The translations under genes were made by a program, and so were the position numbers. This document shows positions 1 through 64,000 of a stretch of 64,000 nt of DNA, piece by piece (the first letter of the stretch is position 1; every line of letters begins with the position of its first letter). The stretch is from Fimbriiglobus ruber (GTDB lineage Bacteria > Planctomycetota > Planctomycetia > Gemmatales > Gemmataceae), in NCBI RefSeq assembly GCF_002197845.1, contig NZ_NIDE01000004.1:124001-188000 (forward strand). The letters are read 5' to 3'. The notes under the pieces are model-generated. The model searched no databases and had not been told where the DNA came from. It saw nothing but the letters and a program-made list of their open reading frames with translations.

Positions 1-90
1 GGAACGACGTATTATGACGCACCCGGAACGGTTTATTACGGCGCGCCCGCCATCACACCGGCGCCGGTTTATTACTACTCGACGCCGTGA
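1..90 (+). CDS. 3' end of a Tyr/Pro-rich protein (partial)
   Basis: Only the last 29 codons are inside the window; the reading frame is open from base 1 and ends at TGA 88-90. The visible tail is rich in Tyr, Pro, Ala and Thr, with repeated YY pairs and a final YYYSTP. Such low-complexity tails are common at the end of planctomycete secreted or envelope proteins, but nothing here identifies a domain. A 13-bp hairpin follows 10 bases after the stop, as expected for a real gene end. The function is unknown. Confidence 0.55.
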   Translation, partial: GTTYYDAPGTVYYGAPAITPAPVYYYSTP

Positions 91-100
91 GCCGATGGTC

Positions 101-130
101 TTGTCGGGCACGCAATCGCGTGCCCGACAA
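101..130. terminator. Bidirectional terminator-like hairpin
   Basis: A perfect 13-bp inverted repeat (101-113 with 118-130) with an AATC loop lies between the convergent ends of the Tyr/Pro-rich gene and xylA. It has no long T tract but is placed to end transcription from both sides. Confidence 0.6.
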
Positions 131-136
131 AGCCAG

Positions 137-1450
<1,314 letters not shown>

Positions 1451-2028
1451 GGCGGCGCCGTGGGAGAGCGTGTGTGGATCGGGATTAGGGATGGGGAAAG
1501 GGTAGGAGGTGGCGGCCGGCGCGGGTAGGATCGGGGGTGCGGCTTTCGGGTCCGAAAATCGGTCGCCCCCGGAGGACAACGCCCGTGTCGGAGCTTGTCG
1601 ACTACCCGCTCTTGCCGGACGACGTCCGGTATTGCCGACGGGTACAACGCGCCCGCGATCCCACGCATCCGTCCTCGGCGCACGCCCGCGACCCGCCAGA
1701 CGTCCGGCTGGTCATCGCTCGACGCCTCTTGCGGGAGTACATGGGGTGTCAATCGCCCTCAGGGCGGCAAGCGATGCGGGCGCCCGCGGCCCGGGTCATC
1801 GGGCGGGGATTACGATACATCCCGACGTCATTCGTTCAGCCGATTTGTTTGTGTTGTGCCGTGTCGGCGTTACCAATCGGTCTCATCTACGGCCTGGTTT
1901 GTCGGCCCCAGTTTCGCGGGGCTCGACTTCGAGCGCGAGTGTTATCTCCCGGCGACGTCCGGCGTATTTTATTCGACGGCCGGGTGAATTTATCAGTTGT
2001 CGCGACGCGATTTTTCGGGCCGTAAACG
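1451..2028. other. Intergenic region without convincing genes
   Basis: About 580 bases between xylA and the next hairpin. Several overlapping open frames exist on the plus strand, but none has a sensible start, signal peptide or recognisable motif, and they look like by-products of high GC. The xylA promoter should lie just above 1450. Confidence 0.5.
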
Positions 2029-2059
2029 CGCCGGGCGAGACACGACGTCTCGCCCGGCG
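2029..2059. terminator. 12-bp perfect hairpin, probable terminator
   Basis: Inverted repeat 2029-2040 with 2048-2059 and a 7-base loop. It lies about 40 bases beyond the stop of the minus-strand gene at 2101-2700, so it most likely ends that transcript. There is no strong T tract on either side. Confidence 0.5.
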
Positions 2060-2100
2060 TTTCCATTCCCTGACGCGATAGTTGCCGTTCGACCAACTCT

Positions 2101-2700
2101 TCAGCCACCGAGTCGACGACGTTCCGACTCGAGACTCACGTCGTCGCTGGTTCCGCTCACGCCGTCCCGCCCGGCTGACCAGACGCGGGGCAGGTCGTCG
2201 CGAAGTTCGTAGAGGAGCGGATGGCCCCACGAATCGACGAGGTCCTTATCTTCCAGATAAGGGCCGGCCCATTTCGGGACGCCCGGATCTCGACGGAGTG
2301 ATTCCAGTCCCTGTTCTTGAGATGGAAAAGTACCACAGTCCTCGAAATACTGTTCCAAGGCGAGTTCTGTCATCTTTATCCGGTTACTGGTGGTCGCTCG
2401 CGGGTTGTGGAATCGTATCCGGGCCACGAGAACATGATCCGCCATCAGCAATCCGGACAAGCCGGCCCAAAGGAGAAGGCACGTGGCCATTCGCCAACTG
2501 TTCCGCCCGCGGACCATTTTGTCCGGCCCGCTGATAGAGGTCAGAAAATAACCTCCCGCCAGCCAGAGTCCGACAACGAAATCGCAGTGCAGAAGAATCT
2601 CAAGTTCCTGATAAGTATCAGCTCGCGTAATGAAGAAGAGGAGTGCCGCTCCACAGAGCGCGACCACGACCAGCAACACACCGATGGCGTTCAGGAACAT
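2101..2700 (-). CDS. Membrane protein with GspG-type pseudopilin C-terminal domain
   Basis: A 199-aa protein in two parts. Residues 1-90 hold three predicted membrane segments (about 4-23, 37-55 and 70-88). Residues 105-190 match the globular domain of the type II secretion major pseudopilin GspG: an amphipathic helix (IKMTELALEQYFEDCGTFPS), then QGLESLRRDP, the WAGPYL motif, DSWGHPLLYEL and the terminal calcium-loop region GRDGVSGTSDD. A classical GspG has a short prepilin leader and one N-terminal helix; here that is replaced by a polytopic membrane anchor, so the protein probably does not assemble as a normal pilin. A GAGGA ribosome site precedes the ATG. It is divergent from the sensor kinase at 2830, and no other type II secretion gene is nearby. 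Confidence 0.75.
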   Translation of the reverse strand: MFLNAIGVLLVVVALCGAALLFFITRADTYQELEILLHCDFVVGLWLAGGYFLTSISGPDKMVRGRNSWRMATCLLLWAGLSGLLMADHVLVARIRFHNPRATTSNRIKMTELALEQYFEDCGTFPSQEQGLESLRRDPGVPKWAGPYLEDKDLVDSWGHPLLYELRDDLPRVWSAGRDGVSGTSDDVSLESERRRLGG

Positions 2701-2829
2701 GAAAAGTCCTCTGGAACGAGTATCAGTCTAACAGATCGGGTCATCGCGCCGAGTAGCGGATCAGTCCAGAACCCACTACTTCAGCCGGCCGTAGTAGCAT
2801 TTGGCGACCCCGTCTCGGATACTGAGGTC

Positions 2830-4749
2830 ATGCCGCTGCGACTGGCACTTGCTGTTTGCATCACCCTGGTGGCCGTCTCGACGGGTCGGCCCGCGGAGCC
2901 GGCCGCGCTCGACGGGCTGGCGCGGCTCGTTAGCCCCGAGTTTCGCGAACTCGACGCTCGCCGGCAAAAACTGCTCGCCGATCCGCCGCCGCCTCGACCG
3001 GATCCGGCCATTTGCCCCAACCTGGGCTACCACAGCAAGGCAGCCTACGCCCCGAATAGCCCCCGCTGGGTCCAGGTCGATCTCGGCGCGTCTCGTCCGA
3101 TCGATTCGGTCTTGGTAATGCCGGCCGCGGGACCACCCGGCGAAAGCGGGCCGGGATACTTCTTCCCGCCCCGGTTCCGCGTCGATCTGGCTGACCGCCC
3201 GGACGCGGCTGATGCGTTCGCGCTCGCCGAGGTAGAGACGGTGGGGCACCAGCCGGTCGTCGTTCCGGCCGGGGGACGCTCGGCTCGCTACGTCCGCATC
3301 ACCGCCACTCAATTGGCCAAACGTGGAAAACTCTTTTTCTTCGCGGTCGGCGAAGTCCTCGCCCTTTCCGGCGTGCGGAACCTGGCGGCCGGTTGCCCCG
3401 CGACGGCCTCGGGCTCGATCGAAAATGCCCCCGTCTGGGGAGTACGGAACGTCACCGATGGCCAGGGGATCGTCGGGCCACCGCAGGGGACTGAGCGTAG
3501 CGTTACCAACGGGTATCACGCAACGGTGAGCCCGACGGCCGACGTCCTGAAATGGGTTCAGGTCGATCTCGGTAGCGAGTTGCAAGTGGACGAAGTCCGA
3601 CTCGTTCCGGCCCGGCCGAGTGATTTCGCGGACCGGAGCGGCTTCGGCTTCCCGGTCCGCTTCAAGGTCGAAGCCGCGTCCGACCCGGCGTTCACATCGT
3701 CCCACGTCCTGCTCGATGCGACCGACGCCGACTTCCCCAACCCTGGCGATGGGCTCGTGGTCATCCCCGGCGGGGTCACGGCCCGGTACGTGCGCGTGAC
3801 CGCGACGAAACTCTGGGAGCGGACGGGGGATTACGTCTTCGCCCTGGCGGAACTCCAGGCTTACGCCGGCGGCCGGAACGCGGCCCGCGGTGCGACTGTT
3901 GAATCGTTGGATTCGATCGAGGGCGGTCTGTGGGCGCGGGCGCACCTCGTCGACGGGTATTCAAGCCAGTATCGGCTCCTGGAGTGGCCGGAATGGGCGG
4001 CCCAGGAACAACAGGCCAGTGCGTGGGAGGCGGACTCGCGGGCCGTAAACGACGCCTGGGAGCCGGCGCGGGCCGCGGCTTACGCCCGCCTCGGTTGGTT
4101 AGCGGGCGGGTCGGCGGGGTTGGTCGGGCTGCTGATGCTGGGACTGGCTCTGCGGGCGCGCGTTCTGCGGCGGCGGGAGGCGGAACGGCTGCGGGAGCGA
4201 ATCGCCCGCGACCTACACGACGAAGTCGGCAGCAACCTGGGCAGCATTCTGTTGCTAGCCCAGGCCGGGGGCGCCGAAGACCTCCCGGTCATCGCCAGCA
4301 CCGCCCGCCAGACCGCGGACGCCATGCGCGACCTGGTCTGGCTCCTGGAACGTGGACCGGGTACCGTCGCGGATTTGATCGCCCGACTTCGGGACACGGC
4401 CGCCGGGATGCTCGTCGGGGTCGACTACACGTTCGACGCGTCGGCCGAGTGCCTTCCCGAACGGGTGCCGTCCGAGGTCAAGCGGCAACTGTTCCTGGCT
4501 TTCAAAGAGATCCTGCATAACGTCGTTAAACACGCAGCGGCGACGGCGGCGACGATCGAATGCCGACATGTGGGCCGCCGGTTCGTTCTGGAAGTGCGGG
4601 ACAACGGCCGCGGGTTCGACCCGGCCGCCCCGACTGGCGGCACCGGCGTCCGCGGTCTCCGCCAGCGTGCGTCCGCGCTGGGCGGCGATCTGGCGATCGA
4701 GTCGGCACCCGGCCGGGGATGCGTAATCCGTCTGTCCGTGCCCGTGTAA
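2830..4749 (+). CDS. Sensor histidine kinase with two discoidin-like periplasmic domains
   Basis: A 639-aa LytS/NarX-type (HisKA_3) sensor kinase. It has a signal peptide (residues 1-22), two tandem F5/8-type-C (discoidin)-like modules (about 61-180 and 227-346, each with a WVQVDLG strand and a RYVR(I/V)TAT strand), one membrane helix (424-442), the dimerisation/phosphoacceptor helix with ARDLHDEVGSNLGS (His463), and a C-terminal HATPase with an NVVKHA N-box, DNGRGFDP and GTGVRGLRQR. It would bind an extracytoplasmic ligand, plausibly a glycan, and phosphorylate the regulator encoded 12 bases downstream. The open frame extends far upstream, but the ATG at 2830 has a TGAGG site and starts the signal peptide. 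The discoidin modules resemble one inside the exported protein at 5724, suggesting both recognise the same material. Confidence 0.9.
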   Translation: MPLRLALAVCITLVAVSTGRPAEPAALDGLARLVSPEFRELDARRQKLLADPPPPRPDPAICPNLGYHSKAAYAPNSPRWVQVDLGASRPIDSVLVMPAAGPPGESGPGYFFPPRFRVDLADRPDAADAFALAEVETVGHQPVVVPAGGRSARYVRITATQLAKRGKLFFFAVGEVLALSGVRNLAAGCPATASGSIENAPVWGVRNVTDGQGIVGPPQGTERSVTNGYHATVSPTADVLKWVQVDLGSELQVDEVRLVPARPSDFADRSGFGFPVRFKVEAASDPAFTSSHVLLDATDADFPNPGDGLVVIPGGVTARYVRVTATKLWERTGDYVFALAELQAYAGGRNAARGATVESLDSIEGGLWARAHLVDGYSSQYRLLEWPEWAAQEQQASAWEADSRAVNDAWEPARAAAYARLGWLAGGSAGLVGLLMLGLALRARVLRRREAERLRERIARDLHDEVGSNLGSILLLAQAGGAEDLPVIASTARQTADAMRDLVWLLERGPGTVADLIARLRDTAAGMLVGVDYTFDASAECLPERVPSEVKRQLFLAFKEILHNVVKHAAATAATIECRHVGRRFVLEVRDNGRGFDPAAPTGGTGVRGLRQRASALGGDLAIESAPGRGCVIRLSVPV

Positions 4750-4761
4750 CGTGAGACTGCC

Positions 4762-5415
4762 ATGACCGCCCCGCCCCGGACAACCCGCGTTTGGCTGGTC
4801 GAAGACAATGAAGCCTACCGCTCGGCCGTCGCCCGGGTGGTCGGCGGGGCGGACGGCTTGTCCTGCCCGGCGACCTTCTCCACCTGCGAGGAAGCGCTCG
4901 CTTCTGTCGCCGCCGGGGACGAGCCGCCGGACGTGATTCTGCTCGACGTCGGCCTGCCGGGGATGAGCGGACTCGAAGGCATTCCGCGGTTCGTGGCGTC
5001 CATTCCGGGAGTGCGCGTGATCGTGCTGACGGTGTTCGAGGACGACGAGAAGATTTTCAAGGCACTCTGCGCCGGGGCGACGGGGTATCTCCTGAAAATG
5101 TCCCCGGTCGGCGAGGTGATCGGCGCGATCCGCGACGTGGTGGCCGGCGGCTCACCGATGAACGCGCGGATCGCCCGGCGTGTGATCGAGATGTTTGCTC
5201 GTCTGGCGCCGGTGCCGCGGGACTACGGATTGACCGACCGCGAGCGTGAAGTTCTTGAGCTGATGGTGAAGGGGCTCATCAAAAAGGAGATCGCGTCCCG
5301 GCTCACCCTCAGCGTCCACACGGTCGACTCCCACATTCGCAACATTTACGAGAAGTTGCACGTCCACACCCGCTCGGGTGCCGTCGCCAAAGCCCTCAAG
5401 GAAAAACTGTTATAA
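4762..5415 (+). CDS. NarL/FixJ-family response regulator
   Basis: A 217-aa two-component regulator. The receiver domain (about 8-125) has the acidic pair at Glu14-Asp15 (VEDNEA), the phosphorylation site Asp62 in ILLDVGLPGMSG, the conserved Thr in VIVLTVFED and the Lys in GYLLKMSP. The C-terminal LuxR-type HTH (about 150-212) has LTDREREVLELMVKGL, IASRLTLSVHTVDSHI and the terminal YEKLHVHTRSGAVAKA. It forms an operon with the upstream kinase (12-base gap) and is expected to control transcription, possibly of the 5724-11162 operon that begins about 300 bases downstream. Confidence 0.95.
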   Translation: MTAPPRTTRVWLVEDNEAYRSAVARVVGGADGLSCPATFSTCEEALASVAAGDEPPDVILLDVGLPGMSGLEGIPRFVASIPGVRVIVLTVFEDDEKIFKALCAGATGYLLKMSPVGEVIGAIRDVVAGGSPMNARIARRVIEMFARLAPVPRDYGLTDREREVLELMVKGLIKKEIASRLTLSVHTVDSHIRNIYEKLHVHTRSGAVAKALKEKLL

Positions 5416-5467
5416 GGCGTTCGGCAGCAAATACTTTTCCCATCCCGGCCGCCTCAATAACTGTGGC

Positions 5468-5603
5468 GACCCGCCGGTGCTAAAACGGGGGTTTCCGCGC
5501 AATAAATGCAAAAAATGCTCCACACCGGCTAAGGCTCGGCAGTCGCGGAGACCCGCCGATCCCAAAACAGGGGTTTCCGCGCAATAAATGCAAAAAATGC
5601 TCC
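5468..5603. repeat. 54-bp imperfect direct repeat, two copies
   Basis: The segments 5468-5521 and 5550-5603 are near-identical (differences are clustered around the ninth to seventeenth base and one later base), with a period of 82 bases. The 3' half (AAATGCAAAAAATGCTCC) is AT-rich and unlike the surroundings. They lie between the response regulator and the next operon, so they could be regulatory target sites or a small duplicated element. Confidence 0.75.
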
Positions 5604-5723
5604 CCGTCGACTACCGAACGCTTAAACGTGGCTGATCACGCGATCGCGGGATGACTAGTGCCGGCCGCCCGGGTAGGATCACATATCAGCCGCCTGCTCC
5701 GCTCGTCTTGGGGACTGCTCCCG

Positions 5724-8714
5724 ATGCCCGTCTCCGTTCGTGTTTCCGCCGGTTTGATCTGCGCGTTCCTGATGATCCCGGCCGGATCGTTGGGCGCTCG
5801 CGACCCCGGTTCGGACAACGTGCCCAAACCAGTCAACTTCGACCGCGACGTTCGGCCGGTCTTTGCCAAGCACTGCCTCTCATGCCACGGGCCGGACAAG
5901 CAGAAGGGCGGCTTGCGGCTCGACCGCCGGGCGGAAGCGCTGGCCGGCGGTGACTCGGGACAGGCGTTCGCCCCAGGCAAGCCCGCGGACAGCCCGCTAC
6001 TCGCCCGCGTTGCCGCGGCCGACGATACTCGAATGCCGCCGAAAGGGGATCGGCTGTCCCCCTCCGAGATGGCCGCGCTACGGGCGTGGGTCGAACAGGG
6101 GGCGAAGTGGCCGGCCGACGGCTCGGCCGCGACCTCGGCCGCCGACTGGTGGAGTTTCAAGCCCGTCGTCCGGTCGGCGGTGCCCGAGTCGGGCAATCCC
6201 GTCGATGCTTTTGTCATGGTGAAGTTGAAAGAGAAAGGGCTGACAGCCTCCGTCGTGGCGGACCGCCGGACGCTCATCCGCCGCCTCTACTTCGACCTGA
6301 TTGGTCTGCCGCCGACGCCCGAGAAGGTTGAGGCGTTCGTCGCCGACCCGGCGGCCGACGTTTACGAGAAGTTGATCGACGAACTGCTCGCCAGTCCGCA
6401 ATACGGCGAGCGGTGGGCCCGCCACTGGCTGGATGTCGTCCACTTCGGCGAGACCCACGGGTACGACAAGGACCAACCGCGGCCTAACGCCTGGCCGTAC
6501 CGCGACTACGTGATCCGCGCCCTGAACGCGGACAAGCCGTTCGCCCGATTCGTCCGGGAGCAGGTCGCCGGGGACGTGCTGTTTCCGGGTACGGTGGACG
6601 GGATCGAAGCGCTCGGGTTCCTGGCGGCCGGTCCGTGGGATCTGATCGGCCACGCCGAAGTGCCCGAGTCGAAGATCGACGGCAAGATCGCCCGGCACCT
6701 CGACCGCGACGATTTCGTCGCGAACACCATCGGCACGTTCATGGGGCTGACCGTCCACTGTGCCCAGTGCCACAACCACAAGTTCGACCCGATCGCCCAG
6801 GAAGACTACTACCGCCTCCAGGCCGTCTTCGCCGCCATCGACCGCGCGGACAAGACCTACGACGCCGACCCGAAGGTCGCCGCCCAACGGGCGGAACTTG
6901 GGGCGAAGAAGCGGGTGGCCAACGAGAAGAAGGCGGCCCTCCTCGCGGCCGCGCGGGCGAAAGCTGGGGCAGAACTGGTCGCTATCGAGAAACAGCTGAC
7001 GGCCGCCACGAAGCCCGCAACGGTCGCCAAGCCGGGCGAGTACGGCTACCACTCGCAGATCGCGGCCAAGCCCGACACAGCCAAGTGGGTGCAGGTCGAC
7101 CTCGGACCCGGGGCGAAGATCGCCCAAATCGTATTGCGGCCCTGCCACGACGAGTTCAATAACATCGGCGCCGGCTTCGGCTTTCCCGTGCGGTTCACGA
7201 TCGCGGTCTCGGACGACGCCGAGTTCAAGTCGGGCGTCGTGACGATCACGAACGAGACGACGGCCGACTTCTCGAACCCGGGCCTGAGCCCGTATTCGAC
7301 CTCGACCGCCGGTCGGACGGGGCGGTACGTCCGCGTGACGGCGACGAAGCTCGCCCCGCGGCAGAACGATTACATCCTCGCGCTGGCGGAACTCGAAGCC
7401 CTCGACGCCGCGGGTCACAACCTGGCGACCCGGAAGCCGGTCACGGCCCTGGACAGCATCGAAGCCCCGGCACGGTGGCGGAAGACGAACCTGACGGACG
7501 GACTCTACCCGCCCGGCCCGCCGCTCGCGGCCGGCGAAATCGCGAAACTCACCGCCCACCGCACGGCCCTCGTCAACGCCGCGTTGGGTGAAAAAGGCGC
7601 GGCCGAGCTGGCCACCCAGGAGGCGGAGATCCGTGCGGCCGACACCGCTCTCGGCAAGCTCGCCGGGCAGCGACGCACGGCTTACATCGGGACAATCCAC
7701 ACGGGCGGCGGAACCTTCGTCGGCACCGGCGCCGCGGGTGGCAAGCCGCGACCCGTGTACGTCCTGCCGCGCGGGGACGTGACGCGGCCGGGCAAGGAAG
7801 TCGTGCCTGGGGCGATCGTCTCGGTCCCCGGGATCGTCGGCAAATTCGAGCTGCCAACTAACCATAACGAGGGCGACCGGCGGGCGGCCCTGGCGAACTG
7901 GCTCGCCGACCCGAACAACCCGCTGACCTGGCGGGTGATGGCGAACCGCGTCTGGCAGTACCACTTCGGCCGCGGGCTCGTCGACACGCCCAACGACTTC
8001 GGCAAAATGGGTCAGGCTCCCACGCACCCGGAACTGCTCGACTACCTCGCGGCCGATCTGCGCGACCATCAATCCCTGAAAAAGCTCCACAAGCTCATCG
8101 TCACCAGCAACACGTACAAACAGACCTCGGCCGGCAACGACGCGAACGCCAAGACCGACGCCGACAACCGCTACCTCTGGCGGCAGAACCGGCGCAAGCT
8201 GGAAGCGGAGGCGGTGCGGGACTCGATCCTCGCGGTCGCCGGCAAGCTCGACCTGACGATGGGCGGGCCGAGCTTCCGGGACTTCGTGGTCGAGAAGCCG
8301 GAACACTCGCCGCACTACGAGTACCATCTGCACGACCCCGAAGACGCGAAATGCTATCGCCGGGCGGTCTACCGGTTCGTGGTGCGGTCGAAGCAGGAGC
8401 CGTTCATGGCGGCCCTCGACTGCGCCGACCCGTCATTGGCCGTGGAAAAGCGGAACCAGACGCTCACCCCGCAACAAAGCCTGGCGATGCTGAATAACGG
8501 CCTGTCGCTGACGATGGCGAAGCACTTCGCTGGGCGGGTCGAGCGGATGGCCCCGGACGACGCCGGCCGCATGACCGCGGCCGTCCGCCTCGCCCTAGGC
8601 CGCAACCCGACCGCCGCCGAGCGCGACGCGCTCACCGCTTACGCCACGGAATTCGGCCTGGCGAATGCCTGTCGGGTGGTGCTGAACCTCAACGAATTCG
8701 TCTTCGTCGACTAA
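5724..8714 (+). CDS. Exported planctomycete cytochrome-DUF1549-DUF1553 protein with discoidin-like insert
   Basis: A 996-aa secreted protein of the planctomycete PSCyt1/PSCyt2/PSD1 type. It has a signal peptide (about 1-25), then a planctomycete cytochrome c module with haem-binding CLSCH at 51-55 and the distal RMPPKGDRLSPSE region. Next comes DUF1549 (about 180-400, RTLIRRLYFDLIGLPPTP and a second CAQCHNHKFDP motif), a discoidin-like module (about 440-590, WVQVDLGPG and RYVRVTATKL), and DUF1553 (about 700-985, with NRVWQYHFGRGLVDTPNDFG and LTPQQSLAMLNNGLS). The biochemical role of this family is not established; it is widely expanded in planctomycetes and usually sits before a DUF1501 gene, as here. 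I used the ATG at 5724, which begins the signal peptide; a GTG at 5658 is also in frame. The insert resembles the kinase ectodomain at 2830. Confidence 0.92.
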   Translation: MPVSVRVSAGLICAFLMIPAGSLGARDPGSDNVPKPVNFDRDVRPVFAKHCLSCHGPDKQKGGLRLDRRAEALAGGDSGQAFAPGKPADSPLLARVAAADDTRMPPKGDRLSPSEMAALRAWVEQGAKWPADGSAATSAADWWSFKPVVRSAVPESGNPVDAFVMVKLKEKGLTASVVADRRTLIRRLYFDLIGLPPTPEKVEAFVADPAADVYEKLIDELLASPQYGERWARHWLDVVHFGETHGYDKDQPRPNAWPYRDYVIRALNADKPFARFVREQVAGDVLFPGTVDGIEALGFLAAGPWDLIGHAEVPESKIDGKIARHLDRDDFVANTIGTFMGLTVHCAQCHNHKFDPIAQEDYYRLQAVFAAIDRADKTYDADPKVAAQRAELGAKKRVANEKKAALLAAARAKAGAELVAIEKQLTAATKPATVAKPGEYGYHSQIAAKPDTAKWVQVDLGPGAKIAQIVLRPCHDEFNNIGAGFGFPVRFTIAVSDDAEFKSGVVTITNETTADFSNPGLSPYSTSTAGRTGRYVRVTATKLAPRQNDYILALAELEALDAAGHNLATRKPVTALDSIEAPARWRKTNLTDGLYPPGPPLAAGEIAKLTAHRTALVNAALGEKGAAELATQEAEIRAADTALGKLAGQRRTAYIGTIHTGGGTFVGTGAAGGKPRPVYVLPRGDVTRPGKEVVPGAIVSVPGIVGKFELPTNHNEGDRRAALANWLADPNNPLTWRVMANRVWQYHFGRGLVDTPNDFGKMGQAPTHPELLDYLAADLRDHQSLKKLHKLIVTSNTYKQTSAGNDANAKTDADNRYLWRQNRRKLEAEAVRDSILAVAGKLDLTMGGPSFRDFVVEKPEHSPHYEYHLHDPEDAKCYRRAVYRFVVRSKQEPFMAALDCADPSLAVEKRNQTLTPQQSLAMLNNGLSLTMAKHFAGRVERMAPDDAGRMTAAVRLALGRNPTAAERDALTAYATEFGLANACRVVLNLNEFVFVD

Positions 8715-8722
8715 CCCAGAAT

Positions 8723-8831
8723 TTTTCGCCGCAGATACACGCAGATCAACGCGGATCAGAAATGAGATATGAGCTTCGATTTTTGATCTTTTTTCTGATC
8801 CGCGTTGATCTGCGTGTATCTGCGGCGAAAA
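8723..8831. repeat. 40-bp perfect inverted repeat (palindromic intergenic element)
   Basis: Arms 8723-8762 and 8792-8831 are exact reverse complements, with a 29-base loop. The composition (…CGCAGATCAACGCGGATCAG…) is of the same type as the palindrome at 19120-19216. It follows the DUF1553 gene by 8 bases and touches the ribosome site of the DUF1501 gene: the right arm ends in GGCGAAAA and the AAGGA site overlaps that end. Such hairpins can attenuate transcription, protect mRNA or be non-autonomous mobile repeats. Confidence 0.9.
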
Positions 8832-8841
8832 GGATTTATTC

Positions 8842-10299
8842 ATGAATCGGCGTGAATTCCTCTGGCAATCCGGCGGCGGACTTGGCGGCATCGCTCTCGC
8901 GGCCCTCCTCGGCGACGACCGGCTTTTCGCGGATGCGCCTGTCAAGCGCGCGGACGGTGGGCTGCACCACAAGCCGAAGGCCAAGCGCGTCGTGCAGCTG
9001 TTCATGGCCGGCGCGGCCAGCCACGTCGACCTGTTCGACTTCAAGCCGGAACTGGTCAAGCGGCACGGCCAGCCGGCGGAGTTCGGCGAGCGCGTGGAGG
9101 CGTTTCAGAACGGCCTCGGGCCGTGGCTTAAACCCGTCTGGGATTTCAAGCCTTACGGGCGGTGTGGCAAACAACTGAGTGAGGTCGTTGCCCCACTCGG
9201 GGACGTCGTCGACGAAATGGCGTTCGTTCACAACATGGTCGGCAAGACGGGCGTTCACAGCCAGGGCACGCTCCTCCAGACGACCGGGTTCAACCGGCCG
9301 GGGTTCCCGGGCATGGGCTGCTGGGCGAGCTACGGCCTCGGCAGCATGAACGAGAACCTGCCCACGTTCGTCGTTCTCCCGGATCACCGCGGGCTCGCCT
9401 CGAACGGCACCAAGAACTGGGACTCGGCCTTCCTCCCGGCCCAGCACCAGGGGGCGGCCATCTACCCCGGGACCAAGACCCCCGTCGAAGATCTTTTCCC
9501 GGACGAGCGGGCGAAGTTCGTCACGCCCGCGGGCGACCGCGCCGGCATCGACGTCCTCGCCCGCCTGAACCGCGAACACGCCGCCACCCGGTCCGGCGAC
9601 GAACGGCTCGACGCCCGCATCAAGAGCTACGAGCTGGCCGCCAAGATGCAGCTCGCGGCCCCGGAAGCCCTCGACATCTCGCGGGAACCGGCTCACGTCC
9701 TCAAACTTTACGGCCTCGACCACGGGAAAGGCACGTTCGACAAGGAGATCAACCCGGTCGAGGAGACGGACTACTTCGGCCGCAAGTGCCTCGTCGCCCG
9801 GCGGTTGCTTGAACGCGGCGTCCGATTCGTGCAAATTTGGAGCGGCAACGACAACGGCTTCCCGCGGCGGAACTGGGACAGCCACGAGGACGTTCACCGC
9901 GACCACGGCCCGCTCGCGCTCGGCATGGCCCGCGGAACGGCCGCTCTCATCACCGACCTGAAGCGACTCGGCCTGCTGGACGACACGATCATCCTCTGGA
10001 CGACGGAGTTCGGCCGGATGCCGAGTTCGCAGGGCGGGAAGGGCCGCGACCACAACCCGTATTGCTTCACCAACTGGCTCGCCGGCGGCGGCATCAAGGG
10101 CGGCGTCAGCCACGGCCCGAGCGACGACTTCGGGTTCAAGCCGGCCGACCGAAAACACCCCACAGAGGTGTATGACGTCCACGCAACCGTGTTACACTTA
10201 CTCGGAATCGACCACACCAAGTTGACCGTCCGCCACAACGGCATCGACCGCCGACTGACGGACGTTCACGGGCACGTCATCCCGGAGATCCTCGCGTGA
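8842..10299 (+). CDS. DUF1501 family exported protein
   Basis: A 485-aa protein with a Tat-type signal: MNRREFLWQSGGG followed by a hydrophobic segment and cleavage near residue 30. The body shows the usual DUF1501 (alkaline phosphatase/sulfatase-like fold) landmarks: LFMAGAASHVDLFDFKPEL near residue 55, CLVARRLLERGVRFVQIW, NWDSHEDV, LWTTEFGRMPSSQG, and GRDHNPYCFTNWLAGGGIKGG, with a late DVHATVLHLLGIDH. Activity and substrate are not known for the family; it is the constant partner of DUF1549/DUF1553 proteins such as the one upstream. The start ATG has an AAGGA site. Its stop overlaps the start of the next gene. Confidence 0.93.
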   Translation: MNRREFLWQSGGGLGGIALAALLGDDRLFADAPVKRADGGLHHKPKAKRVVQLFMAGAASHVDLFDFKPELVKRHGQPAEFGERVEAFQNGLGPWLKPVWDFKPYGRCGKQLSEVVAPLGDVVDEMAFVHNMVGKTGVHSQGTLLQTTGFNRPGFPGMGCWASYGLGSMNENLPTFVVLPDHRGLASNGTKNWDSAFLPAQHQGAAIYPGTKTPVEDLFPDERAKFVTPAGDRAGIDVLARLNREHAATRSGDERLDARIKSYELAAKMQLAAPEALDISREPAHVLKLYGLDHGKGTFDKEINPVEETDYFGRKCLVARRLLERGVRFVQIWSGNDNGFPRRNWDSHEDVHRDHGPLALGMARGTAALITDLKRLGLLDDTIILWTTEFGRMPSSQGGKGRDHNPYCFTNWLAGGGIKGGVSHGPSDDFGFKPADRKHPTEVYDVHATVLHLLGIDHTKLTVRHNGIDRRLTDVHGHVIPEILA

Positions 10300-11162
10300 C
10301 CGCGATTGTCGCCCTCCTCTGGCTCGCCGTCGCGCCCGACGCGGCACTTCCGGCCGTTGCGCCGCCGCCCCGCCCTGCCTTGGTAGTCACGGTCCCGCCC
10401 AAGGGGTATCCCGCGAAGTACACCAAGTACGTCAACGCGAACGGCTTCCCGGTCCTCGGGTCCGCGCGGGTGAACGACTTCGCCCTTCTCGAAGCCGGGT
10501 ATCTCATCAACCAGATGCTGGCTACGCGGCCGGACGTCCGGGCTGCCCTGATCGCGAGTACCTGTCGGTTCGTGGTGATGGCCCCCGACGAGTTCACAAC
10601 GGACGTGCCCGAACACGCCGACCTGACGCCGAAGGAATACTGGAACCGGCGGGCCCGCGGGCTCGGCGCCACGCCGAGCCGCCCGGCGGTGAGCTGCGGG
10701 GAAGAAAACCTGCTCAACCTCCGCGGCGACCCCTACGCGACCGAGAACATTCTGGTCCACGAGTTCGCCCACGCCATCCACATCATGGGCCTGAATCGCG
10801 TCGACCGGACGTTCGACAAAAAGCTGAAAACGATCTACGACCGGGCCATCGCCGACGGCTTGTGGGAAGGAAAGTACGCGAGCCGCAACCGCCAGGAATA
10901 CTGGGCGGAGGCCGTGCAGTCGTATTTCGACACCAACCGCCCACCGGACCACGACCACAATGAAGTCCGCACCCGCGACGGGTTGAAGAAGTACGACCCG
11001 CGGATCTTCGAACTGGTCGACGAGACGTTCCGCGCCACCGACTGGCGGTACAAGAAGCCCGCTGACCGCGCCCAACCCGGCCACATGGCGGGATACAACT
11101 CGAAGGACGCCAAGCGCTTCAAATGGCCGGCTGACCTGGCAAACAAGTTGCCGAAGAATTGA
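10296..11162 (+). CDS. Putative secreted zincin-like metallopeptidase
   Basis: A 288-aa product starting at a GTG that overlaps the DUF1501 stop (GTGA), so it is translationally coupled. It has a short hydrophobic leader (residues 1-20), then a Pro-rich stretch. The centre carries a zinc-peptidase motif HEFAH at 155-159 (in NILVHEFAHAIHIMG), with a plausible third ligand in EYWAEAVQSYF (about 201-211), an arrangement seen in gluzincin-like and lethal-factor-like peptidases. I do not recognise a named family over the full length. Its place as third gene of the DUF1553-DUF1501 operon suggests a role in processing the same extracellular substrate, which is inference. Confidence 0.7.
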   Translation: MTAIVALLWLAVAPDAALPAVAPPPRPALVVTVPPKGYPAKYTKYVNANGFPVLGSARVNDFALLEAGYLINQMLATRPDVRAALIASTCRFVVMAPDEFTTDVPEHADLTPKEYWNRRARGLGATPSRPAVSCGEENLLNLRGDPYATENILVHEFAHAIHIMGLNRVDRTFDKKLKTIYDRAIADGLWEGKYASRNRQEYWAEAVQSYFDTNRPPDHDHNEVRTRDGLKKYDPRIFELVDETFRATDWRYKKPADRAQPGHMAGYNSKDAKRFKWPADLANKLPKN

Positions 11163-11217
11163 GACTGCCGATCCGTCCGACTGACACGTGGACTGGGTCG
11201 TCAGGGCGGGAGGGCGA

Positions 11218-11530
11218 CTTGGGGCTCTGCCCCAAACCCCGCCGGAGGGGTTGAACCCCTCCGGACCTCCCCACTTGCTCCCGATCAGTGGGCGATCCCA
11301 AAGCGGATCGCCCACTGATCGCTCGCAGGAGCCTGGGTTGATTGCTGCGGGAAGACAGCGACGGTTCGCGAGCAAATGCCGACCACCTCGCGAGCGGTCT
11401 GTGGGTCGATAACGGTCCCGCTCCCGATCCGCGGAATGATCCGCTCTGGGATCATTCCGCGGGTCGGGAGCAAGTGGGGAGGTCCGGAGGGGTTCAACCC
11501 CTCCGGCGGGGTTTGGGGCAGAGCCCCAAG
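11218..11530. repeat. MITE-like element with 67-bp perfect terminal inverted repeats
   Basis: The arms 11218-11284 and 11464-11530 are exact reverse complements. Each arm contains its own small palindromes (GGGGCTCTGCCCC, and GGAGGGGTTGAACCCCTCC). The interior holds two more hairpins: 11283-11320 (16-bp stem) and 11429-11462 (14-bp stem). No open frame inside looks real. It fills the gap between the zincin gene and the PQQ-propeller gene and may act as a terminator; the structure fits a non-autonomous mobile repeat. Confidence 0.85.
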
Positions 11531-11646
11531 GCGTCACCCAGCCGGCAGCCGGAACTACCGCGCAATCCCTGCTAGATCCTGGCTCCGCTCGTCGATAAAC
11601 TTGAATCACAGCCCGCCCCGCCGCCGACCCTTATCCGGACGCCTTC

Positions 11647-12891
11647 ATGAGTCGCCATTTCTCGGCCGCAGCCGTTTCGATTGTCCTTTTTGCCGCCTCC
11701 GTCGCGGCCGGCGACGACAACTGGCCCCAGTTCCGCGGGCCGACCGGCGACGGCATTTCGACCGCCACGAAGCTACCGACAGTCTGGTCCGAAACGGAAA
11801 ACATCCGCTGGAAGGCCGAGATCCACGACAAGGGGTGGTCGTCGCCCATCGTCTGGGGCAACCAGGTGTGGTTGACCACCGCCACCGAAGAGGGGAAACA
11901 GTTCTTCGCGGTGTGCGTGGACCGGAAGACCGGGAAGGTGATCCACGATATCCACCTATTCAGTGAAAGCAACCCGCCGAAAATCAAGCAATACAATAGC
12001 TTCGCGTCTCCCACCCCGGTGATCGAGGAGGGCCGCGTTTACGCCCACTTCGGCAGCCACGGTACCGCCTGCCTCGACACCGCGACGGCCAAGGTCGTCT
12101 GGTCCCGGACAGATCTCCCGTGCGACCATTTCCGCGGCCCGGCCTCGTCCCCCGTCATTTACAAAAACATTTTGTTCCTGACCTTCGATGGCTACGACCG
12201 CCAGTACGTAGCCGCGCTGGACAAAATGACGGGGAAAACGATCTGGGAGAAGGAACGCACACTGCCCTATCCGAGCAACGGCGACCTCAAGAAGGCGTTC
12301 GCCACGCCGTCCGTCATCGAAGTGGACGGCAAGCCGCAACTCGTGTCGCCGGCCGCGATGGGTACCATCGCCTTCGACCCCATGACCGGCACCGAAATCT
12401 GGCGGGTCATTCACGGCGGTATGAACGAGGCGACCCGGCCGTACCTCGCCCACGGATTGATCTACCTCTCAACCGGCCACACCAGCGGACTGATCGCCGT
12501 TAAAGCGGGCCTGCAAGGTGACCTGACCAAGAACGGGATCGCGTGGAAATTCGAGAAAGTGGCCCCGACCCGGCCGTCTTCGATCGTCGTCGGGGACTTA
12601 CTGTTCATGGTGAACGACACCGGAACGGCGTTCTGTCTGGACGCCAAGAGCGGCAAATTGAACTGGAAGGAGACCCTGGGCGAGAAGTTCTCGGCGTCGC
12701 CGGTATACGCGGCGGGGAATCTCTACTTCGCCGGGGAGACCAGCAAGACTTTCGTGGTGGCGGCCGACAAAACGTACAAACTAGTCGAAACTAACAAGCT
12801 CCCCGCCGGCTGCAAGGCGTCACCCGCTGTTGCCGGGAGCGAGCTGTTCTTGCGGACATCGACGCACCTGTACTGCATCGCCGAGAAGTGA
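11647..12891 (+). CDS. PQQ-like beta-propeller repeat protein
   Basis: A 414-aa exported protein with a signal peptide (residues 1-21, ending AASVAAG). The rest is a PQQ-type beta-propeller: WPQFRGPTGDGIS opening, then repeated blades with Trp/Gly signatures such as GKVIHD, TAKVVWSR, MTGKTIWEKE, MTGTEIWRV and SGKLNWKE. Proteins opening with WPQFRGP are common in planctomycetes and related phyla; they lack the dehydrogenase active site and probably act as periplasmic scaffolds, so PQQ binding is not implied. It stands alone between two intergenic stretches. Confidence 0.9.
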   Translation: MSRHFSAAAVSIVLFAASVAAGDDNWPQFRGPTGDGISTATKLPTVWSETENIRWKAEIHDKGWSSPIVWGNQVWLTTATEEGKQFFAVCVDRKTGKVIHDIHLFSESNPPKIKQYNSFASPTPVIEEGRVYAHFGSHGTACLDTATAKVVWSRTDLPCDHFRGPASSPVIYKNILFLTFDGYDRQYVAALDKMTGKTIWEKERTLPYPSNGDLKKAFATPSVIEVDGKPQLVSPAAMGTIAFDPMTGTEIWRVIHGGMNEATRPYLAHGLIYLSTGHTSGLIAVKAGLQGDLTKNGIAWKFEKVAPTRPSSIVVGDLLFMVNDTGTAFCLDAKSGKLNWKETLGEKFSASPVYAAGNLYFAGETSKTFVVAADKTYKLVETNKLPAGCKASPAVAGSELFLRTSTHLYCIAEK

Positions 12892-13042
12892 GTCTGGGCA
12901 ATTTCCGGCAACGCAATTCCGGTACTCGCTGTCGAGTGACTGCTCGGTGGCCGAAGACGCTGAGGGAGATTTGTCCTCGGGCATCGCGTAACGGTGGTCG
13001 GCACGAATACCAAACCTTACCGCTTGTCGGGCGGAGGATGCC

Positions 13043-13948
13043 GTGACGGAAGAGGCGTGGCTGACGGCAACCGACCCGGCCACGATGCTCGACATCCTCG
13101 GCCCTCAGATCAGCGTCCGCAAGCTCCGGCTGTTCGGAATCGCTTGCTGCCGGAGGGCCCAAGTCGTCGGCGCAGGGCCGTTCTCACGTCGGGGGCTTGA
13201 ATTTGCCGAGCGACTCGTTGACGGATTTCCGGCTGAAGTGGACCTTGTACGATTCTTGAGCGATCTGCTGTACGAGGGATATTCCGACGAAGATGGGCAC
13301 TGGCGAAAGACGGCATGCATGGTCCGATGGCATCTCACCTTGGCCGTCTTTAATTCTCTTCAAGATAGTGATCGGTTCCTAGCTGGCGAACGGCGCCACG
13401 TATTCGAAGATTCGATCCAGGAGAATTACGATTGCTTTCTTCAGTTTGCCTTGTCGGAAACTCGACGAGAGGCTGGACCGTCGGCAGATCCAGTTTTTGA
13501 TCGTCCGGATATCTGCCGGCCGGATCTGACCCGAGTCTGGATCGAGGCCGCCACCACAATCGCCTACCACCGGCAGCCGCACGACCAGCCGTCTGTCTCA
13601 ATGGTCCATCGATTGACACGACCGGACGAGCGCCGTCGTATTGATGATTGGAATGCAGCCTTGGAAGCCAACGCCTGCCACGAGGCGGAAGAACAACTCC
13701 CGTTTCTCCGCGATATCTTCGGGAACCCCTTTCGCCCGGTTTTATTCGACCCCGAATGGCGCACCTTCAACACAATTACTCTCGCCCAGCAGATGTACGA
13801 CACCGGCGACTTCTCTGCGATGCCAATCCTAGCCGACGCTCTCCAAGAGGCAGGTTGCTTGGACAACCAGATTCTGAGTCACTGTCGGGAGGAGAGAGTA
13901 CACGTCCGTGGTTGCACGGTCATCGATTCCGTTATCGGCAAGGATTGA
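13043..13948 (+). CDS. Gemmataceae-expanded protein of unknown function
   Basis: A 301-aa cytoplasmic-looking protein starting at GTG with a nearby GGAGG site. It opens with TEEAWLTATDPATMLDIL and RKLRLFGIACCRR and closes with FLRDIFGNPFRPV, LPILADALQEAGC, ILSHCRE, HVRGCTVIDSVIGKD. I recognise this overall pattern as a family present in many paralogous copies in Gemmata-type genomes; no function is assigned and no enzymatic motif is apparent. The codon usage is less GC-biased than its neighbours. No operon partner is evident. Confidence 0.8.
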   Translation: MTEEAWLTATDPATMLDILGPQISVRKLRLFGIACCRRAQVVGAGPFSRRGLEFAERLVDGFPAEVDLVRFLSDLLYEGYSDEDGHWRKTACMVRWHLTLAVFNSLQDSDRFLAGERRHVFEDSIQENYDCFLQFALSETRREAGPSADPVFDRPDICRPDLTRVWIEAATTIAYHRQPHDQPSVSMVHRLTRPDERRRIDDWNAALEANACHEAEEQLPFLRDIFGNPFRPVLFDPEWRTFNTITLAQQMYDTGDFSAMPILADALQEAGCLDNQILSHCREERVHVRGCTVIDSVIGKD

Positions 13949-14049
13949 CGTTGGAAGTCGGTCAGTGGTTGGTTACCCTTCTGAATGCTGCGATTCGTGA
14001 TCCCCATCTATTCGATCAATTCAAAACAATCGAAAACCGACCACATCTG

Positions 14050-14478
14050 CTAAATCTTGATCACCTTAACCCGCCGCAAAATCTCTTCCACCGGGATGAG
14101 TTCGCCTTCGCCCGAACCAGGACAAATCTGTGTCGTGTGTTCCCAGGCTTCCGGGGTCTCGAGGTTGCTTTCCCAGAACGGCCACGTACGGCACTGCCGC
14201 GGGCGGACGCGGTAGACGGTGCAGCCCTGCCCCGCTTCGTAGAACACGCAATCGCCGTTGGCTTTTTCGCGCAGTGTGCGGTGCCCACGGGCCTCGCGCG
14301 TGTAAACGGCGAGGAATTCGTTCAGCGGCATCCCGCGGTTCTTGGCGAGCGCGCGGACTTCGTCGTCGTTGACCCAGACGAACCCGGGCTCCCCGGTGCA
14401 ACACTTCCCGCACTGGGTACAGGTAAACTGGAGCCCGTCCTTGTACCACGGCTCGGCTTCGGGTGCGTCGTCCGGCAT
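14050..14478 (-). CDS. YkgJ-type cysteine cluster protein
   Basis: A 142-aa protein with the zinc/iron-chelating CxxCxxCC cluster, seen as FTCTQCGKCC (residues 19-28), followed by the other family cysteines in GDCVFYEAGQGCTVYRVRPRQCRTWPFW, which I cite only by parts: CVFYE, GCTVY and QCRTWPF. It has the usual length for the family. The molecular role is not well established; a metal cluster is assumed. No partner gene is evident; the small gene on the same strand at 14634 lies upstream of it. Confidence 0.9.
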   Translation of the reverse strand: MPDDAPEAEPWYKDGLQFTCTQCGKCCTGEPGFVWVNDDEVRALAKNRGMPLNEFLAVYTREARGHRTLREKANGDCVFYEAGQGCTVYRVRPRQCRTWPFWESNLETPEAWEHTTQICPGSGEGELIPVEEILRRVKVIKI

Positions 14479-14633
14479 GATCGTCCTCGGTCCGTTCTGC
14501 GAACAAATCCTGATTCTACCGGACGCGAGGAGACGGGACAGCCTCCGCGGGGTTTCTCCCGCGATTCTGGAAAATGGATTGCCGGCTGTTGGAACGACGT
14601 CCGTTTGCGGTCGGCGGATCTGGCGTCACGACT

Positions 14634-14966
14634 CTACGGGCGAGCCGACCGTTTGAGAGGCTTATCCCCTTGCGGGCGGAATTCGCTGACGTATGCCTGC
14701 CACGTCACCCCCACGTACCGGGGCTCGATCAGGATAAACCCGGCCTTCGCCACGGCACCGTCCGATATAAACTCCCGGAACCGGTCGAGTCGGTGCGGGT
14801 CGCGACCGACCGAAACTCGTCGGGCCATGGCGCCGGCGGACTCGGTCGATTCGATCGCGACTTCCTGAACGACGAGTCCGGGGTAGTCGTTCGTCCCGCG
14901 GGGGTCGAATTCCAGAAAGGCGTAGATCGGCGTCCCGTACCGGGCGTCGACAACTAGGAAATGCAT
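14634..14966 (-). CDS. Hypothetical protein, 110 aa
   Basis: A small protein with alternating beta-like and helical segments (MHFLVVDARYGTPIYAFLEF, then IESTESAGAMARRVSVG, then FREFISDGAVAKAGFILIEP). It has no signal peptide, membrane helix or catalytic motif that I recognise. The start ATG has a purine-rich stretch upstream. It is read in the same direction as the cysteine-cluster gene about 155 bases downstream and may be cotranscribed. Confidence 0.5.
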   Translation of the reverse strand: MHFLVVDARYGTPIYAFLEFDPRGTNDYPGLVVQEVAIESTESAGAMARRVSVGRDPHRLDRFREFISDGAVAKAGFILIEPRYVGVTWQAYVSEFRPQGDKPLKRSARP

Positions 14967-15395
14967 TCCGGCTCTCTTGTGGGAAATCGTCCGTCGGAAC
15001 TCGAGTCCACGGGACCGACGGGCGGGCGAACCGGGTTTCGCGTTGGGTCACCGAAACGTGCCCGCCATTCGGAGATGGGAGCTTCGACCCCGAAAGGGCC
15101 GCCCTTCTCGTTCGCGCGGGGACACGGTCAGATCGGTCTATTACGTCGTCGGACCGCACGGCCAGCCTACTGTGCCGTCGACCACGGCTCAGGGTGACAC
15201 GACGGTCAACGACTGGATATTTGGGTGGCGGGACGAGGTGAGAACAATCGAAACCGCCATGATTCGCGGAGTACTTCTTTCAACCCTCGCCGCCGATCGT
15301 GCGGAAACAAGACCGGCGAACGAGTGGGCTGTCGCTTCAAGACGAGCGCCCCGGCAAGGTCAGCCGGGGTGTGATCGATTCGGGCACCGCAGGGG
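14967..15395. other. Intergenic region without convincing genes
   Basis: About 430 bases between the 110-aa gene and the RRM gene end. An open plus-strand frame of 140 codons spans most of it, but it is Arg-rich, has no motif and looks like a compositional artefact. Confidence 0.45.
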
Positions 15396-15755
15396 TTAGT
15401 AGCGGTCGCGGCGACCACCACCACCGCCCCCGCCGCCACCACCGCCGTACCCACCACGACCGCCGCCACCGCCACCGCCACCGCCGCCGAATCCGCCGCG
15501 GCCGCCGCCGCTCTCGCGGGGCTTGGCTTCGTTGACCGTGATCGAGCGGCCGTCGAGTTGCGTCCCGTTCAGGGCCTCGATCGCCTGGTCCCCGCCTTCG
15601 CTCATCTCGACGAACGCGAACCCGCGCGGGCGGCCGGTCTCACGGTCCATGATGAGTTGGACCTTGGTCACCGTCCCGAATTGGCTAAAGGTGTCCCGGA
15701 GTTGGTCCTCGGTGGTCGAGAACGCCATATTGCCGACGTACAAATTTTTCGCCAT
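15396..15755 (-). CDS. RRM RNA-binding protein with Gly-rich tail
   Basis: A 119-aa RNA-recognition-motif protein. The RRM occupies residues 1-80: RNP2 is LYVGNM near residues 5-10 and RNP1 is GRPRGFAFVEM near residue 45. The tail (about 85-119) is almost pure Gly with Arg and Tyr (GGYGGGGG type) and ends RRDRY. This is the cyanobacterial Rbp/eukaryotic GRP-like architecture, typical of cold-responsive RNA chaperones. The ATG at 15755 gives the canonical MAKNLYVGN start; the frame is open further upstream without homology. The long upstream intergenic region leaves room for a regulated 5' leader. Confidence 0.93.
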   Translation of the reverse strand: MAKNLYVGNMAFSTTEDQLRDTFSQFGTVTKVQLIMDRETGRPRGFAFVEMSEGGDQAIEALNGTQLDGRSITVNEAKPRESGGGRGGFGGGGGGGGGGRGGYGGGGGGGGGGGRRDRY

Positions 15756-16659
15756 CGCTGGCCTCAGAATGGGGCGTGGAAAGGTGGCAGACCGTTTTGG
15801 GCCGCGGGCGCTCACCTGCAAACACGAAGTTAGCATATCAGAGAGCGGACCAGACCCTTCGAAGAAATTGGACGAAAAAATTAGTGGGCAAAAAATAAAT
15901 CCGAATCGCGAGCTAACAAAATTGCTCAATCGAGACAGTGACAAACTACGTGATGTGGCGAATTTGTTGGGAAGACACTGAAATTATCCCGTTTAATACC
16001 GAATTGATCCAAAGATTTGGTGCAGCCCAGCCGACACGAGTCCGGCTCATTCCCCAGCGCGAAACGCACGCGATTTTTCCGGCCCGCGTCGCCAAACGCG
16101 AGGCAGAACCTCCCCGCCCGCCTTCGTGGATCAGATCCCGATCGCGTTTTTCGCCACGGCCGATCGGCTCCCGCTCACGACCGCCACAGGTCGATCGGCC
16201 GCGCTGACGATCTGGACGGCCTGACCACACCCTGCCTTGAAAAGCTCGTATTCCGTCCGAGAGTGACACCCGAGCGGTCGGGACTGCCGGGGTCGCGATT
16301 GGCCGGCCGGGACCATCAGAAAATGCCGATAGACAGGACATGGCCGGGGGTGGAAAAAATTTGGCCCGATATTTAATTATTACTGGCAAGTTATTCGGCT
16401 ATAATAGCTTGCAGCACCCTCCGGCCGCCGCGGTTCCAAGGCCGAGACGGCGACGCGAGAGGGGGAATGCATGCGATCACTCATTTCCCGAGACCCGCCT
16501 ACGATTAGCCGAGTCGCGGCTGACAGCAATCCGCAACCAAAGACCGATATCGCCCGCGACGACCGGGCACGATCTTTCGGGGGCAAACAGGGTCGAGGCA
16601 CGACGGTCGATATGGCGTACCGCCTGCGGCCCGCTTGCCCCGGCGGAGGGTCGATAGAC
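15756..16659. other. Intergenic region, partly AT-rich
   Basis: About 900 bases with no gene I trust. Bases 15870-16010 are unusually AT-rich for this genome and lie upstream of the RRM gene, so they may hold its promoter and leader. The possible promoter at 16377-16405 points to the right. From 16471 the frame of the next gene is open, and an ATG there has a GAGGGGG site, so the next protein could begin 63 codons earlier than I place it. Confidence 0.45.
16377..16405 (+). promoter_or_regulatory. Weak sigma70-like promoter candidate
   Basis: A perfect TATAAT (16400-16405) in an AT-rich patch, with a poor -35 match (TTATTA at 16377-16382, 17-base spacing). It would drive the small genes from 16471/16660 onward. 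The -10 is good; the rest is weak. Confidence 0.3.
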
Positions 16660-16899
16660 ATGCCGCAGACATACCGAGTCCGGTTCACCCCGGAGCCGAC
16701 CGGGTTAGGCCGGCCCAAAAACGTGTCGACCGTCGACCTCCAGTGCGAAATGGATCAACTCTTGGGACAACTGCCGATCGGGGCATACGTCCTGTACATC
16801 GAGGATCTGACCGAAGGCCGGGATGTTCACTGGACGCGGTGGCCGAAAGCCTTCCGTCCGGGGTCCAAAAACGAGACGACCGGTCGGGTCATGACTTGA
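16660..16899 (+). CDS. Small hypothetical protein, 79 aa
   Basis: The predicted product starts MPQTYRVRFTPEPTGLG and contains ECMDQ-like acidic/hydrophobic alternation ending in WTRWPKAFRPGSK. No family is recognised. A GGAGGG ribosome site is 8 bases before the ATG. A longer form from 16471 is possible and also has a good ribosome site, but its extra 63 residues are low in structure. The two following small genes on the same strand have a similar style, so these may be a set of small lineage-specific genes. Confidence 0.5.
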   Translation: MPQTYRVRFTPEPTGLGRPKNVSTVDLQCEMDQLLGQLPIGAYVLYIEDLTEGRDVHWTRWPKAFRPGSKNETTGRVMT

Positions 16900-17043
16900 T
16901 CCCCGGAACGCACATCTTGGTCGATTGACGGCCTCTCGCGGCCGCGGATTTCTGGTGCGGGTCGGCCCGAGTTCGTAATTTCACCCTAGCCTAGATCTTG
17001 GTGTGGCGGGTGACGAGTGGGTAACGCGAAGGGGGGACTGAGC

Positions 17044-17334
17044 GTGTCAAAAGTACCGATGCAGCCGACGGGCGGGGAACGGCAAACGGGGGGCACCGAT
17101 GAAGCGGTACCGCCGGGCCGGATGGTTCGGAACGGTGTCATTGCCGCCTTGGGCCGGCCGCCGGAGTTTTACGACATCACCGTGCGGGCGGTCTGGGAAA
17201 ATCATTACCGGGTGAACGTGTTGGTCGGCCCGGACCCCACTTCCATCCGAATCGCCCACAGCTACTTCGTGAAGGCCGGCGAAAACGGGGACATTCTCTC
17301 GGCCACCCCGCGAATCTGCCGGTTGTACGCCTGA
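17044..17334 (+). CDS. Small hypothetical protein, 96 aa
   Basis: Starts at GTG after an AAGGGGGG ribosome site (an in-frame GTG at 17017 is an alternative). The N-terminal third is polar and Gly-rich. The rest looks like a small beta-rich domain: EFYDITVRAVWENHYRVNVL, then IRIAHSYFVKAGENGDIL. There is no signal peptide and no recognised family. It lies between two other small genes read in the same direction. Confidence 0.5.
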   Translation: MSKVPMQPTGGERQTGGTDEAVPPGRMVRNGVIAALGRPPEFYDITVRAVWENHYRVNVLVGPDPTSIRIAHSYFVKAGENGDILSATPRICRLYA

Positions 17335-17521
17335 CTACGGCGACGACGGGGGCCGCGCGACAATGTTTGCCGGCTAGCTGGGCGGACTTTCTGGCCCTCA
17401 CATTCTCGTACCTGCGGTCCTCTCCCTCGACGCGTCCCAACCCTCCGCGCGGTTGAGTGTCGTGGACCATCACCAACCCCTGTCTCCGCAGCGAACGGAA
17501 ACGCCCCGAAAAGGATCGACC

Positions 17522-17857
17522 ATGAAAGTTAAGCAGCCGACGATGTGGGTGGTGTTCAAGATGGGCCTGGTCGGGAAGGTGGGAGGCCAGCACGCGGTCT
17601 GTAGCCAACCCGACTGGCACGAGATGGAACTGGCCCGTCCCGGCCACCACACGTTGGTTCGGGCAAACATCGGGAATGAAGGGGAGGCCGAGCGGTTGGC
17701 CCGCGGTCTACAAGCGCCACCCCCGACACCCAAACGCGGACAACAGATGTTGCCGCGCCTGCGGTTGACAGCGCCGCCGCGGGCGGAACAAGCCGACGCA
17801 CTCGCGGTGGCACACGGAGTGCCTGCCGCGCCGGTTGCGGATTCTTTGTCGCGCTGA
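17522..17857 (+). CDS. Small hypothetical protein, 111 aa
   Basis: An ATG with AAGGA seven bases upstream starts MKVKQPTMWVVFKMGLVG. The segment GGQHAVCSQPDWHEM and LARPGHHTLVRANI is followed by EGEAERLARGLQ, resembling short cytoplasmic proteins of Gemmata-type genomes that I cannot name. The C-terminal half is Pro/Ala/Arg-rich and probably disordered. It is convergent with the CoA-transferase gene, whose stop is 40 bases away. Confidence 0.55.
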   Translation: MKVKQPTMWVVFKMGLVGKVGGQHAVCSQPDWHEMELARPGHHTLVRANIGNEGEAERLARGLQAPPPTPKRGQQMLPRLRLTAPPRAEQADALAVAHGVPAAPVADSLSR

Positions 17858-17897
17858 GAAGTCGACCGGCTCAATTGGCACCCGGAAGCTCGCCCGG

Positions 17898-19103
17898 TCA
17901 CACCACACCTTTCGCCCGCAACTCTTCGATGCGGGTCGCGTCCATCCCGAGCAGGTCGCGAAGTACGGCCGCGGTCTGTTCACCCAGACCCGGCGGCATG
18001 GTCGGCAGCGCGACCGGAGCCCCCGTCAGACGCACCGGATTGCCGATCAAATCGACGGGATTGCCGGCCGGGTCGCGCACGGTCACTTTCATCCCGCGAG
18101 CCAGAGTCTGCTCGTCCGCGAACACGCCCGAGTAATCGCGCACGACGGCGTGCGGCACGGTCGCCGCAACGAGTCGTTGTTCCCATTCCGCCGTCGACCG
18201 TATCCGCATTATCGCCGCCACCTTGGGAACGAGTTCGTCCCGCGTCTCGACGCGGAAGCGGTTGGTGGCGTAGCGCGGGTTGGCCCCGAGTTCGGCTGCG
18301 TCGGCCGCCTGACAAAACGCCCGCCACTGAGCATCGTTACCCACGTTCAGCACGATCCACCCGTCCGCGGTCTCGAACAACTGGTAAGGGACAATCTGCA
18401 AGTGGGCGTTGCCCTGCCGTGGCGGGACGGCGCCGCCGGACAGGTACGCCTGGGCCACGTTCACCTGGGCGGCGAGGGCACAATCATGCAGCGCGAGATC
18501 GATCGCGTACCCGTGCCCGGACTGCGTGCGGGCGTGGAGGCAGGCGAGGATCGCGGTCGCCGCGTACAGGCCGGTGAGGACGTCCGCGACAGCCACCCCG
18601 ACCTTGCACGGCGGCCCCTCGACCGGGCCGGTGATGTTCATCAACCCACTCAACGCCTGGACCGCGAAGTCGTAGCCCGGGGCGTCCCGGAGTGGCCCGG
18701 TCCGGCCGAAGCCAGAGATCGAGCAGACGATCAGCCGGGGGTGCCGGGCTAGCAGGGCGTCTGGTGTGAGACCGAGCTTTTCCGCACTGTCGGTGCGGAA
18801 GTTCTCGATCAGTACGTCGCTCTTAACCAACAACTCATCCAATACCGCCCGGCCGTCCGGCGTCTGAACGTCGAGCGTGATGGCTCGTTTGTTTCGGTTG
18901 CACGAGAGGAAGTACGCCGAGAATGGCCCGAGGAACGGCGGCCCCCAACCGCGGGTGTCGTCCCCCTGGCCGGGCCGTTCGAGCTTAATGACATCCGCCC
19001 CGAGGTCGCCCAGAAGTTGGCCACAGAACGGCCCGGCCAAAACCCGCGCGGCATCAAGAACGCGGACGTCGTGCAAGGGCGGGTGTGCATCGCGCGGCAA
19101 CAT
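17898..19103 (-). CDS. CaiB/BaiF-type (class III) CoA-transferase
   Basis: A 401-aa cytoplasmic enzyme that moves CoA between carboxylic acids. Landmarks are VRVLDAARVLAGPFCGQLLGDLGADVIKLE at the N-terminus (cited in parts: LAGPFCGQLLGDLGADVIK), RGWGPPF, FLSCNRNKRAITLDV, DVLIENFR, and the catalytic Asp in GYDFAVQALSGLM. The C-terminus ends with the usual GLGEQT...LL...ELRAKGVV. The substrate cannot be read from sequence; relatives act on carnitine, formate/oxalate and alpha-methylacyl groups. I used the ATG at 19103; an ATG at 19130 lies inside the palindromic repeat and is less likely. Confidence 0.9.
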   Translation of the reverse strand: MLPRDAHPPLHDVRVLDAARVLAGPFCGQLLGDLGADVIKLERPGQGDDTRGWGPPFLGPFSAYFLSCNRNKRAITLDVQTPDGRAVLDELLVKSDVLIENFRTDSAEKLGLTPDALLARHPRLIVCSISGFGRTGPLRDAPGYDFAVQALSGLMNITGPVEGPPCKVGVAVADVLTGLYAATAILACLHARTQSGHGYAIDLALHDCALAAQVNVAQAYLSGGAVPPRQGNAHLQIVPYQLFETADGWIVLNVGNDAQWRAFCQAADAAELGANPRYATNRFRVETRDELVPKVAAIMRIRSTAEWEQRLVAATVPHAVVRDYSGVFADEQTLARGMKVTVRDPAGNPVDLIGNPVRLTGAPVALPTMPPGLGEQTAAVLRDLLGMDATRIEELRAKGVV

Positions 19104-19119
19104 GGCAGTCTCCAAAACT

Positions 19120-19216
19120 GAATTCGCCACGGATGAACACGGATCAACACGGATCAGAGAAGCAAGAATTTTGATTTTCTGATCCGTGTTGATCCGTGTT
19201 CATCCGTGGCGAATTC
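19120..19216. repeat. 39-bp perfect inverted repeat (palindromic intergenic element)
   Basis: Arms 19120-19158 and 19178-19216 are exact reverse complements with a 19-base loop. The arm contains the iterated GGATGAACACGGATCAACAC-type sequence, a relative of the element at 8723-8831. It lies upstream of the CoA-transferase start and 15 bases downstream of the AraC gene stop, both on the minus strand, so it may separate the two transcripts. Confidence 0.9.
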
Positions 19217-19231
19217 TCTTGCTGTGGCATT

Positions 19232-19990
19232 TTAAGCGCGGAATGCCCGGCGGTATTCGCCCGGGGATAAGCCGGTGTACGCGCGGAACTGCCGGCTCAG
19301 GGCTGCTTGATCGTAGAACCCGCAGCGTGCGGCCAATTCCCCGAGCGGCTCATCCCCGCCGCGCAGGGCGAGCGCCGCGGCTTCAACGCGGGCCTTGGTT
19401 AACAGCTGCCGCGGCGTGAGCCCGGTCATCTCGCTCACGCGGCGCTGAAACTGGCTGTTCGACAGGCCGGCTTTCTTCGCCAGGACGCCGATCCGCAGCG
19501 GGGCGGCGTAGTCGCGGTGGAGCGTGTCGAGGGCTGCGGCAAGCGGGTCCAGGCTGCCGCCCTGGGCGGCCGGGGTGCCGAGGTCGCGGGAGATGCCGGC
19601 CAGCGCGACGATTCGGCCGCCGGCGTCCCGCACGGGAAGTTTCTGAGAGACGAACCAACCGATCCCGCCGTCCTGTCGCGTGACCATCTCCAGGCGGTCG
19701 TGTACGGCCGTGCCCTCGGACAGCACCTGGTCGTCCTGCTGTTCGTACCCGGCGGCGAGGGCGGCGGGGAACACCTCGCGGGCCGTCCGGCCGAGCAGTT
19801 CGGCGCGGGTCCGCCGTCCGGCCGCCCGGACGAACGCGGTGTTCGCAGCGACGTACCGGCGGTCGCGATCCTTGACGCAAAACAGCGCGTCCGGGAGGGA
19901 ATCGAACAGCGTCTCGGCCGCGGCTAACCCCGGTGCGGCGTGGAACACTTCTTCCCGCCAGAGGGCGGGCACGGGTCGCGTTTTGGGCAT
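19232..19990 (-). CDS. AraC-family regulator with N-terminal PAS domain
   Basis: A 252-aa transcription factor. A PAS fold (about 24-140) begins LFDSLPDALFCVKDRDRRYV and ends with the GGRIVALAGISRDL strand. The AraC HTH (about 155-252) contains IGVLAKKAGLSNSQFQRRVS, ARCGFYDQAALSRQFRAYTG and LSPGEYRRAF. It reads away from putA with about 100 bases between the two starts, the classical layout of a local activator or repressor. The PAS domain probably senses a small ligand or redox state; proline is an attractive but unproven effector. No separate sensor gene is nearby. Confidence 0.9.
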   Translation of the reverse strand: MPKTRPVPALWREEVFHAAPGLAAAETLFDSLPDALFCVKDRDRRYVAANTAFVRAAGRRTRAELLGRTAREVFPAALAAGYEQQDDQVLSEGTAVHDRLEMVTRQDGGIGWFVSQKLPVRDAGGRIVALAGISRDLGTPAAQGGSLDPLAAALDTLHRDYAAPLRIGVLAKKAGLSNSQFQRRVSEMTGLTPRQLLTKARVEAAALALRGGDEPLGELAARCGFYDQAALSRQFRAYTGLSPGEYRRAFRA

Positions 19991-20093
19991 ACCCGGACGT
20001 TACCACAACCGGCACCGATTTTGTATTTTTTCCGCACGCCCGGGACGGAAAACCGCCACGACGGACGGGTCGGCCGCCGGGTACGATACAGAC

Positions 20094-23000
20094 ATGATTA
20101 CCACCATCCCTACACCCGTTACCCCGTCCGCGCCGGCTGCCCCACCCCCACCGTTGGAGCAGGCCGTTGTTCGCCGGGCGGAACATCTCCTCGAACGCGC
20201 CCTGGCCGACCAAACGGCGGCGGAGCGGAAGGAAAGCGGCCGGCTCGCCCGCCTCATGGAGGACCCGCCCGGGAAGGCGTTCACGCTGGCGATGGTCGAT
20301 GAGGTTTTCCGCAGCCACGTCCCGGCCGTCCAGGCCCGACGGTTGCGCCACATCCTGGCCGACTACGGCGCGCCACAATACCTGTCACCAATCGACCGCG
20401 GGCTCATGCGGACGGGTGCTCTCGGCAGCGTGGTTGTCCCGTCGGTCGTCATGCCGCTGGTGGAGGGGCGACTCCGGCAGGACAGCGCGCGCGTCATTCT
20501 GGACGCCGAGCCGGGACCACTCGACCACTATCTCCAGCAACGGGAAGCGGACGGCTTCCGCATTAACCTGAATCAACTCGGCGAAAGCGTACTCGGGGAG
20601 GCCGAGGCCGCTCACCGGCTCGAAGTGGTCCTCCACCACCTCGCCAACCCGCGCGTCACGTACATCTCGGTCAAGATTTCGGCGATCTTCAGCCAGATTC
20701 ATTTGCTCGCGTGGGACGAGACGGTGGGCGAGATCAAGGCCCACCTCCGGCAGCTCTACCGGGCGGCTCTCCCGGCGAAGAAGTTCGTGAACCTGGACAT
20801 GGAAGAGTACCGGGATCTGGCCCTGACGTTGGCCGCCTTCCGCGAGGTGTTGGACGAGCCGGAATTCCTCCCGCTGCCCGCTGGCGTGGTTCTCCAGGGC
20901 TACCTCCCAGACTCGTGGGCCGCCCAACAAGAGTTAACCGCGTGGGCTCAGCGCCGCGTCGCCCGCGGCGGGGCGCCCATCAAGGTGCGGCTGGTCAAAG
21001 GGGCGAACCTGGCGATGGAAGCCGTCGAAGCCGAGTTGCACGGGTGGCACCAGGCCCCATACGCGACGAAGGCCGAGACCGACGCGAACTACCGGCGGAT
21101 GGTCGAGTTCGGTTGCCGCCCGGAGAACGCCGCGGCCGTCCGCCTCGGGGTCGCCTCGCACAACCTGTTCGACGTGGCCCTCGCCCTCGAACTCCGCGAG
21201 CGATTCGGGACCACGGATCAAGTTGAGCTGGAAATGCTGGAAGGGATGGCCAACCACCAGGCCCGCGCGGTCCGCGACGCCGCCGGGGGACTGCTCCTTT
21301 ATGCACCGGCCGTCCGCCGCGACGATTTCCTCAGCGCGATGGCGTACCTCGTCCGCCGACTCGACGAGAACACCTCGCCGGAGAACTTCCTGCGAGTCGC
21401 GTTCGGTCTGCGTCCCGGTTCGCCCGCCTGGGAGCAAGAACGCAAGCGTTTCGAAAACGGCTGGCACGGCCGCCTGACGGTGTCCGACGTTTCCCGGCGG
21501 GCGGTGCCGGCGGTCGACCCCGACGCGACCCCCGTCTTCGCCAACCAACCGGACGCGGACTGGACGCAAGCCGCGAGTCGCACCGCCCTGCGCGACGCGA
21601 TCGCAGCCTGGAAGCAAGACCCCCTGCCGCCGGTGCCGGACCTGAATGCCACGCTCGACACGGCCAGAGCCGCGCAGCCCGGCTGGGAAAGTGCAGGCGC
21701 GAAACACCGCGGCGAGATCCTTCGCGCGGCCGCCCGGGTCATGGCCGGGGACCGCTACCGCACCCTCGCCTGCCTCCGGCTCGAAGGAAAGAAAGCCCCC
21801 GCCGAAGCGGACGCCGAAGTCTCCGAGGCGATCGACTTCGCCCGCTACTACGCGGCCACGTTCGTCGTGCCCACGGGGTTACAGGCTCGCGCCCTCGGTA
21901 CGGTGGTCGTCGCCTCGCCGTGGAACTTCCCTTACGCGATCCCGAGCGGCGGCGTGCTGGCCGCGCTCGCGGCCGGGAACAGCGTGGTGTTCAAGCCCGC
22001 TCCCGAGACCGCGGGGATCGCCTGGCTGATCGCCCAGCAACTTTGGCAAGCGGGCGTCCCGCGGGACGTTCTCCAGTTCTTCCCGTGCGCGGACGGCGAG
22101 ATCGGCCGCGCCCTGATGACCGACCCGCGGGTGAATGCCGTGGTCCTCACCGGGTCGTCGGAAACGGCCCGGATGTTCCAGGGCTGGCGGCCGTCGCTCC
22201 GGCTGTACGCGGAGACCAGCGGCAAGAACGCCCTGGTCATCACCGCCCAGGCCGACCGGGAGTTGGCTATCAAGGATCTGGTGAAGTCCGCGTTCGGCCA
22301 CTCGGGCCAGAAGTGTTCCGCCGCCAGTCTCGCGATCGTGCAGGCCGAGGTGTACGACGACCCGGTCTTCCGGCGACAGCTTCAGGACGCGGCCGCCAGC
22401 ATGGTCGTGGCCCCGTCCACCGACCCGCGGGGCGTGGTAACACCGCTCGTACAGGAGCCGCGCGACGCCCTCCGCCGCGCGTTGACCCTGTTGGACGAAG
22501 GGGAAGAATGGCTCCTGCAACCGCGGCAGGTCGGGGCCGACCCGTGCCAGTGGTCGCCCGGTATCCGGCTCGGTGTGAAGCCAGGGTCGTGGTTCCACCA
22601 GACCGAGTGCTTCGGTCCCGTCCTCGGGCTCATGCGGGCGGAATCGCTGGAGGAAGCGGTCGAGTGGCAGAACGGCACCGCCTTCGGCCTGACCGCGGGC
22701 CTGCACTCGCTCGACCCGGCCGAACAAGCGTGGTGGGCCGACCGGGTGCAGGCGGGCAACCTCTACATCAACCGGCCGATCACCGGGGCGATCGTCCAAC
22801 GGCAGCCGTTCGGTGGCTGGAAGAAGTCGTGCGTCGGTCCGGGGGCGAAAGCCGGGGGGCCGAATTACGTTCTGTCGTTCATCCGGTTGGAAGACGCCGG
22901 CGAAGTCTCTTGGGCCGACGTGGAGACGAGTTACCGGGCGGCCTGGCGCGACCACTTTGCCGTCGACCACGACCCATCAGGTTTGCGGTGCGAAGAAAAC

Positions 23001-23378
23001 GTGTTCCGCTACCGCGTGAGCCGCGGCGTCATCCTGCGAGTGCCGACGGCCAACGAGTCAGTTATCAAACGAGCCGAACTGGCGGCCGAGATTACCGGCG
23101 TGCCGCTTGTCGTTAGCATCGCGACCGAAGAGCCCGACGAAGCATTCGCGGCTCGACTTCCGGAACTCGCAAAGCACGCGGAGTTCGTCCGCTCGGTGGG
23201 ACCACTCCCGGACGTGGTATTACGGGCGGTCCATACAAGCGGCCTGAACTGGATCGAAGCGCCGGTCACGGCGAGCGGCCGAGCCGAGCTGCGGTACTGG
23301 TTGCGCGAACAGGCCGTGTCGCGGACGAAACACCGCTACGGCCAGATCCCCGAGTGGCTGCCGCCGTCCCGCCGGTAG
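20094..23378 (+). CDS. putA: Bifunctional proline dehydrogenase / glutamate-semialdehyde dehydrogenase
   Basis: A 1094-aa enzyme that oxidises proline to glutamate: FAD-dependent proline dehydrogenase to pyrroline-5-carboxylate, then NAD-dependent oxidation. The proline dehydrogenase barrel covers about 60-430 (VSVKISAIF-type strand, VRLVKGANLAMEAVEAE, ASHNLFDVALALEL). The aldehyde dehydrogenase covers about 480-930: SPWNFPYAIPSGG, AAGNSVVFKPAPET, LTGSSETARMF, catalytic Glu707 in AETSGKN and nucleophile Cys741 in GHSGQKCSAAS. It has no N-terminal ribbon-helix-helix DNA-binding domain, unlike the autoregulating E. coli protein; regulation probably comes from the divergent AraC/PAS gene. The frame is open upstream to 19680 but the ATG at 20094 starts the homologous part. 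Confidence 0.96.
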   Translation: MITTIPTPVTPSAPAAPPPPLEQAVVRRAEHLLERALADQTAAERKESGRLARLMEDPPGKAFTLAMVDEVFRSHVPAVQARRLRHILADYGAPQYLSPIDRGLMRTGALGSVVVPSVVMPLVEGRLRQDSARVILDAEPGPLDHYLQQREADGFRINLNQLGESVLGEAEAAHRLEVVLHHLANPRVTYISVKISAIFSQIHLLAWDETVGEIKAHLRQLYRAALPAKKFVNLDMEEYRDLALTLAAFREVLDEPEFLPLPAGVVLQGYLPDSWAAQQELTAWAQRRVARGGAPIKVRLVKGANLAMEAVEAELHGWHQAPYATKAETDANYRRMVEFGCRPENAAAVRLGVASHNLFDVALALELRERFGTTDQVELEMLEGMANHQARAVRDAAGGLLLYAPAVRRDDFLSAMAYLVRRLDENTSPENFLRVAFGLRPGSPAWEQERKRFENGWHGRLTVSDVSRRAVPAVDPDATPVFANQPDADWTQAASRTALRDAIAAWKQDPLPPVPDLNATLDTARAAQPGWESAGAKHRGEILRAAARVMAGDRYRTLACLRLEGKKAPAEADAEVSEAIDFARYYAATFVVPTGLQARALGTVVVASPWNFPYAIPSGGVLAALAAGNSVVFKPAPETAGIAWLIAQQLWQAGVPRDVLQFFPCADGEIGRALMTDPRVNAVVLTGSSETARMFQGWRPSLRLYAETSGKNALVITAQADRELAIKDLVKSAFGHSGQKCSAASLAIVQAEVYDDPVFRRQLQDAAASMVVAPSTDPRGVVTPLVQEPRDALRRALTLLDEGEEWLLQPRQVGADPCQWSPGIRLGVKPGSWFHQTECFGPVLGLMRAESLEEAVEWQNGTAFGLTAGLHSLDPAEQAWWADRVQAGNLYINRPITGAIVQRQPFGGWKKSCVGPGAKAGGPNYVLSFIRLEDAGEVSWADVETSYRAAWRDHFAVDHDPSGLRCEENVFRYRVSRGVILRVPTANESVIKRAELAAEITGVPLVVSIATEEPDEAFAARLPELAKHAEFVRSVGPLPDVVLRAVHTSGLNWIEAPVTASGRAELRYWLREQAVSRTKHRYGQIPEWLPPSRR

Positions 23379-23399
23379 CCTACATGGGGATGTCGCGGC

Positions 23400-23712
23400 C
23401 CGGTGTCCCCGGGCTCCCGCCCTCGTTGTACCCCACAAGTCTGCAACGTCTTTCGTAACAAGATGTTGCGGAAACGGCATTCGGAAGGCCCAAATCCGCT
23501 TCGCCGTTTGGAAAACGCTTGTTTTCCAGGCCATTCGGAAGGGGCATTTTCGCTGTTTCCGACTTATGGGGTACAACGAGGGCTCCCGCCCGGGTCTACG
23601 TTCGGCCGCCCCAGAGGGGCGGAAAACCCAGCCTTTCTCTGCGACACTTTCTACCCGACCACGTCGTTTTCCGCCCCTCTGGGGCGGCCGAACGTAGAAC
23701 CGGGCGGGAGCC
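23400..23712. repeat. Nested repeat: 163-bp MITE inside a larger hairpin element (copy 1)
   Basis: The inner element (23420-23582) has 16-bp terminal inverted repeats CCCTCGTTGTACCCCA. It is flanked by direct copies of GGGCTCCCGCCC (23411-23422 and 23580-23591), as for a target-site duplication. The outer element is a 45-bp hairpin pair (23583-23627 with 23666-23710, one mismatch) whose left arm is interrupted by the insertion. A second copy of the same length and arrangement is at 32059-32390. Short open frames here are not genes. It also separates putA from the convergent gene at 23744. Confidence 0.85.
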
Positions 23713-23743
23713 CGGGGACACCGGGGGCGAACCCGAACCCCCA

Positions 23744-24634
23744 TCACTTCTTCGTCCTCGGCACCACAATTGAGTCGGTCCAGTAGGACTTTTCCGGTTC
23801 CAGAAACAGATCGGCCATCGGGGCGGTGAACACTTCCTTGCCGTCGTATTCCAGGTGCAACGGCGCGTCGGCCAACCGTCCGACGGCGAACTGCCAGACG
23901 GGTTTTGACCCCTCCTTGGCGCGGGCCTCCACGAAAAGCATCAACTCCGGATTCGTCCCATTCGCCAGTGTGAACAACCCGCCGGCCAGTAAGCCCCGGG
24001 CTTCGTCCCGGTAGGTATGCAGCGGGCGCTCCAGTCGCCGCAATTCGTATCGCGTGTTGTTCGGGTTCCAGAACTCGTGTCCGGTGAATTTCCGGGCCAA
24101 GAGTTTCACCTGCTGTTGCTGCTGGGCCGCCTCCGCTGCCACTGTCGGTGCGTTCGGGATAGGCCGCAATTCAACGCCTGAATTGTTCTCCTGCCACCAG
24201 GGGGCTCCCGCCCGACTCGCCCGCAACTTCCCGCCGGATGTGTTGCAGATCCCGACCTTCCACGTCCTTCGATCGTTCACCTTCTGGTACAACTCGAGCA
24301 GGGTGACGGGCCGCCCCTGTTCGCCCCAGCCCCAAACGCTGCCCCGATCGTCTTCCCGCGTTAAATCGCCGTACAAGAGCAGTGGTTGTTCGATCCGCTT
24401 GACCCGGGCCCACTTCCCGTCGGTCAAGACCTCGACTTCGATACCCTCGACAAATTTTGTAGCCGCCTGAAGGTATTCCTTGGCAGCGTCCGATATCGGC
24501 TCCTCTTTCCGCGCCTTGTCGCCAACGGGTGGGGGTTCCGGGGGAGCGGCCGACAAGACGCCGGACGTGAACGTCACGGCGGCAACCGCGAAGGCCGTAC
24601 CGATGGCCGGTCGAATGCGTGGTGGCGACATCAT
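23744..24634 (-). CDS. Secreted protein of an uncharacterised planctomycete paralogue family (member 1)
   Basis: A 296-aa protein with a signal peptide (about 1-30, cleavage near LSAAPP). No known domain is recognised. The C-terminal half shares a core with five other proteins in this window: an A-x-FTG motif (LLARKFTGHEF), WELR/YELRRLERPLHTY, a D/A-G-L/G-LFTL segment, GTNPELMLFVEAR and W-x-FAVGRL. This member is the most divergent and has a polyGln stretch (QQQQQ) near residue 170. It reads away from the 24.8-kb operon, and the shared intergenic region carries the AGACAGAATGTCT dyad. Role unknown; probably periplasmic or surface. Confidence 0.75.
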   Translation of the reverse strand: MMSPPRIRPAIGTAFAVAAVTFTSGVLSAAPPEPPPVGDKARKEEPISDAAKEYLQAATKFVEGIEVEVLTDGKWARVKRIEQPLLLYGDLTREDDRGSVWGWGEQGRPVTLLELYQKVNDRRTWKVGICNTSGGKLRASRAGAPWWQENNSGVELRPIPNAPTVAAEAAQQQQQVKLLARKFTGHEFWNPNNTRYELRRLERPLHTYRDEARGLLAGGLFTLANGTNPELMLFVEARAKEGSKPVWQFAVGRLADAPLHLEYDGKEVFTAPMADLFLEPEKSYWTDSIVVPRTKK

Positions 24635-24756
24635 GGACCTCCGTTTTGGGGCGGGCGACCATTTGCTCTTTGGCCCGCGGGCTCATCGTCGGACCCGCGA
24701 TTTCCGGCGTTCAGCCGGTACGAAACGAGAAGTTTTGAAATTTTAGCAAATGTCTC

Positions 24757-24786
24757 TTGCGGAAAAAGACAGAATGTCTGTAGTAT
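24757..24786 (+). promoter_or_regulatory. Promoter with BlaI-type dyad operator for the 24.8-kb operon
   Basis: -35 TTGCGG (24757-24762), an 18-nt spacer and -10 TAGTAT (24781-24786). The spacer contains the perfect dyad AGACAGAATGTCT at 24767-24779, four bases after the -35. A third half-site TGTCT lies at 24751-24755. The promoter before blaI (40344-40373) has the same geometry and a matching dyad, so a BlaI-family repressor is a good candidate. This is inference from two sites. Confidence 0.55.
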
Positions 24787-24856
24787 GTGGCGGAAGTCGG
24801 CGATCATGTCTTTGCACCGGGCGGCGGTCGGACCCCAGCAAGGCGGAGGGCGTCAC

Positions 24857-26323
24857 GTGCTGTCATTGGCGATCCTCAGTATCGGGTTGTCGGCGGGGCC
24901 GGCCGAGAGCCCCACGGAACTGGCCGCCTGGCTCGACGCCCGGCTGGAAACGGCGTGGCGCGCGAAAGGCGAGCCGCCCCGAGCCGTGGTCTCGGACGAG
25001 ATCTTTCTCCGCCGCGCGTTCCTCGAACTCACGGGCACCATCCCGAGTGTGGCCGAGGCCCGCGACTTCCTCGAAGACCCGAGCGCGACGAAACGACAAC
25101 GGTTGATCCAGACGCTTCTGGAAGACAAGCGGTACGCGGAACACTTCGGCCGCCTGTGGGCCCGCACGATGGCGCCGGCCGGCACCACCCGCGGGCCGCT
25201 CGAAGCCTGGCTGCGGACCGAGTTCCGCAAGAACACGCCCTTCGACCAGACGACCAAGGCCGTTCTCACGGCCAAGGGGGATTCCACGACGGCCGGCCCC
25301 GCGGCGTTTTATTTCGCCGTGGGTAACACGCCCGAGCGGATCACCGAGGCGGTGGCGCGGGGCTTCCTGGGCATCCGCCTCGGCTGTGCCCAGTGCCACA
25401 ACCACCCGTTCACCGGCTGGAAACAGGAAGATTTCTGGGGTCTGGCGGCGTTCTTCGCCAGCACGGGCAACATGGCCGGCCCGGTGACCGACGGGCCGGC
25501 GCGGAAAGTCAGCCCGATGAACAGTAGCAAGGAATTCGACGCCAAGTTCCTCATCGGACCGGCGCCGGAATTCCGCGGCAGCCGATCCGCCCGGGCCGTG
25601 CTGGCTGACTGGCTCGCGACCCCGGAGAACCCGTACTTCGCCGCGAACGTCGTCAACCGCGTATGGCAAGATCTGTGTGGCGCCGGTCTGGTTTCGTCCG
25701 TCGATGACCTGGATACAGTAGAAGCCGCCGAGCGCGGGCAGGTACTCGACGGGCTAACCGCGAAGTTCGTCGCGAGCGGGTTCGACATGCGCTGGCTGAT
25801 CGAGGGGATCTGCCTTAGTAAGGCTTATCAGCTGGCTAGTTCTGGGAGCGAAAGTAGTCCCGGTCGGCGGCCGGTGCGGACCCTCACGCCGGATCAGGTC
25901 TTCGCCTCACTCGATCAGTCATTGGGGCTCAAGAAGGGCCGTGGGGTCGGCATTCGATTTACGCCCGAGGGGCGGTCGCTCATGGTCCGGCTCGAAGAAG
26001 CCCGAGGCTCGACGCCCACAGACTACAAGGGCGGCATTCCCCAGGCGCTCCTCCTGTTGAATGGTAACCTACTGACCGAGGCGACGGCCCTCGACTCCTC
26101 CCTGACCCTCCGGGCGATCGTCGAGGCACCCTTCTTAAATGAGACCGAAAAGCTGGAAACGCTCTACCTGGCGGCGTACAGTCGACAGCCACGGCAGGAA
26201 GAGCGTGAGCGGATGCTCAAAGTTATTGGGGCGAAGCCCGCCGATCCGGCGGCCCGCCGACAGGCGTACTCGAACATCTTTTGGGCCTTGATGAATAGCC
26301 CGGAATTCGTCCTCTGTCCGTGA
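24857..26323 (+). CDS. Exported DUF1549-DUF1553 protein (short form)
   Basis: A 488-aa planctomycete protein with a signal peptide (MLSLAILSIGLSAGPAES if GTG at 24857 is used), then DUF1549 (about 15-190: FLRRAFLELTGTIPSVAEAR, ERITEAVARGFLGIRLGCAQ, CHNHPF) and DUF1553 (about 250-485: NPYFAANVVNRVWQDLCGAG, LTPDQVFASLDQSLG, LLLLNGNLLTEATALD). It lacks the N-terminal cytochrome module of its relative at 5724. I prefer the GTG with GGAGGG seven bases upstream because the proposed -10 ends at 24786; in-frame ATGs at 24785 and 24806 are alternatives. It is the first gene of a long operon and is followed directly by its usual DUF1501 partner. Confidence 0.88.
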   Translation: MLSLAILSIGLSAGPAESPTELAAWLDARLETAWRAKGEPPRAVVSDEIFLRRAFLELTGTIPSVAEARDFLEDPSATKRQRLIQTLLEDKRYAEHFGRLWARTMAPAGTTRGPLEAWLRTEFRKNTPFDQTTKAVLTAKGDSTTAGPAAFYFAVGNTPERITEAVARGFLGIRLGCAQCHNHPFTGWKQEDFWGLAAFFASTGNMAGPVTDGPARKVSPMNSSKEFDAKFLIGPAPEFRGSRSARAVLADWLATPENPYFAANVVNRVWQDLCGAGLVSSVDDLDTVEAAERGQVLDGLTAKFVASGFDMRWLIEGICLSKAYQLASSGSESSPGRRPVRTLTPDQVFASLDQSLGLKKGRGVGIRFTPEGRSLMVRLEEARGSTPTDYKGGIPQALLLLNGNLLTEATALDSSLTLRAIVEAPFLNETEKLETLYLAAYSRQPRQEERERMLKVIGAKPADPAARRQAYSNIFWALMNSPEFVLCP

Positions 26324-26337
26324 GCGGGAGAAGTCAC

Positions 26338-27624
26338 ATGTTGACGCGTGATTTCGGCCGGCGGGATTTCCTGCGGATGAGTCTCGCCAGCGCGGCCGGG
26401 GCCGCGGCCTGCCCGTGGCTGCCGGCGCTCGCGGCCGCGGCCGGGAAGAAGCCCGCCAAGGCGTGCATCGTCCTCTGGATGTCCGGCGGCCCGAGCCAGA
26501 CGGACACCTGGGATCTCAAGCCGGACCACAAAAACGGCGGGCCGACCAAGGAGATCGCGACGGCCGCATCCGGGGTGCGGTTCAGCGAGTACCTTCCCCA
26601 ACTCGCCGCGGCCGCCAAGGATCTCGGCATCGTCCGCAGCATGACGACGAAAGAAGGCGAACACGGCCGCGCCACGCAACTGCTCCACACCGGTCAACTC
26701 CCCACCGACGCTGTGGCGTACCCGGCCCTCGGCTCGCTGCTCGCCAAGGAACTTGGCGACCCGGACCACGACCTACCGAGCTACGTCACGATTTCGCCCG
26801 GCGGTCTGAATAACGTCGGTGCCGGATTCCTCGGCCCGCAGTTCGCTCCGCTGGCCGTCTCGGGGATCAGCGACGACCCGAATGCCCGGGCGAATCTGAG
26901 CATCGACAACTTGAAGCCGGACCGGGCGGTGGGTAACGACGACCAGGACATTCGCCGCAAGCTGCTCGAAGGCTTGCAAACTGACTTCGGCAAGCGTTAC
27001 GGCGGGGCGGCGGCCGCGGCACACGCGGCCAGCTACCGGAAAGCCCAGCGGATGGTCGACACCGAAGCCCGCGGTGCCTTCCGGCTGGACGAGGAGCCCG
27101 CCAAGCTCCGCGAGGCTTACGGCCGCAGTCGCTTCGGCCAGGGCTGTTTGCTCGCCCGCCGGCTGCTGGAACGCGGGGTGTCCTTCGTCGAGGTAACGCT
27201 CGACGGGTGGGACACGCACACGAACAACTTCGAAGCCGTCAAGGGGCTGAACGGGACGCTCGACCCGGCATTCGCGACGCTGCTATCCGACCTGAAAACC
27301 CGCGGGATGCTCGCGAACACGCTGGTTGTGTGGATGGGCGAGTTCGGCCGGACGCCCATCATCAACCGCACGACCGGCCGCGACCACTTCCCGGTCGCCT
27401 GGTCGACCGTGTTAGCCGGGGCGGGGATCAAGGGCGGTCGGGCGGTCGGGAGCACCGGGAAGGACGGGATGGCTGTGACGGACCGGCCGGTCACCGTCAC
27501 CGACTTCCTCGCCACCGTTTGCACCGCCGTGGGCGTCGACCCCGAGAAAGAGAACCACACCTGGGACGGTCGGCCGATCTCGCTCGTCAAGGGCGGCAAG
27601 CCGATCGAGGAGCTGGTCGGATGA
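26338..27624 (+). CDS. DUF1501 family exported protein
   Basis: A 428-aa protein with a Tat signal (FGRRDFLRMSLASAAGAAA) and the family landmarks CIVLWMSGGPSQTDTWDLKP, GCLLARRLLERGVSFVEV, DGWDTHTNNF, WMGEFGRTPIINRTTGRDHF and a C-terminal DFLATVCTAVGVDP. It begins 14 bases after the DUF1553 stop with a GGGAGAAG site; an in-frame GTG at 26320 overlaps that stop. It probably works with the upstream protein at the cell surface, but the reaction is not known. Confidence 0.93.
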   Translation: MLTRDFGRRDFLRMSLASAAGAAACPWLPALAAAAGKKPAKACIVLWMSGGPSQTDTWDLKPDHKNGGPTKEIATAASGVRFSEYLPQLAAAAKDLGIVRSMTTKEGEHGRATQLLHTGQLPTDAVAYPALGSLLAKELGDPDHDLPSYVTISPGGLNNVGAGFLGPQFAPLAVSGISDDPNARANLSIDNLKPDRAVGNDDQDIRRKLLEGLQTDFGKRYGGAAAAAHAASYRKAQRMVDTEARGAFRLDEEPAKLREAYGRSRFGQGCLLARRLLERGVSFVEVTLDGWDTHTNNFEAVKGLNGTLDPAFATLLSDLKTRGMLANTLVVWMGEFGRTPIINRTTGRDHFPVAWSTVLAGAGIKGGRAVGSTGKDGMAVTDRPVTVTDFLATVCTAVGVDPEKENHTWDGRPISLVKGGKPIEELVG

Positions 27625-29237
27625 TCGGCACCGCGCGAGTCCTGGGGTTGCTCGCCGCGGCGACCGCGCTCGCCCTGGTGGGGGTGGCGGTCGGGCGCGA
27701 GGGGGGGACCGCGCCGCCCCCACCACCCGCAGTCGACCCGGAGAGCGCCCGCGACGTATTTTTGCTGCTCGACCGCGGGCCACTGCACCTTCGGCTACAC
27801 GTCACGATTGGCGGCAAGTCGCCCCAGGCCGTCCGCCGGGAGTACCTGGCCCGGTTGTTCAAGTCGCTCGACCTGGACCACGACGGCAAGCTGAGCCGGG
27901 CCGAGTTCGACCGGTCGCCGTTGAACACGGCGGCGCGCGGGGCGATCGGACGCCGATCGAATAAGGAGGCGGCCGAAGAGGTGCCCGCGGCCAAGCTCGC
28001 CGAGGCCCTTGAACGCGTAGCAGGCGAAACCCTCGCTTTCCGACAGGACGATTCGGCCCGCAAGACAGACGACCTGGTTTTCGCCGCGCTAGACGCCGAC
28101 CACAACGGCACTTTGAGCGAGGATGAAATCGCACAAGCGACCGCCCTGCTCCTGCTCAAGGATCAGGACGAAGACGACTGCGTGACCCTCGACGAGTTCA
28201 AGCCGGTCGAAACGGTGGCGGTGGCGCAGGTCGTTTTCCCGGGAGCCCGCGAACGGCCGCTCGCCGCGGTTAGCACTCTCATGCTGGACGGCGCCGGTGC
28301 TCTCTTCGCCCAACGGCTGATTCGCCGGTACGACCGCAACCGCGACGGCCGGCTGTCCGCCGAAGAGATCGGCTTCGCCCCTGAACGGTTCCGCGCCCTC
28401 GACACCGACGGGGACGGGAAGCTCTCGCCGGACGAACTCGCGGCCTTCCGAAAGCAAAAGCCGGACGTGGAGGCGGCCCTGGACTTGGAGCCGTCGGCCG
28501 GAGACGCGTCCCAGATCCGGGTGGCCGACGGGCAAAACGCCCAGACGATCCGCCCGGACCTCGTGGCCTTCTCGTCCGCCGATGGCGTCCTCGAACTGGC
28601 GGTCCGCCGGTACGACCCGATCGCCTCAGCGGTGGCCGACGCCCGACTACAGTTCAACCGCCTGGACGCCGACGAGAACAGTTACCTCGACCGCGACGAG
28701 CTGAAGGACAACGCCCGGTTCCAGCGTGGGCTGTTCGAGATCATCGACGCCGACGGCGACGACAAGATCTTCTGGCCGGAAATGGAGCGGTACGTCCGCA
28801 ACCGGGCGGACGCGGCCGCGACCCGCTGCGATATCGTCCTGCACGACCTGGGCCACGGGTTCTTCGAGGCGCTCGACCGGAACCACGACGGCCGGCTCGG
28901 CCTCCGCGAGATCCGGGCCGCGTCCGCGACGCTGCGGACCTTGCGGAAGCCCGGCGACGCGCTCCTCCGCGCGACCGACCCGCCGCGCCGCCTCCACCTC
29001 GAAGTGGTCCGCGGGAGCTTTCAACTGTTCAGTAACCCGGTCGGCCCGATGCTGGTGTCCCAGCCGGTCGTGCAGGTGCGAACGCCGGTCGGCCCGGTCT
29101 GGTTCCAGCGGATGGACCGGAACAACGACGGCGACCTGACCTGGAAAGAATTCCTCGGCCCACGGCACGTGTTCGAAATGCTCGACGCCGACCACGACGG
29201 CTTGATCGATGCCAAAGAAGCCGAGAAGGCTCGCTGA
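27621..29237 (+). CDS. Secreted multi-EF-hand protein
   Basis: A 538-aa protein whose ATG overlaps the stop of the DUF1501 gene (ATGA). A signal peptide or anchor (about 1-25) precedes a Pro-rich stretch. About ten EF-hand-type calcium loops follow, among them DLDHDGKLSRAEF, DADHNGTLSEDEI, DRNRDGRLSAEEI, DTDGDGKLSPDEL, DADENSYLDRDEL, DADGDDKIFWPEM, DRNHDGRLGLREI, DRNNDGDLTWKEF and DADHDGLIDAKEA. A few are degenerate (DQDEDDCVTLDEF). The protein is probably an extracytoplasmic calcium-binding scaffold. Its position in the operon makes a calcium-dependent partner of the DUF1553/DUF1501 proteins plausible. Confidence 0.88.
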   Translation: MIGTARVLGLLAAATALALVGVAVGREGGTAPPPPPAVDPESARDVFLLLDRGPLHLRLHVTIGGKSPQAVRREYLARLFKSLDLDHDGKLSRAEFDRSPLNTAARGAIGRRSNKEAAEEVPAAKLAEALERVAGETLAFRQDDSARKTDDLVFAALDADHNGTLSEDEIAQATALLLLKDQDEDDCVTLDEFKPVETVAVAQVVFPGARERPLAAVSTLMLDGAGALFAQRLIRRYDRNRDGRLSAEEIGFAPERFRALDTDGDGKLSPDELAAFRKQKPDVEAALDLEPSAGDASQIRVADGQNAQTIRPDLVAFSSADGVLELAVRRYDPIASAVADARLQFNRLDADENSYLDRDELKDNARFQRGLFEIIDADGDDKIFWPEMERYVRNRADAAATRCDIVLHDLGHGFFEALDRNHDGRLGLREIRAASATLRTLRKPGDALLRATDPPRRLHLEVVRGSFQLFSNPVGPMLVSQPVVQVRTPVGPVWFQRMDRNNDGDLTWKEFLGPRHVFEMLDADHDGLIDAKEAEKAR

Positions 29238-29253
29238 TTAAAGGACGCCACCT

Positions 29254-30297
29254 ATGCCAGTTGCCGAACCCCGGCCCGGGGCCGCCGCCGAAGCGAACGG
29301 CCGCCCGATTCACGACGACGCTACCGCCGTCCGCCGCCTGGGCGAAGCCCGTGAGCGGATCAAGGAGGAAGTCGGCCGGGTGATCGTCGGCCAGAGCGAG
29401 ATCGTCGACCTGCTCCTCGTCGGCCTGCTCTGCCGGGGCCACGTCCTGTTGCACGGGGTTCCGGGCCTGGGCAAAACGCTGATGGCCAAGACCCTGGCGG
29501 ACTCGCTGGCGATGGAGTTCCGCCGGGTTCAGTTCACCCCGGACCTGATGCCGTCCGACATCACCGGCACGGACATCGTCAAGGAAGACCCGGCGTCCGG
29601 CCGGCACACGCTCGAATTCCTGCCAGGCCCGGTGTTCACGAACTTCCTCCTCGCGGACGAGATCAACCGGACTCCGCCGAAGACCCAGGCGGCCCTGCTC
29701 CAGGCGATGCAGGAGGGCGACGTCACGGTCGGCCGCCAGACGTACCCGCTGCCGAAGCCGTTCTTCGTCGTGGCGACCCAGAACCCGATCGACATGGAAG
29801 GCACCTACCCACTACCGGAAGCCCAGGTCGACCGGTTCATGTTCAGCCTCCGCATCGCCTACCCGTCGATCGAGGAGGAGGTCCGGATCATCAAGGGGAC
29901 GACCGGCACCGCGATCGCGAAGGCGTCGGCCGCCCTGACCGCCGACGAGGTCATCCGGTTGCAAGAGTACGTCCGCGGCGTGCCGATCGCGGACAGCGTG
30001 GTGAACTACGCGGCCCGCCTCGTGGCCGCGACCCGGCCCGGTTGCGGCGGCCCGGCCAACTTACACAAGTACATCGCCTACGGGGCGAGCCCGCGGGCGT
30101 CGCAGTGTCTGGTCCTGGGGGCGAAGGCCCGGGCGATCCTCGCCGGCCAGTTCCACGTCGACTTCGCGGACCTGAAGGCGCTGGCCGCGCCGGTCCTGCG
30201 GCACCGGCTGGTCCTCAACTTCCACGCCCGGGCCGACAAGATCGACGCCGACCAACTGGTCACCCAACTTCTCGCCAGCGTCCCCCAGGACGTGTAA
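29254..30297 (+). CDS. MoxR-family AAA+ ATPase
   Basis: A 347-aa cytoplasmic AAA+ chaperone. The Walker A motif is GVPGLGKT at 68-75 and Walker B is LLADEINR. The MoxR-specific stretches are QFTPDLMPSDITGTDI, FTNFLLADEINRTPPKTQAA, and ATQNPIDMEGTYPLPEAQVD, ending with RHRLVLNF. MoxR proteins act on VWA-domain partners during maturation of surface or metal-containing complexes. That fits the DUF58 and VWA genes that follow. It starts 16 bases after the EF-hand gene. Confidence 0.95.
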   Translation: MPVAEPRPGAAAEANGRPIHDDATAVRRLGEARERIKEEVGRVIVGQSEIVDLLLVGLLCRGHVLLHGVPGLGKTLMAKTLADSLAMEFRRVQFTPDLMPSDITGTDIVKEDPASGRHTLEFLPGPVFTNFLLADEINRTPPKTQAALLQAMQEGDVTVGRQTYPLPKPFFVVATQNPIDMEGTYPLPEAQVDRFMFSLRIAYPSIEEEVRIIKGTTGTAIAKASAALTADEVIRLQEYVRGVPIADSVVNYAARLVAATRPGCGGPANLHKYIAYGASPRASQCLVLGAKARAILAGQFHVDFADLKALAAPVLRHRLVLNFHARADKIDADQLVTQLLASVPQDV

Positions 30298-30313
30298 CCA
30301 CCGGGAGGCGACC

Positions 30314-31132
30314 ATGTGGGCCACTCGCGCCGCGGCGGTGTTCGTTCTCGGAGTGGCGATCGCCTTTGGGGGCGACCGCGCCCCGGACGAAGCCGCCGAG
30401 GCGGACCGGGCGTGCGCCGCGGAACTGGCCCGCTGGCAGCTCAGTTCGGCCGACTCCCTCCTCGACCGTCCGGCGGCCCCGGCGCAGAAGTGGACGAATC
30501 CTTCGGCCGGCCGCGTCTACGGCCACACTTACGTCTGGCTCGACCGGGGGCGGCCCGCAGCGGTCGGGTGTCTGTACCGGTACTTCGATCCCTACCAGTC
30601 TCTCAACGGCGAACTGGTCGCCCTGACGGGGTCACAACTCGTCGCGAAAAAGGACGACAAGGTGATTTGGGAGCCGCAAACGAAATGGGAATGGCACCCC
30701 TTACCGGGGGCCGCCACGCCCGCGGCCGGCGGCCCGCAGCGGCTCATCCAGATGCGGGCGATCGCCGACGAATGCAAAGTCGAACTGCTGGACAAGCGGA
30801 ACACGATCAAGGGAGACAGTCAGACGCCGCGGCTGTTGACCACGCCGATCTACCGGTATGACTTCGCGAAATCGAAGCCACTCGACGGCGCCCTGTTCGC
30901 CTACGTGATCGGCACCGACCCGGAACTCTTGCTCCTGCTCGAATGCGACACCTCGGCCGCCGCCCCGGAATGGCGGTTCGGGGTCGGCCGACTGAACCGC
31001 GACCACGTCAAGTTACGCCGGAAGGGCGGAACCGCGTGGGAAGGGCCCGCGATCGTGGGCGGGTACGAGAACGAGCCCACCGAGGCGTACCACTTCTTTC
31101 CGCTCGCCCTGCGCGAGGGCGCGAAGAAATGA
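30314..31132 (+). CDS. Secreted protein of the uncharacterised paralogue family (member 2)
   Basis: A 272-aa protein with a signal peptide (MWATRAAAVFVLGVAIAFGG). It shares the family pattern with the tandem genes at 42737-46361: WTNPSAGRVYGHTYVWLDRG then RPAAVGCLYRY, LIQMRAIADE, TTPIYRYDF, LDGALFAYVIGTDPELLLLLE, and WRFGVGRL. It lacks the EFTG motif seen in the others. It sits between moxR and the DUF58 gene, and its stop overlaps the DUF58 start (ATGA), so it belongs to the operon and probably to the same process. No function is known. Confidence 0.78.
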   Translation: MWATRAAAVFVLGVAIAFGGDRAPDEAAEADRACAAELARWQLSSADSLLDRPAAPAQKWTNPSAGRVYGHTYVWLDRGRPAAVGCLYRYFDPYQSLNGELVALTGSQLVAKKDDKVIWEPQTKWEWHPLPGAATPAAGGPQRLIQMRAIADECKVELLDKRNTIKGDSQTPRLLTTPIYRYDFAKSKPLDGALFAYVIGTDPELLLLLECDTSAAAPEWRFGVGRLNRDHVKLRRKGGTAWEGPAIVGGYENEPTEAYHFFPLALREGAKK

Positions 31133-32019
31133 GTGCCACGCCCGACCTCTCGGACCCCGCGTACTTCGCACAGCTCGACAGCATCGAGTTGCGCGTGCGG
31201 TCGATCGTCGAGGGCTTCCTCCACGGCCTGCACCGGAGCCCGCACGTCGGGTTCAGCGTCGAGTTCGCGTCGCACCACGAGTATGTGCGCGGGGACGACC
31301 CGCGGCACATCAACTGGAAACTTTACGCCCGGCAGCACCGGTTGTACGTCAAGGAGTTCGACGGCGACACCAACCTGAACCTGTATATCCTGCTCGACGT
31401 GAGTTCCTCAATGGCGTGCGCGAGCCTGGGCCTGAGTAAGCTGCACTACGCGGCGGCGCTGGCCGGGTCGCTCGCGCACCTCGCGCTACGACAGCACGAC
31501 GCGGCCGGGATCATCCTCTTCGCGGCCGAAGTTCTCGCCAGCTTGCCGCCGCGGTCGAAGACGCACCAGTTGCAGGAGATCCTCGGGCTGATCGCGAACG
31601 CCACCCCGCGGGCCGAGACGGACGCCGGGCGAGCGATCCACCAGGCGGCCTCCATGTGCCGGCAGCGCGGCATGGTGGCCGTGATCTCGGACTGCTTCGA
31701 TGACGTACCCCGGCTCCTGGACGGACTCGACCACCTGTTGTTCCTGAACCACGAGGTGGTGCTGTTCCAAATCCTCGACCCGTGGGAGCGCGACCTGCCG
31801 CTCGAAGGCAACGTCCGCTTCCGCGACCTCGAAACGGGCGAAACGTTGACGACGATCAGCGAGGGCGTCCGTGCCGGTTACCAGGCCGCGGTCCGTGAGT
31901 GGCTGACGGAACTCGACGGCGCGTGCCTCTCGCGGGGGATCGACCGCGTCGAGCTGACGACCGACGAGCCACTCGACCGTGCGCTGCTGAGCTACTTCAT
32001 GCGGCGGTCGCGACATTAG
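31129..32019 (+). CDS. DUF58 family protein with VWA-like fold
   Basis: A 296-aa protein that starts inside the preceding stop (ATGA). It contains the DUF58 signature GDDPRHINWKLYARQHRLYV followed by a VWA-like core with the MIDAS-type DVSSSMA motif (about residue 92), LALRQHDAAGIILFA, and VAVISDCFDD. DUF58 proteins nearly always accompany moxR, as here, and are believed to be targets of the ATPase. It has no membrane helix. The next operon gene is separated by a 478-base repeat-filled gap. Confidence 0.94.
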   Translation: MSATPDLSDPAYFAQLDSIELRVRSIVEGFLHGLHRSPHVGFSVEFASHHEYVRGDDPRHINWKLYARQHRLYVKEFDGDTNLNLYILLDVSSSMACASLGLSKLHYAAALAGSLAHLALRQHDAAGIILFAAEVLASLPPRSKTHQLQEILGLIANATPRAETDAGRAIHQAASMCRQRGMVAVISDCFDDVPRLLDGLDHLLFLNHEVVLFQILDPWERDLPLEGNVRFRDLETGETLTTISEGVRAGYQAAVREWLTELDGACLSRGIDRVELTTDEPLDRALLSYFMRRSRH

Positions 32020-32058
32020 AGCGACGAGCCGGCGTTCTCGGGCATGGGTAGAAGGCTC

Positions 32059-32373
32059 GGGCAGGTGTCCCCGGGCTCCCGCCCTCGTTGTACCCCATAA
32101 GTCGGAAGCAGCGAAAATGCCCCTTCCGAATGGCCTGGAAAACAAGCGTTTTCCAAACGGCGAAGCGGATTTGGGCCTTCCGAATGCCGTTTCCGCAACA
32201 TCTTGTTACGAAAGACGTTGCAGACTTGTGGGGTACAACGAGGGCTCCCGCCCGGGTCTACGTTAGGCCGCCCCGGAGGGGCGGAAAACGGGTTCAGCAT
32301 ACGCGTGATTGTCACGAACAGGTTCTTGGTTTTTAGCCCCTCCGGGGCGACCTAACGTAGACCCGGGCGGGAG
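32059..32373. repeat. Nested repeat: 163-bp MITE inside a larger hairpin element (copy 2)
   Basis: The inner element (32082-32244) is the reverse complement of the one at 23420-23582 with about one or two changes, has the same length and the same CCCTCGTTGTACCCCA termini, and is flanked by GGGCTCCCGCCC at 32073-32084 and 32242-32253. The outer hairpin arms are 32245-32289 and 32329-32373 (42 of 45 bases pair). The loop of the outer hairpin is unrelated to that of copy 1. It lies between the DUF58 and BatA-like genes of one operon. Confidence 0.85.
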
Positions 32374-32473
32374 CCCGGGGACACCGGGGGTGGGCCTCAC
32401 GCCACACCCGGGGACACCGAGGGCGGACCTCCTGCCCGTGCCCGGGGACACCGGGGGCGGACCTCACGCCCAT
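32374..32473. repeat. Three tandem repeats of about 33 bp
   Basis: Three units begin at 32374, 32407 and 32441, each opening CCCGGGGACACCG and continuing GGGCGGACCTC-like. A partial unit occurs after the repeat at 23711. They directly precede the BatA-like gene and extend the outer arm of the nested repeat. Confidence 0.75.
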
Positions 32474-32497
32474 CCCGAAACAGCGTGCAGGACGGGC

Positions 32498-34459
32498 ATG
32501 GAATTCGTTCACGCATCCCTGTTGGCGGGTCTGGCGGCGGTGGCCCTGCCGGTCATCGTCCACCTGTTCTTCCGCCGCCGGGCCCGGCCGGTGGACCTGG
32601 GGACGCTGCGGTTCCTGAAAATCGCCGTCCGCAATGACACCCGCCGGCGGGCGATCAAGCGGTGGATACTCCTGCTCCTGCGGATCGCGTGCGTCGTCCT
32701 TTTGGTGTTCATGTTCGCGCGGCCTTACCGGGCGGAATTCGCCGGCGGCGGGTCCACCGGGCTCACCGTCCTGTTGATCGACCGGTCGGCGAGCATGGGC
32801 CGTCAGCGGGACGGCACCCGGTTGGTCGATCACGCACTGCGGGAGTTGCCGTCGATCCTCGCCCGGATTCCGGCGAATTCGCGGGTCGAGGCCGCATGGT
32901 TTGACACCCGCGTCGAGCCGATGGGGGCGTCCGAAGACGACGGCCGGGGGACACTGTCGCGGGCGGAAGCACCCGCGACCCTCATCGGTGGGACCGACTT
33001 CGCCACCGCCCTGACGTGGGCCGGTGCCCGGTGCAACGCCGCCCGGGGAAGCGGCCCACTCAGCGTCCACGTCGTCACCGACCTCCAACGATCTGGCTTC
33101 GGGAGCCTGGAAGAGTTCGCGTTCCCGAAAGACGTGCCGGTCCGTGTCTGGGACGTCGGCGTGCCGACGTCGGCCAACGTCGCGGTCACCGAGGTCCGCC
33201 CGGTCAGTCTCATGGTCCCCGCGGACCGGCCGACCACGGTGCAGGCCAGCGTACTCAACGCGCGGCCGACGCCGCTCGATCACCTGTCGGTTCGCCTGAA
33301 GCTTGCCAACGGCGGCAAAGTCGTGGACGTCCCGGCCGTCGCGGCCGCGTCCCCGGGGGCCACGGCGACTGTGAGCTTTGAAACGCCGCCGCTCTCGCCG
33401 GGGCTCTGGCAGGGAACGGTATCCTTTGCCGCGGAGGACGACCTGCCTCTCGACAACGCCCGGCACGTGGCAATTTACGCGGCCGCCAAGCCCCGCGTCT
33501 TGCTCCTGGACGGGGCCGCCAGGGACGTCGCGGCGCTGGGCGAGGGGTACTTCCTGGAGGCGGCCCTGCGACTGGCTCCGCCGGGTGACGCCGCCGCGGA
33601 CGGGCCGTTCCAGGTCGCGATTTTGCCGTACACCAGTGGCGCCCGGCTGCCCGACTTGAGCCAGGTCGACGTGCTGGTCGCGGCCGACGTGGCCGGCTTC
33701 CCTGCGGCAGACGCGGCCAAGATCCGGGAGTTTTTGAAACGGGGCGGCGGGGCCGTCGTCCTCGGTGGGAACAACCTTGGGCCGGCGAGTACCGCCCAGT
33801 ACGCCGTCGCGGACTTGTCGGTCGGCGAGGTGGCGGGCACGCACGCGGCGCGAGACCAGCCGTTCCGGGTTTCCGAGTTCGCGGCCGACGATCCCGTGTT
33901 GGCGCCGTTCGCCGACCCGCAGCACGGCGACCTCCGCCGGTTGACGTTCTCCGGGTGTACGCGGGTCGTACCGGCCGCCGGGGTTCGCGTGCTCGCGCGG
34001 TTAAAGGACGGGACGCCGCTCCTACTCGAACGGCCGGCGGGTTCGAAACGGGTGCTGTGGTGGGCCGCGGCGGCCGGCCGTGAACACGGCGAATGGAGCC
34101 GCAGCCGGCTGTTCTTGCCGCTGGTTCATCAGCTCGTTCGCGGGGCCGCCGGGGTCGTCGGGGCCGGCCCCGTTCGCGACCTGCCCGCTGCCGGCGAGGT
34201 GCCCGGCGTCAAGCAAGTCGGCGACGCCTGGGAAGTTCGCAACCTCGAACCCCAGGAATCGGACCTCGACCGCTGCACGGCCGAGGAGTTCGCCAGCCGC
34301 CTCGGGGTGACGCCGGCCACGGACTCGGACAGCTTGGTGGCGGAAGAAAACAAACCCGGCGACGAGTCGCGGACCGGCGAATGGTGGCCGTGGCTCTGGT
34401 TGGCATTGGTCGTGTGTTGGGTCCTCGAAGGCTTACTTGCGAACCGGACGATCGCGTAA
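32498..34459 (+). CDS. BatA-like membrane protein with VWA domain
   Basis: A 653-aa protein. The N-terminus is the BatA/aerotolerance-type double membrane segment (residues 4-24 and about 57-75) with FFRRRARPVDLGTLRFLK between. A VWA domain follows with the MIDAS motif LIDRSASMGRQRDG near residue 90 and FATALTWAGARCNAARG. The region 380-560 resembles a glutamine-amidotransferase-like fold (LVAADVAGFPAADAAKIREF, GGGAVVLGGNNLG). The C-terminus has a final membrane helix (WPWLWLALVVCWVLEGLLA). It should expose its VWA domain outside the membrane and be a partner of MoxR. The ATG at 32498 is chosen as the start of the first membrane segment. Confidence 0.92.
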   Translation: MEFVHASLLAGLAAVALPVIVHLFFRRRARPVDLGTLRFLKIAVRNDTRRRAIKRWILLLLRIACVVLLVFMFARPYRAEFAGGGSTGLTVLLIDRSASMGRQRDGTRLVDHALRELPSILARIPANSRVEAAWFDTRVEPMGASEDDGRGTLSRAEAPATLIGGTDFATALTWAGARCNAARGSGPLSVHVVTDLQRSGFGSLEEFAFPKDVPVRVWDVGVPTSANVAVTEVRPVSLMVPADRPTTVQASVLNARPTPLDHLSVRLKLANGGKVVDVPAVAAASPGATATVSFETPPLSPGLWQGTVSFAAEDDLPLDNARHVAIYAAAKPRVLLLDGAARDVAALGEGYFLEAALRLAPPGDAAADGPFQVAILPYTSGARLPDLSQVDVLVAADVAGFPAADAAKIREFLKRGGGAVVLGGNNLGPASTAQYAVADLSVGEVAGTHAARDQPFRVSEFAADDPVLAPFADPQHGDLRRLTFSGCTRVVPAAGVRVLARLKDGTPLLLERPAGSKRVLWWAAAAGREHGEWSRSRLFLPLVHQLVRGAAGVVGAGPVRDLPAAGEVPGVKQVGDAWEVRNLEPQESDLDRCTAEEFASRLGVTPATDSDSLVAEENKPGDESRTGEWWPWLWLALVVCWVLEGLLANRTIA

Positions 34460-34471
34460 GGGAGAATCTCC

Positions 34472-37400
34472 ATGCCCGCAATCGAACTTCGGCCGGCGTT
34501 CCGCCAGCGGGTCCGCGCGCTGACCCGACAGATGTGGGCCCTCCACGTCGGCCGCGGCGTCGCCCGGACGGCCGTGGTCGCCGTGGCCCTGGTCACCGCG
34601 CTGGCGGCCGTCGACTACTTCGTGGAGCTGCCCGTCCTGGCGCGGGCGGCTCTCTTCGTGCCCGGCGCGGTCGTCGTGGCCGTCCTCGCGGCGCGGTGGG
34701 TCGTCCGCCCGGCGCTGACGTGGGGCCGGGCACGGGTCGCGGTCGTCCTCGAAGCACTTTTCCCTCGCCTCGGCCAACGGTTGCGGACTGCCCTGGAACA
34801 CGGCCCCCGGTCCGCCGACGAACTGGCCCGCGCGGGCGTAGCCCCCGGTCTGGTCGCCGCACTCGAAGAGGAGACGGCGGAGAAGGTCAAGCCGCTGCCG
34901 TTCCAGGCCGCACTGCCCGTCCGCCCGATGGTCCTTGCGGGCGTGGCCGGCGCCGTTTGCATCGCCGCGTTGGTCTTCTCGGCATCTCAGGCTCCCGAGT
35001 GGCGGACCGCCCTCGGCCGGGTGATGCTCTCGCCCGACCCGTACACGGCCCTCTCAGTTTCCACGTCGGCAGACACGGTTGATGAGGGGGCCGACGTCAA
35101 CGTTCACGCGACCTTGACCGGCCGGACCCGCCCGGCGGTCGTCCTGCACGTCCGCCCACTCGGCGAATCGGAGTGGCGGGACGAGACGATGGACGAAGCG
35201 GACGGGGGGTTCAGTGCCCGGCTACCGAAACTCCGGTCGTCGGTGGAGTTCTTCGTCTCCGCCGGCCCGGACAGCACTCCCGTCCAACAAATCACCGTCC
35301 GCCGTTACCTCAAGATTACGGGCACCCGCGTCGAGGTCCGGTCGCCCGACTACACCGGGGTCGCCCCCGTGACGCACGAGATCGGGAGCTTTTCCGCGGT
35401 CCAGGGGAGCACGGCCCGCTTCCAGTTTGAACTCGACCGCCCGCCGGCTGCCGCCGCGCTGGTCGTGAAAGAGCCGGGGAAATCGGCTGCGTCCCGCCGG
35501 ATTGACATGACTGTCCGGGACCGGGAAGTCTCGGTCGAGTTACCGCTCGCGGCCGACATCGAATACTCCGTCGACGCGCGGGACGCGGCAGGCGTGCCGG
35601 TAGTCGCGAACCGGGCCCGCGTGCGGGTGACGGCCGACCAACCGCCCGCCGTCTGGTTCGAGGAGCCGACCGAGAGCATGGAAGTCCACACGCTCGCGGA
35701 AGTCCTCATGCGGGCCCGCGCCCGGGACGATTTCGGCGTCTCCAAGGTCGGCATTGTCTTCCAGGTCAACAACGAAGAAGAACGAACGCTGGTCGTCCAG
35801 GACGTCAAAGAACCGTTCCAGCGGACGGCCGCGGCCGGGCAAATGCTCCTGCTCGAACAGTTCCTGCTCACGGAAAAAGACTGCGTCGCCTACTACGCGT
35901 TCGCCGAGGACAACCACCCCGGCACACCCCAGCGGGTCACGACCGAACTCCGGTTCATCGACATCCGCCCGTTCAAGCGAACCTACAAGGTCTTCGACGC
36001 ACCGGACGCGCCGCCCGGCCCGCAGCGGGAACTGATCTTCCTCGACGAGGTCATCGCCCGACAGCGGTTCAATTTGAACCAGACCATCCGGCTGGAGACC
36101 CGGTCGAAGGCCCGGCTCGATGTGGCCCAGGTGGACAAGGTCGCCGCCTTTGAAAACAAGCTGGCGACCCAGACTCACGACCTGGCCGATTTCCTGGCGG
36201 GCCTCGGTGCGGACGGCACCGCCCTTTTGACCCAGGCGGAAGAAACGATGCTCTCCGCGGTGGACTCGCTCCAGGGGGCGAAATTCACCACCGCGCTCGC
36301 CCAGGAACGGGACGCGCTGCGATACCTGATGGAAGCACGGAACACGGTCCAGCAATCCCTGCCCAAACTGTCCAAAGCCGCGCGAGCCCAGGCCAGGGCG
36401 TTCGACCGGATCCAACGACAGAAGCTCCGTCGGCAAGACGAAAAGGCGGAGACCCTGGCAGCCATCGCTAACGAACTGGGGCAGCTCGCCAGTCAAGAAG
36501 ATGACGTCTTCCAAATGCTCGCCGTGGCGGGGAACGCTGGCGGCGCGGGCGGGAAAGCCAGCGACCCGATGAAGACGCCGCCCGCGGCGGACAAACCGGG
36601 CACTCCCGACCAAGCCAAGCCGGCACCGGCCGCCGATAAGCCCGACCCGAACAAGCCGGGTGCGGGTAAACCCGACCCGGAGAAGCCCGACCCGAACAAA
36701 CCGGGCTCTGGTCAGCCCGACCCAGAAAAGCCTGACCCGAACAAACCGGGTGCGGGTAAACCCGACCCGGAAAAGCCCGACCCGAACAAACCGGCCCCGG
36801 GCACTCCCGATCCCACAAAGCCGGCCGGGGACAAGCCTGCTCCGGGCGCACCCGATCCCGCGAAACCGGCCGAAGGGGATAAACCCGGCCCCGGCTCGAT
36901 GCCCCCGGTCAAGCCCGATGAAGCCTCGGACCCGATCCGGGAGCGGCAGGACGAAATCGCGGCGCGGGCCAGCGTCCTCGACAAGACGGCCGCCTCTGCC
37001 AAGGGGCTTACCGAACTCGCAAAGAAGCGGATCGCGGACGCGGCCAAAGCCGCGAACGGCGCCGCCGACGCACTCGGGCAGCAGAACCGGGCCGACGCCA
37101 AGAAGGACGCCGAGGGCGCCCGCGATCTCTTCCGCCTCGCGGCGAAGCAGGTGGCGGCGCTCGCGGCGGAGGAAGCGGCCCAGCAACTCGCCGCCGCCCG
37201 CGACCTCGCGAACGATATCGCCCTCCAAACGGCCCCGCCAACCGACCCGCAGGCGGGTGGAATGGGCGGCAGTAGCGACGACAAGAAAATGGGGCTCGGG
37301 GGCGCCGCCGAACAAGCCAAGACGCTCAAGGACGTGCTGGAGCAGATCGCCGGTGCCGGATCCGAAAGTTCCGCCGAGGCCGCCCGCCGGGCCGGGACGC

Positions 37401-37921
37401 TACTCAAGCAGGAAGACCTCGGGGCGGCAATCGGGCGGCTCGAAAAGCCCGGTGCCGGGGCCGACAAGACCGAGCGGCAGGACCTCGCCGAGCGGTTCGC
37501 CGCCTTGGGCCAAAAGCTCGACCAGGCTCACCGGGAACTGATCGCGCCGCGGCTGGAGGAACTCGCCAAGCTGGAGCGCGAGGCGGCCGAACTGGCCCAA
37601 CGCCTGGGCGCCGCCGGGGACGACACCGCCAGCGAACGTGTCCGCCCCCTGATCGCCGAATTCGTCGAAAAACTGGACAAAGCCCGGCTCGGCGAACTCG
37701 TCGGCCCCGAACTCCGCGAGGGGATTCGCGGCGCGTCGGGCGTGGCGGCCGCCGCCGGGTACGCCCGCAAACTGGCCGTCGTCCGCGAAAAGCTCGTGGC
37801 GAAGCTCCAGGAATTCGTGGCCGGAGACCGGTACACGACCGGCGGCGAGGCCGTGCCGCCCGAATACCGTGAATTGGTCGACCGTTACCTCCGCGCGCTG
37901 TCGGCGGGAAGCACGAAGTAA
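34472..37921 (+). CDS. Giant membrane-anchored protein, DUF4175-like
   Basis: A 1149-aa protein. Two membrane segments lie near residues 28-75 and a third near 150-172. A long beta-rich periplasmic part (about 190-520) contains YLKITGTRVEVRSPDYTGVA and DQPPAVWFEEPTE-type Ig-like strands. Then a coiled-coil region (about 540-700), a Pro/Asp/Lys-rich linker (about 715-815), and an Ala/Glu-rich helical tail (820-1149). The first half resembles the DUF4175 proteins usually found with BatA-type and VWA genes in planctomycete MoxR operons. Its role is probably structural. The start is 12 bases after the previous stop. Confidence 0.82.
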   Translation: MPAIELRPAFRQRVRALTRQMWALHVGRGVARTAVVAVALVTALAAVDYFVELPVLARAALFVPGAVVVAVLAARWVVRPALTWGRARVAVVLEALFPRLGQRLRTALEHGPRSADELARAGVAPGLVAALEEETAEKVKPLPFQAALPVRPMVLAGVAGAVCIAALVFSASQAPEWRTALGRVMLSPDPYTALSVSTSADTVDEGADVNVHATLTGRTRPAVVLHVRPLGESEWRDETMDEADGGFSARLPKLRSSVEFFVSAGPDSTPVQQITVRRYLKITGTRVEVRSPDYTGVAPVTHEIGSFSAVQGSTARFQFELDRPPAAAALVVKEPGKSAASRRIDMTVRDREVSVELPLAADIEYSVDARDAAGVPVVANRARVRVTADQPPAVWFEEPTESMEVHTLAEVLMRARARDDFGVSKVGIVFQVNNEEERTLVVQDVKEPFQRTAAAGQMLLLEQFLLTEKDCVAYYAFAEDNHPGTPQRVTTELRFIDIRPFKRTYKVFDAPDAPPGPQRELIFLDEVIARQRFNLNQTIRLETRSKARLDVAQVDKVAAFENKLATQTHDLADFLAGLGADGTALLTQAEETMLSAVDSLQGAKFTTALAQERDALRYLMEARNTVQQSLPKLSKAARAQARAFDRIQRQKLRRQDEKAETLAAIANELGQLASQEDDVFQMLAVAGNAGGAGGKASDPMKTPPAADKPGTPDQAKPAPAADKPDPNKPGAGKPDPEKPDPNKPGSGQPDPEKPDPNKPGAGKPDPEKPDPNKPAPGTPDPTKPAGDKPAPGAPDPAKPAEGDKPGPGSMPPVKPDEASDPIRERQDEIAARASVLDKTAASAKGLTELAKKRIADAAKAANGAADALGQQNRADAKKDAEGARDLFRLAAKQVAALAAEEAAQQLAAARDLANDIALQTAPPTDPQAGGMGGSSDDKKMGLGGAAEQAKTLKDVLEQIAGAGSESSAEAARRAGTLLKQEDLGAAIGRLEKPGAGADKTERQDLAERFAALGQKLDQAHRELIAPRLEELAKLEREAAELAQRLGAAGDDTASERVRPLIAEFVEKLDKARLGELVGPELREGIRGASGVAAAAGYARKLAVVREKLVAKLQEFVAGDRYTTGGEAVPPEYRELVDRYLRALSAGSTK
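36646..36800 (+). repeat. In-gene tandem repeat encoding PDPxKPG linker
   Basis: Repeated DNA coding for PDPNKPGAGKPDPEK-type units, about 15 residues each and at least three copies, inside the giant gene at 34472. Codon changes between copies show that the protein sequence is being maintained. It encodes an extended, probably wall-spanning or spacer linker. Confidence 0.8.
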
Positions 37922-37933
37922 CCCGGGGACACC

Positions 37934-40333
37934 ATGACCTTGGATTTTAGCTCGGGGTGGGCGGTCGCGCCGTGGCTTACGGCCGCCGTCCTCGCACTGG
38001 TGTGGATGCGGTGGCAGGTCGGACCGCCGGCCGTCCGCTCCCGCCAGCGGGTGCTGTGGGTCTTGCGCGGGTGCATCCTGGCGGCGCTTGTGGCGATCGG
38101 CCTCAACCCCGTCCACGTCGCCGTCACGCCCGGTGCCGTCCACCGGCCCGAAATCCACGTCCTGCTCGACGCCTCCCAAAGCATGCTCCTCGGCAGTCCC
38201 GAGTCTCGCTGGGCAGAGGGGACGGCACTCCTCCGCGACGCACTCGCCAAGTCGCCGGACCGCGCGGATGTCCACGTCCACCGGTTCGGCCAGCGGCTCG
38301 TCCCGGTGGACGTGACCGCATTCCTCGCGGGCGGGGATCTCGCCCGCCCGGACGACGCGGATACGCAACTCGCCACCGCCTTCCGGCAACTCGCCGGCCG
38401 ACTCGGCCGCGAGGCGCCGGCGTCCGTCGTTGTCATTTCAGACGGGCAGGTTCGCGACCCGGCCGCCCTCGACGACATGGCGGCCCTCTGGCGCCGCCTG
38501 CGCGTCCCGGTCCACGTCGTCCCGGTCGGCCGCGCCGCCGTGGGCGGGGACGTCGCCATCGTCGCGGCCGTCGCCCCGGCCAAGGTGCGGAAGCAATCCC
38601 AGGTCGACATCAACGTGTTCCTGCGATCCTTCGGCTTCGCCGGCCAGCGGACGGAACTCCAGCTTCAAGCACTGGACGAAAACGGCGCGTTGCGCCGGAC
38701 CATCCGCACTCTTCCGGTCACGCTGCAGGACGGCGTCCAAACACTGACTCTGAACTTCCGTACCGAACCGGACATGAAGCGGCTCCGGCTGCACATCCCA
38801 CCGGCCGCCCGCGACCTCGCCCCGGCGAACAACGACTTCCCCCTCGAAATGGAAGTTGACCGGACGAAGATCCGCGTTTTGGTGGTGGACGGGTCGGGCG
38901 CTTCCGTGATCCCCGTCGGGCAGTTCGCCGCCGACGCCAGCGACGATGCGGACACGCCCTACGCCCCCCTCCGCGACGCCCTTCTCGCCGACCCCGATGT
39001 CCAGGTCACGGTTTATGTCGTGCCGACGGGCGGCACCGTCCCCCGGCGGGTCGTGAGCCGGGAAACAGCCCACCTGAACCCGGCGTTCCCCCAGACCGCG
39101 GCCGAATTGCTGGCCTACGACGCCATTATCCTCTCGGACGTGCCGCGGGCGGCGTTGAACGACGAGGCTCTGGGCTGGATCGAGGAGTGGATCGGCAAGC
39201 GGGGCGGCGGGTTGGTGATGGCGGGCGGCCCGCGAAGCTTCGGCGCCGGGGCGTGGGCGGGTTCGCCGCTCGAGCGCCTGCTGCCGGTCGAACTCCTCGG
39301 CGGAAACGATTGGGAAACCACCCCGACGACACCGGAACCGGCCGGCAGCGAACTTCACCCCATCTGGCGGCTGTTTGAAGACGAACGGGCCACCCGCACG
39401 GCTCTGCGTATCCTCCCGGAAGCGTCCGGCCGGAACAACTGGGTACGGGTCAAACCCCAGTCCGGCACACTACTCGCCGACCAGAAGCCCGAGACCGGGG
39501 CCGCGACGCCCCCGCTCCTGGCTGTCGGGGCGTACGGCCGCGGCCGCACGGCGGCGCTCGCCACCTCGCTCTCGGCCGCCTGGGCTCCGCGGTTCACCCG
39601 GACCTGGGGTGAGGGTGACAACCGGCACTTCGCGAAGTTCGCCCGGAACTTGATTTACTGGGCCACGGAAACGTCCGGAATCGGCCGCCGCCGGCTGGTC
39701 GCGACCACCGATAAACGCTTCTATCGGCCCGGCGAGACCGTCGCGATCGCGGCCCAGGCGTTCGACGAGGCGGCCGACCGGACTAGCCGGTATCGCGTCG
39801 TCGCTTCGCTCGAACCCCGGCAGCTCGGGAGCGCGGACTTGCCTCCCTGCCCGGTCAAATGGCCGGCCGGGCGGCCGCGACCGGCGGGTGAATCCGGTGT
39901 CCTCGCTGGCTGGGGGGACGAGATCGAACTCCAGCTCGACCCACAGACCAAGGACTATTTCCTGACGCTGCCGTTGGTCGAGGCCTTGGCCGGCGCGCAG
40001 ACCGGCCAGGCGTTCAAGCTGGAACTGACGGCGTACCAGGGGCAAACCCAGGTCGACAGCAGTTCGACCGACGTGCAGATCCTGAGTGACCCGTTCGAGC
40101 AGCAGAATCCGCTGCCGAACCGCGAATTCCTGACCGCCCTCGCCCGGGCCACCGGCGGCCGCGAACTCACGGACGCGAAATCGTTGGCAGACGTCCTGGC
40201 GGACGTGTCGACCGCGGAGAGCCCGTCGACGGTCCGTCGCACGCCGCTCTGGAGCCGCGGGTCGATTCTGGGAATCCTCCTGGCGCTTCTGGCCGCGGAA
40301 TGGTTCTGGCGGCGGTGGCACGGACTTGCTTGA
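37934..40333 (+). CDS. Membrane VWA / glutamine-amidotransferase-like protein
   Basis: A 799-aa protein. It has N-terminal membrane segments (about 12-28 and 45-62), a VWA domain (about 72-200) with HVLLDASQSMLLG as the MIDAS motif and SVVVISDGQVRDPAALDD, and a beta-rich middle. A DJ-1/amidotransferase-like domain follows (about 310-460: YDAIILSDVPRAALNDEAL, GGGLVMAGGPRSFGAGAW) with no evident catalytic Cys. A C-terminal helix (SILGILLALLAAEWFWRRW) anchors the end. It is the last gene of the operon; its stop is 10 bases before the blaI promoter. This architecture commonly accompanies BatA and DUF58 genes. Confidence 0.92.
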   Translation: MTLDFSSGWAVAPWLTAAVLALVWMRWQVGPPAVRSRQRVLWVLRGCILAALVAIGLNPVHVAVTPGAVHRPEIHVLLDASQSMLLGSPESRWAEGTALLRDALAKSPDRADVHVHRFGQRLVPVDVTAFLAGGDLARPDDADTQLATAFRQLAGRLGREAPASVVVISDGQVRDPAALDDMAALWRRLRVPVHVVPVGRAAVGGDVAIVAAVAPAKVRKQSQVDINVFLRSFGFAGQRTELQLQALDENGALRRTIRTLPVTLQDGVQTLTLNFRTEPDMKRLRLHIPPAARDLAPANNDFPLEMEVDRTKIRVLVVDGSGASVIPVGQFAADASDDADTPYAPLRDALLADPDVQVTVYVVPTGGTVPRRVVSRETAHLNPAFPQTAAELLAYDAIILSDVPRAALNDEALGWIEEWIGKRGGGLVMAGGPRSFGAGAWAGSPLERLLPVELLGGNDWETTPTTPEPAGSELHPIWRLFEDERATRTALRILPEASGRNNWVRVKPQSGTLLADQKPETGAATPPLLAVGAYGRGRTAALATSLSAAWAPRFTRTWGEGDNRHFAKFARNLIYWATETSGIGRRRLVATTDKRFYRPGETVAIAAQAFDEAADRTSRYRVVASLEPRQLGSADLPPCPVKWPAGRPRPAGESGVLAGWGDEIELQLDPQTKDYFLTLPLVEALAGAQTGQAFKLELTAYQGQTQVDSSSTDVQILSDPFEQQNPLPNREFLTALARATGGRELTDAKSLADVLADVSTAESPSTVRRTPLWSRGSILGILLALLAAEWFWRRWHGLA

Positions 40334-40343
40334 CGGACAGCTA

Positions 40344-40373
40344 TTGACAGTTCAGACATTTCGTCTTTATAAT
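40344..40373 (+). promoter_or_regulatory. Consensus promoter of blaI with dyad operator in the spacer
   Basis: A full-consensus sigma70 promoter: TTGACA (40344-40349), 18-nt spacer, TATAAT (40368-40373). The spacer carries the dyad AGACATTTCGTCT at 40354-40366. A repressor bound there would block polymerase, as BlaI/MecI does in known systems by binding ACA/TGT half-sites over its own promoter. The same dyad at the same offset occurs at 24767-24779. Confidence 0.75.
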
Positions 40374-40405
40374 GGTGATAAAGATTCCGTAGGGAGCGAC
40401 ACGCA

Positions 40406-40807
40406 ATGGGCCGGGCGGCACGAGAAATCACGGACGCGGAAATGGCGATCCTCACCGAGTTGTGGCAACGGCCCTCGGCGACCGTCCGCGAACTCACCGA
40501 AGCCCTCTACGGCAACACCCCAGCCGCGTTGCTGGCCACCGTTCAAAAACTGCTCGACCGGCTGGAAGCGAAGAACTGCGTCGCCCGCGACCGGGACCGG
40601 TGGCCCCACCACTACACCGCGGCCGTGAAGCGGGACGAACTCGTCGGCAACCGCCTCCAGGCCGCCGCGGACCAGCTCACCGACGGCGACCTGGCTCCCC
40701 TCCTCACCCACCTCGTCCGCTCGCAGAAACTCACGGCCAAGGACCGCGAACAGCTGCGCAAAGTCCTCGACGAACTCGACGGGAAGGCCTCCGGTAAGAC
40801 GAAGTGA
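40406..40807 (+). CDS. blaI: BlaI/MecI/CopY-family repressor
   Basis: A 133-aa winged-helix repressor. The DNA-binding part (about 1-80) shows ITDAEMAILTELWQRPSATV, LLATVQKLLDRLEAKNCVAR and DRWPHHYTAAV, typical of the family. The C-terminal part (about 85-130: LVRSQKLTAKDREQLRKVLD) is the dimerisation and cleavage region. In the known systems the repressor is inactivated by proteolysis after a signal from an M56 membrane peptidase; that peptidase is the next gene, 18 bases downstream. Its strong promoter carries a probable autoregulatory operator. The downstream targets are probably not beta-lactamases, because none is present. Confidence 0.93.
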   Translation: MGRAAREITDAEMAILTELWQRPSATVRELTEALYGNTPAALLATVQKLLDRLEAKNCVARDRDRWPHHYTAAVKRDELVGNRLQAAADQLTDGDLAPLLTHLVRSQKLTAKDREQLRKVLDELDGKASGKTK

Positions 40808-40825
40808 GCGGCGCAAGGGTGGACC

Positions 40826-42670
40826 ATGAGCGTGGCACACATGATGCTCGGCAACGCCGCGGTCGCCGCCGTCCTCGTGCTGTTCGCCGCGGTCGTCGGG
40901 TCCGTCTGCCGGTCGCCGGCCGTCCGGCACGTCGCCTGGTTGTTGGTGCTGTTGAAACTGGTCACGCCCCCTCTCTTTAACATTCCCCTCCCGATTCTTC
41001 CGGCCCCTCGGGTCGAATTACCCGCCGGCCAGCCCACCCTTTTGACCACGACGCCTGCCGGCGCGGTTTCGCCGCTTGCCGGAAACACCACGCCTCGTCC
41101 GACGTGGTGGGATCGGCTCCGGGATTATGGAGCCGTCGAGTGGGCGGTGGGCGTGTGGGCCGCCGGGAGTGCCGTCTGGTTCGTCTGGCAGTGCCGGCGA
41201 ATTGTCCGATTCCGGCGGCGCCTCCGGGACGCGGAAGACGCGGGGGAGGAAGTCAACGCGGCCGTGGCCCGCATCGCCCGGGAGTTGGGTATCGCGAACC
41301 CGCCGCCCGTGCGTATCGCGTCGGGGATCGGTTCGCCAATGTTGTGGGGCGCGGGGCGCAGCACGGTCGTCCTTTTTCCCAGTGAACTTCTGACTCGCCT
41401 GGGCCCCGAAGCCCGGGACACGCTGCTGGCCCACGAACTCGCCCACTTCCACCGGCGCGACCACTGGGTCCGGCTGCTCGAATTCGTGGCCACCGGGCTC
41501 TACTGGTGGCACCCGGCGGTGTGGATGGCCCGCGCGGGAATCGAGGCGGCAGAAGAAGAATGCTGCGATTCGTGGGTCGTCGCCGGTCTCGCCGCGTCCC
41601 CGCGGCGGTACGCCGAAGCCCTGCTCGCCACGGTCGACTTCATCGCGGAATCCCAGCGGCCCTGTCTCCCGCCCGCCGCCTGTGGGGCGAACCGGGGCAC
41701 GAAACTCCTCTACCGGCGCCTGACTGGAATCATGCACGCCGAGCGGCCCAGCCGGATTCGCGGTGCGGCAGCTTTGGTCTACGTTCCACTTGCGGCCGCC
41801 CTGGTGTTCCAGCCGGTATTGCAGGCGGCGTCGCCACAGGTGTTGGAACCCTTTTCGGTCGCCTCGATCGCGCTTCCCACGAATGCCCCGCCGACCCGGT
41901 GCCCGGCGCCCCGGAAGCTGATCGAGCCGTCGGCCTGGGCCACCGCGCGGGCGCCCGGCGGGGCCGTGACCGCGATCGCCCGCGACCACGAGGTCGTCCT
42001 CCGCGGGGCGGATGGGGCGGACCACGTACTCGGTCCCGGCAAGCCGGTCGCGCTCGCGTTCGCTCCAACTGGTAACCGAGCCGCCACCGCCGGCCCCGGC
42101 GCCGCGGTCAGGCTGTGGGACGACGGCGGCCGCCTGCTCGCCGACCGCTACGCCCCGGCCGACGCGCGGGCCGTCGCGTACACCCCGGACGGCACCCGAC
42201 TCCTGGTGCTGGACGCCGCGGGCGGCATTTCCGTCTTCGACCCCGCGACGCTCGCGCCCCTGGACCGGTGGGCTGTCGACGGGCCGGCCAACAGCATCAC
42301 TTGTACTCCGGACGGCCGGGCCGTCGTCATCGCGTTCGGCTCGTGGCTCGACGCGGACGTCGGGTGGACTGAATGCTGGTCGATCGCCGAACACCGGAAG
42401 ATGGCCAGCTATACCGCGGCGTCCGCGGTCGGGGCAACGCGGCTCTCACCCGACGGCCGGACGCTGGTCGTCGGGAGCTGGGACGGGCTGGTCGCCTGGC
42501 GGGGGCTGCCGCAGGGCGATCTGATCGCGGAGCGGCAACTCCCGAAGAACCTGGTGGCGGCCGCGGCGTTTTCACCCGACGCGGGGACGCTGCCCCTGGA
42601 GCCGCCGCCCCCGCCGGTCCAGGTTCAAGGATGGCCCGAGGTACAGGTCGCTCCTGTCGCCAATCGTTGA
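40826..42670 (+). CDS. M56 (BlaR1-like) membrane metallopeptidase fused to WD40-like repeats
   Basis: A 614-aa protein. Membrane helices are near residues 8-28, 33-50 and 105-122; the zinc-peptidase motif HELAHFHRRDHW begins at 203, and EAAEEECCDSW (about 245) gives the third ligand. A fourth membrane helix lies near 310-328. Instead of the penicillin-binding domain of BlaR1, residues 370-590 form WD40-like repeats (VALAFAPTGNRAATA, AVAYTPDGTRLLVLD, SITCTPDGRAVVIAF, GATRLSPDGRTLVVG). It should sense an extracytoplasmic signal with the propeller and trigger cleavage of BlaI. Only 66 bases separate it from the tandem paralogue genes. Confidence 0.9.
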   Translation: MSVAHMMLGNAAVAAVLVLFAAVVGSVCRSPAVRHVAWLLVLLKLVTPPLFNIPLPILPAPRVELPAGQPTLLTTTPAGAVSPLAGNTTPRPTWWDRLRDYGAVEWAVGVWAAGSAVWFVWQCRRIVRFRRRLRDAEDAGEEVNAAVARIARELGIANPPPVRIASGIGSPMLWGAGRSTVVLFPSELLTRLGPEARDTLLAHELAHFHRRDHWVRLLEFVATGLYWWHPAVWMARAGIEAAEEECCDSWVVAGLAASPRRYAEALLATVDFIAESQRPCLPPAACGANRGTKLLYRRLTGIMHAERPSRIRGAAALVYVPLAAALVFQPVLQAASPQVLEPFSVASIALPTNAPPTRCPAPRKLIEPSAWATARAPGGAVTAIARDHEVVLRGADGADHVLGPGKPVALAFAPTGNRAATAGPGAAVRLWDDGGRLLADRYAPADARAVAYTPDGTRLLVLDAAGGISVFDPATLAPLDRWAVDGPANSITCTPDGRAVVIAFGSWLDADVGWTECWSIAEHRKMASYTAASAVGATRLSPDGRTLVVGSWDGLVAWRGLPQGDLIAERQLPKNLVAAAAFSPDAGTLPLEPPPPPVQVQGWPEVQVAPVANR

Positions 42671-42736
42671 GTCGTGGGTTCGACGTCGTAAGGCTCCCCG
42701 TCGACCGCACGACACTCTTCCCGTGAAGGACCGACT

Positions 42737-43618
42737 ATGGGGTATCTCGCCCTCTTCTTGTTGATGACCGCGGACGACGCGGGCGATACTCTGGCGAAGA
42801 AGATGTTGCCGCTCTACGTCAAGGAAGCCGAAGCCTACTCGCTGACGGTCGAGTCCGCTCCCAAGAAGCTTTTTGAACTTAAGAAAGAGCCCGTCTTCGA
42901 GTGGTCCAACCCGGCCCGGGGTGGGGGCCAACAGGGGGTCGTCTTCGTGTGGCTGCGGGACGGCCGACCGGCGGCCCTCGCCAGCATCTTTTCCGCACCG
43001 GCCGCCGCACGTTTCCCGGGGGGACGCCGCGTCGTACACGAGTTCCACGCGCTCGATCCCGAGAGGTTGGTGGTCACGCGGGACGCGTTCAACGAATGGA
43101 AGCCGGAGGCGGGCCTCGAACGAACGGAGGTTTCCGGCGCCGGGGTGCCGGCCGGTGCCGCCGGCACGAGGTTGGTGCAGATGCGGCAGCTCGCCAAGGA
43201 ATTTACCGGGCGCACCGTCGATAAGGACGGCAAGCCGTGGGAACTGCGGCTGCTCCCGGCGCCGCTGTACCGATACCCGGTCGCCGAGACCGGGGTGGTG
43301 GACGGGGCTCTGTTCGCGCTCGTGTCCGACGCCGGGACGGACCCGGAAGTGTTGCTCGTGATCGAGGCCCGGAAAGCCGGTGACAAGCTGCGATGGGAGT
43401 ACGCCTGCGGCCGCTTCTCCGACCTCGAAATCCACATGTTTCGCAAGAACAAAGAAGTTTTCTCGTCCGTCCCGGGCGAGACGAATCCCTTCACCCACGA
43501 CCCGAAGCACACCTATCGGATATACGCGGAGAAGGTGCTGACACCCGAGGGCAAACTCCTCGCCCGCATCCGGCAGATGCCCAATGGGCCGGTCGTCATC
43601 CCCGTCCAGGAAAAGTAA
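42737..43618 (+). CDS. Secreted protein, tandem paralogue family (member 3)
   Basis: A 293-aa protein with a short hydrophobic leader (MGYLALFLLM). The family pattern is complete: LAKKMLPLYVKEAEAYSL, FEWSNP (54-59), QGVVFVWLRDGRPAA (66-80), VVHEFHALDPERLVVTRD, LVQMRQLAKEFTG, LPAPLYRYPV, VVDGALFALVSDAGTDPEVL and WEYACGRFSD. No known domain is recognised. It is the first of four consecutive paralogues read in one direction, following the BlaI-M56 pair, and probably exported. Members of this array are much closer to each other than to the copies at 23744 and 30314, suggesting recent duplication. Confidence 0.82.
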   Translation: MGYLALFLLMTADDAGDTLAKKMLPLYVKEAEAYSLTVESAPKKLFELKKEPVFEWSNPARGGGQQGVVFVWLRDGRPAALASIFSAPAAARFPGGRRVVHEFHALDPERLVVTRDAFNEWKPEAGLERTEVSGAGVPAGAAGTRLVQMRQLAKEFTGRTVDKDGKPWELRLLPAPLYRYPVAETGVVDGALFALVSDAGTDPEVLLVIEARKAGDKLRWEYACGRFSDLEIHMFRKNKEVFSSVPGETNPFTHDPKHTYRIYAEKVLTPEGKLLARIRQMPNGPVVIPVQEK

Positions 43619-43643
43619 CAGGCTTCGGCACCGGAGGTCGGTC

Positions 43644-44561
43644 ATGGGGTTTTTCGCCCTGCTGTTGGTACTCGCCGCGGACGGCCCCGCAGACACCCTC
43701 GGTCGGAAGATGCTCCCGGTCTATCTCAAAGAGGTCGAGGCGTACTCGCTGGCGGTCGAATCCGCCCCCAAGAAGCCCCTCGAACTCAATAAGGAGCCCG
43801 TCTTCGAGTGGTCGAACCCGATCCGGAACGGCGGACAGCAGGGGGTCGTTTTTGTGTGGCTCCACGACGGCCGGCCGGCGGCCCTCAGTTGCATCTTCTC
43901 GGCCCCGGCGCCGCAGTTTCCGGACGGGCGCCGGATCACCCACGAGTCCCACGCCCTGGACCCCGAGAAATTGGTGGTGACGCGGGATGCGTGGAACCAG
44001 TGGAAGCCGGAAGCCGGACTCGACCGGGCGGAGATCGCCGACGCCGGTACGCCGGCCGACGCGCCCGGTGCCCGGCTCGTGCAAATGCGAAAGATCGCCC
44101 AGGAATTCACCGGGCACGCGACCGACCGCGACCGTAAGCAATGGAGCCTTCGGCTGCTCCCGGCCCCGCTTTACCGGTATCCGGCGGCCATGATCGGGGT
44201 GGTCGACGGGGCCGTGTTCGCGCTCGTGTCCGAAGCCGGCACCGACCCGGAAGTCCTGCTCGTGATCGAGGCCCGCGACGAGGGCGGCAAGAAGAAGTGG
44301 GAGTACGCGTGCGGCCGCTTCTCCGATTGGGAACTCCGTGTCCAACGGAGGGACAAGGAAGTCTTCTCCTCCGTCCCGGGTGAAGAGAACCCATTCCACC
44401 ACGACCCGAAGCACCTGTATCGGACCTACGCCGACAAGATTGTCGCAACGGACGGCCGGTTGCTCGCCCGAATCCGGCAGAGCGACCAGAGGGTTTACGG
44501 CGAGATCGTCCCCGTCGAAGAAAAGTCACCGCCCGCCCGACCCCAGGAGGACCGACGATGA
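43644..44561 (+). CDS. Secreted protein, tandem paralogue family (member 4)
   Basis: A 305-aa paralogue, with leader MGFFALLLVLAADGPADT. It shares LGRKMLPVYLKEVEAYSL, FEWSNPIRNGGQQGVVFVWL, ITHESHALDPEKLVVTRDAW, LVQMRKIAQEFTG, VVDGAVFALVSEAGTDPEVL and WEYACGRFSDWEL with its neighbours. The C-terminal end has an extra Pro/Arg-rich tail (SPPARPQEDRR) encoded by the bases that serve as the ribosome site of the next gene. The start is at the ATG after GGAGG; the frame is open slightly further upstream. It follows the previous gene by 25 bases. Confidence 0.82.
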   Translation: MGFFALLLVLAADGPADTLGRKMLPVYLKEVEAYSLAVESAPKKPLELNKEPVFEWSNPIRNGGQQGVVFVWLHDGRPAALSCIFSAPAPQFPDGRRITHESHALDPEKLVVTRDAWNQWKPEAGLDRAEIADAGTPADAPGARLVQMRKIAQEFTGHATDRDRKQWSLRLLPAPLYRYPAAMIGVVDGAVFALVSEAGTDPEVLLVIEARDEGGKKKWEYACGRFSDWELRVQRRDKEVFSSVPGEENPFHHDPKHLYRTYADKIVATDGRLLARIRQSDQRVYGEIVPVEEKSPPARPQEDRR

Positions 44562-45448
44562 TTCCGCTCGCCATGCTTTTGGTGCTGATCGGGGATGGCC
44601 CGGCCGACACCCTCGGTCGGAAGATGCTCCCGGTCTACTTCAAGGACGCCCGGGAGTATTCGATCGCCGTCGCGTCCGCGCCGGACAAGCCGCTCGAACT
44701 CAAACCGGAACCCGTCTTCGAGTGGTCCAACCCGGCCCGGAACGGGGGACAACAGGGCGTTATCTTCGTCTGGCTGCGGGACGGCCGCCCGGCGGCCTTC
44801 GGTTGCATCTTCTCGTCGCCTTCTCCCTCCCCGGCGTACCCGGGGGGCCACCGGATCGAACACGAGTTCCACGCCCTCGATCCGGAGCGGCTGGTGGTCA
44901 CGCGGGATTCGTTCAACCAGTGGAAACCGAAGGAGGGGTTGGCCCGGGCCGTCCTGCCAGACGCCGGAACCCCGGCCGATTCCGCCGCCACCCGCCTGCT
45001 CCAGATGCGTGGTCTCGCGAAAGAGTTCACCGGCCACACCATCGACCACGGGAACAAGCGGTGGGATCTGCGGCCGCTCCCGACGCCCCTCTATCGCTAT
45101 CCGACCGCCAAAACCGGAGTGGTCGACGGGGCGGTGTTCGCGCTCGTGTCCGACGCGGGGACCGACCCCGAAGTTCTGCTCGTGCTCGAAGCCCGTGAAA
45201 AAGACGGGAAATTGCAATGGGAGTACGCCTGCGGCCGGTTCTACGACTGGGAAATCCACGTCCAGCGGAAAGGGCGGGACGCGTTCACGTCGATCCCGAG
45301 CGACACGAACCCGTACCCCTACAACCCGGCTCACACTTACCGGACTTACCCGGACAAGATCGTGACGACGGACGGCAAAATCCTGGCCCGCGTTCGACAG
45401 ACCGAGAAGAACATGTACGGCGACATCGTACCCGTCGAAGCAAAGTAA
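44558..45448 (+). CDS. Secreted protein, tandem paralogue family (member 5)
   Basis: A 296-aa paralogue whose ATG overlaps the stop of member 4 (ATGA), so the two are translationally coupled. It has the leader MIPLAMLLVLIGDGPADT, then LGRKMLPVYFKDAREYSI, FEWSNPARNGGQQGVIFVWL, IEHEFHALDPERLVVTRDSF, LLQMRGLAKEFTG, VVDGAVFALVSDAGTDPEVL and WEYACGRFYDWEI. The region between the two halves varies in length and charge between members. No catalytic residues are obvious. Confidence 0.82.
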   Translation: MIPLAMLLVLIGDGPADTLGRKMLPVYFKDAREYSIAVASAPDKPLELKPEPVFEWSNPARNGGQQGVIFVWLRDGRPAAFGCIFSSPSPSPAYPGGHRIEHEFHALDPERLVVTRDSFNQWKPKEGLARAVLPDAGTPADSAATRLLQMRGLAKEFTGHTIDHGNKRWDLRPLPTPLYRYPTAKTGVVDGAVFALVSDAGTDPEVLLVLEAREKDGKLQWEYACGRFYDWEIHVQRKGRDAFTSIPSDTNPYPYNPAHTYRTYPDKIVTTDGKILARVRQTEKNMYGDIVPVEAK

Positions 45449-45476
45449 CCGCCAGACCGGCCGCAGAGGACCGACG

Positions 45477-46361
45477 ATGAGCTTGCTCGCACTGCTGCTG
45501 GTGCTGTTCGCCGACGACGCGGGCAACACGCTGGCCAAGAAGATGTTCCCGGCCTACCTCCGGGACGCGCGCGAATACTCGATCGCTGTCGATTCAGCCC
45601 CCAAAAAGGCGTTTGAACTCAAGTCGGATCCCGTCTTCGAGTGGTCGAACCCGACTCGCGAGGGCGTACAACAGGGTGTCGTCTTCTTGTGGTTGCGGGA
45701 CGGTCGGCCCGCAGCGATCGGCAGCATCTTCTCACAGCAGGACGAGAAACGACCCGGCCGACGGGTCGTTCACGAATTCCACGCCCTCGACCCGGACAAA
45801 CTCGTGGTCACGCGCCCGGGCGATAACCAGTGGAAACCCCGCGCGGGACTCGCGCGCGTGGCGCTGACGGACGGTCCGGCCCCGGGCGCGACCCCAGCGG
45901 CCCGCCTGCTCCAGATGCGACGGCTCGCCCAGGAATTCACCGGCTACAGTTACAGCGAAGAAGACAAGAAACAGTGGGATCTCCGCCTCCTGCCGACGCC
46001 CCTTTACAGGTATCCGGCCGCGAAGACGGGAGTCGTGGACGGCGCCCTCTTCACACTCGTTTCCAGTGCCGGGACGGACCCGGAAGTCATCCTGATCGTC
46101 GAATGCCGCGAGGACGCGGGCAAGACGCGGTGGGAATACGCCTGCGGTCGCTTCTCCGACCGGGACCTCCACGTCCGGCGGAAGGACAAGGAGGTCTGGG
46201 CGTCCGTCCGGAGCGAGTCCAACGCATTCAACAACGACCCGTTGCACCTCTACAGCCTTTACGCCGACAAAGTCGTATCCCTGGACGGCCAACTCCTCGC
46301 CCGCGTGCGGGTCACGCCGAAGGTTCCGTGGGGCGAAATCGTACCCTTGGAGGGCAAGTAA
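45477..46361 (+). CDS. Secreted protein, tandem paralogue family (member 6)
   Basis: A 294-aa paralogue with the leader MSLLALLLVLFADDAGNT. It keeps LAKKMFPAYLRDAREYSI, FEWSNPTREGVQQGVVFLWL, VVHEFHALDPDKLVVTRPGD, LLQMRRLAQEFTG, VVDGALFTLVSSAGTDPEVI and WEYACGRFSDRDL. It is 28 bases after member 5 and one base before the caspase-fold gene, so the array and that gene form one transcript. Function unknown. Confidence 0.82.
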   Translation: MSLLALLLVLFADDAGNTLAKKMFPAYLRDAREYSIAVDSAPKKAFELKSDPVFEWSNPTREGVQQGVVFLWLRDGRPAAIGSIFSQQDEKRPGRRVVHEFHALDPDKLVVTRPGDNQWKPRAGLARVALTDGPAPGATPAARLLQMRRLAQEFTGYSYSEEDKKQWDLRLLPTPLYRYPAAKTGVVDGALFTLVSSAGTDPEVILIVECREDAGKTRWEYACGRFSDRDLHVRRKDKEVWASVRSESNAFNNDPLHLYSLYADKVVSLDGQLLARVRVTPKVPWGEIVPLEGK

Positions 46362-46362
46362 C

Positions 46363-47283
46363 ATGACGTGGTTCGTAACCCTGGCCTGTGTCGCGATCGG
46401 TCAGGCGCTTCCCCAACCGCCGAAGGCTCCTGAGGAGGCGGCCACTCCGGTCAAACTCGCCGAGGTGACGGCGCCGAAAGGCGTGCGGCACGCGCTCATC
46501 ATCTGCGGCCACCCCGGTGACGCTGAGCACGTTAAGTCGTTTGCCGATACCGTCCGGACACTCGGCACCGGCCTCTCCAAAACGCTCGGCATCCCGGCCG
46601 AACGGCAGCACGTCGTCTTCGGTGCCGAGCCCCCGAAGGATTTGCCCGGCGCAACCGGACCCGCGACCAAAGACGCCGTGGCTGCCGCGGTCGCCGAGGC
46701 CCGCAAGTCGCTAAATCCAGACGACGGCTTGTGGGTGATCTGTCTCGGCCACGGCCACCACGACGGCCGCCAGGCGTGGTGGAACCTACCCGGGCCGGAC
46801 GTCAACGCGGCCGAGTTCGGGAAGCTTTTTGCCGACGTGACCTGCCGGGAGCAGGTGTTCGTAATGACGATGTCGCTCGGCGGCTATTTCGTCCGCCCGC
46901 TGGCGCGGCGCGGGCGGGTCGTGATCGCCGCCACGGAAGCCGGCGCGGAGCCGAACGAGACGACCTTCCCGGCGGTCTTCGCCCAGTATCTGAACAGCGG
47001 TCTCAAACCCGCCGAACACGACGTCGACAAGGACGGAAAACTGTCACTCTTCGATCTGTACGTGGCGGTGGCAAAAGAAATCGCCCAGACCTACGCCGAC
47101 GCCGAACAACTCGCGACCGAACACGCCCAGTTGGACGACGACGGCGACGGCATCGGGCACGAGGTACAGACCCCGTTCCTACCCCCAGACCAGGGCGGCC
47201 CAATGCCCGGTCAGAAGAAGCCGCGGAATCCGCCGCAGGACGGCTTGCTGGCGGCCAAGATCATTTTGTCGGCCGGGCCGTAA
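46363..47283 (+). CDS. Secreted caspase-fold protein with Ser at the Cys position
   Basis: A 306-aa protein with a leader (MTWFVTLACVAIGQA). The body has a caspase/legumain-like fold: HALIICGHPGDAEHVKSFAD (first strand and helix), LWVICLGHGHHDGR carrying the catalytic-type His, and VFVMTMSLGGYFVRPLARRG at the place of the usual D-x-C-x-G-G/S nucleophile. There Ser replaces Cys, so peptidase activity is doubtful. RVVIAATEAGAEPNETTFPA is the conserved strand after it. Near the C-terminus are two EF-hand-like loops (DVDKDGKLSLFDL and DDDGDGIGHE). It closes the operon of four paralogues and may bind rather than cleave. Confidence 0.78.
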   Translation: MTWFVTLACVAIGQALPQPPKAPEEAATPVKLAEVTAPKGVRHALIICGHPGDAEHVKSFADTVRTLGTGLSKTLGIPAERQHVVFGAEPPKDLPGATGPATKDAVAAAVAEARKSLNPDDGLWVICLGHGHHDGRQAWWNLPGPDVNAAEFGKLFADVTCREQVFVMTMSLGGYFVRPLARRGRVVIAATEAGAEPNETTFPAVFAQYLNSGLKPAEHDVDKDGKLSLFDLYVAVAKEIAQTYADAEQLATEHAQLDDDGDGIGHEVQTPFLPPDQGGPMPGQKKPRNPPQDGLLAAKIILSAGP

Positions 47284-47400
47284 GGCGGCCGGTTACGGAA
47301 CACCGGGATGGTGCCGTAAGCCAGGAACTGGACCGTGCCCACCTGGGACAGTCCGTCCTGCGTCATCCCCGTGTTGTAGCCGTAACGCGCGCCGCGCCAT
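47284..47400 (-). pseudogene. Possible coding remnant on the minus strand
   Basis: The minus strand reads RYGYNTGMTQDGLSQVGTVQ followed by FLAYGTIPVFRNRPPY with strong G/C third positions, unlike random sequence. It has no plausible start, and the frame then runs into the end of the caspase-fold gene. It may be a fragment of a decayed gene. Evidence is limited to codon pattern. Confidence 0.25.
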
Positions 47401-47442
47401 GCAGGAACCTCGCTATGTCCTTTCAGGAATAACGCTCCTGCA

Positions 47443-47817
47443 TTATTCCTGGCTCGGTGGAACGACCAGTGGGTTGTCTGACAGTTCGGCATCTTTGGCG
47501 GAACGGGCGAATCGCGCCGCGAGTTCCCGGTACAGGCGGAGCGCCTCGTGCCCCTGTGGGGTGACGGTTGCACCGCCACCGCCCGGACCGCCGGTGATCG
47601 CCTCGACGAGCGGCACCCCGGCAGCCTCGTTGATGTTGCGCACCAGTTCCCACGCCCGCCGGTACGACATATTCATCTGCTTGGCCGCGGCCGAAATACT
47701 CCGCTGGCGGTCGATGTGTTCGAGTAGTTCCACCCGGCCGGGCCCGAGGACGGTTCGCCCGTCCCGCTCGACCCAGAATCGAACTTTCAGGCCCCAACCG
47801 GCTTTCTTGCCGGGCAT
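47443..47817 (-). CDS. ModE-type winged-helix transcriptional regulator (HTH domain only)
   Basis: A 124-aa protein matching the N-terminal DNA-binding domain of ModE: GRVELLEHIDRQRSISAAAK, MSYRRAWELVRNINEAAG, VEAITGGPGGGGATVTPQGH and LRLYRELAARF. It lacks the C-terminal molybdate-binding (TOBE) domains, so if it senses molybdate it does so with a partner or not at all. The ATG at 47817 has a GAGGGGAA site; a GTG at 47847 is an alternative. No molybdate transporter or molybdoenzyme is in the window. Confidence 0.87.
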   Translation of the reverse strand: MPGKKAGWGLKVRFWVERDGRTVLGPGRVELLEHIDRQRSISAAAKQMNMSYRRAWELVRNINEAAGVPLVEAITGGPGGGGATVTPQGHEALRLYRELAARFARSAKDAELSDNPLVVPPSQE

Positions 47818-47916
47818 GTTCCCCTCATTTGAATCAGCTCCCGGCACCGCCGGGTAATCAGAGTGAGCTTACCAACAGAGACTAACCATGCACCTGCTGA
47901 TCGCCACCTTACATAG

Positions 47917-48018
47917 GGGAAGATTGTCACGGCGAAAGGGGAAGTCAAAGCAGTGGACGGCGTACCCCGGATCGAGATCGACGACGCGAAGCAAGTGATT
48001 GAGACGAAATCGCCGTGA
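47917..48018 (+). pseudogene. C-terminal remnant of a small OB-fold-like protein
   Basis: An open frame of 33 codons between TAG 47914 and TGA 48016 encodes KIVTAKGEVKAVDGVPRIEI then DDAKQVIETKSP. This has the look of the end of a small OB-fold-type protein. There is no start codon, so it is best explained as a decayed gene end. Low support beyond the sequence pattern. Confidence 0.35.
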
Positions 48019-48112
48019 GCCGGAGCGTTGCGCCGGTCCACACTCGACTCACACCGGCCACCTCCTATCATCGGCAGCGTCGCCCCATTCTCTGGCCTCA
48101 CCCGACAAACCG

Positions 48113-48916
48113 ATGACACGACTCGCCGCCAGCCTAATCCTTATGAGTACCGCACTCCTCGCCCCTGCCGCCGACCCGCCCGTCGAGATTGTCGGGCACC
48201 GCGGTGCGTCCCACGACGCACCGGAGAATACCGTCGCCTCGTTCAAGCTGTCGTGGGCCCAGAAAGCCGACGGTTCGGAACTCGACATCTACCTGACCAA
48301 GGACGGGAAGGCCGTCGTCATCCACGACAAGGACACCAAGCGGACGGCCGGGACCGGCATGGCCGTGCCCGGGGCCACGCTGGACGAGCTACGGGCCCTG
48401 GACGTGGGCCGGTGGAAAGGGGAGCGGTTCGCCGGGGAGAAGATCCCGACCCTCGATGAGATGCTGGCCACCGCTCCCACGGGCAAGCGAGTATTCGTCG
48501 AGGTTAAATGCGGACCTGAGGTCGTTGCCGAACTCGACCGGGTGCTGAGGGCGTCGAAGCTCGAACCGAACCAGACTCCGGTCATCGCCTTCAGCGCTGA
48601 CGTGATCGCCGCGGTGAAGAAGGCCCGCCCGGACGTGCCGGCCTACTGGCTTGTCACCCTGAACCCCAAAGGCGCGAAACCGCGGATGGCCGAGGAACTG
48701 ATCGCCAAGGCCAAGGAAATCCACGCCGACGGGCTCGACCTGTCCGCGTCCGACGTTCTGGACGACGCCTTCGCCCGGAAGGTCAAGGCGGCCGGCTTGA
48801 AGCTTTACGTTTGGACGGTGAACGATCCGATCGTTGCCAAGCGGTTGGTAGGCATTGGCGTGGATGGGATTACGACCGACCGGCCCGGCTGGCTTCGCGA
48901 GCAACTGGCGAAGTAA
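48113..48916 (+). CDS. Glycerophosphodiester phosphodiesterase
   Basis: A 267-aa exported enzyme that hydrolyses glycerophosphodiesters to glycerol-3-phosphate and an alcohol. Signal peptide is residues 1-20. Catalytic landmarks are HRGASHDAPENT (His29), ELDIYLTKDGKAVVIHD (metal Glu/Asp and second His), FVEVKCGPE, and the C-terminal LYVWTVNDPIVAKRLVGIGV and DGITTDRPGWL. It matches the usual bacterial length. The ATG at 48113 opens the signal peptide. No transporter (ugp/glp) is adjacent. Confidence 0.95.
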   Translation: MTRLAASLILMSTALLAPAADPPVEIVGHRGASHDAPENTVASFKLSWAQKADGSELDIYLTKDGKAVVIHDKDTKRTAGTGMAVPGATLDELRALDVGRWKGERFAGEKIPTLDEMLATAPTGKRVFVEVKCGPEVVAELDRVLRASKLEPNQTPVIAFSADVIAAVKKARPDVPAYWLVTLNPKGAKPRMAEELIAKAKEIHADGLDLSASDVLDDAFARKVKAAGLKLYVWTVNDPIVAKRLVGIGVDGITTDRPGWLREQLAK

Positions 48917-48971
48917 CCATCGGGAAATTCATGCTCGCGATGTGAGCCGTGCAGGTGCGAAAAAATTCCGA

Positions 48972-49076
48972 TTGACAAAGCTGTACAGCTTCACCAATAT
49001 GGTCGACGCAATCTGCCTCTTCTCTGTTCCGGCCCCACCGCACCAAGGGTAACGCCGAGGTACGGTGGGGTTTTTT
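48972..49076 (+). ncRNA. Candidate small RNA with own promoter and terminator
   Basis: A perfect -35 TTGACA (48972-48977), a 17-base spacer and a weak -10 CAATAT (48995-49000) are followed about 75 bases later by a clear intrinsic terminator. A transcript from about 49007 to 49076 would contain no sensible open frame. The terminator could instead end the upstream phosphodiesterase gene, about 120 bases away. Expression is untested. Confidence 0.35.
49033..49076 (+). terminator. Intrinsic terminator
   Basis: An 8-bp stem CCCCACCG (49033-49040) with CGGTGGGG (49063-49070) is followed by six T residues (49071-49076). The 22-base loop is long. It is the clearest rho-independent terminator in the window. 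It also lies just past the end of the convergent metallophosphoesterase gene. Confidence 0.75.
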
Positions 49077-49092
49077 CACTTCCCGTTTTTCG

Positions 49093-49950
49093 TCAGGCCG
49101 CGTCCGTATTTTTATTGCCGGTGTCCGTCGGTTTGGCGTGGCCGTTCCCGTTGGCGCTATGACCATTCCCGTTGACGCTGTGGCCGTTGCCGTTCGCGTG
49201 ATACCCGTTTTTGTAAGCGCCGTTGGTCATGGCAGGCGGTAGCGGCAGTTCGGGCGGGTGAACGTAACGGCCAGTCCGATATACGTCCGCCAGCATCCGT
49301 TTGGCGAGCGGGCTCATGTCCGTCGCGTGGACGGCTGCGATCGTTTTGTCCACGTCGTACTCGGCCCGCTTCAGCTCGACCTTGTCGTCGTCAATGACGG
49401 CGTACCTGGCCCGGGGGTCGCCGTCCCGCTGGAGCCCGATGCTCCCGGGGTTTACCACGGTTGTGCCGCCGGCCGCAAGTGTGAATTGCTGGTGCGTGTG
49501 CCCGACGCAAAGGTAATCGACCCGCAACCCGTTCAACTGCGCGGCCCACGCGGCCGGGTCGGTCGGGACGTATTCGTCGAGCGGGTCACGGGGCGAGGCG
49601 TGGACGAGCAGGAACCGCTTGCCGCCGATGGTGGTCATGACGGACGTGGGCAGGCGGGCCAGATACCGGCGGTCGTCCGCCCCGAGTTGGGTCGCGGTCG
49701 ACTGGCGGCTCGCCATCGTCAAATACCGGAATCCGCTCACGCCCTGCACGTCGACGCCCTGGGCGACGCCGTGGTCGTGGTTCCCGCGGACGGTGTGTTT
49801 GGCATGTTCGCGGACCCACGCCAGGCACGGGGTTGGGGACGGGCCGTACTCGACGAGGTCGCCCAGGCAAAGGCAAACGTCGTGCGGTTCCCGGACCGCC
49901 GCGAGGGCGGCCGGGTTGGCGTGAATGTCGGATACGATCAGGATTCGCAT
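49093..49950 (-). CDS. Metallophosphoesterase, YfcE/MJ0936-like
   Basis: A 285-aa calcineurin-type phosphoesterase. Metal-binding motifs are in order: SDIHAN (7-12), GDLVEYGP, GNHD, HASP and GHTHQQF. The catalytic domain ends near residue 230. The C-terminal tail has four near-identical NGNGH(S/A) units ending AKPTDTGNKNTDAA; such His/Asn-rich tails are unusual for the family and could bind metal. It is cytoplasmic with no signal peptide. Substrate unknown; relatives hydrolyse cyclic nucleotides or phosphodiesters. Confidence 0.92.
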   Translation of the reverse strand: MRILIVSDIHANPAALAAVREPHDVCLCLGDLVEYGPSPTPCLAWVREHAKHTVRGNHDHGVAQGVDVQGVSGFRYLTMASRQSTATQLGADDRRYLARLPTSVMTTIGGKRFLLVHASPRDPLDEYVPTDPAAWAAQLNGLRVDYLCVGHTHQQFTLAAGGTTVVNPGSIGLQRDGDPRARYAVIDDDKVELKRAEYDVDKTIAAVHATDMSPLAKRMLADVYRTGRYVHPPELPLPPAMTNGAYKNGYHANGNGHSVNGNGHSANGNGHAKPTDTGNKNTDAA

Positions 49951-50055
49951 CGTGCTACTCTCCCGCCGTGATCGTAGAACGACGGGGCGAGAAGGAGTAG
50001 TGGAAAGATGGGATTTTTCTCATGGGGTAAACTGTCCGGGTCGTAAAACCCGGTG

Positions 50056-51066
50056 TTACCGCGCGTCCACCCGCCCCAGAACAATCCGATCGATTCCGGG
50101 AACTTTGCGGACCGCCTGCACGAATTCCCAGGCGTCCGCGTCCTTCCGCGCTCGTCCGGCGACCACTGCAGTACCACCACGCACGGTCACGGTCAAGTCG
50201 GCAAATCGGGCGTCGGCCGACCGGACATTCGATACGGCCGCTTCAATCCCATCCCCATTCCCATTGCCAAATGCGGGCGGGGCGGTCGGCACGGTCGTCG
50301 GCGGAATGGTCGGTTCTGCCGAGGGTGCGGCGCTCGTGGCCGGCATGGGCAGGGACGTGACGCGCACGCCGCCCGGCCCGACCGGTTCTTCCAGAAACAG
50401 TGGGAACGGCCCTCCGGCGACGCGCTGAACCGTGACCGTGCCAGGGGGTCGCCGGTCGCCGATCGCGTAGACCTCGGCAGCGGCGGTCGGCGACGCCTCA
50501 ACCACTGTCGGCCGCGGGAGTGCGGTCAACGGCGGGAGATCGGCCGAGGGCGACGGGTCGGGTCGCGGTACACCGATGGCGAGCGTGGGGAGCCCGGCAA
50601 GCGGGTTTGCCGCATTCGCCGCCTTCATCCGGGCGAGGATTTCTCGCTTCAGCGGGTCGTCCGTGGGGGCGTGGACGAAGCACGTCACCTTCACGTCCGA
50701 GAACCCCGGCACCTTGCGGACGACGGCCTCGACCCGCGGGATCAGATCCTCGTCCGGGACCGGCCCGCCGACGACGACCGCCCGGTTCACCACGCTGACC
50801 AGCAGATTCAGCCCGCTCAGGGCCGGGTCCGCTTCGAGGGCGGCCCGGGCGCGGAGCGCGAGCGACGTGTCGGCCTCCGCGGACATAACCGACATGTCCG
50901 GTTGTGCCACGGGCGTCGACGCCCCGACGGGCGTCGGTAGGGGGAGTTCGTCGGCCAAGGCCCAGGAAATCGACCCGAACCCCAGGACGCCGACGCCCAT
51001 CGTCAGGGCGCGGCGAACTCTTGAGGAATTCCGACGAGTCCGAGCCTGAGCGAGTTGTTCACGCAT
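50056..51066 (-). CDS. Exported protein with two BON domains
   Basis: A 336-aa protein with a hydrophobic N-terminal segment after a basic leader (residues 1-40, TMGVGVLGFGSISWALADEL). One BON domain is near 70-130 (ALRARAALEADPALSGLNLL, VVVGGPVPDEDLIPRVEAVV), and a second lies at the C-terminus (about 275-336: LTVTVRGGTAVVAGRARKDA, WEFVQAVRKVPGIDRIVLG). The linker between is Pro/Thr-rich. BON domains bind phospholipid or nucleate periplasmic assemblies. The ATG at 51066 is used because the leader begins there. Confidence 0.85.
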   Translation of the reverse strand: MREQLAQARTRRNSSRVRRALTMGVGVLGFGSISWALADELPLPTPVGASTPVAQPDMSVMSAEADTSLALRARAALEADPALSGLNLLVSVVNRAVVVGGPVPDEDLIPRVEAVVRKVPGFSDVKVTCFVHAPTDDPLKREILARMKAANAANPLAGLPTLAIGVPRPDPSPSADLPPLTALPRPTVVEASPTAAAEVYAIGDRRPPGTVTVQRVAGGPFPLFLEEPVGPGGVRVTSLPMPATSAAPSAEPTIPPTTVPTAPPAFGNGNGDGIEAAVSNVRSADARFADLTVTVRGGTAVVAGRARKDADAWEFVQAVRKVPGIDRIVLGRVDAR

Positions 51067-51769
51067 GGCGACCTCGCGGGGTGGGCCGGTGCCGCGGGTG
51101 GGGTCGGGACGTCCGGCCACACCTGTATGACCCATTGTTCCGCGCACAAACACGGGTCAAAACCCGAGCCGGGTAAAAATTGCAAAACGGACCCGCACTT
51201 TCGTTCCGAACGCGCCTCGCGGCGAAAATGGTCCGGTTAGCGAATCTGTTCCGGTCGGCGAATCTCTCCGCCCGGATACGCTCGCACTAATCGGGCGCCT
51301 GCCGGCGGTGAAATTGCGCCCGCGTCTTCCGCGAAGAGAGTGCCCTTCCTGATCGCATGCGCTAGTTGAGCAGCGTGGGAAAATTCGGGCGAGCGGAACG
51401 GATAGCCCTTCCAACCACAGTCTAATCCTGACCGGGACCGATACCGCGTGCCCGGAGTTTCTGCGCTTTTTGCGCCTAAAACGGCGTTTGGCGATCAAAT
51501 ACCGACGAGTACGAACATGTAGGCAGGATTCCCCCCACGTTGGGCGATCAAGTACCGACAAAGATGAACATGTGGGACCGGGTTTTTGCGCGATCTTGCG
51601 CTTGCTGTCCTTTATGGACTTGCGAAAGGCTCATTCCTGACCGCGCATAGTATCACCACGCGAAAAGCTGGGTAAAATTCAAGATTGGATAAGAATAACC
51701 ATTAATCAGAATGGCTTGGCCGAAGCTCTGGTGTAGGCGAGTTGCGGGCGAAAATCGGCTACCTCTCGC
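51067..51769. other. Intergenic region without convincing genes
   Basis: About 700 bases between the BON gene and the end of the ietS protease. The only structure I see is the 33-bp direct repeat at 51491-51576. The minus-strand open frame over most of it has no motif and looks spurious. Confidence 0.45.
51491..51576. repeat. 33-bp imperfect direct repeat, two copies
   Basis: The segments 51491-51523 and 51544-51576 agree at about 27 of 33 positions, both running from GCGATCAA to GAACATGT plus three bases. Period 53 bases. It lies in the large gap beyond the 3' end of the ietAS locus. Confidence 0.65.
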
Positions 51770-53551
51770 TCATCCCGTCGCGGATTCTCCCCCAACTTCA
51801 GTCGTTACTTCCTGTTCGATGGCCGCCAGGATAGTCGTCTGTATTGGCGAGTAGAGGTCTATCTCGGTCGGGGTAAACAAGCTGACGGCGACTCGCACCG
51901 GCTCTGCCCGGATCGACACGAGCAGGGCGTAGCGTGCTTCCTTCGACCAGTCGTTCCCTTTCGACTCCCGCCACCACCCGCTCACCGGGTATACAGCGAT
52001 CACGCCCGAGTTGGCGAGGTCGGCCGCCGTGCCGGTCCACCAGTCGCAGTGGATCGAGCCGCGGGTGCGGAGTTGCGGCCCCAACTCCCAACCGGAAGTG
52101 TCTCCCACTGCCTCGAACTCTTCCTCCTCGTGGCGGGCCGCCTGACTCACCCGCTTGCGAAAGTCGTCCAGGGTTTCTTGCGGACGTTTCACCTCGAACC
52201 GGAGACCATGTGACTGGTAGCGGTGTCGGTGCTTGACGAACCCCTCGCGCCGGCCAGGTTTCGGCTCGATGAAGTAGGACAGGGTGACACGCATCGTCAC
52301 CTTCGTCTCGCCGAGTTCGAGGAGTTGGTCCTTCGGCCAGGGGAGGTTGTGCAGTCCCATCTCCTTGGTCTTGATATCGCTCCCCTCTTTTGTGAATGGC
52401 TGAATCGCCTGCTCGATAACCATCGTCAACGAATCGCGTGCCGAGTCCCGGGCGCGAGCGAGACTCGGCACCCCGTAGCCGTACCGCCGCAGGCGGTTGA
52501 TGTGATCGGTCTTCTTGTCACCGAACGCGGCTCGCATCCGGTCAGTCCACTCGGCGGAGTGGACGAGCAGACCGCGGATGGTTTCCGGCCACAGCTTCGG
52601 GTAAACCGCCTGTAATGCGGCCGCAATTCCCGCCGCCTGGGCGGTGGCCGCACTCGTGTCGCGGAAGTCTGCCAGTACCCGGCCCGTAGTGGCGTGCGCC
52701 GTCGTCAGCATCGTCATGTCATCGGGGTCCATCACCCACCGCTTATCTGTGTGGGCGATTTGATTTCCACCCTCCAGGACAAAGTCGGGTTTGTACGGCC
52801 AGGGCTTGTCCCAGGTGAGCGAAGTCGTGCTCGAAGGGCTCAGGTCACCGGCCGGAGCGATGGGAGCGTAACCGGGGAACCTGTCATGGTCGTAGGTCAC
52901 GCGGTCGGTGCAAGCTCCGACGGTAATCGCGTTCCACGCCTGGCCCGGGTCTTGAACGGGGTCCGTGTCGTTCGACTCCGGATACCGGTGCCGCTCGTTC
53001 GGGTCGGTGTTGCCAGCCGAGAGGAAGAACAAGCGCGGGTTCTGATCGGCGAACCCGCCGCAGATTTGGTCCACCACACCCGACCACGACGACGGCCTCC
53101 CACGATCTCGACCATCAGTCGTGACGGCCATGCAGAAGGATCGGACGCGGTCCGGCGCAGCGATCTCTACTCGGCTGATGGCTTGCGAGGTAATCGCCCC
53201 GTACAGTCGGCGTTCGTTCTCGTATGGCTTCGGGGGTAAGATACGGACGGATTCCAGGCGATGGGTCAGCGCGTGCAGTTCGGTCCCCGCCAGCAAGTCG
53301 GCGAGGTGCCGGCCGTAAAGCACGACACCGGCCATCTCCGACCCATGCGAGTGTTTGCGAGCCGCTGGCAAGTCGGGCGCATCCGCCAGCGGCCAATTCG
53401 GGTCGTAACGATGGCAATCCGCGGAGTCCAAAGCGGACGCGAGGAGTGGGTTGAGGACAACACCACCATCAAGGACGCACACGTACGGAGCATCCGCGGC
53501 GGGCGGCGTCAAGCGGGCACGCAACGCGTCTATAAAATTCCGCTTGCTCAC
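51770..53551 (-). CDS. ietS: IetS-like subtilisin protease, C-terminal part (frameshifted)
   Basis: The catalytic part of an S8-family serine peptidase of the IetAS defence-type pair. The catalytic triad is visible as Asp in VCVLDGGV, His in HSHGSEMAG and Ser in DTSAATAQAAGIAAAL. The long C-terminal region (about 380-593) is the extension typical of these proteases. The GTG at 53551 is not a true start: homology runs into it from the upstream open frame (53469-54323), and the two are joined by a one-base shift at the A4 run 53534-53537 (T4 on the coding strand). Read together they give a single protein of about 850 residues. Confidence 0.88.
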   Translation of the reverse strand: MSKRNFIDALRARLTPPAADAPYVCVLDGGVVLNPLLASALDSADCHRYDPNWPLADAPDLPAARKHSHGSEMAGVVLYGRHLADLLAGTELHALTHRLESVRILPPKPYENERRLYGAITSQAISRVEIAAPDRVRSFCMAVTTDGRDRGRPSSWSGVVDQICGGFADQNPRLFFLSAGNTDPNERHRYPESNDTDPVQDPGQAWNAITVGACTDRVTYDHDRFPGYAPIAPAGDLSPSSTTSLTWDKPWPYKPDFVLEGGNQIAHTDKRWVMDPDDMTMLTTAHATTGRVLADFRDTSAATAQAAGIAAALQAVYPKLWPETIRGLLVHSAEWTDRMRAAFGDKKTDHINRLRRYGYGVPSLARARDSARDSLTMVIEQAIQPFTKEGSDIKTKEMGLHNLPWPKDQLLELGETKVTMRVTLSYFIEPKPGRREGFVKHRHRYQSHGLRFEVKRPQETLDDFRKRVSQAARHEEEEFEAVGDTSGWELGPQLRTRGSIHCDWWTGTAADLANSGVIAVYPVSGWWRESKGNDWSKEARYALLVSIRAEPVRVAVSLFTPTEIDLYSPIQTTILAAIEQEVTTEVGGESATG

Positions 53552-54323
53552 GAGGTTGCAGTTCCAGAAAAGCGGCCGGGTTCTCCTTCGCCAGCCGAAC
53601 TTCCCCGATCATATCGAGCAGGTCAGCTGACGACATCAAATGTTCGGCGGAGCCGAAAATAAGCCCGACCACCCGGTCGGGGAACTGAATCGTTTCACTG
53701 CCAACCGTCAGCCCGGTGGACTCAGCCAGTAGCCGGAACGACTCCCAGATACTTCTGTCACCCGCCACACGTACCCACACTTCCCACCAGATGTTCTTGT
53801 CCGCGGCCGGAAACTCCACCCCTTCGTCGGTCCAGAAGGACTGCAAGGTCGCAAGTCGAATCTGGCTGATTGTGTCGATCAAAGGTTGATGTTTCGGCTT
53901 CGCCGGTGTCTTCTCCGTCCCCTTGGTATTCTCGTTGAGGTACTCCTCGGCCCGCTTGAGAAAATGCGTCAGCGCCCCTTCGGGGATGTGGACAGTCGCA
54001 ACTTGAACGTCTCCATCCTGTTGAACGCAGGCGACCTCGATCCCCTTTCGCTTATCTTCCAGACTTTCCAACTTGAGCAGGAACCCCGGTTCGCTACGAA
54101 CTTCAATAGCGATCGGGGCTGATACTTCCTCGCCCGCCGCAATTCCCCGCGACTCCGCGTTCTCACCTCGAACTTTCTGAAGTTGCTCGCGGACGGACGT
54201 ACCGTGGGCAACCCGATCCCGCGGCGGCAACGGAAAGGCCGGACCTGGGCGGGGTCGCGCAGTGTACTTTTCCGTGTCGAAAAACCCCGTGACAATCAGG
54301 TGGGGCAGTCGGTCACTGCTCAT
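53469..54323 (-). CDS. ietS: IetS-like subtilisin protease, N-terminal part (frameshifted)
   Basis: A 284-aa open frame starting MSSDRLPHLIVTG. It matches the N-terminal region of IetS-type proteases: PHL...basic/aromatic start, an alpha/beta region (IAIEVRSEPGFLLKLESLED), and ADLLDMIGEVRLAKENPAAF then LELQPREQAEF just before the break. After EQAEF the frame drifts into YRRVACPLDAARRG and stops, while the continuation IDALRARLTPPAADAP is found in the other frame. It begins 11 bases after the ATPase gene, so ietA and ietS are one operon. The shift may be a mutation, an assembly error or programmed. Confidence 0.82.
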   Translation of the reverse strand: MSSDRLPHLIVTGFFDTEKYTARPRPGPAFPLPPRDRVAHGTSVREQLQKVRGENAESRGIAAGEEVSAPIAIEVRSEPGFLLKLESLEDKRKGIEVACVQQDGDVQVATVHIPEGALTHFLKRAEEYLNENTKGTEKTPAKPKHQPLIDTISQIRLATLQSFWTDEGVEFPAADKNIWWEVWVRVAGDRSIWESFRLLAESTGLTVGSETIQFPDRVVGLIFGSAEHLMSSADLLDMIGEVRLAKENPAAFLELQPREQAEFYRRVACPLDAARRGCSVRVRP

Positions 54324-54334
54324 CAGTACGCCTT

Positions 54335-55327
54335 TTACGTGGACGTATCCCGCCCGAGGATGGCGGTGCGTTCTCGCAGCATGGATAAGAGGTTGCCGGT
54401 GGTGATAGTGTCCTGCTCGCTGAGAACGGCGACTTTCGCAGCTTCCATGCATGCGCGCGTTACTTCCGCGTAGCTCAGACCCGCCGCCCCCGCTCTCACC
54501 TTGTCCCAATCGACACCCGACAGCCCAAACGAGTTCAGACGGTTTTTCGCCAATTGCTCGATCTGGTCCTCTTCCGGCAAGCCATACCGGATCACATCAT
54601 CGAACCGGCGGAACAGGGCCGGGTCCAGTGCCTCTTGGTGGTTCGTCGCGGCGAGAATCAAGCTGTCCGAGTCATCGGTCTCCAGGAACTGGAGGAATGA
54701 GTTCAGTACCCGTCGCATCTCGCCGACATCGTTCTTCCGGCCGCGATCCGAGCCGATTGCGTCGAACTCGTCGAAAAGGTAAACCCCACGGGTCGTTACC
54801 ATCGTGTCGAACACCAACCGGAGCTTGGCCGCCGTCTCGCCCATGAATTTGGTGATCAACCCATCGAGTCTGGCGGCGAGGAGCGGGAACTTTAGCTCTC
54901 CGGCAAGGGCCGCAGCCGTCATCGTCTTACCCGTCCCCGGCGGCCCGACAAGCAGCAACTTGCGGCGGGCCGAGAGGCCGTGGGCACGCAACTTGTCCTG
55001 CTGCCGGTACTCGACGATGACCCGATCGAGGGACGCTCGCGCCGATGTGCCCAGGACCATGTCGGCAAGCCGGGTTTTCGGGTAGGACGCCTGGATCAGA
55101 TCCGCGAGTTCGCCTGCCGGGCGAGCGATGGGAACCACTGGCCGGAGTGCGAGCGGCGCGGCCTGCCGCTTCGCCTGGTCGATCAGTTCGCGGATGTCTT
55201 GTGCCAAGCGACCCTGGCCGCGGCGGGCGGCGTGTGCAGCCACCTGCATCGACACGGTGAGGAACTGCTCCCCGTCCCCGTCGATGTAACTCTTTAGGAG
55301 GGCCTTGAGTTGCTCCGCGGTGGCCAT
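54335..55327 (-). CDS. ietA: AAA ATPase, IetA-like
   Basis: A 330-aa AAA ATPase. Walker A is GPPGTGKT (128-135), Walker B LFDEFD (184-189), sensor-1 ILAATNH and the arginine finger region FRRFDDVIRY are present. The N-terminal 70 residues are helical. It is paired with the S8 protease just downstream. ATPase-subtilase pairs of this type were first described as a plasmid stability system and later found to protect against phage (IetAS). This supports a defence role, with the ATPase probably regulating the protease. Confidence 0.9.
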   Translation of the reverse strand: MATAEQLKALLKSYIDGDGEQFLTVSMQVAAHAARRGQGRLAQDIRELIDQAKRQAAPLALRPVVPIARPAGELADLIQASYPKTRLADMVLGTSARASLDRVIVEYRQQDKLRAHGLSARRKLLLVGPPGTGKTMTAAALAGELKFPLLAARLDGLITKFMGETAAKLRLVFDTMVTTRGVYLFDEFDAIGSDRGRKNDVGEMRRVLNSFLQFLETDDSDSLILAATNHQEALDPALFRRFDDVIRYGLPEEDQIEQLAKNRLNSFGLSGVDWDKVRAGAAGLSYAEVTRACMEAAKVAVLSEQDTITTGNLLSMLRERTAILGRDTST

Positions 55328-55566
55328 ATATTCGTCGAGTGCTGTGTATTTCGGTCCTCAGACCCACACTCCCAGCGAACCTCTGAACTTCTTCACCTAT
55401 CGTAGCTTACGCCCGCTTCGGAAGCCAGGATCGTCGGTCCAAGGAATGCCGGTCGGGGTCCGTTTACCCGATCACTACGTTTCTGAGAAGCCGGATCAAT
55501 GGACCAGCTGAGTTCGCCGCCCGTGACTCGAACTTTTACCCCCTCACCCCTTCGCACTCGTCTGTT

Positions 55567-57087
55567 ATGAGTAGTCTGCATCTCTGCCGGACAGAGTATA
55601 ATCACCGGCACCTCGCACGCCTTCCTCTACCCCCCACGTGGCCCGTGCAGACCCCGCAGCCGCTGCAAGACTATCAGTCCTACAAGAACCTGCCGCAACT
55701 CGCCGGCCTCTGTACGGTCGAGGAGGCGGCCGCCCCGGGGTTGTCGGTCGAGGAGTGCGTCCGGCGGCTCAAGCGCTTCCACTACGCCTTTAAGCGACTG
55801 CACCAGATCCTGACCGCCCGAATCACCGCCGAGCCGATTTACGAACTAAAGACCGGCTTCTCCCATCACGCGTACCTTTGCGCCGAGCACGTCGCCGCGC
55901 TGCGGACGCGGATCGGCGAGATGCGCGAGCCGCCGCTGGGTTTGGAAGACACGCCGCACCCCGCGCTGGGAACGTTCTTCGACGAGATCCTCGCCTGCCC
56001 GACGACGGAGGAGCTGATCGAGGGCGCTTACCAAAAGGCGGTGGACCAGCTCTGGCACGCGATGCGGTACTACAACGACGCGACTCACCCGTTGACGGAC
56101 GCACCGAGCCGCCGGGTGCTGCGGTTCGCGCTGCTCGAAGTCGACGACATGGCGAACTGGGGCGCGCGGGTGGAGAGCAGCCTGGTGGGGACGGACCCGG
56201 CGGGGGAAAAGCGGGCGGACGAGTGGACGCACTACCTCGGCACGCTGCTCGCCGCCGCGGGCGGGCTCGACGGAACCGGCTCCACGTCCGACCAGCCCGT
56301 CGAACGGCGTTACTCGAAAGCACCCTACGTCTACTACCCGATCCCGAAGCGCGACGAGCGGTTTCAAGACCTGTGGAACCAGGGCGTGAACGCCGAATCG
56401 TTCCTGTACAACCCCGAGTACCCGGCCCGGGCGAAGGTGCTCATGATGTTGTTCAAGCGGCTCCGCGAGGTGGACGTACCCGAGATGATGGCGAGCATCA
56501 TCGCCCAGACGCCGGGCAAGCCGTGGGGGTATTACCGGGACATGAGCCGCCAGGTGTGGGACGAGGCCCGGCACGCGATGATGGGCGAAGTCGGGTTCGT
56601 GGCCCTCGGCGTCGACTGGACGAAAGTCCGGCTCACGTACAACTGGTCGTACCGACTCAACACCGAATGCACGCCGATGGAGCGGCACGGCGTCCTGTAT
56701 TTCATCGAACAGGGGCTGATGCCGAAGACCGGGAAGCGGTACGAGTACGAGGTGGCCGCCGCGTCCGGCCTGCCGCTGGCCGCGACGATTCAGGACTTCG
56801 ACTGGGCGGACGAGGTGCTGCACAGCCAGATCGGCCGGGCGTGGTACGTGCCCGAGTTCCCGTCGCTGCAGAAGGCGCTGGAGTTCGGCGATCAGGCGTG
56901 GTCGAAGGTGCTGAGTAACTGGACGACGGTCAAGGAAAAGGGGCTGACGAACCACGACAACTGGTGGCCGGCGGTCTACGCACAGGCGTGCGCGGCCGCC
57001 GCCGTCCCGCCCGACCCGGCGATTCTCGGGTTCAACGAAACCTACGAGGGCAAGCGCGCCGATCTCCAACGAGTGGCGGCGGAGTGA
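55567..57087 (+). CDS. Ferritin-like domain protein
   Basis: A 506-aa protein made mainly of helices. An ExxH-type pair is visible in WDEARHAMMGEVGF (about residue 335), and an earlier histidine-rich stretch YNHRHLARLP is at the N-terminus. Also notable are LWHAMRYYNDATHPL, VDVPEMMASIIAQTPGKP and WADEVLHSQIGRAWYVPEFP, which carries a second possible metal-ligand pair. The whole resembles a large ferritin-like/DUF455-type diiron protein. The reaction is unknown. It is divergent from ietA, about 240 bases away. Confidence 0.75.
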   Translation: MSSLHLCRTEYNHRHLARLPLPPTWPVQTPQPLQDYQSYKNLPQLAGLCTVEEAAAPGLSVEECVRRLKRFHYAFKRLHQILTARITAEPIYELKTGFSHHAYLCAEHVAALRTRIGEMREPPLGLEDTPHPALGTFFDEILACPTTEELIEGAYQKAVDQLWHAMRYYNDATHPLTDAPSRRVLRFALLEVDDMANWGARVESSLVGTDPAGEKRADEWTHYLGTLLAAAGGLDGTGSTSDQPVERRYSKAPYVYYPIPKRDERFQDLWNQGVNAESFLYNPEYPARAKVLMMLFKRLREVDVPEMMASIIAQTPGKPWGYYRDMSRQVWDEARHAMMGEVGFVALGVDWTKVRLTYNWSYRLNTECTPMERHGVLYFIEQGLMPKTGKRYEYEVAAASGLPLAATIQDFDWADEVLHSQIGRAWYVPEFPSLQKALEFGDQAWSKVLSNWTTVKEKGLTNHDNWWPAVYAQACAAAAVPPDPAILGFNETYEGKRADLQRVAAE

Positions 57088-57132
57088 GTTCCGATTGACC
57101 TCGTCGTTTGAATCACTGACTCTGGGTTTGAA

Positions 57133-57360
57133 ATGAGCCCTTCCGCCGACACGATCACGCCCGGCCGCTACCGCCACTTCAAGGGCGGCGAGTACGAGGT
57201 CATCGGCACCGCCCGACACAGCGAGACACAGGAGTGGTACGTGGTCTACCGCCCGCTCTACGGCGAAGGCGGGTTGTGGGTCCGACCCCTGGCGATGTTT
57301 ACCGAGATTGTCGTTCGCGAGGGGAAAGAAATCCCTCGCTTTACGAAGGTCGACACCTGA
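57133..57360 (+). CDS. DUF1653 family protein
   Basis: A 75-aa protein with the complete DUF1653 pattern: PGRYRHFKGGEYEVIGTARH, then EWYVVYRPLYG, LWVRPLAMFTEIV and IPRFTKV. The family is small, cytoplasmic and without known function. It is 45 bases downstream of the ferritin-like gene and may be cotranscribed. Confidence 0.92.
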   Translation: MSPSADTITPGRYRHFKGGEYEVIGTARHSETQEWYVVYRPLYGEGGLWVRPLAMFTEIVVREGKEIPRFTKVDT

Positions 57361-57621
57361 TCGCATAGCATTCCGTTTCAAACACCTCCAAGCCGCTGAC
57401 TCGGCCAACAACGCGACGATGCGCCAATTTGTGAAGACGGTCTCGATGCCAACCGCCGCGGTTTCGGGTTTTGTCTTGCTCCGGGCGTCGTTCGCAGCTA
57501 TTCTTGAGTAAATACAGCGACCCTAACGGGTCAAAAGATTGATTCTGCCGACTGCCTCGCTTCCGCACTCACGCCGGGCTACCCGCCCCGGCGCCCGCCA
57601 CCTTTGTCAAGGGTATTCGCC
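57361..57621. other. Intergenic region, no gene seen
   Basis: About 260 bases between the DUF1653 gene and the third DUF1501 gene. Weak dyads (GACCC-TAAC-GGGTC near 57522-57535) are present. I see no open frame worth calling. Confidence 0.4.
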
Positions 57622-58983
57622 ATGCTCTCGATCCCAGGCGCCCCAACTCGCTTCTGTGACGGTATTTCCCGCCGGTCCGCTCTCAAAATCGGCGGCTTCG
57701 CGTTCGGTGCCACCACGCTGACCCTGGCCGACGTTTATCGGGCCGAGGCCGCCGCGAAGGCGCAAAACCCGTCGTATTCCCCGACCCAGCAGAAAGCCGT
57801 CATCAACGTGTTCCTCGGGGGCGGCCCGCCGCACCAGGACATGTGGGATCTCAAGATGGACGCCCCGGCCGAGATCCGGGGCGAGTTCAAGCCGATCAAG
57901 ACGACCGTGCCCGGCATCGAAATTTGTGAAGAGTTCCCCCGCATCGCCAAGATGATGGACAAGTTCTCCATCATCCGCTCGATCGTCGGCGCGAGCGGCG
58001 GGCACGACGGTTACCAGTGCACGACCGGCTTCCGCCACGAGAGCCTGGCCGCGATGGGCGGGCGGCCGAGCATCGGGTCGGTGCTGGCGCGGGTGGCCGG
58101 GCCGGTCGACCCGTCGGTGCCGCCGTTCGTCGGGCTGGCCGAGAAAACGCAGCATGCGCCGTGGAGCGACGCCGGGCAATCGGGCTTCCTGGGCACGGGG
58201 TACGGGGCGTTCAAGCCGAGTGGCCCAGACATGGCGAACATGCGGCTCAGCAGCGTCAACCAGTCCCAGCTCGCGGACCGGAAGAAACTCCTCCGCGGGT
58301 TCGACGACCTCCGCAAAGAACTCGACGCGAACGGCACGCTGAGCGGCATGGACGCGCACGCCGAGCGGGCGATGAACGTCCTGATGTCCAGCAAGCTGAT
58401 GGACGCCCTCGACCTGGCGAAAGAAGACCCGAAAATCCGCGACCGCTACGGCGACGGCAAGCCGTACAAGTTCCAGTACGACGGCGCGCCGACCGCGAAC
58501 GAACAATTCCTGATGGCCCGCCGGCTGGTCGAAGCCGGAGCCCGCTGTGTGACCCTGAGCTTCGGCCGGTGGGACAGCCACGGGAAAAACTTCGACCTGG
58601 TCCGCGACCACGGCGCCAAGCTCGACCAGGCCCTATCGGCCCTGGTGTGGGATCTCGAACGGCTCGACATGCTGAACGACGTAACGGTGATCGCCTGGGG
58701 CGAGTTCGGCCGGACGCCGAAGATCAACAAGGAAGCCGGCCGCGACCACTGGCCCCAGGTGAGCTGCGCGCTGCTCGCGGGCGGAGCCGTCCGCGGCGGT
58801 CAGGTGGTCGGCAGCACGAACCGCCTCGGTGAGTTTGCGAAGGACCGGCCGGTCACGTTCGGCGACGTGTTCGCGACGCTGTACCACAGCCTCGGCCTGA
58901 ATCCCGAAACCACAGCCGTAGTGGACCCGACCGGCCGTCCGCAACACGTGACCGATGGCAAGGTAATTTCGGAATTGGTGTGA
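57622..58983 (+). CDS. DUF1501 family exported protein
   Basis: A 453-aa protein with a Tat signal (GISRRSALKIGGFAFGATT). Landmarks are VINVFLGGGPPHQDMWDLKM near residue 60, FLMARRLVEAGARCVTLSFG, WDSHGKNFDLV, VIAWGEFGRTPKINKEAGRD, HWPQVSCALLAGGAVRGGQV and DVFATLYHSLGLNPET. It is the third DUF1501 protein in the window and the only one without an adjacent DUF1549/DUF1553 gene. The ATG at 57622 opens the signal region. A strong hairpin follows its stop. Confidence 0.92.
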   Translation: MLSIPGAPTRFCDGISRRSALKIGGFAFGATTLTLADVYRAEAAAKAQNPSYSPTQQKAVINVFLGGGPPHQDMWDLKMDAPAEIRGEFKPIKTTVPGIEICEEFPRIAKMMDKFSIIRSIVGASGGHDGYQCTTGFRHESLAAMGGRPSIGSVLARVAGPVDPSVPPFVGLAEKTQHAPWSDAGQSGFLGTGYGAFKPSGPDMANMRLSSVNQSQLADRKKLLRGFDDLRKELDANGTLSGMDAHAERAMNVLMSSKLMDALDLAKEDPKIRDRYGDGKPYKFQYDGAPTANEQFLMARRLVEAGARCVTLSFGRWDSHGKNFDLVRDHGAKLDQALSALVWDLERLDMLNDVTVIAWGEFGRTPKINKEAGRDHWPQVSCALLAGGAVRGGQVVGSTNRLGEFAKDRPVTFGDVFATLYHSLGLNPETTAVVDPTGRPQHVTDGKVISELV

Positions 58984-58999
58984 GATCTTGAAAGAGACA

Positions 59000-59039
59000 A
59001 CGACGCCGGGGCGGTCCTTGTGGACCGCCCCGGCGTCGT
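59000..59039 (+). terminator. 18-bp perfect hairpin after the DUF1501 gene
   Basis: Arms 59000-59017 and 59022-59039 pair exactly around a TTGT loop, 17 bases after the stop at 58983. Two T residues follow. It is a strong stem and should end the transcript. Confidence 0.7.
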
Positions 59040-59170
59040 TTCGATGGGGAATTAGACGAAGTCTTCGGCCGCCACTTCTCTACAGTCAGACATCGCTTTT
59101 GCTGACCCTCGGTCACCTCTCGAAATCACGCCAGTACTGCGCGGCCCATTGACACCTGAGGCACACAAAC

Positions 59171-59389
59171 TCAGGCAGTTGCGGTCCGGCGGCCGGCGAA
59201 TACCAAAGCGATACCGGCGACGGTCGCCACGATTCCAACGATCGGGTTGAACACGAGCGTGTGGGGTTTTTGATAGTCAATGGTTAGGAAACTCGTGTCG
59301 ACTGCTCGCTCGGTGGTCATAAAAGTGATGCTGGGCACGGCCAAGGCGAGGACGCCAAGGACGATGAGCAGGATGCCTAAGATTCGCAT
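59171..59389 (-). CDS. DUF3185-like small membrane protein
   Basis: A 72-aa protein with two hydrophobic segments: MRILGILLIVLGVLALAVPS at the N-terminus and VGIVATVAGIALVFAG at the C-terminus, linked by a polar loop (TTERAVDTSFLTIDYQKPHT). This is the pattern of the DUF3185 family of small inner-membrane proteins. Function unknown. No operon partner is evident. Confidence 0.8.
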   Translation of the reverse strand: MRILGILLIVLGVLALAVPSITFMTTERAVDTSFLTIDYQKPHTLVFNPIVGIVATVAGIALVFAGRRTATA

Positions 59390-59722
59390 GGGATTCCCTA
59401 CGCAAATGGGTGACGAGGCTTATTTCCGGGTCCGCTGGCCCTGCCAGGTCAATGGCTCCGGCTTCTTCCAATTTTCGATGCAAACCAGGTGCCGTTCAGC
59501 AAGTGAATATCTCGCCGTGGCTGTTTGGTGTACGAATAGACCTCGGCCTGTGACCGGCTGCGGTTCTGTGGCTACAGTCAATAGCTGCCAACGTCGCCGT
59601 GCTCAGGGGCGTATGTGGGATAGACGCTTTTGCACGACATCTCGGTACGATCGAGATCGCGTGAGCCAGTGTCAAATTCGCGAAACGCTCCGCAAAGGAT
59701 CGACCCGGGGTGGGGATTACCC

Positions 59723-60736
59723 ATGATGCCGCACGGACTCGCCTGCCTGTTTATTGGCTGCGGACTTGTCGGAGCCGCTCCGGTCCCCGAATCTTTGATT
59801 CCGCTAGTCCGCGAGCGGCTTAGTTGGAAGGTGGAAGGGACGATTATAAAGAGCAAGCTCGCGTTCAGCCCGGACGCCAAGGTGCTGGCCACCATCGTGA
59901 ACGATGATGTCAGACTACGGGAGGTCAGAACTGGTATGATCCTGTTTGATTTGAGAGGGTCGTTGACGGACCCGAATGATATCGCGTTCAGCCCGGACGG
60001 CCAGACGTTGGCCGTGGGAGGGAATGACGAAATTCAGTTGTGGAATACCCGAACCGGTCAACTCCGGAGTTCACTGAAAGAAGATGATCTCGGAAAGATT
60101 TGGCAGATGATCTACACACCAGACGGAAAAACACTCGTCTTCGCCGCCGACGGTCTCGTGCGAGTTTGGAATCCTGCCAGCGACAAACAATCGACCTCTC
60201 TATATGAAAAGCCTCGAAATATTCCTCGCCTGGCCATGCCTTCGGACGGTCACACGTTGGCGATCAGCACGGAGGAAAGTCATGACGATCGCGATTTTGT
60301 TAAAATTGAAATTTGGGACTTGAAGAAGCGGATGATAACAGCAACCTGGAATGACGATGACGCGGAACGCCATCCCTTTGTTTTTTTTCAACCGGACGGC
60401 AAGGTTCTTTTATCGGTTACTTGGTTCAGTCCAACATCCGGCATTCGACGGTGGGATGTAAGAACCCGAAAGGCGATCGGGGTACCTGTTAAATTCCACG
60501 CTAACGGGTTGCCGACTGCGATCGCTCCTGACGGCAAATCCTTCGTGTTGGAAGATCGTGACACCGACAACTTGAGCCTCCGCGATGTGGTCACGGGCAA
60601 CTTGATCGCCGAACTTCCAGGCCACGAGATTTTCATACAATCGGTGGCATTCAGCAAGGACGGGAGAACGCTGGCGACGAGCGATGGTGATGGCGTGACA
60701 AAGATTTGGGCGGTCCGGCAGCCCCTCACGAAATAA
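59723..60736 (+). CDS. Secreted WD40-repeat protein
   Basis: A 337-aa protein with a signal peptide (MMPHGLACLFIGCGLVGAAP). WD40-type blades are regular: LAFSPDAKVLATI, IAFSPDGQTLAVG, IQLWNTRTGQ, MIYTPDGKTLVFA, VRVWNPASDK, IRRWDVRTRK and VAFSKDGRTLATSDGDG. It is probably a beta-propeller interaction platform outside the membrane. Codon usage is less GC-rich than in its neighbours, and it is convergent with the glycosyltransferase gene. Confidence 0.9.
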   Translation: MMPHGLACLFIGCGLVGAAPVPESLIPLVRERLSWKVEGTIIKSKLAFSPDAKVLATIVNDDVRLREVRTGMILFDLRGSLTDPNDIAFSPDGQTLAVGGNDEIQLWNTRTGQLRSSLKEDDLGKIWQMIYTPDGKTLVFAADGLVRVWNPASDKQSTSLYEKPRNIPRLAMPSDGHTLAISTEESHDDRDFVKIEIWDLKKRMITATWNDDDAERHPFVFFQPDGKVLLSVTWFSPTSGIRRWDVRTRKAIGVPVKFHANGLPTAIAPDGKSFVLEDRDTDNLSLRDVVTGNLIAELPGHEIFIQSVAFSKDGRTLATSDGDGVTKIWAVRQPLTK

Positions 60737-60754
60737 GAATCATCTGGTCGGAAC

Positions 60755-62815
60755 TTACTTCGGCAACCGCTCCCGCCACACCTTCCGCAACGCCGCTTCG
60801 AGGTTGCGCACGTACCGCGGGCCGTCGGCCAGGGGCGACTTGGCGAGGTTGTCGCGGAGGCCGGCTCGGATCTCTGCCAGTTCGGTCCGGCGGGTCGTCC
60901 ACTCCTTCGCGAGCTGGACCAGCATCTCGGGCGAGTCCGCGATGAAGTCGTGGAGGCCCAGGGTACTCATCACCATCGTGCCCTGACGGGAGACGTAGCT
61001 CATCCCCGCTACCGTCATCACCGGGACGCCCATCCAGAGAGAGTCGGCCGTCGTGACGCCGCCGTTGTACGGGAACGGGTCGAGGCTGATGTCGAAGTTC
61101 CGGTACGCCTCGAAATACTTGTCTTTCGGCAGGCGGTAGACGATCTCCACACGGTCGCGAAGGACGCCGGCCTTCACGAAGCGATCGTGCAATCGCTTCG
61201 CCCCGGCCTGGGATTGACCGGCTAGCAGGACGATCTTCGTCCCGGGGACCGTTTGCAGGATCTTCGCCCACGTCTCCAGGCACAAGTCCGAGATTTTCGC
61301 GGAATTGTTCAGGCAGCCGAAGGTGAACTGCCGCTTGCCGGCCGCGGGCAGCGGCGTCACCGACGGTGCGTTCTCCGGCGGATTGTAAGCCCACGCCACC
61401 TCGGGCAGGTGCAGGGGCTGTTCGACGTACAGGTCATCCGTCGCCCCGGGCGGGTCCGAGATTGGGTCGGTGATCCGGAAGTCGACGGCCTTCATGCCGG
61501 TCGTGTTCGGGTATCCGAACAGTGTCGCCTGGATCGGCGCCGGGCGGGCAGCCAGCACCTGCATGCGGTTCCCGGCCGTGTGCCCGCCGAGGTCGATCAG
61601 GACATCCAGGTTGTCCGCCCGGACCGTTTCGTAAACCTTGCCGTCCGGCACCCCGCCGACCGACCGCCAGTGGTCGGACAGTTTCTTCAGCTTTTCGGTC
61701 GTGTCGTCCTGCCGGAGCACGCTGGCGTAGGAGTAGACCTCGACCTGCGATCGGTCGTGGTTCTTCAGCAGCAGCTCGATGAACCCGGAGACGGTGTGGG
61801 CGCGGAAGTCGGCCGAGACGTAGCCGATGCGGAGCCGGCGGTCCGGGTCATAAGGCCGCGGGATCGGGGGGACGTCCGGGACCGGGGACGCGAACAACTC
61901 GGCCCAGACGCGGTGTTCGTCGCGGATTTCGGCAGGCGACTGGTGCGACGAGTAGTTGAGCATCAGGAGCAGGTTACTGTGGATCGGCGGGGCGGCCGCG
62001 CGGTGCATGAGCGACTCGCGGAGGCAGCGGATCGCGTCGTCGGCCCGGCCCTGTTCGGACAGGTTCGTGCCCATGTTGCTCCAGGCGTCCGCCAGGTTCG
62101 GCTTGAGCCGGACGGCTTCCTGGTAGTGGAATAGGGCGTCGTCCTTCCGGCCCATGCTCTCCAGGTTCAGCCCGAACGCGTTGTGGGCCTCGGCGTAGTC
62201 CGGCTTGATCTTCAGAGCCTTCTGGATGCACTCGTGCGACTCGGCCGTGTTCCCCGCGTTCGTCAACGCGAGGCCGAGGTTGTAGAGCCCGCGGGGGTCG
62301 GTTGGTTTCAGCTCGACCGACTTGCGGAACGCGGTCACGCCCTCGGCCGCCCGCCCGGTCCGGGCGAGCGCGTCGCCCAGGCGACCGAACGCCTCGGCGT
62401 TCTGAGGTTCCAGCTTGGTGACGGCGCGGAAGCAGTCGACCGCGGCGAACAGGTCGCCGGCGGCCGCCAGGGTCAGTCCGAGGTTGTACGACGCGCTGGA
62501 GTGGTTAGGCGCCTTCGACAGGCATTCGCGGTAGTGGGTGGCCGCTTCGCGGAGTTGGTTGTTGCGGCGGAAGAGGTTGCCGAGGTTGAAGTGGGCGTCC
62601 GGGTGGCCGGGGGACGCGGCGAGCGCGAGGTTGTAGCAGTTGGCCGCTTCTTCCAGCTTGTTCGCGCGGACGAGCATGACCCCGAGGTTGCAAAGTGTCG
62701 GGGCGTGGGCCGGGTATTTCTTGAGGATGTCCCGATACATCTGTTCGCCGGCCGTGAAATCGCCGGCCTGGTGCTTGGCGACCGCCTTGGCGAACAGGTC
62801 GTTTAGCTCGGACAT
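60755..62815 (-). CDS. TPR protein with GT41 (OGT/SPINDLY-like) glycosyltransferase domain
   Basis: A 686-aa cytoplasmic protein. Residues 1 to about 300 are TPR units (LFAKAVAKHQAGDFTAGEQM, LCNLGVMLVRANKLEEAANC, AHFNLGNLFRRNNQLREAAT and so on). The rest is the O-GlcNAc-transferase-type catalytic domain: RIGYVSADFRAHTVSGFIEL with the family His, DVLIDLGGHTAGNRM, LFGYPNTTGMKAVDFRITD, FGCLNNSAKISD, and SLDPFPYNGGVTTADSLWMG. It probably attaches a sugar to Ser/Thr of proteins. The ATG at 62815 gives MSELNDLF; an in-frame GTG at 62887 is possible. It lies just downstream of rpsR on the same strand. Confidence 0.92.
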   Translation of the reverse strand: MSELNDLFAKAVAKHQAGDFTAGEQMYRDILKKYPAHAPTLCNLGVMLVRANKLEEAANCYNLALAASPGHPDAHFNLGNLFRRNNQLREAATHYRECLSKAPNHSSASYNLGLTLAAAGDLFAAVDCFRAVTKLEPQNAEAFGRLGDALARTGRAAEGVTAFRKSVELKPTDPRGLYNLGLALTNAGNTAESHECIQKALKIKPDYAEAHNAFGLNLESMGRKDDALFHYQEAVRLKPNLADAWSNMGTNLSEQGRADDAIRCLRESLMHRAAAPPIHSNLLLMLNYSSHQSPAEIRDEHRVWAELFASPVPDVPPIPRPYDPDRRLRIGYVSADFRAHTVSGFIELLLKNHDRSQVEVYSYASVLRQDDTTEKLKKLSDHWRSVGGVPDGKVYETVRADNLDVLIDLGGHTAGNRMQVLAARPAPIQATLFGYPNTTGMKAVDFRITDPISDPPGATDDLYVEQPLHLPEVAWAYNPPENAPSVTPLPAAGKRQFTFGCLNNSAKISDLCLETWAKILQTVPGTKIVLLAGQSQAGAKRLHDRFVKAGVLRDRVEIVYRLPKDKYFEAYRNFDISLDPFPYNGGVTTADSLWMGVPVMTVAGMSYVSRQGTMVMSTLGLHDFIADSPEMLVQLAKEWTTRRTELAEIRAGLRDNLAKSPLADGPRYVRNLEAALRKVWRERLPK

Positions 62816-62920
62816 GGTCGGCTTCGCGCCCGGCGCGATCTCCCCGGCGGGCGCCGCGAACGCGGACCGCGGCGCGGAGACAGACACGACCCGGGCGAAG
62901 ACCGCCGCGGGACCGACGCG

Positions 62921-63163
62921 TTACTCGCCGACGTAGGGCAGCAAGCCCATGAAGCGACCGCGCTTGATGGCAACGGCGACAGCCCGCTGGTAGGCGGCGC
63001 AGAGCCCGCTCCGCTTGCGGCTGAACATCTTGCCCTGGCTGGACATCAGTTTCTTGAGCGAGGAGACGTCTTTGTAGTCGACGAACGCCGGCCGGGGGCA
63101 TCCTTCCTTGGTGCAAAACCGGCAGCGGCTCTTCCGGTTCCGCAGCGCCTTCTTCCGAATCAT
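62921..63163 (-). CDS. rpsR: 30S ribosomal protein S18
   Basis: An 80-aa ribosomal protein. It matches S18: KRSGLCAAYQRAVAVAIKRG and RFMGLLPYVGE at the C-terminus, and DYKDVSSLKKLMSSQGK in the middle. The N-terminus has cysteines (CRFC, then C and a later C) as in zinc-binding S18 variants. It is not flanked by rpsF, ssb or rplI as in most bacteria; the neighbour is the GT41 gene. The ATG at 63163 has an AAAGGTGA-type site. Confidence 0.96.
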   Translation of the reverse strand: MIRKKALRNRKSRCRFCTKEGCPRPAFVDYKDVSSLKKLMSSQGKMFSRKRSGLCAAYQRAVAVAIKRGRFMGLLPYVGE

Positions 63164-63413
63164 GAGCCAGTCACCTTTCCCGTGGTAGTCAAAGTCCGTA
63201 ATTCGTCCCGCATTTTTAGGGGAAAGAATTAACGTAGTGGGCGGGGCCGGGGGTGTCAACGGGCGGGCGCGCCGAACTCTCACGTCACCCGCTCGCCCAT
63301 ACAATGGAATCCTGTTACTTCTTACCGTCGATCAACCACACGCGGCGCTTGTCGCGGCCCTCGACGGCTTGGCCCACAGTGATGACCAGTTCGCCGTCCC
63401 GACGAAGGCTGCC

Positions 63414-64000
63414 CTAGCCGACGAAAACGCCGCCTTGAAACGCGGGCAGCGCGTCGAGGCTGAAATCGGCCGCCGGTGCCTCGGGATTCGCCACAATGGC
63501 CTTCCCGGTGTACGCCGTCACGGTCGCCCCGGCCCCCTGGCCCGACCCCACGACCAGACTCGCTTGATTGCTCCCGTCGAGATCCGCGACCGCCAACCGC
63601 ACGCCGTCCCGGTTGCTAGGGTCGCCGGCGAAGAAGTCGGCCACGGTCGCCCCCGATACCGACGCGTCACTCAGGGATTGGAAACTCCCGGCTGCCGACA
63701 GTAATTGCGCGCCGTCGACCGCCAGAACCCGCGGCCCGCCGCCCGGACCGGCCCCGAAGATGAGGTCCGCGTACCCCTTCCCGGTTAAATCGCCCGCGGT
63801 CACGTAAGCCCCGTTTCGGAGCGAACTCTCGAACGCGAAGAAATCCGGCATCAGTTCCGTCGGCGTGTTCGTCGCGACCGATTTCCCGTTGTAGATGGCG
63901 ATCCGGGGGCCGCCGCCGACGCCGGCCGACACGATCAGATCCCCGTACCCGTCGCCGTTGATGTCGGCCACGGCGGTCCGGGCTCCGCCCCGGAAATTCG
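63414..64000 (-). CDS. FG-GAP/VCBS-type repeat protein, 3' part (partial)
   Basis: The C-terminal 195 codons of a gene that begins beyond the window; the frame is open to base 64000. It contains FG-GAP/VCBS-like beta-propeller units: VADINGDGYGDLIVSAGVGG, GPRIAIYNGKS, VTAGDLTGKGYADLIFGAGP, VRLAVADLDGSNQASLVVGS, GQGAGATVTAYTG, and ends LPAFQGGVFVG. Such proteins are typical large secreted or surface proteins in planctomycetes. The ending suggests a complete C-terminus without an anchor. Confidence 0.88.
   Translation of the reverse strand, partial: NFRGGARTAVADINGDGYGDLIVSAGVGGGPRIAIYNGKSVATNTPTELMPDFFAFESSLRNGAYVTAGDLTGKGYADLIFGAGPGGGPRVLAVDGAQLLSAAGSFQSLSDASVSGATVADFFAGDPSNRDGVRLAVADLDGSNQASLVVGSGQGAGATVTAYTGKAIVANPEAPAADFSLDALPAFQGGVFVG

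Follow-up and report, generated by a model that had tools for sequence, protein, structure and literature searches.

The locus raises the question of whether a BlaI-type repressor controls the long operon that precedes its own gene. In the window (the whole analysed stretch of 64,000 nucleotides from Fimbriiglobus ruber), a dyad inside the operon promoter had been predicted to be bound by the BlaI protein encoded at 40406, which was thought to control the operon and perhaps also the divergent gene at 23744. BlaI/BlaR1 is the textbook system of antibiotic-resistance control. The comparison of related genomes supports the BlaI at 40406 as the controller of the operon: the dyad is retained in all seven operon promoters compared, it accompanies 35 of 39 BlaI genes of one clade and none of eight others, and in the G009 genome it is found together with a single BlaI of this clade.

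Promoter architecture and conservation

The operon promoter occupies positions 24757–24786 of the forward strand, with the −35 hexamer TTGCGG at 24757–24762 and the −10 hexamer TAGTAT at 24781–24786. The putative BlaI operator AGACAGAATGTCT is located between them (24767–24779) and is proposed from its sequence, the counts of its exact geometry, the orthologous promoters, and its coupling to one BlaI clade. It begins four bases past the −35 element inside an 18-nt spacer (4 + 13 + 1), exact to the base as originally predicted. The same 4 + 13 + 1 arrangement was confirmed for the blaI promoter (40344–40373, forward strand; −35 TTGACA at 40344–40349, −10 TATAAT at 40368–40373), where the putative operator AGACATTTCGTCT lies at 40354–40366; its assignment draws on the sequence, the exact-geometry counts, and the clade coupling. 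The form AGACA-N3-(T/C)GTCT is common to both promoters, 4 nt past −35 and 1 nt ahead of −10. The blaI dyad matches AGAC-N5-GTCT, as had been claimed; however, its ninth letter is C, not T. The −35 element of the operon promoter is weak (three of the six letters of TTGACA by manual count). A scan of 24500–43000 for the sigma-70-type consensus returned the blaI promoter as the sole match, with 12 of 12 letters, and 0.8 matches are expected from shuffled sequences.

When the first operon protein was used as the query, with 16 candidates scored per genome, six close relatives (67–75% identical) emerged in five other genomes, after which identity drops to 44%. The dyad is kept between −35 and −10 in the promoters of the window and of all six orthologs (7/7), and their common pattern is TTGNNN-N4-AG(A/T)CA-N3-TGTCT-N-TA. 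One half-site reads AGTCA in five of the seven, and the final −10 base is not T in the G017 and G009 promoters. When the seven promoters were aligned without an anchor, the sites lined up ungapped: across the 26 columns that begin at −35, 10 bases before the dyad, and end 3 bases after it, 15 are invariant, together with the TA of −10, compared with 13 of the 189 other columns of the 215-column alignment. In 140,000 shuffled versions of these upstream pieces, the core pattern never arose. A stacked promoter profile was anchored on TTG and the dyad letters, and the bits there are partly built in; the anchor-free alignment repeats this test without the anchor, and the profile shows the same result. 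The extra TGTCT half-site noted upstream of the operon −35 is indeed present (24751–24755), but it is absent from the equivalent place in the six orthologous promoters and was therefore rejected as a conserved element.

In the 12.36-Mb genome, the bare AGAC-N5-GTCT dyad has 72 exact matches versus 50 for a reversed-pattern control, and in the window 12 sites with up to one mismatch were found, fewer than the 19.4 expected. Being near chance in both genome and window, the bare dyad was rejected as evidence. The form AGACA-N3-YGTCT gave 26 strand matches at 16 places versus 12 in the control. The genome search for the dyad between −35 and −10 elements that had been proposed along with the original prediction gave three matches to the exact geometry TTG-N7-dyad-N-TANNNT versus none for the control, namely the two window promoters and C8:5423. 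The concern that the dyad might occur at random positions across the genome thus applies to its bare form, but not to the exact promoter geometry.

Among the 95 genomes of the family, our own included, the exact geometry was found six times versus zero in the control. Two of these six matches come from G088, where adjoining sequence and genes identify them as the orthologs of the blaI and operon promoters; the blaI dyad is kept there between −35 and −10. With looser spacing, the family contains 30 matches versus 16 for the control (11 of these 16 in one genus, g36), and for the class sample, which comprises 297 genomes, 33 matches were listed versus eight for the control. A looser search of the genome itself yielded four matches and no control match: the operon promoter, those at C8 and C14, and that of the blaI on C17. 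The AGWCA-N3-TGTCT form in the exact geometry was found eight times in six genomes, with zero in the control; these eight are five operon promoters and three promoters of genes of a protein family called A1 here (C8, C14, and G009). This pattern was drawn from these very promoters, and the informative part is that nothing else matched.

The promoter-pattern searches led to 39 loci, of which 22 hold a BlaI gene of the clade type at the site, five lead an A1 gene or the operon, one has an A1 gene ending at the site, and 11 have none. The family accounts for 15 of these 22, which overlap with the clade BlaI genes described below; the other seven come from outside the family, where a BlaI gene is at the site in seven of the ten loci examined. 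The 39-locus set leaves out L016, L017, the overlapping L048, and places without their own locus (e.g., G304:C266), and its L047 and L051 are one double site. Weak dyads of the loose pattern in G035, G036, G037, and G094 (C4, C12) lead no BlaI or A1 gene, look like chance, and were rejected. On inspection, no target gene was assigned to the sites in G017:C301, G054, G059:C29, G061:C127, and G265. Dyad pairs 33 bp apart with no assigned target were also observed in the genome itself (C2:361607/361640 and C11:23268/23301) and in G017:C301 (L162:2559/2592).

The BlaI clade and the adjoining M56 protease

The BlaI/MecI-type repressor (40406–40807, forward strand; 133 aa) matches PF03965 (Penicillinase_R) with 80.1 bits at a cut-off of 22.6, as well as the sequences of BlaI and MecI structures; it is below the cut-offs of the NCBIfam CopY and BlaI models. 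The gene behind it (40826–42670, forward strand) encodes an M56 (BlaR1-type) metalloprotease with 116.4 bits to PF05569 at a cut-off of 31, in which the HEXXH motif is present as HELAH. The C-terminal region of this protein is WD40-like (PF00400 over the cut-off); a Pfam search at E 0.001 revealed no penicillin-binding domain, with WD40-like matches there instead. The NCBIfam blaR1 model covers residues 107–329 only, far below its cut-off.

In the family, 40 BlaI matches were found at E up to 1e-20, of which 39 were readable; G034:C652 was dropped from the count because it sits at a contig end. The 180 bp ahead of the start of each match, which is not always the start codon, were scored for the dyad; at least 9 of its 10 letters were present for 35 of the 39 genes, for 0 of eight weaker BlaI-family matches (Fisher p 1.6e-6), and in 17 of 4700 shuffles. 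The eight weaker matches include three paralogs from the genome itself, with further weaker rows outside the count; a related core, e.g., CTACA..TGTCG, was seen in several of them. In the tree, which has a midpoint root and some long rows, all 35 dyad-bearing BlaI fall into one group of 38 rows (support 97/94), and the nine rows outside it are without the dyad. Two of the exceptions are window-type blaI genes, orthologs behind the VWA gene in G007 and G009, with no dyad upstream; the other two are G027:C213, where the expected position shows 8 of the 10 letters, and G075:C289, placed outside the clade by the tree. The window-type blaI of G007, a genome of the same genus, shows 77% identity. 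The Fimbriiglobus ruber genome has five BlaI-family genes, with the dyad upstream of the window gene and of C17:821444 and absent from the other three. A different candidate operator, CTAC-N4-GTAG, can be seen by eye just past TTGACA at the paralog C17:169960 (L025).

In 25 BlaI promoters with strict −35 and −10 elements, the dyad is preceded by 4 nt in 23 cases and 5 nt in two, and followed by 0 nt in 23 and 1 nt in two. For a BlaI from Thermoanaerobaculales (44% identical), this slot is filled by AGGCAACGTGCCT, in which the letters are changed and the geometry is kept. In the seven clusters read in other genomes, blaI and the M56 gene are followed in the same run by a PSCyt gene, and in six of them also by a DUF1501 gene, like the cluster on C17. 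EF-hand rows were left out of the cluster comparison, since that query was out of frame (ten stops) and they indicate orthologous DNA at best. In five clade blaI promoters of other genomes (L131, L140, L142, L150, and L152), two dyads lie 24–35 bp apart, as in Clostridium thermocellum.

As in the S. aureus BlaI/BlaR1 and MecI/MecR1 systems, a PF03965 repressor adjoins an M56 protease with HEXXH, and a dyad, here a putative operator, lies over the repressor's own promoter. Unlike BlaR1 and MecR1, the M56 protein here has a WD40-like end, no penicillin-binding domain was found in it, and the putative targets are not beta-lactamase or PBP2a. The outer operator letters are GACA/TGTC here and TACA/TGTA in Staphylococcus. 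BlaI_0696 of C. thermocellum recognises inverted GTCTAT repeats five nucleotides apart, two repeat pairs per target looked required, and its three-operon regulon was ascribed to the beta-lactam response (PMC8457756). If the halves of that motif face as ATAGAC-N5-GTCTAT, it contains AGAC-N5-GTCT. Since BlaI_0696 recognises such repeats, the operator type is probably not new; however, the operon promoter here combines a single full dyad with a half-site that is not conserved, and the putative targets differ. The accessible part of a paper on a Mycobacterium BlaI (PMC12565901) contained no motif letters.

Operon genes and the A1 family

The first operon gene encodes a PSCyt2 (DUF1549)–PSD1 (DUF1553) protein (24857–26323), with a refined start: the likely start codon is GTG 24857, and six orthologs have ATG at the aligned place. 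It is followed on the same forward strand by genes encoding a DUF1501 protein (26320–27624; profile match), an EF-hand protein (27621–29237; inferred start ATG 27621), a MoxR-type AAA ATPase (29254–30297; PF07726), an A1-family protein (30314–31132; family match), a DUF58 protein (31129–32019; PF01882, start inferred), a BatA-type protein with a VWA-like region (32498–34459; PF07584, start inferred), a DUF4175 protein (34472–37921; profile match), and, as the last gene before blaI, a glutamine-amidotransferase-like protein (37934–40333; PF07090) with a weak VWA match below the cut-off. The MoxR, DUF58, and BatA genes are in one run with gaps of at most 16 bp, apart from a dispersed repeat of 475 bp between DUF58 and BatA (32020–32494), which could break the transcript. 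This repeat has inverted arms and also occurs near the divergent gene (23408–23727); in the ten sequence sources in which it was sought, it recurs at L085:7001–7321 and L128:4767–5125 (between blaI and the M56 gene on C17, and between PSCyt and DUF1501 on C5). A proline dehydrogenase and aldehyde dehydrogenase fusion (19680–23378) adjoins the cluster.

The run of MoxR ATPase, DUF58, and BatA genes resembles Bat/MoxR–VWA operons. For the bat genes of Bacteroides and Leptospira, a periplasmic or oxidative stress role has been proposed, the function being described as unproven (PMC3557215). Unlike Bat operons, this operon is headed by PSCyt/PSD1, DUF1501, and EF-hand genes, has an A1 gene inside, and is followed by blaI and the M56 protease gene.

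Six A1 members were recognised in the window by family match: the divergent gene (23744–24634, reverse strand), the operon gene at 30314, and four forward-strand genes behind the M56 gene (42737–43618, 43641–44561, 44558–45448, and 45477–46361). The proteins have about 270–300 residues and, by eye, signal-like starts. No Pfam or NCBIfam model was over its cut-off for the A1 members scanned. An AlphaFold model constructed from the six window sequences has a pLDDT of 75.7 and a pTM of 0.78; Foldseek gave no clear PDB match (best E 0.013 with a TM of 0.10), and the best VIA-align Z of 5.2 is middling by the tool's own note. The last gene of the run behind blaI (46363–47283) has by eye the look of a caspase or C13-type peptidase, with no Pfam or NCBIfam match.

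The genome contains 23 A1 matches, some of them partial and one interrupted by a stop. Upstream of seven, a dyad with at least 9 of the 10 letters occurs within 500 bp; for one of the seven, this is the operon dyad. A further five belong to the two window units, and 11 are without a dyad or unit link. The full promoter is present at the A1 genes of C8 and C14:1209436, and the other four dyad-bearing genes are less sure. C17:1565378 has a perfect dyad with no TANNNT behind it, which makes it a weaker case than these two. C2:364069, C14:759659, and C4:691750 have an element close to TCAAGACT-N-GTCTTGATTT 155–435 bp upstream; these elements (TCAAGACT..GTCTTGA or near) are without the promoter geometry, and the three genes are likewise weaker cases. 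On C5, a PSCyt–DUF1501 pair has a dyad 24 bp ahead of the ORF start. As for the divergent gene at 23744, no pair of −35 and −10 elements around the dyad could be seen by eye on the minus strand, and the gene was rejected as a demonstrated target; its control, which would make it a further target, is plausible because it is itself an A1-family gene. In G307, from another planctomycete family, an A1 gene is headed by this promoter pattern. A1 genes also adjoin a blaI of this type in G295, again from another family. Thus, the wiring may be old and widespread.

The probable repressor and its possible signal

The sequence comparison establishes a candidate operator: it lies between −35 and −10, is conserved, and is coupled to one BlaI clade, and promoters of the same build occur elsewhere. 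This dyad is most probably the operator of the BlaI encoded at 40406, which would control its own promoter and that of the operon; we put the probability at about 0.8. The simplest competing view, a chance palindrome in a promoter, fits the fact that AGAC-N5-GTCT alone is about as frequent as the control, with a window count below expectation, but it is largely refuted by conservation, given that 7/7 promoters keep the dyad and 0 of 140,000 shuffles match; we consider it extremely improbable. Other winged-helix repressors bind similar dyads, and one of them could use the site, the likeness to the blaI promoter being due to shared ancestry or chance. The loose-geometry control is indeed not empty (16 matches in the family and eight in the class sample). 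Yet the dyad tracks one BlaI clade, 35/39 versus 0/8, the Thermoanaerobaculales BlaI keeps the geometry with changed letters, and a similar motif was found experimentally for the C. thermocellum BlaI, all of which makes such a repressor quite improbable.

A stronger contender, although still an unlikely one, is the paralog C17:821444, which could be the main protein at the operon site, alone or together with the window BlaI, the latter then not being the main controller. The paralog is 43% identical to the window BlaI and has AGACACTTTGTCT in its own promoter. The operon promoter is also present in G017 and G092, where the clade BlaIs found are of the other type; the operon contigs there are short (8.3 and 6.9 kb), and a lost window-type blaI is possible. 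However, in G009 (one contig, 98% complete) the sole clade BlaI is orthologous to that of the window, and the site persists in the operon promoter as AGTCATTTTGTCT, in the AGTCA form. To judge from these sequences, the window-type BlaI therefore suffices in G009. Against the paralog also stand the single nucleotide that follows the dyad in window-type promoters, there being none in the C17 type, and the cluster or gene set that the window-type blaI and the operon have in common in the window, G088, and G009. As for the window genome, the C17 paralog may share targets, having the same putative operator.

If the BlaI encoded at 40406 acts at the dyad, we infer the following order of binding, repression, and proteolytic release, with a role in envelope stress. 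Seated between −35 and −10, a BlaI dimer would keep RNA polymerase off two promoters: that of blaI itself, which would also serve the M56 gene and the A1 genes in tandem behind it, and the promoter of the PSCyt/PSD1–DUF1501–EF-hand–MoxR–A1–DUF58–BatA–DUF4175–VWA operon. Some A1 promoters in other parts of the genome would be bound as well. The M56 protein would sense something outside the membrane via its WD40 end, which by analogy would face outward, since the C-terminal sensor of S. aureus BlaR1 is outside and its protease inside (PMC9834060). The zinc protease would then cut BlaI and turn the genes on, as in BlaR1 systems. Penicillin sensing by the M56 protein is unlikely because no penicillin-binding domain was found in it; apparently, the cluster is switched in response to something other than penicillin.

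A search of the open-access literature by title revealed no planctomycete BlaI regulon of this type. Within that scope, the targets (the MoxR–DUF58–BatA operon and the A1 family) and the BlaR1-like protease with a WD40 end appear to be new. We tentatively suggest that this may be a non-beta-lactam planctomycete BlaI regulon, in which an M56 protease would sense an envelope signal through an outward-facing WD40 propeller and cleave BlaI, so that the MoxR–Bat operon and the expanded family of small secreted A1 proteins are turned on. The BlaI/protease pair appears to be wired to a MoxR–Bat envelope operon, to PSCyt/DUF1501 genes, and to a secreted A1 family, and the putative operator is defined sharply enough for target promoters to be predicted, which gives a testable handle on the unnamed genes and on the signal.
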